From Lachnospiraceae bacterium (GTDB lineage Bacteria; Bacillota; Clostridia; Lachnospirales; Lachnospiraceae): a stretch of 33,451 bases of DNA. Positions 1-33,451 of the stretch are shown here, in pieces. Under the pieces are notes generated by a model. It made no database searches and was not told the origin of the DNA. It saw only the letters and a list, made by a program, of their open reading frames with translations. The stretch is taken from assembly GCA_030524705.1 (NCBI GenBank), contig JAUNGD010000039.1:1-33451 (forward strand), read 5' to 3'. How positions within the stretch are numbered: position 1 is the stretch's first letter; each line of letters starts with the position of its first letter. The position numbers and the translations under genes were made by a program.

Positions 1-2
1 TG

Positions 3-620
3 CTCTCTTTAATTTCCGGGCTGCTCCTTCCAGAGAGCGGCTCGATTTTATTTGAGGGACAAAATGAAACGGTGTTCCGTGACAAGATCGGGTATATGCT
101 GCAGAAGGATCACCTGTTTGAGTGGCGGACCATCTATAAAAACGTTGTTTTGGGGCTTGAAATTCAGAATAAGCTGAATGAGGAATCCAGGGCGAGAGTC
201 GAAAAAATGCTGATGGATTACGATTTGTATCGTTTTAAGGATGCAAAGCCCAGCGAGCTTTCCGGAGGGATGCGGCAGAGGGCGGCGCTTATCCGGACAC
301 TGGCGCTGAATCCCGAGCTGCTTTTGCTGGATGAACCCTTTTCAGCTCTTGATTTCCAGACCAGGCTTACCGTATGCGACGACGTATGTAGTATTCTGCA
401 TAAAGAGAAAAAAACGGCCTTGCTGGTGACGCATGATTTGTCGGAGGCGGTCAGCATGGCTGACCGGATTATTGTTCTGGGAAAACGCCCGGCCAGAATC
501 CGGTCGGTTCTGGATATGGATTTTGAAGAACAGGGCCTGACTCCCCTGGAACGAAGAAATGCGCCGGAATTCAAAGAGTACTTCAATCTGCTTTGGAAGG
601 AGCTGAATGACGATGAGTAG
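3..620 (+). CDS. ABC transporter ATP-binding protein, NitT/TauT/SsuB type (5' end outside window)
   Basis: This is the ATPase of an importer, energising the permease that follows. The frame is open from base 3 and already reads a typical post-Walker-A stretch ending in a PESGSI-like turn, so the Walker A lysine and true start lie upstream of the window. Visible motifs are a Q-loop (MLQKD, about base 105-120), the LSGGMRQR signature (from base 258), Walker B LLLLDEP with the catalytic Asp-Glu at 330-335, a D-loop SALD, and the switch histidine in VTHD (about 426-437). The tail motif KRPARI is characteristic of the nitrate/taurine/sulfonate subfamily. An internal GTG at 72 could be mistaken for a start but sits inside the conserved fold. 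The gene overlaps the permease by 14 bp, indicating an operon. The substrate cannot be read from this part; the binding protein should lie upstream. Confidence 0.9.
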   Translation, partial: LSLISGLLLPESGSILFEGQNETVFRDKIGYMLQKDHLFEWRTIYKNVVLGLEIQNKLNEESRARVEKMLMDYDLYRFKDAKPSELSGGMRQRAALIRTLALNPELLLLDEPFSALDFQTRLTVCDDVCSILHKEKKTALLVTHDLSEAVSMADRIIVLGKRPARIRSVLDMDFEEQGLTPLERRNAPEFKEYFNLLWKELNDDE

Positions 621-1416
621 AGAAAGCATTTCCTCTGCCCAGGAAAGTTATCTGAGAAAGCTTCAGCGCAGACAGCACAGGATAACGGTGATTCGGATAT
701 TGATTTTTGTACTTTTTCTGTTGCTGTGGGAGACGGCAGTCCGGTGTTCCTGGATCGACGGCTTTATTTTCAGCAGTCCATCCCGGGTATGCAGGACCTT
801 TGCGGACATGTGGAAGGATCGAAGCATATTTAGCCATGTGGGGATCACCCTGGCAGAGACCCTGGCCAGCTTTGGGCTTGTTGTCGTTCTTGGAATGAGC
901 GTTGCTGTCCTGCTCTGGTACAATGAAGAATTGTCCAGTATCCTGGAACCGTACCTGGTGGTATTGAACAGTCTGCCGAAATCCGCGCTGGCGCCGCTTT
1001 TGATCGTGTGGCTGGGCGCAAATATGAAATCCATCATTGTGGCAGGAATTTCGGTGGCGGTATTCGGAACGGTTCTGAATCTGTATACGGGATTCGCGGA
1101 GATGGACCCGGATAAGATCAAACTGATCTATACGCTTCGGGGCAGCAAAAGAGACGTCCTCTGGAAGGTGATTCTTCCTGGGACGATTCCTTTGCAGATC
1201 AGCGTGATGAAGGTGAACATCGGGCTTTGCCTGGTGGGGGTGGTGATCGGTGAATTCATTGGGGCCAGACAGGGACTGGGCTATCTGATCATTTATGGAA
1301 GCCAGGTTTTCAAGCTGGACTGGGTCATCATGTCTATTATGATTTTATGTGTGATTGCCATGGCCCTGTATGGAATTTTAAATCTGATAGAAAAACGTTG
1401 TCTGCGCAGCAGGTAG
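607..1416 (+). CDS. ABC transporter permease, SsuC/TauC type
   Basis: Integral membrane permease of about 269 residues, the usual length for SsuC/TauC/ThiX-type binding-protein-dependent permeases. A hydrophobic segment follows a basic N-terminus (about residues 22-42), with several more to the C-terminus. The EAA-like cytoplasmic loop that docks on the ATPase is visible from about residue 178 (RGSKRDVLWKVILPG), followed by the conserved VIGEFIGA-like segment. Two ATGs are possible, 607 and 613; AAGGAG at 597-602 serves either, and 607 overlaps the ATPase more. It forms an operon with the upstream ATPase. Substrate is unknown: aliphatic sulfonates, a thiamine precursor or another small organic molecule are all compatible. 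The gene ends only 12 bp before the convergent queH stop, and I see no convincing hairpin between them. Confidence 0.88.
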   Translation: MTMSRESISSAQESYLRKLQRRQHRITVIRILIFVLFLLLWETAVRCSWIDGFIFSSPSRVCRTFADMWKDRSIFSHVGITLAETLASFGLVVVLGMSVAVLLWYNEELSSILEPYLVVLNSLPKSALAPLLIVWLGANMKSIIVAGISVAVFGTVLNLYTGFAEMDPDKIKLIYTLRGSKRDVLWKVILPGTIPLQISVMKVNIGLCLVGVVIGEFIGARQGLGYLIIYGSQVFKLDWVIMSIMILCVIAMALYGILNLIEKRCLRSR

Positions 1417-1428
1417 AACGGAAAAGAC

Positions 1429-2076
1429 TCATTGCTTCTGCAGTTCCCGTTCCTGCCTGGAAAAAACGCATCCGCAGTAATCCTGGCGGTACAGATTGTA
1501 CTGGGCGGATAATTCTACAGAACGCTTATATCCATTGCGTTTTTTAAAATCGGAGGGGAGCCAGCGGACGTGGTACCGTCCGGCCAGCTCTTCACCGATT
1601 TCATTTAGTTTAGCGGCGTTTTTCAGAGGACTGATGGTAAGGGTAGTGGTAAAATAGTCGAACCTGCCGGCCGCGGCCGTCCGGGCGGCTTCCTCCAGTC
1701 TCAGGCGGAAGCAGGCGTGGCACCGCTCCCCGCCCTCCGGGATGTGTTCAAGGCCCCGGACGGCGTCGTAAAATTCCCGGGGCTCAAACCTGCCCTCTAT
1801 GATCTGGATGGGATAGCGGGCCGGAAGCTCGCCGATCAGCCGCTTTTGCTCCTCCACCCGGTGGGCGTATTCCTGCTCCGGGTAGATATTCGGATTGTAA
1901 TAGAGAACGGTGATCCGAAAATAATCGGACAGATATTCCAGCACGTAGCTGCTGCAGGGAGCGCAGCAGCTGTGGAGAAGGAGGGTGGGGACACTTCCGG
2001 TTCCCAAAGCGGACAGGCAAAGGAGCCGGTCCAATTCCTTTTGATAATTGCGTTTTTGATTTTGTGTTTCAGACAT
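1429..2076 (-). CDS. queH: Epoxyqueuosine reductase QueH
   Basis: QueH (formerly DUF208) reduces epoxyqueuosine to queuosine in tRNA, the last step of queuosine synthesis, and replaces QueG in many anaerobes. The 215-residue protein has the diagnostic cysteine pattern: HSCCAPC (Cys37, Cys38, Cys41), a middle ERCHAC (Cys119, Cys122) and a C-terminal DYCGC (Cys201, Cys203), which in the family bind an iron-sulfur cluster and a second metal site. The YYNPNIYP motif (about residues 59-66) is also typical. The frame opens 22 codons upstream at 2142, but ATG 2076 is preceded by AGGAGA with a 5-base gap, which makes it the better start. It is a lone minus-strand gene between two plus-strand operons, with no other queuosine gene in the window. 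Confidence 0.93.
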   Translation of the reverse strand: MSETQNQKRNYQKELDRLLCLSALGTGSVPTLLLHSCCAPCSSYVLEYLSDYFRITVLYYNPNIYPEQEYAHRVEEQKRLIGELPARYPIQIIEGRFEPREFYDAVRGLEHIPEGGERCHACFRLRLEEAARTAAAGRFDYFTTTLTISPLKNAAKLNEIGEELAGRYHVRWLPSDFKKRNGYKRSVELSAQYNLYRQDYCGCVFSRQERELQKQ

Positions 2077-2194
2077 AAGATTCTCCTGATATATTGAATT
2101 ACGAAAATGCAGGGTTTCTGTTATCTTTGCGGATTGATTCAAGTATAATAAAAAATCCTTTTTCAGGCAAGCGTGTTTGTGCGGCGGCCTGCTA

Positions 2195-2223
2195 TTTACT
2201 TTTCCATGTCCATATGGTATACT
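2195..2223 (+). promoter_or_regulatory. Candidate sigma-A promoter for the cell-surface decoration operon
   Basis: The sequence shows TTTACT at 2195-2200, a 17-bp spacer and TATACT at 2218-2223, with an upstream TGG giving an extended -10 element. It sits about 80 bp before the transketolase start in the 228-bp gap after queH. A second -10-like TATAAT lies at 2144-2149, but its -35 match is poor. No riboswitch-like structure is obvious in the leader. Confidence 0.5.
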
Positions 2224-2304
2224 TACAACGATTTTATGGCATAAAAAGCAAAGAAAAAAGAAATATTTTTCATAGATACGGATATTTGGAGGACATGATC
2301 TTTT

Positions 2305-3153
2305 ATGACGGCGGAAGATTTAAAAAATCTGAAAGTAATGAGAAAAAAAATGTTTTTAGCAGCGTATGCAGGAGGCTCGGCACATCTTGCCTCCGCATTT
2401 TCGTCTGCTGAAATATTTTATGCCTTATATCAGAAAAAGATTCTTCGGACAGAACCGGGAAATCCTCAGGCTGAGAATCGGGACCGTCTGGTTCTCAGCA
2501 AAGGCCATGCGAGTCTGGCCTGGTATGCTTCTCTTGCCATGGCAGGGTTTATTTCGGAGGAGGAGCTATACACGTTTATTCAGCCGGGAACGAGGCTGAG
2601 CGGGGAGCCGTGTCCCAACGGCGTTCCCGGGATAGAAGCGGCGACGGGTTCCCTGGGGCACGGCCTTTCCCTGGGACTTGGGATGGCGCTGGCGGCAAAG
2701 CTGGATCAGAAAGATTTTCATACGTATGTGATCTTAGGCGACGGGGAGTGTCAGGAGGGCACGATATGGGAGGCCGTTATGGCGGCTCACAAATATCAGC
2801 TTGGAAATCTGACGGCTATTCTGGACTGCAACAAAATTCAGAAGATGGGATTTATTGAGGAGACCATGCGTATTTCCTCCTGGAGATCAAAGTGGGAATC
2901 CTTCGGCTGGCAGGTAGATGAGATCAAAGACGGTCACGATCTGGATGAGATCTGTGAGGTTTTGCGCAGAAAAAATGATGAAAATATTCCAAGGCTTGTA
3001 GTGGCAAATACGACAAAGGGAAAAGGGGTCTCCATTATGGAGAACAACCCGAACTGGCATTACAAAATGCCGAATCGCAGAGAAATGAAAACGTTTGTCA
3101 GCGAACTGGAAATTTCGGAGAAGGAGCTGGAAAAATGCAGAGAGCATATATGA
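2305..3153 (+). CDS. Transketolase-like protein, N-terminal (TPP-binding) subunit
   Basis: First half of a split transketolase, 282 residues. Transketolases move a two-carbon ketol unit between sugar phosphates using thiamine diphosphate. The TPP motif is intact: GDGECQEG starts at Gly145 and the closing Asn is residue 176. SKGHAS (about residue 66-71) and GSLGHGLSLGLGMA match the family. ATG 2305 follows GGAGGA (2288-2293) with a rather long 11-base gap; the frame continues naturally into a family-like N-terminus. It heads the decoration operon and overlaps the C-terminal subunit gene by 19 bp, implying translational coupling and a heteromeric enzyme. A pair inside a glycan/acyl-carrier cluster more likely serves a dedicated precursor than bulk pentose metabolism, but that is inference. 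Confidence 0.88.
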   Translation: MTAEDLKNLKVMRKKMFLAAYAGGSAHLASAFSSAEIFYALYQKKILRTEPGNPQAENRDRLVLSKGHASLAWYASLAMAGFISEEELYTFIQPGTRLSGEPCPNGVPGIEAATGSLGHGLSLGLGMALAAKLDQKDFHTYVILGDGECQEGTIWEAVMAAHKYQLGNLTAILDCNKIQKMGFIEETMRISSWRSKWESFGWQVDEIKDGHDLDEICEVLRRKNDENIPRLVVANTTKGKGVSIMENNPNWHYKMPNRREMKTFVSELEISEKELEKCREHI

Positions 3154-4052
3154 GTGCATTGTGTGAGCTGGCGGAAAAAGACAGAAATGTTCTTTCTCTG
3201 CTGGCGGATAGCGGAACAGGATATGATGAGCTTTTTCGGCGTTATTTTCCGAAGCAGATGCTGGATTTTGGAATTGCTGAGGAAAACATGGTGGCAGCGG
3301 CGGCAGGCCTTGCTCTGTGCGGGAAGATTCCTTTTGTTTATACGGCGGGGGCTTTCCTTGCGTACCGAAGCTTTGAATTTATCAGGGACGACGTGTGTTT
3401 TCAGAATCTGAATGTCAAAATTGTGGGGATGGGCGCGGGCCTTTCCTGGAGCACGCTGGGTTCAACACATCATACGACGGAGGACCTGGGGGCCTTGAGA
3501 AGCCTTCCGAATTTGACGATTTTGTCGCCCTCCTGTCCGAAAGAGGTAGAAAAAGCCGTGAAGGCGGCCTACGACATAAAGGGGCCTGTTTATATAAAGA
3601 TCGGCATGAACAACGAGCCGGATATTTACAGGGAAGAGGAGCCGTTTGTGGTCGGCAGAAACAGAGAATTACGCTCTGGTAAGGATCTTTGTGTTTATAC
3701 GACGGGAAGTATTGCTTCGGAGGTGCTGACGGCGGCAGAGCTTCTGGAGAAAAAAGGGCTGGACATTGGCGTGGTAAATGTTCCGACGATCAAACCGCTG
3801 GATACGGCGGAGATTTTGGATCGCGCTGTCAAATACAATACAATTTTAACTGTGGAAGAGCACAGCATTACGGGAGGCCTGGGAAGCGCGGTGGCCGAGG
3901 TGCTGGCAGAGAGCGATGTGAAGGTCAGATTCCGAAGAATTGGGCTTCGTAACTGCTTTGCTGCGGGCTATGGCACTCACGCCCAGGTAAAAGCGGCCAA
4001 TGGGCTGGATGCGGCGGGAATTGCAGAACAGATTTTGGCTGCACAGAAATAA
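3135..4052 (+). CDS. Transketolase-like protein, C-terminal subunit
   Basis: Second half of the split transketolase, 305 residues. It carries the pyrimidine-binding domain, including the family glutamate that activates TPP (GIAEENM, Glu49), and the THHTTEDLGALR segment typical of transketolase/DXPS C-terminal halves. It then has the transketolase C-terminal domain (VCVYTTGSIASEVLTAA onward). ATG 3135 has AAGGAG at 3121-3126 with an 8-base gap, inside the end of the preceding gene. The two proteins together equal a full-length transketolase, and each half has its own start and stop, so this is the natural two-gene form common in Clostridia and archaea, not a frameshift. The fkbH-like gene starts 27 bp downstream. 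Confidence 0.88.
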   Translation: MQRAYMSALCELAEKDRNVLSLLADSGTGYDELFRRYFPKQMLDFGIAEENMVAAAAGLALCGKIPFVYTAGAFLAYRSFEFIRDDVCFQNLNVKIVGMGAGLSWSTLGSTHHTTEDLGALRSLPNLTILSPSCPKEVEKAVKAAYDIKGPVYIKIGMNNEPDIYREEEPFVVGRNRELRSGKDLCVYTTGSIASEVLTAAELLEKKGLDIGVVNVPTIKPLDTAEILDRAVKYNTILTVEEHSITGGLGSAVAEVLAESDVKVRFRRIGLRNCFAAGYGTHAQVKAANGLDAAGIAEQILAAQK

Positions 4053-4079
4053 AAAAGAGAAATCAGAGGCAATCATAAA

Positions 4080-5807
4080 ATGAGTGAGATTACGTTTACA
4101 AGGCTGAAAAGGAATTGCAAGAAGGATATGTCGGATAAAAAGAAGCTTCGTCTGGCTATTCTGGGGGATTGTGCCACCCAGCATCTGGCAACAGCCATCC
4201 GGGGATACGGCGTGGAAGAGGAGCTGTGGTTTGAGGTGTTTGACGCCGATTATAATCAGATCGACGCACAGCTTCTCGATCCCCAGTCTGAATTTTTTCA
4301 GTTTGATCCCCAGTTTGCTTTAATTTATATGTGCTCTGAGAAATTATACCATTCTTTTTATGAGACGGAGGATAAGGCAGGCTTTGCCGATGCGGTATAT
4401 CAGAAGATCCGCTCCTACTGGGAGCTGATAAACAGCCATGGAGCTGTAAACATTATTCAGTTTACCTTCGTTGAGGCGGATGACCGGATATTCGGGAACT
4501 ATGCGGCAAAGACACAGGCATCCTTTTTGTACCAGGTAAAGAAGCTGAATTATCTGCTGATGAACGGCGCTCAGGAAGTAAAGAATGCTTTTTTGATGGA
4601 CCTGAATTATATTACGGCGCAGTACGGAAGAGAAAAGGTATACGACGACAAGCTGTATTATATTGCCAAAATGCCGCTGTCCACGGGGATTCTCCCGGAG
4701 GTGGCAAAGCAGGTTACAGATATTGTCAAGGCGGTTTCAGGGCGTATCATAAAATGTGTGGTGACAGATCTCGACAATACGCTTTGGGGAGGCGTCATCG
4801 GAGACGACGGCCTGGAAGGAATACAGATCGGCGAGCTTGGTCTGGGGCATGCATTTGAAGAATTTCAGATGTGGCTGAAGGGGCTGAAAAGCCGGGGGAT
4901 CATTCTGGCTGTGTGCAGCAAAAACAACGAGGATACGGCAAAAGAGCCGTTTTTGAAACACCCGGAAATGGTGCTACGCATGGATGATTTTTCTATGTTT
5001 GTGGCGAATTGGGAGGATAAGGCTTCCAACATACGTTATATACAGGAAACCCTCAATATCGGAATGGACAGCATTGTATTTCTGGATGACAATGCATTCG
5101 AACGGAATCAGGTAAAGAGCATGATCCCGGATATTACCGTGCCGGAGCTTCCGGAGGATCCGGCCATGTATCTGAGCTATCTGAAGGGACTGAACCTGTT
5201 TGAGACGGCATCCTGGTCGGAGGCGGATAAGGACCGGACGAAGCAGTATCAGTCTGAAATAAAGCGCACGGAGCAGAGACGGCAGTACCAAAATTATGAT
5301 GAGTACCTGCAGAGTCTGGGGATGGTCGCCGTGGCAAAGCCCTTCGATCCGTTTCAGTATCCGAGAATTGCCCAGCTGACCCAGCGCTCGAACCAGTTCA
5401 ATCTCAGGACTGTCCGGTATACAGAGGCGGAAATCGAAAAGCTGGCAGAAGACGATCATTTCCTGACGCTGTATTTTATGCTGAAGGATCAATTCGGCGA
5501 TCACGGCCTGATCAGTGTTGCAATTTTGGAAAAGCAGGATGAAGAGACGTTGTTTATGCATAACTGGCTGATGAGCTGCCGTGTCCTGAAGCGGGGGATG
5601 GAAGAGTTCATCATCAATAAGGTAATGGAAACTGCCAGGGAGAACGGATATAAAAGGGTCATTGGAGAATACATCCAGACACCGAAAAATGCAATGGTAA
5701 AGGATATTTACGGGAAGCTTGGCTTCCGGGAAGCCGGCGGCGGTCTGTTTGTGGCAGATGTAGATACGTTTGTTCAAAACAAAACATTTATAAAAACAGA
5801 GGAATGA
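4080..5807 (+). CDS. FkbH-like HAD-family carrier-protein acylating enzyme
   Basis: A 575-residue FkbH-like protein. Studied FkbH members dephosphorylate 1,3-bisphosphoglycerate and load the glyceryl group on an acyl carrier protein as a thioester. The N-terminal ~210 residues look SGNH-like with GDC (Gly29-Asp30-Cys31) where hydrolases have GDS. The central HAD domain has the motif VTDLDNTLWGG (Asp230, Asp232), VCSKNN (Cys279, Ser280, Lys281) and FLDDNAFER (Asp336, Asp337). The C-terminal ~150 residues are GNAT-like, ending near YGKLGF. ATG 4080 has a weak AGAGG upstream; ATG 4128 would also give a sensible N-terminus but its Shine-Dalgarno is too close. The carrier protein gene follows directly, supporting the loading role. 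The true acyl group is unproven. Confidence 0.87.
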   Translation: MSEITFTRLKRNCKKDMSDKKKLRLAILGDCATQHLATAIRGYGVEEELWFEVFDADYNQIDAQLLDPQSEFFQFDPQFALIYMCSEKLYHSFYETEDKAGFADAVYQKIRSYWELINSHGAVNIIQFTFVEADDRIFGNYAAKTQASFLYQVKKLNYLLMNGAQEVKNAFLMDLNYITAQYGREKVYDDKLYYIAKMPLSTGILPEVAKQVTDIVKAVSGRIIKCVVTDLDNTLWGGVIGDDGLEGIQIGELGLGHAFEEFQMWLKGLKSRGIILAVCSKNNEDTAKEPFLKHPEMVLRMDDFSMFVANWEDKASNIRYIQETLNIGMDSIVFLDDNAFERNQVKSMIPDITVPELPEDPAMYLSYLKGLNLFETASWSEADKDRTKQYQSEIKRTEQRRQYQNYDEYLQSLGMVAVAKPFDPFQYPRIAQLTQRSNQFNLRTVRYTEAEIEKLAEDDHFLTLYFMLKDQFGDHGLISVAILEKQDEETLFMHNWLMSCRVLKRGMEEFIINKVMETARENGYKRVIGEYIQTPKNAMVKDIYGKLGFREAGGGLFVADVDTFVQNKTFIKTEE

Positions 5808-5821
5808 AAGGAAGAACGGCA

Positions 5822-6067
5822 ATGAGCAGAGAAGAGATTTTAAGAAAAGTAAATGAAATTTTTTGGGATGTATTTGATGATGAGTCGATCGTGGTGACGG
5901 AGGAGACCACGGCTGCCGATATTGAGGACTGGGATTCCCTGACCCATATCACTCTGATTTCTGAAGTAGAGGGCGAGTTCGGATTTACCTTCGCCATGAA
6001 GGACGTACTCGGTATGAAAAATGTCGGAGAGATGCTTGATATTATTATGAAGTCTGCAAAGCTTTGA
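5822..6067 (+). CDS. Acyl carrier protein
   Basis: Small acidic carrier protein of 81 residues. The phosphopantetheine attachment serine is Ser39 in the motif EDWDSLTHI, at the start of helix II as usual. An ATG at 5804 is in frame and overlaps the fkbH-like stop, but AGGAAG ahead of ATG 5822 at 7 bases makes 5822 the better start. Lying straight after the FkbH-like gene and before a MaoC and an MBOAT, it is probably a dedicated carrier for the pathway-specific acyl group and not the housekeeping fatty acid ACP, whose gene normally lies with fab genes absent here. Its position parallels DltC in a dlt operon. Confidence 0.9.
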   Translation: MSREEILRKVNEIFWDVFDDESIVVTEETTAADIEDWDSLTHITLISEVEGEFGFTFAMKDVLGMKNVGEMLDIIMKSAKL

Positions 6068-6103
6068 TGGAGCGGCTTTTGTGCTAAATGGAGGAACAGG
6101 ACA

Positions 6104-6532
6104 TTGAATCATTACAGCTTTGAAGAACTGACGGTGGGACAGGAAGAAAGCTTTGAGGCAGACATCACGGAGGAGATGATGGAGCAGTTTTACAGGATCA
6201 CGGGGGATGAGAACCCGCTGCACCGCGATTCGGCATTTGCGGGCCAGATGGGCTACGCAGACCGTGTAGTATACGGAATGCTGACTTCATCCTTTTTCTC
6301 CACGCTTGCCGGAGTATATCTTCCGGGGGAGAGAAGCCTGATCCATCGGGTGGAAACGGAATTCCCCAGACCGGTATTTATCGGGGACCATCTGACTGTC
6401 ACCGGAAAAGTACAGGAGAGGAACGAGACGTTTCAGACGGTCACGCTGAAGGTCGTGATTACAAATCAGAATAAAGAGAAGGTCTGCAGAGGAAAAATGC
6501 GGATCGGGTTTTTAAAGAGAGACGGGGAGTAA
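6104..6532 (+). CDS. MaoC-like hot-dog (R)-hydratase/dehydratase
   Basis: A 142-residue single hot-dog protein of the MaoC / (R)-specific enoyl hydratase family, which adds or removes water at a 2-enoyl / 3-hydroxyacyl thioester. The hydratase-2 motif is intact, with catalytic Asp35 and His40 in TGDENPLHRDSAFA. The later family motif usually read as VVHGML appears here as VVYGML, a His to Tyr change at a position that is often but not always His. The only start consistent with the fold is TTG 6104, preceded by GGAGGA (6090-6095) at 8 bases. It is 2 bp from the MBOAT gene. Placed after the carrier protein, it probably works on the carrier-bound acyl group; the exact reaction is unknown. Confidence 0.88.
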   Translation: MNHYSFEELTVGQEESFEADITEEMMEQFYRITGDENPLHRDSAFAGQMGYADRVVYGMLTSSFFSTLAGVYLPGERSLIHRVETEFPRPVFIGDHLTVTGKVQERNETFQTVTLKVVITNQNKEKVCRGKMRIGFLKRDGE

Positions 6533-6534
6533 AG

Positions 6535-8085
6535 ATGTTTTTGGTAACTTTTGGCTTTCTGGTTTTTATGGCAGTTACGATGGCGGTGTATTATCTGGTG
6601 CCGGGTAAGATACAGTGGGCGGTATTGTTAGCCGCCAGCGCTGTATTTTATTTTTGTGCGGCCACGCCGTATACGGTGATTTATCTGCTGGTGACGATCG
6701 TGACGGTGTGGGCGGGAAGCAATTATATTGATAAGGTTCGGGAGGACAGCCCCCGGAAAGCAAAGAGGGCGCTGATCGCCACCTTGCTGGTAAATATTGG
6801 TATTCTGGCCGCTCTGAAATACATGAACTTTTTTATTTCGAATTTCCGGCTCGTGTGTCAGCTTTTTGGGAAGGGACAGGAAATCCAGACGGTTCACTGG
6901 GCGGCTTCCCTGGGCGTCAGCTTCTATACCCTTCAGGCCGTCAGCTATTTGGTGGACGTGTACTGGGGGACCTCGAAGCCGCAGAAAAACCTCTTCAAGG
7001 TTGCACTGTTTACCGCCTATTTTCCGCAGATGTCTTCCGGGCCGATCTGCCGTTATCAGGAGATGGAGCAGCTTTACGCGCCGCATAAATTTGATTATCA
7101 GAAGATCAGCTTCGGAATGCAGCGTATGCTGTTTGGCTTTATCAAGAAGCTGGTGGTAGCGGAAAATCTGGCTGTCTATGTAAATTATATATTTGATGAA
7201 AGCGCCAATTACAATGGAATGTTCCTTTGGATTGGCTTGTTTGCGTATGTAATACAGCTCTATGCAGATTTTTCCGGCTGTATGGATATTGTGCTGGGGG
7301 CTTCGGAATGCTTTGGCATTTATATGCCGGAGAATTTCAACCGTCCGTTTCATTCAAGAAGCATACAGGAATTCTGGAAGAGATGGCATATCACTCTGGG
7401 AAGCTTTGCCCAGGATTATATCATGTATCCGATCCTGCGCTCCCGGGCCTGGACGAAAATGCGGAAAAATCTCAAGGTGAAATACGGAAAGGCAGCGGCC
7501 AAAAACGTGCCTACCTATATTGCCATGATGATTCTATGGATCTACATTGGAATCTGGCATGGCGGCGCATGGAATTATGTGGCGGAGGGCATCTGGTTCG
7601 GAGTTGTGGTAATGCTGGGACAGCTCCTGGACAAGCAGCTGAAAAAACTGATGAGGCTGCTTCGGATTTCAGGAGAATCCAGGTGGTGGCACGGCTTTCA
7701 GAGCTTCCGTACTGCGGTGATCTACGGAGTCGGCGTATACTTCTTCCGGGCGTCTACCGTGCGCCGGGCGCTCCACTATGTAAAGGCGTCTGTTTCACCG
7801 AAATGCCTGGCACCGTCTAATTTCCTGATGCAGTGGCAGGTGTTCAGCAGCTCCTTCCCGGTGAAGGAATTTTATAAGGCAATGCTCTGTGTGGGGATCG
7901 GTTTCTTTTTTATGCTTGTGCTGACGTGGTTCCAGGCCAGGGAAAAATCCTTCTACCAGTGGCTTGCCGGCAGAAATATCGTGATACGCTGGGGGATTCT
8001 TTACGTTATGATGTTCACTGTGATTCTTCTGGGGGTATATGGACCGGAATTTAATGCGTCACAGTTTATTTACGGAGGATTTTAG
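6535..8085 (+). CDS. MBOAT family membrane acyltransferase (DltB/AlgI-like)
   Basis: A 516-residue polytopic membrane-bound O-acyltransferase. Members such as DltB and AlgI pass an acyl group from a cytoplasmic donor across the membrane toward an extracellular hydroxyl. The family motifs are clear: NFNRPFHSRSIQEFWKRWH (His285) and the invariant catalytic histidine His342 in IGIWHGGAWN. About ten hydrophobic segments are distributed along the protein. ATG 6535 follows GGGGAG at 6 bases. It directly precedes a DltD/SGNH-like gene with a 2-bp gap, the common MBOAT plus SGNH partner arrangement. With an upstream carrier protein, it most resembles DltB in logic, though the overall motif style is equally AlgI-like. 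The donor is inferred to be the local acyl-ACP. Confidence 0.92.
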   Translation: MFLVTFGFLVFMAVTMAVYYLVPGKIQWAVLLAASAVFYFCAATPYTVIYLLVTIVTVWAGSNYIDKVREDSPRKAKRALIATLLVNIGILAALKYMNFFISNFRLVCQLFGKGQEIQTVHWAASLGVSFYTLQAVSYLVDVYWGTSKPQKNLFKVALFTAYFPQMSSGPICRYQEMEQLYAPHKFDYQKISFGMQRMLFGFIKKLVVAENLAVYVNYIFDESANYNGMFLWIGLFAYVIQLYADFSGCMDIVLGASECFGIYMPENFNRPFHSRSIQEFWKRWHITLGSFAQDYIMYPILRSRAWTKMRKNLKVKYGKAAAKNVPTYIAMMILWIYIGIWHGGAWNYVAEGIWFGVVVMLGQLLDKQLKKLMRLLRISGESRWWHGFQSFRTAVIYGVGVYFFRASTVRRALHYVKASVSPKCLAPSNFLMQWQVFSSSFPVKEFYKAMLCVGIGFFFMLVLTWFQAREKSFYQWLAGRNIVIRWGILYVMMFTVILLGVYGPEFNASQFIYGGF

Positions 8086-8087
8086 TC

Positions 8088-9200
8088 ATGAAAAGGATGC
8101 CGGTATGGACGAAAAATTTATTGAGATGTGTTTTCTTTTTCGGCATTTTTCTGGTGATGCTCGTTACGGTATCATACATTCTGAGACCCTACAGCGGAGG
8201 CGCCAGCCGTAAGAACCTGTGCGGCTTTTATGCGGAAGAAGAGGATTCTCTGGATGTGGTATTTATCGGCTCCAGCGCGGTTTTTACCTACTGGGAGCCC
8301 ATGGAATTCTGGAAAAAATACGGCGTTACCTCCTATGATTTTGCGGTGGGGACGATGCCGCCGCAGACTGTGAAATACTGCCTGAAGGAGATTCAAAAAA
8401 CGCAGGATCCGGAACTGTATGTGATCGACCTGCGCACCTTCAACGCAGCGGAGGACGGGTACTATCTGGAGAAGGAAGTCATGAATATGGATCATGAGGT
8501 TCCGCTTCGGAATGTGACGGACAATGTAAAATATTCTCTGAACCGTTTTCAGATGATTGCAGACTGTGTCCCGGATACCTACGATAAGCTGTCGTATTAT
8601 CTAGATATTGTGAAGTATCATACAGAATGGCTTCGCCTGAAGGATAAGCAGTCGCTTTTGTTCGGACGGAACGAGACCCACGACAGTCTGAAAGGCTTTA
8701 AGCTGGTGAATGCAGTGAAGCCGGTGGAATTTAAGGATTACAGTGAAGTGGATTCCAAAAGAGAGCTTTCGGAAAGGCTGGAGGGAATTTTATATGACCT
8801 GCTGGATTACTGCAGGGAGGAAGACCTGCAGGTGCTGTTTCTGGTAAATAATTACTGCCAGTCGAAGAAGCATAAGGAAATGTACAATTATATGGAGGGC
8901 ATTATCACAGACTATGGATTTGGCTTCCTGAATACGAACGATTTTTATCAGGAGATAGGTGTTGATTTTTCCACTGATTATTATGACAAGTCCCATGTGA
9001 ATATTTATGGCGCAGATAAGTACACGGAATTTGTCGGAGAATATCTGATGGATCACTACAGCTTTGTGTCTAAGGCCGGTGAGCCGGAATATGCATCTTG
9101 GGACAAGGATTATGAAGTGTGGCTTCAGGAGACAAAGGAGCTGAAGGAAAGCATTCAGGCGAAGATAGACGCTGCGGAAAAGGAAACGGAGAATCCGTAA
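8088..9200 (+). CDS. DltD/SGNH-like membrane-anchored protein, MBOAT partner
   Basis: A 370-residue protein with one N-terminal membrane anchor (about residues 12-33) and a large extracytoplasmic domain. It has an SGNH-type block I, FIGSSAVF (Gly61-Ser62-Ser63), and a C-terminal DKSHVN block with Asp300 and His303, so the usual Ser-Asp-His set is present. Such proteins partner with MBOAT enzymes (DltD with DltB, AlgJ/AlgX with AlgI) and finish acyl transfer on the outer face. ATG 8088 follows GGAGGA (8074-8079) at 8 bases, 2 bp after the MBOAT stop. Sequence outside the motifs does not look like canonical DltD, so only the class is assigned. A short hairpin lies in the 63-bp gap before the next gene. 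Confidence 0.85.
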   Translation: MKRMPVWTKNLLRCVFFFGIFLVMLVTVSYILRPYSGGASRKNLCGFYAEEEDSLDVVFIGSSAVFTYWEPMEFWKKYGVTSYDFAVGTMPPQTVKYCLKEIQKTQDPELYVIDLRTFNAAEDGYYLEKEVMNMDHEVPLRNVTDNVKYSLNRFQMIADCVPDTYDKLSYYLDIVKYHTEWLRLKDKQSLLFGRNETHDSLKGFKLVNAVKPVEFKDYSEVDSKRELSERLEGILYDLLDYCREEDLQVLFLVNNYCQSKKHKEMYNYMEGIITDYGFGFLNTNDFYQEIGVDFSTDYYDKSHVNIYGADKYTEFVGEYLMDHYSFVSKAGEPEYASWDKDYEVWLQETKELKESIQAKIDAAEKETENP

Positions 9201-9215
9201 CGGAAGGCCGGGCCG

Positions 9216-9233
9216 CTTTATTTCGGAATAAAG
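9216..9233 (+). other. Short intergenic RNA hairpin in the operon
   Basis: A 7-bp perfect inverted repeat, CTTTATT then AATAAAG around a TCGG loop, lies in the 63-bp gap between the SGNH-like gene and the SDR gene. No T-run follows, so it is not a standard terminator. It could be a processing or stability element that lets the two halves of the operon differ in mRNA level. Significance is uncertain because the arms are AT-rich. Confidence 0.3.
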
Positions 9234-9263
9234 GGTTCGGGAAAGAAGAAAGAGGGAATGAAA

Positions 9264-10007
9264 ATGGAAGCAAGGTGGGCGTTGATCACAGGAAGCAGCC
9301 GGGGGATCGGCGCGGCAATCCTGGAGAAGTTTGCCGCAAACGGGTACCACATATTTGCACATGCAAGAAAATATTCGCAGGAATTTGAACAGCATCTTTT
9401 GGAGCTCGAAAAAGAATATGCGGTGGAGATAATTCCGGTTTATTTTGATATGACGGACAGCGAGGCGATGCAGAGGGAGATGCGGAAGCTGATTCAGGAA
9501 AGGAGGAAGCTTCATGTGCTGGTGAACAATGCCGGCGTGATCCATTCCGGGCTCTTCCAGATGACGGAAATGCAGACGATCCGGGATGTATTTGAGGTGA
9601 ATCTGTTTTCTGCTATGGAGCTGACACAGCTGGCGCTGAAAATGATGGTGCGCAAAAAAGGCGGCAGCATTGTGAATTTATCCTCCATAGGAGGACTGGA
9701 TCTAGGTATGGGGATGTGTGCCTACGGCGTTTCAAAGGCTGCCCTGGCAGCCTTTACAAAAACGTTGTCCTGTGAGCTTGGCTATTATGGAATCCGGGTC
9801 AACGCCGTGGCGCCGGGCTTTGTGGATACCCGGATGGGACAGTCCGAGGAGGTAAGAGCAGAACGGGAACGTCTGGAAAGCAAAAAAGGCCAGCTCTGCC
9901 GTCTGGCACAGCCGGAGGAGATTGCCAATACGGTATATTTCCTGACCTCCGGGCAGGCGTCTTACATCAACGGACAGGTGATCCGGATTGACGGCGGAAA
10001 TCAGTGA
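9264..10007 (+). CDS. Short-chain dehydrogenase/reductase (FabG-like)
   Basis: A 247-residue classical SDR. It has the N-terminal nucleotide-binding TGSSRGIG (residues 9-16), NNAG, and the catalytic Ser141, Tyr154 and Lys158 in the SSIGG...AYGVSK arrangement, followed by APGFVDT and a C-terminal YINGQVIRIDGG, so the fold is complete and probably active. ATG 9258 touches the Shine-Dalgarno sequence (AGAGGGA, 9251-9257); ATG 9264 has a proper 6-base gap and is preferred. FabG-like architecture suggests reduction of a 3-ketoacyl-carrier thioester or oxidation of the matching alcohol, fitting with the carrier protein and MaoC upstream. A sugar substrate (a keto-sugar intermediate) is also possible because the next genes make glycans. 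Confidence 0.88.
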   Translation: MEARWALITGSSRGIGAAILEKFAANGYHIFAHARKYSQEFEQHLLELEKEYAVEIIPVYFDMTDSEAMQREMRKLIQERRKLHVLVNNAGVIHSGLFQMTEMQTIRDVFEVNLFSAMELTQLALKMMVRKKGGSIVNLSSIGGLDLGMGMCAYGVSKAALAAFTKTLSCELGYYGIRVNAVAPGFVDTRMGQSEEVRAERERLESKKGQLCRLAQPEEIANTVYFLTSGQASYINGQVIRIDGGNQ

Positions 10008-10060
10008 CAGGGCAGACGGATGTACCGGAGTGCTTTTGAGGACAGAAGGAGTATGGACAA

Positions 10061-10984
10061 ATGAAAGTTTCGATTGTAATTCCCGTTTATTATAATGAGG
10101 ATAATCTCATTCCTCTGTATAAGGATATAAAAGAAAAATTTGTGGAAAAAATCAATTATGAATATGAGATTGTCATGGTAAACGACGGCTCCGGGGACAG
10201 AAGCTATGAGGTAATGAAATCCCTTGCGCAGCAGGATCCCAATATAAAGATTGTCAGCCTGTCCCGGAATTTCGGATCCCACGCGGCAATCCTGTGCGGA
10301 CTGGAAAAGTGTACCGGAGACTGTGCCGTTGTCAAGGCGGCAGACCTCCAGGAGCCTACGGAGCTGATCCTTCAGATGGTGGAGAGCTGGCAGCGCGGCA
10401 ATAACGTAGTATTGGCGGTGAGGAAGGACCGGAAAGAAGGCTTTGGCCAGAAGCTCTTTGCCAATACGTATTACTGGATGGTGAGGAAAGCAGCCCTGGC
10501 CAATATGCCGAAGGGCGGTTTTGACGTGTATCTGCTGGACCGCAAGGTGATCCAGGTGCTGTTGGCGCTGGATGAGCGGAACAGTGCCTTGACGGGACAG
10601 ATCCTGTGGAGCGGATTCCGCACAGAGGAAATTCCGTATGTACGCCTGGCCCGGGAGATTGGCACCAGTAAATGGACGCTCCGTAAGAAGGTAAAGCTGG
10701 TGGCGGATACGCTGTTTAGCTTTTCTACGCTGCCGATCACGCTGGTGACGACGATCGGGGCCGTATCCTTTTTTGGGGCAATTATCTGGGCCGTTTTTGT
10801 GCTGGTCTGCAAGCTGCTGGGAATGATCCCGGTCAGCGGCTGGACAACGCTGTTTATTTTTAACCTGTTCAGCTTCGGAGTGATCATGATTACTTTAGGA
10901 ATCCTGGGCGGTTACCTGTGGAGAACCTTTGACGCCTCCCGCAACAGGCCGACGTATATCGTGGAGGAAGAGAATGAGAAGTAG
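10061..10984 (+). CDS. GtrB/DPM1-like family 2 glycosyltransferase with C-terminal membrane segments
   Basis: A 307-residue GT-A enzyme with two C-terminal transmembrane segments (about residues 225-250 and 262-285), the layout of GtrB/ArnC/polyprenyl-phosphate sugar synthases, which move a sugar from a nucleotide donor to undecaprenyl phosphate at the inner face. The N-terminal SIVIPVYYNEDNL and VNDGSGD segments are typical. The metal-site motif usually read as DADLQ appears as AADLQEP (Ala93, Asp95, Gln97), so the first Asp is replaced while the second remains. Start ATG 10061 has a strong AGAAGGAG site. It overlaps the GT-C-like gene by 11 bp. With the GtrA homologue downstream, it suggests a lipid-linked side-chain sugar route. 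Confidence 0.88.
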   Translation: MKVSIVIPVYYNEDNLIPLYKDIKEKFVEKINYEYEIVMVNDGSGDRSYEVMKSLAQQDPNIKIVSLSRNFGSHAAILCGLEKCTGDCAVVKAADLQEPTELILQMVESWQRGNNVVLAVRKDRKEGFGQKLFANTYYWMVRKAALANMPKGGFDVYLLDRKVIQVLLALDERNSALTGQILWSGFRTEEIPYVRLAREIGTSKWTLRKKVKLVADTLFSFSTLPITLVTTIGAVSFFGAIIWAVFVLVCKLLGMIPVSGWTTLFIFNLFSFGVIMITLGILGGYLWRTFDASRNRPTYIVEEENEK

Positions 10985-12395
10985 TAATAAAAGAAATACA
11001 GTGCTGACGGCAGCCGGACTGACGCTGTTTGTTTTTGTACTGATTATGTGGGTGGATAACACCAGCTTTCCCTATGATTCCGGGCAATACTGGAAGCTTG
11101 GAAAAAGCTTTTTTGATGAGGATGGACATTTTTCACTGCTGTCTTATCCGCAGCACATCAGGGGCTATTTCTTCCCTCTGTTGATCGGACTGTGCCGGCA
11201 GATCGGGGCCGGGCTGTTCGGAAACCGGTACGTGGTCTATCGGTTTGTAATCAGTCTGGTTACGGTGCTGATGATCACTGTGATCCTGCCGGGGATACTG
11301 GAAGTGAAAACAGGGACCCGCCGGTGGATGGCCGGCAGTGCGGCAGGCGTGGCGGTATTTTTGCTCTTCTGGAAGGATATGCTGATCTATCCGCTGTCGG
11401 ATGTACCGGCGCTGGCAATGTACCTGTCTGTGATATTGATTTTGAAAAAGATTTTTCGAACTCCGAAAAAAGGGAAAAAGAATTTTCTGCTCTGCGGGGC
11501 GCTGTCTGTTCTGGCAGGAGCTCTGGCTTATGGGGCATACAATACCAGAAGCGTATACATGATCCCTCTTTTCATTACGATGCTGATCTGGGTGATTTTT
11601 GTGGTTGCCGGAAAGCAGACGAAAAAGCTGCTCTGCATTCTGGGAATTGTGCTGGGAACCGCGGTCTTTGCGTATCCGCAGACGGTCATCAATCAGAATA
11701 CCTTCGGGGTTTCCTCGCCGATGCTTCAGAACAATCTTTTTGTGTATCAGCTGAAGTGGGGCGTCCGCATGCCTCGTTTTGAGACCTATATTGGAGATAA
11801 GGCCCAGTATCCGAAGGCGAAGGCGGAGTTTGTCAGTGAGCTGGGCGAAAATCTACTGAAGGAAAACGAGATCGAGAGCATCGGAGATTTTGTGAAATGC
11901 ATGCTTACGCATCCCTTCGAGGCGTGCGCGATCTATTTTGAACATTGCGTCAGCGGCATCACGATGTTTTACAACGATGTGTACGTCAATGATATCCGGG
12001 TCGGGAAGAAGCTGTTTGGGCTTAACTGTCTGCTGTATCTTATGGCGCTGGCCGGATTGATGGCATTTGGGGCGAGAAAGAAAAAGCAGAATCTGCTGCA
12101 GAAGCTCCTGACTCTGTTTGTGATTGCCGTGCCGGCAATTCTTGCGATGCCCGGAGCGCTGGAGGTTCGTTTTTTCCTTCCGGTTTATCTGCTGGTATAC
12201 TGTTATGTGTTTATGATTATGGATTATCGGGAGATATGGAGGTTTATCAGGGAGCATTGGCTGGTAACAGGCATGACCCTGGTGCTGGCGGCCCTGATCT
12301 GGGCTTCAGCGGCAGGTCATTTGCTGACTGAGCTGCAGTATGCAGACCTTGATTTCAGCGGAAATGTGTATTTGAGTGAAGTGACAGAGGATTGA
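10974..12395 (+). CDS. Polytopic membrane protein, probable GT-C glycosyltransferase
   Basis: A 473-residue protein with roughly ten hydrophobic segments and an acidic motif in the first outer loop, PYDSGQYW (Asp35), as in GT39/ArnT-like lipid-phosphate-sugar dependent transferases. I cannot assign a named family from sequence alone. The frame opens at 10929, but ATG 10974 is preceded by GGAGGA with a 5-base gap and starts a normal basic N-terminus before the first membrane helix, so it is chosen. It overlaps the GtrB-like gene by 11 bp, implying coupled expression. The inferred role is to transfer the sugar from the undecaprenyl-phosphate donor made by that enzyme to a polymer or protein outside the membrane. 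Confidence 0.75.
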   Translation: MRSSNKRNTVLTAAGLTLFVFVLIMWVDNTSFPYDSGQYWKLGKSFFDEDGHFSLLSYPQHIRGYFFPLLIGLCRQIGAGLFGNRYVVYRFVISLVTVLMITVILPGILEVKTGTRRWMAGSAAGVAVFLLFWKDMLIYPLSDVPALAMYLSVILILKKIFRTPKKGKKNFLLCGALSVLAGALAYGAYNTRSVYMIPLFITMLIWVIFVVAGKQTKKLLCILGIVLGTAVFAYPQTVINQNTFGVSSPMLQNNLFVYQLKWGVRMPRFETYIGDKAQYPKAKAEFVSELGENLLKENEIESIGDFVKCMLTHPFEACAIYFEHCVSGITMFYNDVYVNDIRVGKKLFGLNCLLYLMALAGLMAFGARKKKQNLLQKLLTLFVIAVPAILAMPGALEVRFFLPVYLLVYCYVFMIMDYREIWRFIREHWLVTGMTLVLAALIWASAAGHLLTELQYADLDFSGNVYLSEVTED

Positions 12396-12412
12396 TAGTG
12401 GGAGGTGTTTGG

Positions 12413-12841
12413 ATGATAGATCGTGATTCCGTCCGTATGTTGGAATTTCCGCAGCGGGGCGATGAAAGAGGCCATCTTGTGATCGTAGAGGGAAATCAGG
12501 ATATCCCCTTTGAGATAAAAAGGATTTTTTATATTTATGGTTCTGATGATACTGTGGTGCGGGGACAGCATGCAAACCTGCGGAGTGAATTTGTGCTGAT
12601 CAACGTGGCAGGAAGAAGCAAGGTCAGGGTAGATGACGGTCTCGGCAATGAGGCGGTGTTCCATCTGAACCGGCCGCATACCGGAATCTATCTTCCCAAA
12701 ATGGTATGGAAGGATATGTATGATTTCAGCGAGGATTCTGTGCTGCTTGTTCTTTCAAGCGAGCATTACGATCCGGATGAGTATATTCGGAGCTATGAAG
12801 AATTTGAGCGTCTGATGAGAGAAAAAGCAAATAAAAGCTGA
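12413..12841 (+). CDS. FdtA/QdtA-type dTDP-4-keto-6-deoxyhexose 3,4-ketoisomerase (WxcM-like cupin)
   Basis: A 142-residue cupin. FdtA/QdtA enzymes convert dTDP-4-keto-6-deoxyglucose to the 3-keto isomer for making 3-amino-3,6-dideoxy sugars (Fuc3N or Qui3N). Family features are DERGHLVIVEG near residue 18, IPFEIKRIFYIYG (31-43) and RGQHAN with Arg50 and His53. The family motif is commonly RGxHAH; here the second His is Asn55. ATG 12413 follows GGAGG at 7 bases; an in-frame TTG at 12392 is less likely. The aminotransferase gene that would use its product starts 52 bp downstream. FdtA versus QdtA stereochemistry cannot be decided by eye. Confidence 0.85.
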   Translation: MIDRDSVRMLEFPQRGDERGHLVIVEGNQDIPFEIKRIFYIYGSDDTVVRGQHANLRSEFVLINVAGRSKVRVDDGLGNEAVFHLNRPHTGIYLPKMVWKDMYDFSEDSVLLVLSSEHYDPDEYIRSYEEFERLMREKANKS

Positions 12842-12893
12842 CGGATGAACAGGAGTCTGGGTCTGTCAGAGACAGGCAGGAGGGAAGAGAAAA

Positions 12894-13994
12894 ATGAAGA
12901 TAATGCCGAACCGCATGGACCGCGGTTTTGAAATGTTTCAGCAGGAATTTGAAGAGAAGGCTCTGGAGGTACTGCGCTCCGGCTGGTATGTGCTGGGAAA
13001 TGAGGTCCGTTCCTTTGAGGAAGAGTTTGCAGGCTATCTCGGGGCAAAGCACTGTGTCGGTCTGGCCAGCGGGCTGGATGCATTGTGGATCGCATTCCGT
13101 ATTCTGAATATCGGCGAGGGTGATGAAGTTATTGTTCAGGGGAATACCTACATAGCCAGTGTTATGGGGATTACGATCAACGGAGCTACGCCTGTATTTG
13201 TTGAGCCGGATGAATTTTATAATATTGACGCCTCTAAAATAGAGGAGAAGATCACGGAGCGGACCAAAGCTATTCTGGTCGTGCATCTGTATGGACAGGC
13301 GTCCAACATGGCGCCTATTGCAGCGCTGGCCCGCAAATACGGGCTTCGTCTTGTGGAGGACTGTGCCCAGTCTCATGGCGCATGCTTTGACGGACAGATG
13401 ACAGGGGTATTCGGGGACATCGGATGCTTTTCCTTTTATCCCTCCAAAAACCTGGGAGCCTTCGGCGATGGGGGGGCCATCGTGACGAACGATGATAAAA
13501 TCGCTGAGGATGTCAGGGTATTCCGGAACTACGGCAGTGAAAAGCGCTACTACAATAAGGTCGTTGGCGCGAATTCCAGGCTGGACGAGCTGCAGGCGGC
13601 GCTGCTTCGGGTAAGGCTTTCGCATCTGAAGGAGCTGACGCAGGAAAGAGAACGGCTCTGTGGAAATTACCTGCAGGGGATCGAGAATCCGTTGATCCGG
13701 CTTCCGGGAATACGGGAGGGCGCAACCTCTGTATGGCATCAGTTTGTGGTCCGCTGTACAGAAAGAGAGGCGCTGATCAAATACCTGAATGAAAAAGAGA
13801 TAGGAACGATTATTCATTATCCGATTCCTCCGCATTTGTCAGAAGCGTATCAGTACCTGGGGATGCCCAGAGGAAGCCTTCCGGTCACAGAGCGCCTGGC
13901 GGACGAGGTGCTGTCGATTCCTTTGTATAACGGTATGACAGATGAGGAACAGGATTATGTGATACAGGCTCTGAATGCTTTTCCCGGTGCCTGA
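12894..13994 (+). CDS. DegT/DnrJ/EryC1/StrS sugar aminotransferase (FdtB/QdtB-like)
   Basis: A 366-residue PLP enzyme that aminates keto-sugars. The PLP lysine is Lys185 in FYPSKNLGAFGDGG, and the cofactor-binding Asp156 and Gln159 are in VEDCAQSHG. NTYIASV and the GLASGLDAL phosphate-binding turn are present. Length and motifs match FdtB/QdtB/DesV-type 3-aminotransferases, and adjacency to the 3,4-ketoisomerase makes a 3-amino-3,6-dideoxyhexose product likely. Start ATG 12894 follows AGGAGGG; a small CTGTC/GACAG hairpin (12863-12875) precedes it. The RmlA and RmlB steps that supply the 4-keto substrate are not in the window. Confidence 0.92.
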   Translation: MKIMPNRMDRGFEMFQQEFEEKALEVLRSGWYVLGNEVRSFEEEFAGYLGAKHCVGLASGLDALWIAFRILNIGEGDEVIVQGNTYIASVMGITINGATPVFVEPDEFYNIDASKIEEKITERTKAILVVHLYGQASNMAPIAALARKYGLRLVEDCAQSHGACFDGQMTGVFGDIGCFSFYPSKNLGAFGDGGAIVTNDDKIAEDVRVFRNYGSEKRYYNKVVGANSRLDELQAALLRVRLSHLKELTQERERLCGNYLQGIENPLIRLPGIREGATSVWHQFVVRCTEREALIKYLNEKEIGTIIHYPIPPHLSEAYQYLGMPRGSLPVTERLADEVLSIPLYNGMTDEEQDYVIQALNAFPGA

Positions 13995-14045
13995 CAGAGG
14001 CATGGGGGCAAAAGATAAATTTGTCAGAAAAGGAAAGGACTTAGT

Positions 14046-14525
14046 ATGGGGACTAAATTGTGGGACTGGCTGGAACGGACGCTGAGATTTCTCCTGATAC
14101 GGGTGCTGCATCTTTCTTTTTTGGAGAGAAGCTGGGATGGGCTGATGCAGTTTGTAAAATTCGGACTGGTGGGAGTTTCCAATACTCTGATCATGTATGT
14201 CGTGTATCTGGCAGGGCTGGGACTGGGGCTGCACTACGTTGCGGCGAATGTAATCGGCTTTCTGGTCAGCGTCATAAATGCTTTTTACTGGAACAACCGT
14301 TATGTTTTTGTCCTGGAGGACGGTCAGAGCAGGAATCTGTGGCGCAGCTTCTGCAAAACCTTCCTGTCGTACGCGGGGACGGGACTTGTCCTCAATAATA
14401 TTCTGCTGTATGTGCAGGTGGATCTTCTGCATATTTCGGAAATTATTGCACCGCTTGTCAATCTTGTGGTTACGATTCCGCTGAATTTCCTGCTGAATAA
14501 GCTGTGGGCTTTTCGGAAAGAATGA
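14046..14525 (+). CDS. GtrA-like membrane protein (putative lipid-linked sugar flippase)
   Basis: A 159-residue, four-helix membrane protein of the GtrA/DPMS family. Recognisable family signatures are FVKFGLVGVSNT (about residues 36-47), NAFYWNNRYVF (78-88) and IPLNFLLNKLWAF (144-156). Membrane segments lie near residues 40-60, 64-83, 104-124 and 131-152. GtrA proteins are thought to flip undecaprenyl-phosphate sugars made by GtrB to the outer face. It is separated from the GtrB-like gene by the GT-C, ketoisomerase and aminotransferase genes but lies in the same run, so a three-component GtrABC-type route is plausible. ATG 14046 follows AAGGAC; no other start improves on it. Confidence 0.88.
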   Translation: MGTKLWDWLERTLRFLLIRVLHLSFLERSWDGLMQFVKFGLVGVSNTLIMYVVYLAGLGLGLHYVAANVIGFLVSVINAFYWNNRYVFVLEDGQSRNLWRSFCKTFLSYAGTGLVLNNILLYVQVDLLHISEIIAPLVNLVVTIPLNFLLNKLWAFRKE

Positions 14526-14579
14526 CAGGCAGGCGGTAGTACGGGAAGAAGGAAAAATCACAAGGATGGAGAGAAAAGA

Positions 14580-15155
14580 ATGAAGCATTCATACAGTGCC
14601 GGCGTGCAGAATGTAAGGCTGCGTCCGCTGGAAGAAAGAGATATTGAATCCCTGCGCATTTGGAGAAACGATCCGGAAAAGACGGCGTTTCTCAGGAGGA
14701 TCGGTGAGATCACTCCTGATATGCAGAAAAAATGGTTTGAAGCGTATCTGGAAAATCCGGATGAAATAACCTTTGCCATTGAAGAGACTCAGGAGCTACA
14801 CCGCCTTGTCGGCAGTGTGGCATTGTATAATTTTAAAGATGGGGCGGCGGAAGCAGGCAAGATTCAGATTGGCGACGACGAGGCGCACGGCCGGGGAATC
14901 GCAGCGAAGAGTATGGCGCTGGCTGCCTGTATCGGTTTCCATTATTTCGGTTTGGAAAAGATTGCCGCGTCTGTTCATCAGGAAAATGCGGCGGCATATC
15001 GCAGCTATCTTAAAATCGGCTTTCGTGCGGTCGGCAGCCATGAGGCTCCTATGGGAGGGAGAGAGGATGAACTGGAGCTTACTGTGCGGCAGCTCCGGGG
15101 AGCTGTGGACTACTTACAGGAAATATATTTTTATTCTGGTACAGAGCCGGAGTAG
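14580..15155 (+). CDS. GNAT family N-acyltransferase (RimJ/RimL-like), probable amino-sugar acylase
   Basis: A 191-residue GNAT protein. The N-terminus VRLRPLEERD and RIWRNDPE is typical of RimJ/RimL-type members, and the acetyl-CoA pyrophosphate-binding loop is HGRGIAA (His103-Ala109). The C-terminal YLKIGFRAVG segment corresponds to the usual beta6/7 region. Because it closes a run with a ketoisomerase and a 3-aminotransferase, the natural reading is N-acetylation of the new amino sugar. That role is filled by a hexapeptide enzyme (FdtC/QdtC) in the described pathways, so this would be a family substitution. The acyl donor might be acetyl-CoA or, speculatively, the cluster's own carrier-bound group. 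Start ATG 14580 is preceded by GGAGAG. Confidence 0.82.
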   Translation: MKHSYSAGVQNVRLRPLEERDIESLRIWRNDPEKTAFLRRIGEITPDMQKKWFEAYLENPDEITFAIEETQELHRLVGSVALYNFKDGAAEAGKIQIGDDEAHGRGIAAKSMALAACIGFHYFGLEKIAASVHQENAAAYRSYLKIGFRAVGSHEAPMGGREDELELTVRQLRGAVDYLQEIYFYSGTEPE

Positions 15156-15246
15156 AAGGCGGAGAGCCTGGAATATTTAGTCTTCCGGATTCGGAGGAGC
15201 ATACAAAATATAGTAGAATTTGAGGAAAATATGAGGTGATTCGTCA

Positions 15247-15275
15247 TTGACACGGCATGGTGATTCTGATAAGAT
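15247..15275 (+). promoter_or_regulatory. Strong candidate sigma-A promoter with extended -10
   Basis: TTGACA at 15247-15252, a 17-bp spacer and TAAGAT at 15270-15275, with TG at 15267-15268 forming an extended -10. It lies in the 191-bp gap after the GNAT gene, about 70 bp before the large membrane protein gene. That gap is AT-rich and shows no gene and no clear terminator. Confidence 0.65.
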
Positions 15276-15346
15276 ATTTATACCAGTTTATACATATTTT
15301 ATAAAATTGGGAAATGAAAATTTAATATGGTTGATAGGAGAGCGCA

Positions 15347-17020
15347 ATGAATAGGGTAAGCACTTGGATAGAAGAAAACAGGGAAAAGTTGTGGTTCTCT
15401 TTTTTACTGAATGCGTTATTTTTCACAGGCTTGCTGCTGGCTTTCCGGCCGGTATATGAGACGAATGACGATGTGGGAATAGCCAGTATGGTGAATGGGG
15501 CAAAGGGTGTGTATGATGCACATTTGATCTACAGCCACTATTTTCTGGGATTGCTGCTGAAGGCGCTTTATCTCATAAAGCAGAATTTCCCCTGGTATGG
15601 AGTTCTGCAGTATGTGGTTCTGTATTTGTCTTTTACTGCGGTCACATATGTGCTGATCCGCAAGATGGCCAGTCCGTCGGCGGTATGGATTTCAGGCGTA
15701 CTTGTATTCTGGTTTTCTTATGAGGGATATATTAAGGTTCAGTTTACAAAGACCGCCGGGATTGCATCTGCTGCCGGTCTTCTCCTGCTTTTTTATGCGG
15801 TTACCCGTGAAAGGATATCCAAAAAGGCTCTTGCCTGCGGAATGCTTCTTTCCGTGACGGGGTTCCTTTACCGGGATGCTCAGTTTTTTGCGGAAGCGGC
15901 CCTGATGACCGGTATCGGTGTCTTTCTTCTTCTTGATCTGACAGAGCTGGAGAGAGGAAAGCGCCTGCAAAGGTTCGGCAGATATATTGCCGCCTTCGGG
16001 TCATTGCTTGCACTGGTGCTTGTCCTGCATTTTGCGGACCAGTATTTTTATACATCTCCGGACTGGGAAGCGTACAAACAATCCAGGGAGGTAAAGACAG
16101 AATTATATGACAGAGGTTTTCCGTCATATAAGGAAAATGAGAGCGCATATAATGAGCTTGGCATCGATGAAAACGCATACCGGCTGCTGCGGGGCTGGGT
16201 CAATATGGATACTGAAAAATTCAGTGTTGAGACATTGGAAAAGATCGCTTCCATGAAGACCCCAAGGAGGTTTAGCAGACAGTTTGCAAAGGATTTCTTT
16301 GAAACATTCCCAAAAGGTTTTCTGAAGATACCGTGCGTTTACTGCTTTCTTTTGATTTGCGTTTACTGGCTCTGCTGGGGAGTGCGTGACCGCAGGGGCA
16401 TATTGGCTGTTATCTATGAAGCGCTGCTTGCGGGAGGAATATATCTGTACATGTTTTATCAGAACAGGTATCTTCTGAACCGGGTTGATGTCGGTATATG
16501 GCTGGCGGTGTCCATGGTAGTATTATGGACGTTTACAGAAGGAAAGGCGTATTTTCCGAACCGGGCAGGCTTAGCACTTCTGCTGACGGTTATTGTTGCA
16601 GTACAGCCCGTCTGGAAAAGCCGTTACCGCATAAATGCCGAAGACGCGGAAGCCACTATGCGGCAGTGCCGTCTGGAGCTGGAAACGGTCAGCGCGGACA
16701 AAGAGCATTTATATCTTATCACCACGGGGACAGTTTCAACGAGCAGCAGCTACAATGTACTGGATCCCATACCCTTTGGTATATCCCAGAACACGCTTCC
16801 GCTGGGAGGGTGGGCCGTGACGGCGCCATTGTATCTGGATATCGCCAGGGATTTCGGTCTTGAAAATCCGCTGAAGGATATGATAGGAAATGACAGAGTG
16901 TATGTTTTGAGCCGTGATATCAGTTCACTGCTGGAATATGTCAGAACCTATTACGATGCGGACGCGGAAGCAGAAGTGGTTCGGGATATGGGCGACATAA
17001 AGGCGTATAGGATCGGATAA
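15347..17020 (+). CDS. Large polytopic membrane protein of unknown function, GT-C-like
   Basis: A 557-residue protein with about ten hydrophobic segments in its N-terminal three quarters and a soluble C-terminal part (about residue 425 on). I do not recognise a named family. A paired acidic motif, ETNDDVG (Asp41, Asp42), sits in the first outer loop just after the first membrane helix, where GT-C glycosyltransferases place their catalytic acid; a glycosyltransferase or polymer ligase role is therefore suggested but unproven. It has its own promoter candidate upstream, so it may be expressed separately from the decoration operon. The YkuD-family gene follows after 66 bp. ATG 15347 follows GGAGAG closely. 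Confidence 0.65.
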   Translation: MNRVSTWIEENREKLWFSFLLNALFFTGLLLAFRPVYETNDDVGIASMVNGAKGVYDAHLIYSHYFLGLLLKALYLIKQNFPWYGVLQYVVLYLSFTAVTYVLIRKMASPSAVWISGVLVFWFSYEGYIKVQFTKTAGIASAAGLLLLFYAVTRERISKKALACGMLLSVTGFLYRDAQFFAEAALMTGIGVFLLLDLTELERGKRLQRFGRYIAAFGSLLALVLVLHFADQYFYTSPDWEAYKQSREVKTELYDRGFPSYKENESAYNELGIDENAYRLLRGWVNMDTEKFSVETLEKIASMKTPRRFSRQFAKDFFETFPKGFLKIPCVYCFLLICVYWLCWGVRDRRGILAVIYEALLAGGIYLYMFYQNRYLLNRVDVGIWLAVSMVVLWTFTEGKAYFPNRAGLALLLTVIVAVQPVWKSRYRINAEDAEATMRQCRLELETVSADKEHLYLITTGTVSTSSSYNVLDPIPFGISQNTLPLGGWAVTAPLYLDIARDFGLENPLKDMIGNDRVYVLSRDISSLLEYVRTYYDADAEAEVVRDMGDIKAYRIG

Positions 17021-17086
17021 TCCTGCAATAAGTAACTGTTTAACTGATTCAAATGCAATTGAGACTAGAAAAAAAGAGGGAAAATT

Positions 17087-18373
17087 ATGAAGCGTTTATC
17101 AAAATCTTTAATTTTATTTTTTATGCTGATGGTACTGACTCTGATACCTGCCCAGTCGTCTATGGCCGCATCTAAGTATCCGGCAAAGGTGACAAAGCTG
17201 AAGGCAAAGGTAACGTCTGATACTTCCGTTCAGCTTAGCTGGTCAAAGGTATCCGGTGCAACGGGGTATTCTATTTATTCTGTGGATACGGCAACGGGTC
17301 AGGAAAAGAAGATTGCGACTACGAAATCAACTTCCTGTGTGATCAAGAATCTTGGCATCGAACAGACCTATAAGTTTCAGGTGTATGCATATAAAAAGGT
17401 TGGCAAGAAAACATATAAAAGTAAGAGTGCTTCCAATGCCGTGACGATCAGAACAAAGATGAGCGTGCCGGGGGCGGTGAAGAACTTCAGAGTGGTATGC
17501 TATGGAGATGAATCCGTTTTCCTTGCCTGGAGCGCGGCCAGCAATGCGGACAAATACATCATATATAAGTACAATGCAGAAAGCCAGACATATGAAAAGA
17601 CTGCATCTACTGATGAGACAAATTATCAGGTAAAGAATCTGACAGAAGGCGAGAAATACTATTTCAAGATTCAGGCTTACCATGCTGCTCAGGGCAAGGA
17701 AGCATATGGCGCGATCTCTGATCACATATCAGCAACGGCAAAGAAAATTGATGTGTCAGCTGTCCATGGACGGTATCTGAATGCAACGGTGAAGAAGAGC
17801 ACGACGGTTACAGTCAAGTCTACCGGTGAGAAGATGACTCTGAGCAAGGGAACAGCAATTATAGCGACCAAAAAGGGAAGCAGTACGATCACCGCGATGC
17901 TCAAAAATGGAACACAGATCAGCGTTAAGGGCTCCAACCTGACCTACGGCAATCTGCATACAACGAAGTCCACCTACTCAACAGAGCAGAAAGAGGCTTT
18001 TGTTAACAGCAGAGGATACAGCAGTTCGACCAATTATCTGATCTGGGTTAACCAGTATACGCTGCAGACCACCATCTTCAAGGGCTCGAAGGGAGCATGG
18101 AAGGTGGTACGTACGATGAATTGTGTAGTAGGACAGTATGGGAAGACCACGCAGGGCGTATTTAAGATTCTGAAGCAGAGATCTACACTGAATGGTCGGC
18201 CGGTAATATACTTTACCTACAACAGCAAGCTGAAGGTTGGAAATGCGTTCCATACCACCTTCAATAAATATACGCGGGCGGCAGTGTCAGGCGGCTGTGT
18301 ACGACTCACTCCTTCCAATCTGGCATACCTTGATAAGACATGTCCGGTTGGAACTACCGTAGTATCTTATTAA
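17087..18373 (+). CDS. Secreted FnIII-FnIII-YkuD L,D-transpeptidase-like protein
   Basis: A 428-residue exported protein. The signal peptide covers about residues 1-27 with cleavage after SMA. Two fibronectin type III domains follow (about 31-125 and 129-218), then a short SH3-like beta region (222-290) and a C-terminal YkuD L,D-transpeptidase domain (about 305-428). The active-site block is SGGCVRL with Cys404, and the upstream His389 fits the second catalytic residue. The motif is often SHGC; here Gly402 replaces that His. Such enzymes make 3-3 peptidoglycan cross-links or attach molecules to the stem peptide. ATG 17087 follows GAGGG at 6 bases. A strong terminator closes the transcript 27 bp after the stop. 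Confidence 0.88.
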   Translation: MKRLSKSLILFFMLMVLTLIPAQSSMAASKYPAKVTKLKAKVTSDTSVQLSWSKVSGATGYSIYSVDTATGQEKKIATTKSTSCVIKNLGIEQTYKFQVYAYKKVGKKTYKSKSASNAVTIRTKMSVPGAVKNFRVVCYGDESVFLAWSAASNADKYIIYKYNAESQTYEKTASTDETNYQVKNLTEGEKYYFKIQAYHAAQGKEAYGAISDHISATAKKIDVSAVHGRYLNATVKKSTTVTVKSTGEKMTLSKGTAIIATKKGSSTITAMLKNGTQISVKGSNLTYGNLHTTKSTYSTEQKEAFVNSRGYSSSTNYLIWVNQYTLQTTIFKGSKGAWKVVRTMNCVVGQYGKTTQGVFKILKQRSTLNGRPVIYFTYNSKLKVGNAFHTTFNKYTRAAVSGGCVRLTPSNLAYLDKTCPVGTTVVSY

Positions 18374-18399
18374 AGCAATAACAAATAAAATTCTGGAAG

Positions 18400-18426
18400 G
18401 GAGCTGTTATTTAACAGCTCCTTTTT
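18400..18426 (+). terminator. Rho-independent terminator after the YkuD gene
   Basis: A GGAGCTGTTA / TAACAGCTCC stem, 10 bp with a tiny loop, followed directly by TTTTT. This is a textbook intrinsic terminator and marks the end of the surface-decoration transcripts. Confidence 0.9.
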
Positions 18427-18452
18427 GCGGGTGTATGAATATACTTTTGCAC

Positions 18453-18481
18453 TTGTCATGAATGTCTTCGTATGATAGACT
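18453..18481 (+). promoter_or_regulatory. Candidate promoter for argH
   Basis: TTGTCA at 18453-18458, a 17-bp spacer and TAGACT at 18476-18481, with a TG at 18473-18474 giving an extended -10. It lies between the terminator and argH, about 65 bp ahead of the start codon. I could not recognise an ArgR box with confidence. Confidence 0.5.
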
Positions 18482-18545
18482 GAAAAACTGAAATAGTAAA
18501 AGAAAAATACAACCATATTTCTTATGGAAAGAAAAGAGGAAAAAT

Positions 18546-19931
18546 ATGGCACAATTATGGGGAGGCCGTTTCACGAAGGAAACGGACCAGCTTGTATATG
18601 ACTTTAATGCATCAATTTTATTTGACAGGCGTCTGTACCGCCAGGATATCGAGGGAAGCATGGCGCATGTGAAAATGCTGGCAAAGCAGGGTATTCTGAC
18701 GGAGGAGGAATGCAACAGCATCCAGCAGGGCCTGCAGGGAATTCTCCGGGATGTGGAGAACGGGACGTTGGAGATCACCTCAAAGTACGAGGATATTCAC
18801 AGCTTCGTGGAGGCAAACCTGATCGAGCGCATTGGAGATACCGGAAAGAAGCTCCATACGGGACGAAGCAGGAATGATCAGGTGGCTCTGGACATGCGTC
18901 TGTATATCAGAGATGAGGTAAAGCGCACGGACGGATTGCTTCTGGGGCTTTTGAAGGTATTGCAGCGGATCATGGAAGAGAACGTGGATACCTTTATGCC
19001 GGGCTTCACCCATCTTCAGAAGGCGCAGCCGGTGACTCTGGCGCATCATGTGGGGGCATATTTTGAGATGTTCAAAAGAGACCGCTCCCGTCTGCATGAT
19101 ATTTACCATAGAATGAACTACTGTCCTTTGGGAGCCGGAGCGCTGGCCGGGACCACCTATCCGCTGGACCGCGAATATACGGCGGAGCTGCTGGGCTTTG
19201 CGGGGCCGACCATGAACAGCATGGATTCCGTATCCGACCGGGATTACGTCATCGAGTATCTCTCGGCGCTGGCGACGATCATGATGCATCTGAGCCGTTT
19301 TTCGGAGGAAATCATCATCTGGAATTCCAATGAATACCGGTTCGTGGAGCTGGACGACGCATACAGCACGGGCAGCAGCATTATGCCGCAGAAAAAGAAT
19401 CCTGATATTGCCGAGCTGGTCCGGGGAAAGACGGGACGGGTGTACGGTGCACTGATGGGGCTTCTGACCACGATGAAGGGACTTCCGCTGGCGTACAATA
19501 AGGACATGCAGGAGGATAAGGAAGGCGTATTTGACGCGATTGATACGGTGACCTCCTGTATTACGCTGTTTACCGGAATGGCGGATACGATGAAATTCAA
19601 TAAGGCTGTGATGGAGAGCTCTGCAAAGAACGGGTTCACGAACGCGACGGATGTGGCGGATTATCTTGTGAACCACGGCGTTCCGTTCCGGGACGCCCAC
19701 AGTATTTCCGGCAGGCTGGTACTGAGGTGCATTGCCCAGGACAAGGCGCTGGACGACCTTACCTTAGAGGAGTTCCGGGAGGAGAGCGCTGTCTTTGAGC
19801 CGGATATTTATGAGGCCATCAGTATGAAGACCTGTGTGGAGAAGCGTCTGACCCTGGGAGCGCCGGGACAGACGGTTATGCGGGAGATCATAAAGAGGAA
19901 CAGAGATTATCTCGATGAGGCAGAAAGATAG
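18546..19931 (+). CDS. argH: Argininosuccinate lyase
   Basis: Cytoplasmic enzyme of arginine synthesis splitting argininosuccinate into arginine and fumarate. At 461 residues it is full length. The fumarase/aspartase superfamily signature GSSIMPQKKNP is at residues 276-286, with the catalytic serine loop. TGRSRNDQ (near residue 105) and the FTHLQKAQP segment (near residue 155) are also intact. ATG 18546 follows AGAGGA. It stands alone; argG is not adjacent, and the neighbouring asd gene has its own promoter. The 130-bp stretch after its stop is AG-rich and holds no clear terminator. Confidence 0.97.
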   Translation: MAQLWGGRFTKETDQLVYDFNASILFDRRLYRQDIEGSMAHVKMLAKQGILTEEECNSIQQGLQGILRDVENGTLEITSKYEDIHSFVEANLIERIGDTGKKLHTGRSRNDQVALDMRLYIRDEVKRTDGLLLGLLKVLQRIMEENVDTFMPGFTHLQKAQPVTLAHHVGAYFEMFKRDRSRLHDIYHRMNYCPLGAGALAGTTYPLDREYTAELLGFAGPTMNSMDSVSDRDYVIEYLSALATIMMHLSRFSEEIIIWNSNEYRFVELDDAYSTGSSIMPQKKNPDIAELVRGKTGRVYGALMGLLTTMKGLPLAYNKDMQEDKEGVFDAIDTVTSCITLFTGMADTMKFNKAVMESSAKNGFTNATDVADYLVNHGVPFRDAHSISGRLVLRCIAQDKALDDLTLEEFREESAVFEPDIYEAISMKTCVEKRLTLGAPGQTVMREIIKRNRDYLDEAER

Positions 19932-19972
19932 ATAGTATAGAAATAGAGAGAGAGATAGTACAGAAATTCCAC

Positions 19973-20001
19973 TTGACAGATTGAAAAAAGAAGCGTATTT
20001 T
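19973..20001 (+). promoter_or_regulatory. Candidate promoter for asd
   Basis: TTGACA (19973-19978), a 17-bp spacer and TATTTT (19996-20001), about 60 bp ahead of the asd start. The -35 is perfect. The leader is too short to hold a lysine riboswitch. Confidence 0.65.
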
Positions 20002-20063
20002 AGATAAAGACACTTGTGCGTCTGAGAAAAACAGATGCAATAACGTATGAGGAGAATGGAAAA

Positions 20064-21149
20064 ATGAGTCAGAAATTAAGAGTTGGTATTCTTGGAGCGA
20101 CAGGTATGGTGGGACAGAGATTTATTTCTCTGCTGGAGAACCATCCGTGGTTTGAGGTGGTTGTTGTGGCAGCCAGCCCGCGGAGCGCGGGAAAGACCTA
20201 TGAGGAGGCTGTCGGCGGCAGATGGAAAATGACGACACCGATGCCGGAGGCTGTGAAGAAGCTCGTAGTCATGAATGTCAATGAGGTGGAAAAGGTAGCT
20301 GCAGAGGTTGATTTTGTTTTCTCCGCAGTGGACATGTCCAAGGAGGAGATCAAGGCTATCGAGGAAGCATATGCAAAGACCGAGACCCCGGTGGTTTCCA
20401 ACAACAGTGCGCACCGCTGGACGCCGGACGTTCCGATGGTAGTGCCGGAGATCAATCCAGAGCACTTTGAGGTGATCGAATACCAGAAAAAGCGTCTCGG
20501 AACCACCAGAGGATTTATTGCAGTAAAGCCGAACTGCTCGATCCAGAGCTATGCGCCGGTGCTTACTGCATGGAAGGAGTTTGAGCCGTACGAGGTAGTT
20601 GCCACTACATATCAGGCGATCTCCGGTGCAGGAAAGACCTTTAAGGACTGGCCGGAAATGGTGGAGAACATTATCCCGTATATCGGCGGCGAGGAAGAGA
20701 AGAGCGAGAAGGAGCCTCTGAGACTGTGGGGAAAGATCGAGGACGGCGTGATCAAGCCGGCGGTGGAGCCGAAGATCACCTGCCAGTGTATCCGTGTTCC
20801 GGTATTAAACGGACATACCGCAGCAGTATTTGTAAAATTCCGCAAGAAGCCGACGAAGGAGCAGCTGATCGAGAAGCTGGAAAGCTTCCGGGGCATTCCG
20901 CAGGAGCTGGAGCTTCCCAGCGCGCCGAAGCAGTTTATCCGTTATATGGAGGAGGACAACCGTCCCCAGGTACAGCTGGATGTAGATTACGAAAACGGTA
21001 TGGGCGTGTCCATCGGACGTATCCGTGAGGATTCCATTTATGATTTCAAGTTTGTCGGACTTTCCCACAATACAGTCCGGGGCGCTGCAGGCGGCGCTGT
21101 GCTGTGTGCCGAGACTCTGAAGGCAAAGGGATATATTCAGGCAAAATAA
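20064..21149 (+). CDS. asd: Aspartate-semialdehyde dehydrogenase, archaeal/fungal type
   Basis: Reduces aspartyl phosphate to aspartate semialdehyde, feeding lysine, threonine, methionine and diaminopimelate. The 361-residue protein has the N-terminal NADP-binding GILGATGMVGQRF and the catalytic cysteine Cys158 in KPNCSIQ. The PNCSIQ context, GKTYEEAVGGRW and the overall length match the archaeal/fungal ASADH branch, not the enterobacterial one. An in-frame ATG at 20016 exists, but ATG 20064 has AGGAGA at a sensible distance and begins at the conserved N-terminus. It is expressed from its own promoter; topB follows with another promoter. The product also supplies meso-diaminopimelate for the wall. 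Confidence 0.94.
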   Translation: MSQKLRVGILGATGMVGQRFISLLENHPWFEVVVVAASPRSAGKTYEEAVGGRWKMTTPMPEAVKKLVVMNVNEVEKVAAEVDFVFSAVDMSKEEIKAIEEAYAKTETPVVSNNSAHRWTPDVPMVVPEINPEHFEVIEYQKKRLGTTRGFIAVKPNCSIQSYAPVLTAWKEFEPYEVVATTYQAISGAGKTFKDWPEMVENIIPYIGGEEEKSEKEPLRLWGKIEDGVIKPAVEPKITCQCIRVPVLNGHTAAVFVKFRKKPTKEQLIEKLESFRGIPQELELPSAPKQFIRYMEEDNRPQVQLDVDYENGMGVSIGRIREDSIYDFKFVGLSHNTVRGAAGGAVLCAETLKAKGYIQAK

Positions 21150-21192
21150 CGACAAATTTTGCAGCTGTATTTGACTGAAAATCAAAATCTGG

Positions 21193-21222
21193 TTGCAAAA
21201 CCTATAAAGAGTAACGTATAAT
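21193..21222 (+). promoter_or_regulatory. Candidate promoter for topB
   Basis: TTGCAA at 21193-21198, an 18-bp spacer and a perfect TATAAT at 21217-21222. Transcription would begin near 21228, at the foot of a large hairpin. A short inverted match, TTTTGCA at 21157-21163 and TGCAAAA at 21194-21200, overlaps the -35 and may be chance. Confidence 0.6.
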
Positions 21223-21224
21223 AG

Positions 21225-21252
21225 GGCTGTTGCGGAATTTTCCGCAGCAGCC
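21225..21252 (+). other. 5'-terminal stem-loop of the topB mRNA
   Basis: GGCTGTTGCGGA (21225-21236) pairs with TCCGCAGCAGCC (21241-21252) as a 12-bp stem with one G-U pair and a 4-base loop. No T-run follows, so it is unlikely to terminate asd transcription. If the promoter call is right, it forms the very 5' end of the topB transcript and leaves the ribosome site AGGAGG (about 21262-21268) free, a layout that usually protects mRNA from decay. Confidence 0.55.
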
Positions 21253-21274
21253 TGATTGATTTAGGAGGACTTGA

Positions 21275-23446
21275 ATGAAGAATCTGTTTATTGCGGAGAA
21301 GCCCAGTGTAGCGCAGGAATTTGCGAAGGCGTTAAAAGAGAATATGAGGCGCGGCGACGGGTATCTGGAGTCAGATTCTTACGTGGTGACATGGTGCGTC
21401 GGACATCTCGTGACCATGAGCTATCCAGAGGTGTACGACGAAAAATACAAGAGATGGAGTTTGAATACCCTTCCGTTTCTGCCGGATGAGTTTTTATATG
21501 AGGTCATACCGGATGTAAAAAAGCAGTTCAATATCGTCAGCGGCCTGCTGAAGCGGCAGGACGTGCAGACCATTTACGTCTGTACTGATTCCGGGCGGGA
21601 GGGAGAATATATTTACCGCCTTGTGGAGCAGATGGCAGGCGTAAAGGGCAAACAGCGAAAACGCGTCTGGATTGATTCGCAGACGGAAGAAGAGATACAC
21701 CGGGGCATCCGGGAGGCGAAGGATCTGTCTGAGTACGATAATCTGTCCGCGGCGGCCTATCTGCGGGCGAAGGAAGATTACCTGATGGGGATTAATTTTT
21801 CCAGGCTGCTCACCCTGAAATATGGAAATGCGATTTCTAATTATCTTGGGACAAAGTATTCCGTAGTATCCGTGGGCCGGGTCATGACCTGCGTCCTGGG
21901 AATGATCGTGCGCAGGGAGCGGGAGATACGGCAGTTCGTCAAGACGCCGTTTTACCGGGTACTTCAGAGCCTTGACATACAGGGGAAGACGCTGGAGGGA
22001 GAATTCCGGGCGGTGGAGGGCTCCGCGTATTATCTTTCTCCGAAGCTGTACAAGGAAAACGGATTCAAGGAGAAGAAGGACGCACAGGAGCTGATCGCAA
22101 GGCTGACCCCAGGACGGCAGCCGGGACAGAACACGGCGGCCCGGAAGCCGTCAGATTGTGTCGGGGAGGCCGTGATTGATTCCCTGGAGCGCAAAAAGGA
22201 AAAGAAGAATCCGCCGCTTCTCTACAACCTGGCGGAGCTGCAGAACGAATGCTCCCGGATGTTTAAAATCAGCCCGGACGAGACATTGAGGATCGTGCAG
22301 GAGCTGTATGAAAAGAAGCTGGTGACGTATCCGAGAACCGACGCCAGAGTGCTCTCCAGCGCAGTGGCGAAGGAGATTTACAAGAATATAGCGGGGCTTC
22401 GAGGCTTCGGCCCGGCAAAGGAATTTGCAGAGGAAATTATCAGCAGCGGGGCCTACAAGGGAATTGGAAGGAGCCGCTACGTCAATGACAAGCAGATCAT
22501 GGACCACTATGCGATCATCCCCACCGGACAGGGCCTGAATGCGCTGGGCTCCCTGAAGGGAAATTCCTTCGGCGTATATGCGGCTATCGTGCGCCGTTTC
22601 CTCAGCATCTTTTATCCGGCGGCGGAGTTTCAGAAGATCTCGATGGTAACCGCAATGGAGCGGGAAAAGTTTTTCTTTTCCTTTAAGGTATTGCTGGAGG
22701 AGGGCTACTTCAAGGTAGCGGGCAATCCGTATGAAAAGAAGACCAGGGCAAATTCTGCAGGGAGCAACGGCGCGGAGGAGAGTGCAGAAGGTAATGCAGA
22801 GAGCAATGCCGGAGGAGACGGACAGGCGGAGGACACACAGTTCGGTAAAGAGCTTCTGGAGGTATTAAAGGGACTGAAAAAGGGCATGAAGCTTCCGGTG
22901 AAGGCATTGAATATCAAAGAGGGGGAGACCTCGCCGCCGAAGCGTTATAATTCCGGTTCGATGATCCTGGCGATGGAAAATGCGGGGCAGCTCATTGAAG
23001 ACGAGGAGCTGCGGGCGCAGATCAAGGGAAGCGGCATCGGGACGAGCGCCACCAGGGCGGAAATCCTGAAAAAGCTGGTGGCCAATAAGTACATAGCATT
23101 AAATAAGAAAACGCAGATCCTTTCCCCGACACTGCAGGGGGAGATGATACATGACGTGGTGTTTTATTCGATCCGGTCTCTTTTGAATCCTGAGCTTACC
23201 GCGAGCTGGGAAAAGGGATTAACCTACGTCGCAGAGGGGACGATAACCAGCGATGAATATATGATGAAGCTGGAGCATTTTATCCGCTCCCGGACGGAGG
23301 GAGTGCTGAACATCAACAATCAGTACGCGATGCGGCCTCTGTTTGATGAGGCGGCGAAGTATTACAAGGCTGCGAAGCCGGAGAGAAGCAAAAGGACTGC
23401 CTCGGCAGGCCGCGGAAGAAATACAGGAACGCAGAACAAAATATAG
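21275..23446 (+). CDS. topB: DNA topoisomerase III (type IA)
   Basis: A 723-residue type IA topoisomerase that decatenates and relaxes DNA by single-strand passage. The TOPRIM domain has the EKPSVAQ start (Glu8) and the acidic DSGREGEY motif from Asp105. The active-site tyrosine is Tyr352 in VTYPRTDARVL. GIGTSATRAEI near residue 588 also fits TopB. There is no C-terminal zinc-ribbon, as expected for TopB rather than TopA. A low-complexity Ser/Asn/Ala/Glu/Gly insert lies at about residues 490-522 and looks like an exposed linker. The C-terminus is short and basic. ATG 21275 follows AGGAGG at about 7 bases. A single-gene transcript or an operon with the following LbH gene (33-bp gap) is possible. 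Confidence 0.94.
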   Translation: MKNLFIAEKPSVAQEFAKALKENMRRGDGYLESDSYVVTWCVGHLVTMSYPEVYDEKYKRWSLNTLPFLPDEFLYEVIPDVKKQFNIVSGLLKRQDVQTIYVCTDSGREGEYIYRLVEQMAGVKGKQRKRVWIDSQTEEEIHRGIREAKDLSEYDNLSAAAYLRAKEDYLMGINFSRLLTLKYGNAISNYLGTKYSVVSVGRVMTCVLGMIVRREREIRQFVKTPFYRVLQSLDIQGKTLEGEFRAVEGSAYYLSPKLYKENGFKEKKDAQELIARLTPGRQPGQNTAARKPSDCVGEAVIDSLERKKEKKNPPLLYNLAELQNECSRMFKISPDETLRIVQELYEKKLVTYPRTDARVLSSAVAKEIYKNIAGLRGFGPAKEFAEEIISSGAYKGIGRSRYVNDKQIMDHYAIIPTGQGLNALGSLKGNSFGVYAAIVRRFLSIFYPAAEFQKISMVTAMEREKFFFSFKVLLEEGYFKVAGNPYEKKTRANSAGSNGAEESAEGNAESNAGGDGQAEDTQFGKELLEVLKGLKKGMKLPVKALNIKEGETSPPKRYNSGSMILAMENAGQLIEDEELRAQIKGSGIGTSATRAEILKKLVANKYIALNKKTQILSPTLQGEMIHDVVFYSIRSLLNPELTASWEKGLTYVAEGTITSDEYMMKLEHFIRSRTEGVLNINNQYAMRPLFDEAAKYYKAAKPERSKRTASAGRGRNTGTQNKI

Positions 23447-23479
23447 AAGGATGCATATATATCATACAGGAGGGTTCGT

Positions 23480-24145
23480 ATGGAAACGTGTAAAATCAAA
23501 AATCTTTATAACTTAAATGAAACAATTGCCGTTGACCTGTTCAAGGGAGCAGAGTATCCCTGGGAGGTCCTGCCGAAGATCAGCGCCTTTATTCTGGAGC
23601 TGGGAAGCACGCTGTCCCCGGAGGAATACGATAAGGCCGGGGAAAATGTATGGATCGCAAAATCCGCAAAGGTGGCTCCGACGGCGTATATCAACGGCCC
23701 GGCGATCATAGGAAAGGATGCCGAGGTGCGTCACTGTGCCTTTATCCGGGGAAATGCCATCGTCGGTGAAGGCGCTGTGGTGGGAAATTCCACGGAGCTT
23801 AAAAATGTGGTTTTGTTTAACAAGGTGCAAGTTCCGCATTACAACTATGTGGGCGATTCGATCCTTGGATATAAGGCGCATATGGGAGCCGGATCTATTA
23901 CCTCAAATGTAAAATCAGACAAGAAGCTGGTGGTGGTAAAGGACGGACAGGAACGGATCGAGACCGGGCTGAAAAAATTCGGCGCAATGCTGGGGGATGA
24001 GGTGGAGGTCGGCTGCGGCTCCGTGCTGAATCCGGGAACAGTCATCGGCCCTCATTCCAATATTTATCCGCTTTCCTCTGTGCGGGAGGTGGTACCGGCA
24101 AACTCCATCTACAAGAAGCGCGGAGAAGTGGCGGAGAAATATTAA
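23480..24145 (+). CDS. Left-handed beta-helix (hexapeptide repeat) protein, GlmU C-domain-like
   Basis: A 221-residue protein. After about 60 residues of alpha/beta N-terminal sequence, it has imperfect hexapeptide repeats (about residues 57-205) such as IAKSAKVAP, AIIGKDAEV, NAIVGEGAVVG and GSVLNPGTVIG, the left-handed beta-helix of acyl- and nucleotidyl-transferases. It resembles the C-terminal acetyltransferase half of GlmU and is often annotated as a UDP-GlcNAc pyrophosphorylase-like protein, but it lacks the N-terminal nucleotidyltransferase. Possible roles are acyl transfer to a sugar or a regulatory trimer; I cannot name the substrate. ATG 23480 follows AGGAGGG. It lies between topB and the type II topoisomerase genes with no obvious functional tie. 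Confidence 0.8.
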   Translation: METCKIKNLYNLNETIAVDLFKGAEYPWEVLPKISAFILELGSTLSPEEYDKAGENVWIAKSAKVAPTAYINGPAIIGKDAEVRHCAFIRGNAIVGEGAVVGNSTELKNVVLFNKVQVPHYNYVGDSILGYKAHMGAGSITSNVKSDKKLVVVKDGQERIETGLKKFGAMLGDEVEVGCGSVLNPGTVIGPHSNIYPLSSVREVVPANSIYKKRGEVAEKY

Positions 24146-24167
24146 AATATTTCAAGTCAGAAATATT
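24136..24167. repeat. Three copies of an 8-bp element (two direct, one inverted) ahead of the topoisomerase pair
   Basis: GAAATATT occurs at 24136-24143 and 24160-24167, and its exact reverse complement AATATTTC at 24146-24153. The first copy overlaps the end of the LbH gene. Together they could form an operator or alternative hairpins in front of the type II topoisomerase genes. AT-richness makes chance occurrence possible. Confidence 0.35.
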
Positions 24168-24220
24168 GATCATGGCCGGGCAGAAGCAGGGCCATTTTAG
24201 AACAGAAAAGGAGCAGCAAC

Positions 24221-26143
24221 ATGGCAAAGAGCAATACGTATGATGCGAGCAGTATTTCCGTGCTGGAGGGGCTGGAGGCAGTCAGGAAGCGCCCCGGTAT
24301 GTACATCGGAAGCGTATCGCGAAAGGGACTGAATCATTTGATCTATGAGATCGTGGACAATGCGGTGGACGAGCACCTGGCGGGCTTTTGCAGCCAGATC
24401 GAGGTATATCTGGAAAAGGACGGCTCGGCCACTGTGGAGGACAACGGCCGGGGGATTCCGGTGGGAATGCACGAAAAGGGCATGTCGGCGGAGCGTCTTG
24501 TATTTACGACGCTGCACGCCGGGGGCAAATTTGATGATACAGTTTACAAGACCAGCGGCGGTCTGCACGGCGTAGGCTCTTCGGTGGTAAATGCGTTGTC
24601 TACATGGCTGGACGTACAGGTCATGCTGGACGGAAAGATCCATCACGACCGCTATGAGCGTGGCGTCCCGGTGATCGAGCTGGAAAAGGGACTGCTTCCT
24701 GTGATCGGAAAGACAAAACAGACCGGAACCCGGATCAGCTTCCTGCCGGATCCGGAGATTTTTGAGAAGACAAGATTTTCAGCCACGGAGCTGAAGAGCC
24801 GTCTGCATGAGACGGCATATCTGAATCCGAATCTGACGATCCATTTTGAGGACCGCAGAGGCGAGGAAGTAGAGTCCATCATTTTTAGTGAGCCAGAGGG
24901 GATCACCGGATTTGTACGGGAATTAAATCAGAAATCAGAGGCGGTGAGCGAGCCCGTTTATTTTAAGGGAGAAGCGGACGGCATTCAGGTGGAGGTGGCG
25001 TTTCAATACGTCAACGAGTTCCATGAGAATGTGCTGGGCTTCTGCAACAACATCTACAATGCCGAGGGCGGCACGCATCTGACCGGATTTAAAACCACCT
25101 TTACTACGGTGATGAATTCCTACGCCCGCCAGATCGGAATTTTAAAGGAAAAGGACATAAATTTCACCGGGGCCGATATTCGAAACGGTATGACGGCGGT
25201 GGTATCCATCAAGCATCCGGCGCCCCGGTTTGAGGGACAGACGAAGACGAAGCTGGATAATCAGGATGCGGTGCGGGCCGTGGGAAAGGTGACCGGCGAG
25301 GAGATCGTTCTGTATTTTGACAAGCACCTGGAGGCGCTTAAAAGCATCCTGTCCTGTGCGGAGAAGGCGGCGAAGATCCGCAAGACTGAGGAGCGGGCCA
25401 GGACCAATCTTCTGACGAAGCAGAAGTATTCCTTCGACAGCAACGGAAAGCTGGCGAACTGTGAGAGCCGGGACAGCAGTATCTGTGAAATCTTTATCGT
25501 GGAGGGAGATTCTGCCGGGGGCTCGGCAAAGACGGCCCGGGACCGTAATTATCAGGCGATTCTTCCGATCCGGGGAAAAATCCTCAACGTGGAAAAGGCC
25601 AGCATAGACAAGGTTCTGGCGAACGCGGAGATCAAGACGATGATCAACGCCTTTGGCTGCGGATTTTCAGAAGGATACGGGAACGATTTTGACATTTCCA
25701 AGCTGCGCTATGACAAGATTGTGATTATGGCGGATGCCGATGTGGACGGCGCGCATATCTGTACGCTGCTGCTGACGCTGTTTTACCGCTTTATGCCGGA
25801 GCTGATCTACGAGGGGCACGTCTATATTGCGATGCCGCCGCTTTACAAGGTAATTCCCTCAAAGGGGAAGGAGCAGTATCTCTACGACGATAAGGCCCTG
25901 GAAAAATACCGTAAGACTCATAAATCACCCTTTACGCTTCAGCGGTACAAGGGCCTTGGAGAAATGGATGCGGAGCAGCTCTGGGAGACGACGCTGAATC
26001 CTGAGACCAGGGTGATGCAGAGAGTGGAGATCGAGGACGCGAGAATCGCTTCCAATATCACCCAGATGCTGATGGGAACCGAGGTGCCGCCGAGAAAGGC
26101 GTTCATTTACGAGCACGCCCAGGACGCATTGCTGGATGTGTAA
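24221..26143 (+). CDS. parE: Type II DNA topoisomerase B subunit (probable topoisomerase IV ParE; GyrB-like)
   Basis: ATPase subunit of a type II topoisomerase, 640 residues. The GHKL fold has EIVDNAVDEH, DNGRGIPVG and GGLHGVGSSVVNALS. The transducer domain is followed by TOPRIM, with VEGDSAGGSA (Glu428) and MADADVDGAH (Asp505, Asp507, Asp509). The end has the characteristic QRYKGLGEMDAEQLW segment. ATG 24221 follows AAGGAG at 7 bases. It is followed 70 bp later by the A subunit. Gyrase genes in Clostridia normally sit near dnaA/recF at the origin; none is here, so a second enzyme, topoisomerase IV, is favoured. By motifs alone it could equally be labelled GyrB. Confidence 0.82.
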   Translation: MAKSNTYDASSISVLEGLEAVRKRPGMYIGSVSRKGLNHLIYEIVDNAVDEHLAGFCSQIEVYLEKDGSATVEDNGRGIPVGMHEKGMSAERLVFTTLHAGGKFDDTVYKTSGGLHGVGSSVVNALSTWLDVQVMLDGKIHHDRYERGVPVIELEKGLLPVIGKTKQTGTRISFLPDPEIFEKTRFSATELKSRLHETAYLNPNLTIHFEDRRGEEVESIIFSEPEGITGFVRELNQKSEAVSEPVYFKGEADGIQVEVAFQYVNEFHENVLGFCNNIYNAEGGTHLTGFKTTFTTVMNSYARQIGILKEKDINFTGADIRNGMTAVVSIKHPAPRFEGQTKTKLDNQDAVRAVGKVTGEEIVLYFDKHLEALKSILSCAEKAAKIRKTEERARTNLLTKQKYSFDSNGKLANCESRDSSICEIFIVEGDSAGGSAKTARDRNYQAILPIRGKILNVEKASIDKVLANAEIKTMINAFGCGFSEGYGNDFDISKLRYDKIVIMADADVDGAHICTLLLTLFYRFMPELIYEGHVYIAMPPLYKVIPSKGKEQYLYDDKALEKYRKTHKSPFTLQRYKGLGEMDAEQLWETTLNPETRVMQRVEIEDARIASNITQMLMGTEVPPRKAFIYEHAQDALLDV

Positions 26144-26212
26144 AAACAATGAGCCAGGTGCATGCATATGCCGCTTGCAGCATAATGTGAGGATAAAAAA
26201 GGAGAAATATAG

Positions 26213-28450
26213 ATGGATGGACAGGTTATAAGAGCTGAATATTCAGATATTATGCAGAAATCATACATTGACTATGCCATGAGCGTTATCATTTCCCGGG
26301 CTCTGCCGGACGTCCGGGACGGCCTTAAGCCGGTACAGAGAAGGACGCTGTACGATATGTATGAGCTGGGGATCCGTTATGACAGGCCGTACCGTAAATG
26401 CGCCAGAATCGTCGGAGATACCATGGGTAAATACCATCCCCACGGCGACAGCTCCATTTATGAGGCGCTGGTGGTCATGGCCCAGGAATTCAAAAAGGGC
26501 ATGGCTCTGGTGGATGGCCACGGCAACTTCGGCTCCATCGAGGGAGACGGCGCTGCGGCGATGCGTTATACGGAGGCCAGGCTGCAGAAGGTGACGCAGC
26601 TGGCGTTTCTCGCTGACCTGGACAAGGACGTGGTGGACTTCGGCCCGAACTTTGACGAGACGGAGAAGGAGCCTCTGGTGCTTCCGGCGCGTATCCCGAA
26701 TCTTCTTGTAAACGGTTCGGAGGGTATCGCCGTAGGTATGGTGACCTCCATTCCGCCCCACAATCTCGGAGAGGTCATTGACGCGGTCAAGGCGATGATC
26801 AAAAATAATCAGATTACCAATGAGGAGCTGATGAAGTATATCAAGGGGCCGGATTTCCCCACCGGAGGCATTATCGTGAATCAGGATGAGCTGGCAGCCA
26901 TCTATGAGACGGGACAGGGAAAGATCCGTATCCGGGGCAGGGTAGAGGTAGAAAAGGTCAAGGGCGGAAAAGAGCGTCTGGTGATCACCGAGATTCCGTA
27001 TACCATGATGGGGGCCAACATCGCCAAGTTCCTGAACGATGTGGCCGCTCTGGTGGAGACAAAGAAGACGACGGATGTTGTTGATATTTCCAACCAGTCT
27101 TCCAAGGAGGGGATCCGCATTGTGCTGGAGCTGCGCCGGGGCGCAGACGTCGAGCGGCTGCAGAACCTTCTTTATAAAAAAACGAGGCTGGAGGATACCT
27201 TCGGCGTCAATATGCTGGCGGTGGCGGAGGGTAGGCCGGAAACGCTGAGCCTGCGCCAGATCCTGGAGCACCATATTGATTTCCAGTTTGAGCTGGCGAC
27301 GAGAAAATATCAGAACCTGCTGGAAAAGGAAGAGAAGAAAAGCGAGATCCAGGAGGGACTGATCCGGGCCTGTGACGTCATCGACCTGATCATAGAGATC
27401 CTGCGGGGCAGCAAAAGCCGGGAGCAGGTAAAAGCCTGCCTGGTGGAGGGCGTCACGGAGGGGATCAGGTTTAAGACAGAGAAGTCCCGGAGGATGGCCG
27501 CAAAGCTGGCTTTTACGGAGGCTCAGGCAAATGCCATTCTTGATATGCGGCTGTACCGACTGATCGGCCTTGAGATCGAGGTGCTCATGAAGGAGCACGA
27601 GGAGACGCTGAAAAACATTGCGAAATATCAGGATATTCTGAACCATTACGACTCTATGGCGGCGGTCATTATGAAGGAGCTGGATTCTTATAAAAAAGAA
27701 TTTGGACGTCCAAGAAGAACCACTCTGGAAAATGCGGAACAGATCGTTTTGGAGGAGCAGAAGCTCGAGGAGATACCGGTGGTATTTCTGATGGACCGCT
27801 TCGGCTACGTCCGTACCATTGACGAGACGATCTACGAGCGCAATAAGGAAGCGGCGGATACGGAAAACAAATATGTGATCCACTGTCTGAACACAGACCG
27901 CATCTGTATTTTCACCGATACGGGAAGGGTACATCTGCTGAAGGTGCTGGACGTTCCCTACGGAAAATTCAGGGACAAGGGAACTCCGGTGGACAATCTC
28001 TGCAATTACAGCAGCGCTGAGGAGAACTTTGTGGCGGTGACAGCGCTGAATGATATCAAAGATACGGTGCTCACCTTTGTGACGAAGCAGGCCATGGCAA
28101 AGCAGGTGCAGGGCTGTGAGTTCGATGTGTCAAAGCGGACGATTGCAGCGACGAAGCTGCAGGAAAACGACGCAGTCGTGGCTGTCCATGCGGCCTCAGA
28201 GCAGGCGCATATCGTTTTGTCCACGAAGGAAGGCTATTTCCTGCGTTTTCCGGTATCGGAGATTCCGCTCAAGAAAAAGACGGCGGTGGGTGTAAGAGGC
28301 ATGAAGCTTTCGGAGAAGGACGAGATTGAGCATGTATACTGGCTGGACGGCGGCGAGGTGCCGGAGGTCCTGTACCATGACAAGCCGGTACACATCAACC
28401 GTTTGAAGATCGGAAGCCGGGATTCGAAGGGAACGAAGGCCCGAGGATAA
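26213..28450 (+). CDS. parC: Type II DNA topoisomerase A subunit (probable topoisomerase IV ParC; GyrA-like)
   Basis: DNA breakage-reunion subunit, 745 residues, partner of the preceding B subunit. The active-site tyrosine is Tyr119 in AAAMRYTEARL. The quinolone-resistance region reads HPHGDSSIYEAL with Ser80 and Glu84, the residues associated with quinolone susceptibility in ParC numbering. The C-terminal beta-propeller region (from about residue 500) is shorter than in typical GyrA, and I do not see the QRRGGKG gyrase box needed for negative supercoiling, which favours ParC. The phrase VDGHGNFGS is more GyrA-like, so the label has some doubt. ATG 26213 follows AAGGAGA. A strong terminator lies 6 bp after the stop. 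Confidence 0.83.
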   Translation: MDGQVIRAEYSDIMQKSYIDYAMSVIISRALPDVRDGLKPVQRRTLYDMYELGIRYDRPYRKCARIVGDTMGKYHPHGDSSIYEALVVMAQEFKKGMALVDGHGNFGSIEGDGAAAMRYTEARLQKVTQLAFLADLDKDVVDFGPNFDETEKEPLVLPARIPNLLVNGSEGIAVGMVTSIPPHNLGEVIDAVKAMIKNNQITNEELMKYIKGPDFPTGGIIVNQDELAAIYETGQGKIRIRGRVEVEKVKGGKERLVITEIPYTMMGANIAKFLNDVAALVETKKTTDVVDISNQSSKEGIRIVLELRRGADVERLQNLLYKKTRLEDTFGVNMLAVAEGRPETLSLRQILEHHIDFQFELATRKYQNLLEKEEKKSEIQEGLIRACDVIDLIIEILRGSKSREQVKACLVEGVTEGIRFKTEKSRRMAAKLAFTEAQANAILDMRLYRLIGLEIEVLMKEHEETLKNIAKYQDILNHYDSMAAVIMKELDSYKKEFGRPRRTTLENAEQIVLEEQKLEEIPVVFLMDRFGYVRTIDETIYERNKEAADTENKYVIHCLNTDRICIFTDTGRVHLLKVLDVPYGKFRDKGTPVDNLCNYSSAEENFVAVTALNDIKDTVLTFVTKQAMAKQVQGCEFDVSKRTIAATKLQENDAVVAVHAASEQAHIVLSTKEGYFLRFPVSEIPLKKKTAVGVRGMKLSEKDEIEHVYWLDGGEVPEVLYHDKPVHINRLKIGSRDSKGTKARG

Positions 28451-28455
28451 ACTGC

Positions 28456-28493
28456 AAAAAGTCTCCGGCTGCGCTGCGGCAGGAGACTTTTTT
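28456..28493. terminator. Bidirectional intrinsic terminator between parC and the AraC gene
   Basis: AAAAAGTCTCC (28456-28466) pairs with GGAGACTTTTT (28482-28492), an 11-bp perfect stem with a GC-rich inner loop and T-runs at both ends. It lies between two convergent genes (stops at 28450 and 28501), so it can serve both strands. Confidence 0.92.
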
Positions 28494-28500
28494 GAAAATT

Positions 28501-29346
28501 CTAATTGCTGTTCTGATTCCGCCACGCTCTCGGCGACACCCCATACACATTCTTAAACGCTCTGGAAAAATGCAGGGGGTTCGGATATCCCACCGCATTT
28601 CCAATATCACTGACAGACAGCGACGTGAGCTTCAAAAGCTCCGTCGCTTTTATCATTCTGTAATTCAAAAGAAACTCCTGGGGAGATTTCCCCACGGCGT
28701 CCTTAAATATTTTCCCGAAATAGCTTCTGTTCAGCCCGCAGACCGAGGCAATGTCCTCCACCGAAATATCATTCTGGAAATTCTGCTCAATGAAGGTGAG
28801 GGATTCCTTAATGTAAAAATCCCGCAGCTTACTGTGCTTCGGCGTATAAAGCTGGGCGGCGGAGCGGGTCAGATAGTCAAGAAACAGGTACAGATGCCCG
28901 ATCAGATGAAAAGGCGTTTCTCCACTGTGCCGGACAATATACAGCATTTCATTCATCATTTCTTCCCGCAGGTCTTTGGATCGGGCGTGATAAATCGGAG
29001 TATCGGCGGTGAGTCCGGCAATTTCAATCGCTTCTTTTACCCGGAGTCCGTCAAATTCCAGCCAGGTATATTCCCAGGGAAGGTCTTCTGAGGCAGTATA
29101 CATGGAAATCTGTCCGGGAAAAAGCATAAATCCCTGGCCGCTTTTGATGTAGTACGTCTGAGTGACCCCCTTGGAGTCGCTTGCATCAAGCTTGCCGGAA
29201 CCGGAGATGACATAGTGAAACAGATAATGGTTGCGGGCCGCCGGACCGAAGGAATAGGCCGGGGTACACTGCTCCCAGCCGTACTGATACAGGCCCAGAT
29301 CTACGAAGTTTTCATTTGGGAAGATGGAAAAAAGGTAGTTGGACAT
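28501..29346 (-). CDS. AraC-family transcriptional regulator
   Basis: A 281-residue regulator. The N-terminal half is a cupin-like sensory domain (about residues 20-110, with the GQGFMLFPGQISMY strand typical of AraC cupins). The C-terminal ~100 residues hold two helix-turn-helix motifs: ISVEDIASVCGLNRSYFGKIFK and LSVSDIGNAVGYPNPLHFSRAFK, ending in the AraC signature YGVSPRAWR. ATG 29346 (minus strand) follows GGAGGA. It is divergent from the GH13/ABC importer operon across a 245-bp gap that carries a tandem repeat, so it is probably the pathway activator responding to an isomaltooligosaccharide or similar glucoside. No signal peptide or membrane segment is present. Confidence 0.93.
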   Translation of the reverse strand: MSNYLFSIFPNENFVDLGLYQYGWEQCTPAYSFGPAARNHYLFHYVISGSGKLDASDSKGVTQTYYIKSGQGFMLFPGQISMYTASEDLPWEYTWLEFDGLRVKEAIEIAGLTADTPIYHARSKDLREEMMNEMLYIVRHSGETPFHLIGHLYLFLDYLTRSAAQLYTPKHSKLRDFYIKESLTFIEQNFQNDISVEDIASVCGLNRSYFGKIFKDAVGKSPQEFLLNYRMIKATELLKLTSLSVSDIGNAVGYPNPLHFSRAFKNVYGVSPRAWRNQNSN

Positions 29347-29382
29347 CGCTTTTCCTCCGTAAAGTTTATAAATTTTTTAGAT

Positions 29383-29388
29383 ATTATA
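29383..29388 (-). promoter_or_regulatory. Possible -10 element of the AraC gene
   Basis: The minus strand reads TATAAT here, about 40 bp ahead of the regulator's start codon. No good -35 sits at 16-18 bp, so the promoter would be weak or need activation. Confidence 0.3.
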
Positions 29389-29432
29389 TCTTAAAACATA
29401 CCAAAATGCTAGACCTATTTCATATATAGCTG

Positions 29433-29468
29433 TAAAAATCGCAATATGGTATAAAAACGACAATATAG
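29433..29468. promoter_or_regulatory. Tandem direct repeat, likely AraC-regulator binding site
   Basis: Two 17-bp copies, 29433-29449 and 29452-29468, start 19 bp apart and match at 13 of 17 positions (TAAAAA then CAATAT conserved). They end 5 bp before the -35 of the GH13 promoter. AraC-family activators typically bind two such half sites, about two helical turns apart, next to the -35. The fit is by position and spacing. Confidence 0.6.
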
Positions 29469-29473
29469 CGATA

Positions 29474-29502
29474 TTTATAGACGCATAATGGGATGTTATA
29501 AT
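29474..29502 (+). promoter_or_regulatory. Promoter of the GH13/ABC importer operon
   Basis: TTTATA at 29474-29479, a 17-bp spacer and a perfect TATAAT at 29497-29502. The -35 is weak (4 of 6), as expected for an activator-dependent promoter. The leader to the chosen start codon is about 85 bases. Confidence 0.6.
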
Positions 29503-29591
29503 CAGTCTCAAGATAAGAAAACCTGATGAAAAATGTAAAAAAGACAGATAAGTCAGCACTTTGCGGGAATCAGGGAGAAAGGAGTGAGAGA

Positions 29592-31226
29592 ATGCAGGAT
29601 ACACCTTGGTGGAAGAGCGCAGTCATTTACCAGATCTATCCGCGCAGCTTTTATGACAGCAACGGCGACGGCATAGGCGATCTGAAGGGGATTGTCCTTA
29701 AGCTGGACTACCTTGCAGAGCTTGGTATTGATGCAATATGGCTGTCTCCGGTTTACCGCTCCCCGCAGGATGATAACGGATACGATATCTCCGATTATCA
29801 GGATATTGATCCGATTTTTGGGAACCTTACGGATATGGACGCCCTGATCGCCGAAGCGGCGAAAAGGGGGATTCGGATTATTATGGATCTGGTGCTGAAC
29901 CATACCTCCGACGAGCATCCATGGTTTGTGGAAGCAAAAAAGAGCCGGAAAAATCCGTACCATGACTATTACGTATGGCGTGACGGCGATGAGAATACCC
30001 TTCCCAATGATCTGAAATCCGCATTTTGTGGATCGGCGTGGGAATGGGTTCCGGAGTGCGGACAGTACTATCTCCATCAGTTTTCGGTGAAGCAGCCGGA
30101 TCTGAACTGGGAGAACCCCAAGGTAAGAAAAGAAATTTATCAAATGATCCAGTGGTGGGTGGACAGAGGCGTGGGCGGTTTTCGCCTGGATGTCATCGAC
30201 CTGATCGGCAAAGAGCCGGACACCGGCGTGATGGCAGAAGGGAAAATGCTTCATCCGTATTTGAAGGAGATGAGCAGCGCCGTATTTCAGCAGAAGGAAC
30301 TGGTTACAGTCGGAGAAGCCTGGAGCGCGACTCCCCAGCGGGCATTTTTATACAGCAGCCCCGACGGTTCAGAGCTTTCCATGGTATTCCAGTTCGAGCA
30401 CATTGTCCTGGATCAGCAGCCGGGAGGCGAAAAGTGGGATCTGGCCCCGCTTCCCTTTGCAAAATTCAAAGAAATATTTACAAAATGGCAGACCAGTCTG
30501 TACCAGAAGGGATGGAACAGCCTGTTCCTGAACAATCACGATCTGCCAAGAGCCGTATCCCGGTTTGGAGACGACGGGGAATACCGGGAAAAATCGGCGA
30601 AGATGCTGGCTCTTATGCTGCATGGGATGCAGGGAACTCCCTATATCTACCAGGGGGAGGAGCTGGGCATGACGAATGTGCGGTATGAGCTTTCAGACTA
30701 CCGCGACATCGAGCTTTTAAATATGTATCGGGAGCGGAAGGAAAAGGGATATTCCGAACAGGAGATCATGGATTCTATTTACGCCAAGGGACGGGATAAT
30801 GCCCGGACGCCGATGCAGTGGAGTGGAGAACCGAATGCGGGATTTACTGAGGGGACGCCCTGGATCAGGGTGAATCCGAACTACGGCAGCATCAATGCCG
30901 AAGAGGAGCTGCAGGATCCAGATTCCGTTTTTCATTTCTACCAAAAATTGATTCAGCTCCGGAAGACGATTCCGGTACTGATAGATGGCAAATTTGAGCC
31001 GGTACTATCTGAGCATCCAGACATTTTTGCATATACCAGAACAGATGAAAAAAGTTGTCTGCTGGTCATCTGCAATTTTACCGGCCGGGAGGTTCGCTAT
31101 GACCTGGCCGAAGTCTGGGAGGATGGAGAGCTCCTGCTGAGCAATGAGGAGAATGGTTTTGCTCAGGGACTCCTGAGACCCTACGAGGCGAACATGGTGA
31201 TAAAAAGAAAGGAGGGTGTTTCATGA
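29592..31226 (+). CDS. dexB: GH13 alpha-glucosidase, probable glucan 1,6-alpha-glucosidase (DexB-like)
   Basis: A 544-residue cytoplasmic enzyme (no signal peptide) that removes glucose from isomaltooligosaccharides. The catalytic trio is Asp200 (GGFRLDV), Glu242 (VGEAW) and Asp317 (NNHDLPR). A calcium-site loop DSNGDGIGDL is near residue 24. The segments ELSMVFQFEHI, KFKEIFTKWQT and GTPYIYQGEELGMTN match streptococcal DexB and separate it from trehalose-6-phosphate hydrolases, although oligo-1,6-glucosidase MalL remains possible. ATG 29592 follows AAGGAG; the frame opens earlier, at 29526, but that N-terminus is not family-like. It overlaps the substrate-binding protein gene by 4 bp. Confidence 0.88.
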   Translation: MQDTPWWKSAVIYQIYPRSFYDSNGDGIGDLKGIVLKLDYLAELGIDAIWLSPVYRSPQDDNGYDISDYQDIDPIFGNLTDMDALIAEAAKRGIRIIMDLVLNHTSDEHPWFVEAKKSRKNPYHDYYVWRDGDENTLPNDLKSAFCGSAWEWVPECGQYYLHQFSVKQPDLNWENPKVRKEIYQMIQWWVDRGVGGFRLDVIDLIGKEPDTGVMAEGKMLHPYLKEMSSAVFQQKELVTVGEAWSATPQRAFLYSSPDGSELSMVFQFEHIVLDQQPGGEKWDLAPLPFAKFKEIFTKWQTSLYQKGWNSLFLNNHDLPRAVSRFGDDGEYREKSAKMLALMLHGMQGTPYIYQGEELGMTNVRYELSDYRDIELLNMYRERKEKGYSEQEIMDSIYAKGRDNARTPMQWSGEPNAGFTEGTPWIRVNPNYGSINAEEELQDPDSVFHFYQKLIQLRKTIPVLIDGKFEPVLSEHPDIFAYTRTDEKSCLLVICNFTGREVRYDLAEVWEDGELLLSNEENGFAQGLLRPYEANMVIKRKEGVS

Positions 31227-32542
31227 GAACACACGTGAAGACTGCCGGACTTTTGATGATGAGCGCGGCGGCAATGGCAGCACTGCTTTCAGGATGCGGT
31301 GCAAAGGAAGATGCAAATGGAAAGACTGTGGTCGAGATTGTTTCTTACAAGCCGGAAGCGGTCAAAGCATTTGATGCCCTTGAGGAAAAATTCAATGCTA
31401 CCCATGATGACATCGAATTGAAGATTGATTCCCCCAACGATGCAATGACAATCCTGAAGACCAGATTTATCAGAGAGGACTATCCTGACATCATCGGCAT
31501 TGGCGGAGACATCAACTACTCCAATTTCCTGGATGCCGAGATGCTTATGGACATTTCTGACTATGAAGGGCTGGCAGACATTAAGGAATCCTATCTGAGA
31601 ACTGCAAAGGAGTTGGAGTTCATTCCTCTGGACGGCACATATGCAGTACCATATATGGCGAATGCAGCCGGCGTTCTGTACAACAAAGATATCTTTGATG
31701 AGCATGGATGGACGATTCCTGAGACGCTGGATGAGTTTTATGCACTCTGCGACGAGATTCAGGAGGCGGGAGTTCAGCCGCTGTACTTTGGCTTCAAGGA
31801 TACCTGGACTACTCTTGCACCGTGGAACGCGATCTGCGTAGACCTGGCTCCGTCAGATATTTGTTCTCAGGTAAATGCAGGAAGCGCCAAGTTTGCCGAT
31901 GCATACCGTCCGGTGGCGGAGGTAACGCAGTCGCTGCTTCAGTATGCACAGCCGGATCCCTTCGCTTACGGCTACAACGATGCATGTACGGCCTTTGCAA
32001 GAGGTGAGTCGGCAATGTACGTGATCGGAAGTTACGCTGTTCCGCAGATTAAATCCGTAAACCCGGATATTAACATTGATTCCTTTGTATTCCCGGGAAG
32101 CAATGATCCGGAAGAAAATCTTCTGAACTCCGGCAACGACCTTCAGTGGTCCGTAATGGCAGGCAAGGAAGACAAGAAAGAGGCAATCTACGAGGTACTT
32201 GATTTCCTGTATGAGGATGAGAACATTCAGACATATCTGGACGACCAGAATGCCGTTCCGTGTAAGAAGGGTGACTTTGAGCTTCCCTCCATGCTGGATG
32301 GTATGAAGGAGTACATTGAAAACGACAAGATGGCAGATTATCAGGATCACCATTATCCTTCAGAGATGTCTGTGGATGCATTGATCCAGACCTTCCTGAT
32401 GGATGAAAATGACAACGCCCTCGATACATTCCTTGAGAAGTTCGACACTGAGTGGGCACGCTACAACCGCGACCTGATCGCAAAGGTTCAGAAATTTTAT
32501 GAAGAGAATCCCGATAAACTGACGGAAGGAGGAGAAGAGTAA
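31223..32542 (+). CDS. Sugar ABC transporter substrate-binding lipoprotein
   Basis: A 439-residue extracellular solute-binding protein of the family 1 type. The N-terminal signal ends in a lipobox LLSGC with the lipid-modified Cys25. The next ~410 residues form a two-lobe binding fold, with VPYMANAAGVLYNKDIFDEHGW (about residues 138-159) being typical of maltodextrin/multiple-sugar binders. Translation is coupled to the GH13 gene (4-bp overlap) and to the first permease (1-bp overlap); AAAGGAGGG precedes ATG 31223. The neighbouring glucosidase suggests short alpha-glucans, especially isomaltose-type oligosaccharides. The ATPase is not visible; Firmicutes often use a shared MsmK for such importers. 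Confidence 0.93.
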   Translation: MRTHVKTAGLLMMSAAAMAALLSGCGAKEDANGKTVVEIVSYKPEAVKAFDALEEKFNATHDDIELKIDSPNDAMTILKTRFIREDYPDIIGIGGDINYSNFLDAEMLMDISDYEGLADIKESYLRTAKELEFIPLDGTYAVPYMANAAGVLYNKDIFDEHGWTIPETLDEFYALCDEIQEAGVQPLYFGFKDTWTTLAPWNAICVDLAPSDICSQVNAGSAKFADAYRPVAEVTQSLLQYAQPDPFAYGYNDACTAFARGESAMYVIGSYAVPQIKSVNPDINIDSFVFPGSNDPEENLLNSGNDLQWSVMAGKEDKKEAIYEVLDFLYEDENIQTYLDDQNAVPCKKGDFELPSMLDGMKEYIENDKMADYQDHHYPSEMSVDALIQTFLMDENDNALDTFLEKFDTEWARYNRDLIAKVQKFYEENPDKLTEGGEE

Positions 32543-33420
32543 TGAAATCCAAAGGCGCACAGGAGAGAAAACGGACATTTCTCTTAATCACGATTCCGGT
32601 AATCGCATTGTTCTTCTGTTTCAATACGTTGCCGCTGATCAAAGGCTTTATCTACAGCTTTACAAACTTTAAGGGCTACGGTTCCTATGAATGGGTGGGC
32701 CTGCGTAACTACAAGGATCTTTTCGGAGACGCCAGAGTAGGAAAATCCTATCTGTTTACCTTCAAATACGCTCTTGTAGGTACGATCGTTACAAACGTAA
32801 TCAGTCTGATCCTTGCACTGGGACTGAACAGCAAGATTAAAGCAAAGAGTGCCCTGCGCGGTATTTACTTTATCCCGAACGTTCTCGGCGGACTGGTTAT
32901 CGGTTATATTTTCAGCTTTATCTTTACGTATGTGCTTCCGGCTGTCGGCCAGAACCTGGGTATTGAGTTCCTCAGCAGCAGCATGCTTTCCAATACGGGT
33001 ACGGCATGGATCGCCATTGTGATCGTCGGATGCTGGCAGGCGATTGCTATGAATACGATCATCTATATTTCAGGTCTTCAGACGGTTCCGGAGGATGTAT
33101 ATGAAGCTGGTTCCCTGGACGGCGTTACCGGCTGGAAGAAATTCAAATATCTGACCTTCCCGCTGATCATTCCGTTCTTCTCCACAAACATGGTACTGTC
33201 CATGAAGAACTTCCTGATGGTATTCGATCAGATCATGGCATTGACCAAGGGCGGCCCGTCCCAGAGTACGGAGTCTATCTCATACCTGATCTACAACAAT
33301 GGTATGAGCGGCGGACAGTTCGGTTTCCAGAGTGCCAACGCATTCGTATTCTTCGTAATGATCGTTGCAATTTCTGTATTCCAGATGACAGTTACAAATA
33401 AGAAGGAGGAGCAGTTATGA
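32542..33420 (+). CDS. Sugar ABC transporter permease (MsmF/MalF type)
   Basis: A 292-residue permease with six hydrophobic segments and the EAA cytoplasmic loop from Glu188 (EAGSLDGVTGWKKFKYLTFPL), which docks on the ATPase. The length and the YSFTNFKGYGSYEWVGL N-terminal region fit the first permease of carbohydrate uptake-1 family importers. Its start codon overlaps the stop of the binding-protein gene by 1 bp. It overlaps the next permease by 4 bp. Confidence 0.93.
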   Translation: MKSKGAQERKRTFLLITIPVIALFFCFNTLPLIKGFIYSFTNFKGYGSYEWVGLRNYKDLFGDARVGKSYLFTFKYALVGTIVTNVISLILALGLNSKIKAKSALRGIYFIPNVLGGLVIGYIFSFIFTYVLPAVGQNLGIEFLSSSMLSNTGTAWIAIVIVGCWQAIAMNTIIYISGLQTVPEDVYEAGSLDGVTGWKKFKYLTFPLIIPFFSTNMVLSMKNFLMVFDQIMALTKGGPSQSTESISYLIYNNGMSGGQFGFQSANAFVFFVMIVAISVFQMTVTNKKEEQL

Positions 33421-33451
33421 CACAGGTTAGAGATAAGAAAAAATATAACTG
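33417..33451 (+). CDS. Second sugar ABC transporter permease (MsmG/MalG type), 5' end only
   Basis: Only about 11 codons (MTQVRDKKKYN) are in the window. AAGGAGGAG precedes ATG 33417, which overlaps the first permease stop by 4 bp. Position and the usual gene order make this the partner permease; no domain is visible, so the identity rests on context. Confidence 0.65.
   Translation, partial: MTQVRDKKKYN

Follow-up and report, generated by a model that had tools for sequence, protein, structure and literature searches.

An eight-gene cassette in the genome of a Lachnospiraceae bacterium probably encodes an MBOAT-SGNH acyl exporter that depends on a carrier protein, with an FkbH-like enzyme standing in for a DltA-type ligase and a glyceryl-derived hydroxyacyl as the group that would be exported. 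The cassette appears to turn an intermediate of glycolysis into a small acid that is loaded on a carrier protein and then carried across the membrane to a molecule at the cell surface. It lies at 2305-10007 (+) of the window, by which we mean the whole analyzed stretch, positions 1 to 33,451 of the forward strand of contig JAUNGD010000039.1 (assembly GCA_030524705.1).

Genes of the cassette

The genes run in the order tktN, tktC, FkbH, ACP, MaoC, MBOAT, SGNH, SDR.

2305..3153, +, tktN, transketolase-like N-terminal half (Transketolase_N 136 bits; ThDP motif, GDG start at residue 145)
3135..4052, +, tktC, transketolase-like C-terminal half (Transket_pyr 102 bits, Transketolase_C 91 bits)
4080..5807, +, FkbH-like HAD-IIIC loader (TIGR01686 296 bits, cut-off 147; FkbH_N PF21211 219 bits)
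5804..6067 or from ATG 5822, +, acyl carrier protein, ACP (PP-binding 22.1 bits, weak against the cut-off of 20.8)
6104..6532, TTG start, +, MaoC-like hydratase/dehydratase (MaoC_dehydratas 61 bits; Asp35, His40)
6535..8085, +, MBOAT acyltransferase (MBOAT 47 bits; DltB model 148 bits, below the cut-off of 375)
8088..9200, +, SGNH-fold transferase with an N-terminal helix (SGNH fold in the predicted structure; Ser63, His303)
9258..10007, +, FabG-like SDR reductase (adh_short_C2 188 bits; Tyr156, Lys160)
10061..15155, +, GT2, a 488-residue protein, FdtA, DegT aminotransferase, GtrA and GNAT (Pfam; adjoining the cassette, outside the conserved block)

A preliminary description of this DNA had recognized five consecutive genes at 4080..9200, from FkbH to SGNH. 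All five reading frames are present on the plus strand, and family profiles or, for the last, the SGNH fold agree with the assignments. Its limits were too narrow, as tktN, tktC and the SDR gene are conserved together with the five; it had overlooked the split transketolase-like pair and the SDR, as well as the shuttle motif fused to the C-terminus of the MBOAT. The gaps of 2-36 bp that it gave were recovered as 36 bp (ACP/MaoC), 2 bp (MaoC/MBOAT) and 2 bp (MBOAT/SGNH), with a 4-bp overlap of FkbH and ACP if the first ATG of the latter is used. The MaoC gene sits between those of the ACP and the MBOAT. The downstream genes share the cassette's strand, with gaps of at most 54 bp. Promoter-like sites (19 against a shuffled mean of 19.7) and terminator-like sites (17 against 15.1) occur in the window at chance level, so the limits of the gene run were drawn from strand and gaps. 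The window holds no tRNAs and, at gathering scores, no RNA families. Six of the proteins were compared with PADLOC and gave no match, and a role in anti-phage defence was set aside.

In FkbH, Asp230, Asp232, Lys281, Asp336, Asp337 and Cys500 are invariant (12/12 alignment rows), as are Ser39 of the ACP, numbered from ATG 5822 (18/18), Asp35 and His40 of MaoC (4/4) and the MBOAT residues His342 and Tyr513 (21/21). The residues named earlier for the ACP (Ser39), the MBOAT (His342) and the SGNH protein (Ser62/Ser63, Asp300, His303) are all present. Among 21 aligned SGNH sequences His303 is invariant and Ser63 is shared by at least 90%; Asp300 is not kept, as L067 and L071, the nearest two relatives, have Asn there. 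No Pfam family matches the SGNH protein, and its predicted structure has the SGNH fold. Foldseek by itself gave this model no match that reached E 0.001 (the best was 8.3e-3), and the fold call combines its list with a second look by VIA-align, where DltD, aligned over 237 residues, and PatB are both among the matches. As many SGNH chains tie, the call does not single out DltD.

Two congeneric genomes (L254 and L255) carry the eight-gene block in identical order, followed by different downstream genes. There tktN keeps its position (86% and 71% identity) and the SDR its matching place (74% and 65%). Six of the seven FkbH-linked tktC copies form one clade (support 100/100). Of 16 genomes of the genus, 3 showed the cassette's tktC, including that of the window, and at E 1e-60 one further congener (G152) gave no match to FkbH.

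FkbH is often accompanied by a carrier and an MBOAT

Relatives of the FkbH protein were taken as the best 80 of 583, to which were added the window and 17 loci from a family sample. Eight of these 17 have distant FkbHs and were counted apart, and three contigs met twice (L037, L043, L046) were removed before counting. For 61 relatives drawn from this set (best 80 of 583 plus sample), with 5 kb of sequence on both sides and no overlap filter, an ACP gene lies within 5 kb of FkbH on the same strand in 53, an MBOAT gene in 43 and both in 42; 18 are without the MBOAT and 8 without the ACP. Two loci scored as lacking the ACP (L115, L137) have an ACP and an MBOAT on the opposite strand. In the gene-distance, six-gene and class counts, an overlap filter hid some ACP genes (e.g. 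in L047). With that filter, ACPs make up 66 of the 342 same-strand genes that lie first or second from FkbH, 7 of the 459 in third to fifth place and 3 of the 578 beyond (90 loci; best 80 of 583 plus sample), and since the share falls with distance the adjacency is more than chance. The preliminary description had proposed a search of genomes for this gene set; among the best 80 of 583 and the family sample, the FkbH-ACP-MBOAT combination proved widespread, occurring in Clostridia and Bacteroidota, with similar sets in several bacterial phyla. An FkbH match also lies on pSymB of Sinorhizobium meliloti 1021, for which species the order of the genes was taken from strain ml47.

FkbH and DltA-like ligases both occur beside similar MBOATs

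Across 299 genomes of the family, the 30 MBOATs most like that of the window were labelled by hand: FkbH is the partner of 12, and a DltA-like ligase accompanied by a DltC-like carrier is that of 11; 2 have a carrier only and 5 none of these. Note that L145 and L159 were scored as FkbH-linked at distances of 4.2 and 3.5 kb, and L170, with an FkbH 18 kb off, as none. These counts support the earlier proposal, in that FkbH occupies the place that a DltA-like ligase has in sister operons.

The core of the window MBOAT aligns with DltB (E 1e-24), and its score of 147.7 bits does not reach the curated DltB cut-off of 375. Its C-terminus reads FIYGGF and includes Tyr513. Such FxYxxF-type C-terminal motifs act as acyl-Tyr shuttles, a role described for PatA and DltX (PMC12148441). 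In FkbH-linked MBOATs (best 80 of 583 plus sample) the C-terminus is of this type in 62 of 65 and of the strict form in 58; the three missed by the relaxed pattern are L072 and L073, where the frame is split in two, and L087. Having this shuttle motif fused to its C-terminus, the MBOAT seems to combine traits of DltB, which has a carrier as donor, and of PatA, which has the shuttle fused.

The window MBOAT lacks a second motif, of the YIPLGG type, whose use as a marker is our own observation rather than a published rule. By hand reading of the alignment, its position corresponds to the start of the helix with which DltB binds DltC (PMC11035591). The motif occurs in 0/30 window-like MBOATs and in 30/30 of a control set picked by similarity to a motif-bearing MBOAT, the latter figure being partly a matter of choice. 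Within flanks of up to 1.5 kb a carrier gene was seen for 22/30 window-like MBOATs (none for the other 8) against 0/30 controls, and this last count is not a result of choice. In a whole-sequence scan of 89 MBOATs, run after the segment was at first not recognizable in 11 and ten of these had been re-examined, the motif was found in 4/66 FkbH-labelled, 0/14 ligase-labelled, 0/3 carrier-only and 1/6 unlinked proteins. Of the four FkbH-labelled cases, L113 and L121 have a second, motif-less MBOAT beside the FkbH-ACP block, and in L107 the sequence ends after the SDR. L045 is an exception, with FkbH and ACP yet a motif-bearing MBOAT. Among 16 hand-picked loci, five with two MBOATs (L102, L113, L117, L121, L138) have one without the motif in the FkbH-ACP block and the other with it. 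MBOATs for which no carrier was seen mostly lack the motif too (8/8 window-like, 5/6 among the 89), and a missing motif is therefore not sufficient evidence that a carrier is used; motif and carrier are confounded by descent because window-like and control sets were both chosen by similarity.

These data bear on a rival reading, in which the MBOAT and SGNH proteins O-acetylate a polymer with acetyl-CoA like PatA/PatB and the FkbH-ACP genes serve something else. The PatA-type fused shuttle and the presence of PatB among the structural matches would suit it. We nevertheless regard it as highly improbable, given the missing YIPLGG-type motif, the joint presence of ACP and MBOAT near FkbH in the 42 relatives counted above (best 80 of 583 plus sample) and the link of 23/30 window-like MBOATs to either FkbH or a carrier-paired DltA-like ligase.

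Alternatively, the group on the ACP might be passed by the cytoplasmic GNAT (14580-15155) to an amino sugar made by FdtA and DegT, leaving ordinary O-acetylation to the MBOAT and SGNH proteins. FdtA, DegT, GtrA and GNAT do belong to the cassette's gene run, and DegT or FdtA is found at three FkbH-ACP loci (L114, L119, L136) that lack an MBOAT in the six-gene range. However, the two congeners keep the block, and no match to the GT2-to-GNAT genes, FdtA, DegT and GNAT included, was found in about 5 kb (L254) or 8 kb (L255) downstream, which lowered GNAT-dependent N-acylation as the main role. Within six genes of FkbH, DegT occurs at 4/88 and FdtA at 2/88 loci against 60/88 for MBOAT (best 80 of 583 plus sample), the GNAT scores best against PseH at 38 bits (cut-off 93), and the MBOAT is without the YIPLGG-type motif. 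Transfer to an amino sugar is accordingly quite unlikely. Two further FkbH-ACP loci without a nearby MBOAT have a KAS III gene (L133) and an annotated WcbI-type acyltransferase (L192).

Tailoring genes and the nature of the acyl group

The genes that join FkbH vary: 80 loci (best 80 of 583 plus sample) fall into 16 gene-content classes, of which ACP+MBOAT+MaoC+SDR holds 19, ACP+MBOAT with no tailoring gene seen 16, ACP+MBOAT+VOC 9 and ACP+MBOAT+MaoC+tkt, the class of the window, 4; the other 32 loci are spread over 12 smaller classes. Epimerase-like VOC proteins, 2-hydroxyacyl dehydratases and MaoC with SDR, all encoded near FkbH genes, are families that act on acyl thioesters, in keeping with the proposed exporter. 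Note that the SDR profile lumps different SDRs, those of L046 and L048 sharing 25% and 23% identity with that of the window.

The substrates of MaoC and FabG-like enzymes are (R)-3-hydroxyacyl thioesters. The ACP might thus carry a short 3-hydroxyacyl such as 3-hydroxybutyryl, drawn from fatty-acid metabolism via MaoC and SDR, with another role for FkbH. MaoC and an SDR do occur together within six genes of FkbH at 26/88 loci (best 80 of 583 plus sample), and the KAS III gene of L133 points the same way. Against this, Pfam finds no ketosynthase among the eight cassette proteins, the ACP is the nearest companion of FkbH, and the VOC and 2-hydroxyacyl dehydratase alternatives would better fit a 2-hydroxyacyl; we consider a 3-hydroxyacyl unlikely. 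For the glyceryl-derived route, a small hydroxyacyl would be the most likely end product, either lactyl-like or extended to a polyhydroxyacyl; unmodified glyceryl is less likely. The idea set out in the preliminary description is partly supported, holding in its architecture; its glyceryl group, the change made by MaoC and its wall polymer as acceptor remain inferences.

Proposed pathway and comparison with known systems

By analogy with its family, FkbH would take the glyceryl unit of 1,3-bisphosphoglycerate, remove the phosphate and load the phosphopantetheine of the ACP. From the gene content, MaoC, the SDR and the enzyme formed by tktN/tktC may then tailor the thioester in the cytoplasm, the tailoring sets of relatives being different. 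Homology with DltB and PatA suggests that the ACP would dock on the MBOAT, where His342 would move the group to Tyr513 of FIYGGF. From the acyl-Tyr it would pass to Ser63 of the SGNH protein and end as an ester on an extracytoplasmic acceptor that the cassette presumably does not encode.

Among the closest known systems is the Dlt pathway of teichoic acid D-alanylation (DltA, DltB, DltC, DltD, DltX), which likewise has a carrier, an MBOAT and an SGNH-fold transferase in one gene run. Its loader is an AMP-forming ligase, whereas that of the cassette is FkbH, and no match to DltA was found among the genes of 2305-15155. Here the MBOAT itself ends in the shuttle motif, and a DltX gene would not fit between cassette genes, whose gaps do not exceed 57 bp. 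The genome also holds a complete, separate dltABCD (DltA on contig C144), so on the earlier question of whether the gene set replaces or accompanies dlt, it accompanies it in this genome. PatA/PatB peptidoglycan O-acetylation likewise combines an FxYxxF shuttle at the MBOAT C-terminus with an SGNH transferase as a separate protein (PMC12148441), but PatA uses acetyl-CoA, while the cassette has a carrier gene and an MBOAT without the YIPLGG-type motif of the carrier-less controls. The FkbH-like protein beside a standalone ACP recalls glyceryl loading in polyketide pathways (tetronates, methoxymalonyl-ACP); here the group would instead be exported by MBOAT and SGNH, and the scanned genes of 2305-15155 gave no polyketide synthase match. 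In bryostatin-type pathways lactyl is formed from glyceryl-ACP, a route for which our open-access literature search found no paper; nor did it find a description of the cassette's composition. A glyceric acid (L-glycerate) ester occurs on a bacterial polysaccharide, gellan gum (PMC9104527), although polymer and organism are not those of the cassette.

According to a 2025 paper (PMC12148441), Dlt is the exception among MBOAT-SGNH acylation pathways, the others having no similar carrier protein. As a general rule this seems doubtful, because FkbH-linked carriers adjoin MBOATs in Clostridia and Bacteroidota, and in the family of the window MBOATs of this kind also have neighbours that encode a carrier and a DltA-like ligase. 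More tentatively, MBOAT-SGNH export that depends on a carrier protein could serve generally as a platform on which loaders (FkbH or a DltA-like ligase) and tailoring enzymes are interchangeable. In the cassette, MaoC might dehydrate glyceryl-ACP to pyruvoyl-ACP, the dedicated split transketolase-like enzyme add a two-carbon ketol and the SDR (AKR in relatives) reduce the product, giving a branched or extended polyhydroxyacyl ester as a new surface decoration. If the proposed pathway is true, its steps are open to tests with purified proteins, the tailoring genes could serve to guess the acyl group, and glycolysis would supply a surface decoration directly via 1,3-bisphosphoglycerate.

An eight-gene cassette within a longer gene run

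The window, contig C141 in a draft genome of 3.87 Mb (88% complete), contains, from 2305 to 15155, fourteen plus-strand genes with intergenic gaps of at most 57 bp. The preliminary description had proposed that five consecutive genes here form a dlt-like surface acylation module charged by an FkbH-like enzyme. All five were found, and reading of the sequence confirmed the residues named for them (Ser39 in the ACP, His342 in the MBOAT, Ser62/63, Asp300 and His303 in the SGNH protein).

Genes of the run (window positions)
from 2305, upstream of the five genes, + strand: split transketolase-like pair (tktN/tktC)
4080-9200, + strand: FkbH (putative loader), ACP, MaoC, MBOAT, SGNH protein
directly downstream, to 10007, + strand: FabG-like SDR (Pfam)
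after the SDR, up to 15155, + strand: GT2, 488-residue protein (no Pfam match), FdtA, DegT aminotransferase, GtrA, GNAT (Pfam)

The order tktN-tktC-FkbH-ACP-MaoC-MBOAT-SGNH-SDR is identical in two genomes of the same genus, in which the genes that BLAST matched share 74-92% and 65-77% identity with those of the window; the ACP of the second congener was masked by the overlap filter and identified by direct reading. Downstream, one congener carries a sugar ABC transporter and a GH77 enzyme, the other a cell-wall hydrolase. Because these genes differ, we regard the window's genes for amino-sugar enzymes and glycosyltransferase as neighbors rather than parts of the cassette, which, judged by conserved gene order, is made up of eight genes (2305-10007). 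The acceptor is not among their products. Of 16 genomes in the genus, 3 showed a tktC of the cassette type.

Among the neighbors, GT2 and GtrA resemble components of a three-component glycosylation system such as those reviewed in PMC8035078, with the 488-residue protein perhaps as the GT-C component. After the run and a gap of 191 bp lies a 557-residue protein without Pfam or NCBIfam match (15347-17020), followed by one that combines fibronectin type III domains with an L,D-transpeptidase (YkuD) domain (17087-18373).

FkbH occurs with a carrier and an MBOAT across distant bacteria

FkbH matches at E 1e-60 or better were obtained in 58 of 299 family genomes, the window's own counted, and close FkbHs (52-64% identical) numbered 12 besides that of the window. 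A scan of named genomes, covering the best 80 of 583 relatives, gave loci whose titles name Clostridia, Bacteroidota, Verrucomicrobiota, Desulfovibrio and further taxa; since many are metagenome bins, single taxon labels may be wrong. Of the 90 close loci, drawn from these 80 and the family sample, 61 have 5 kb on both sides, which the window itself does not. Among the matches listed within 5 kb of FkbH on the same strand, an ACP was present in 53/61, an MBOAT in 43/61 and both in 42/61, together with MaoC (24/61), SDR (24/61) and VOC genes (16/61). The remaining 18/61 relatives had no MBOAT among the matches listed in that range. The FkbH-ACP pair may therefore have further acyltransferase partners, perhaps ones acting on amino sugars (L114, L119, L136), and is perhaps used with KAS III in L133.

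A Rhodobacteraceae plasmid carries ACP-FkbH-MBOAT plus a VOC gene. pSymB of Sinorhizobium meliloti, a model symbiont, encodes an MBOAT, an unassigned protein, an ACP and FkbH, with annotated capsule genes some kilobases off. In strain ml47 (L191, 3699-8734) the unassigned protein is annotated as a TonB-dependent receptor and has no Pfam match.

We found no description of an FkbH-ACP-MBOAT composition in searches of the open-access PMC library, outside which most subscription papers and preprints lie; this is no proof of novelty. By its title, the single paper there that mentions all three together is on aeruginosins. An FkbH-domain gene is part of a Campylobacter flagellar glycan locus (PMC7099621, in part).

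MBOAT motifs and probable exchange of the loader

The reading we favor is a carrier-dependent MBOAT-SGNH acyl exporter with FkbH in place of a DltA-type ligase. According to the available text of PMC12148441, the tyrosine of an FxYxxF motif is the acyl shuttle in PatA and DltX. The window MBOAT ends in FIYGGF, with Tyr513, and among the listed MBOATs that are linked to FkbH and exceed 440 residues, 58/65 end in strict FxYxxF (62/65 in relaxed form). DltB of the same genome has no FxYxxF C-terminus, as expected since DltB works with DltX. The same text states that MBOAT-SGNH pathways other than Dlt have no similar carrier, whereas a carrier gene is present in the FkbH-MBOAT loci.

DltB contacts DltC through Met302, Val305, Ile306 and Met309 (PMC11035591, in part), and the internal YIPLGG-type motif, counted by hand on the alignment, corresponds to DltB residues 301-306. 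It was found in 0/30 window-like MBOATs, and for 22 of these the flanking DNA, up to 1.5 kb, contains a carrier gene. In a control set of 30 MBOATs, picked by likeness to the genome's own carrier-less MBOAT, the motif occurred in 30/30 and carrier genes were shown in 0/30. Five two-MBOAT loci (L102, L113, L117, L121, L138) pair one MBOAT bearing the motif with one lacking it in the FkbH-ACP block. Because the eight window-like MBOATs with no carrier seen also lack the motif, and L045 is an exception combining FkbH, ACP and a motif-bearing MBOAT, its absence marks the window-like group and does not prove carrier use.

The window-like set consists of the 30 MBOATs closest to the window's in the family sample, its own counted. 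By linkage it divides into 12 with FkbH, 11 with a DltA-like ligase and DltC-like carrier, 2 with only a carrier and 5 for which no such partner was seen. In a quick tree covering 89 MBOATs, the FkbH label required 8 changes, where shuffling gave a mean of 20.6. The label was assigned to whichever MBOAT lies closest to FkbH; in L107, L113 and L121 that MBOAT bears the YIPLGG-type motif. FkbH linkage is thus clustered, yet has switched repeatedly. The window MBOAT groups (99% SH-aLRT) with its counterparts in L067 and L071, which are the two loci that share the order tkt-FkbH-ACP-MaoC-MBOAT-SGNH.

Companion genes and the acyl group

Near FkbH, the companions take several alternative forms: none seen; a VOC protein (Glyoxalase_4, whose best NCBIfam hit, methylmalonyl epimerase, stays below the cut-off); MaoC plus SDR; MaoC with tktN/tktC, mostly with a reductase; or a 2-hydroxyacyl dehydratase together with activator, GcvH, lipoamide dehydrogenase and lipoate ligase. 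In L079 (11968-17148), L080, L084 and L086 the genes near FkbH include those for GcvH, lipoate ligase and 2-hydroxyacyl dehydratase, an unusual combination; the full set was Pfam-checked in L079 only and is partial in L086.

A 2,3-dihydroxyacyl thioester could be a substrate for the companion enzymes of every alternative. In the chemistry we propose, VOC would invert carbon 2 of the acyl group; MaoC would take away the 3-hydroxyl and leave pyruvoyl, for SDR to reduce to lactyl; and tktN/tktC may add a two-carbon unit ahead of reduction. The L079-type set could deoxygenate an acyl-ACP. Among polysaccharides, gellan is known to carry an O-glyceryl ester (PMC9104527, in part).

One clade (100/100) unites the cassette tktC of the window with the copies from its two congeners and from L067, L069 and L071; the split transketolase present in 14/16 genus genomes lies apart. 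An SDR or AKR gene lies close by in all six loci. In the same tree the tktC of L138 falls outside this clade, and no labelled SDR or AKR gene was seen near its FkbH.

Probable further surface acylation systems

L175 and L182 have, between the DltA-like ligase and the carrier-MBOAT-SGNH genes, a gene that by eye resembles a PLP decarboxylase, which suggests an acyl group other than D-alanine. L181 and L186 have a formyltransferase-like protein (named by eye) between ligase and carrier-MBOAT genes.

Whether the FkbH set replaces or accompanies dltABCD, a question raised in the preliminary description, is answered for this genome: it accompanies a complete dltABCD. Five MBOATs are encoded besides the window's, in L057 (C144), L058 (C33), L059 (C113), L060 (C35) and L061 (C57). 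One is DltB, two adjoin a DltA-like ligase gene, one has a DltC-like carrier and for one no carrier was seen. dltABCD and the extra MBOATs with a ligase or carrier gene probably represent further carrier-dependent surface acylation systems of this bacterium.
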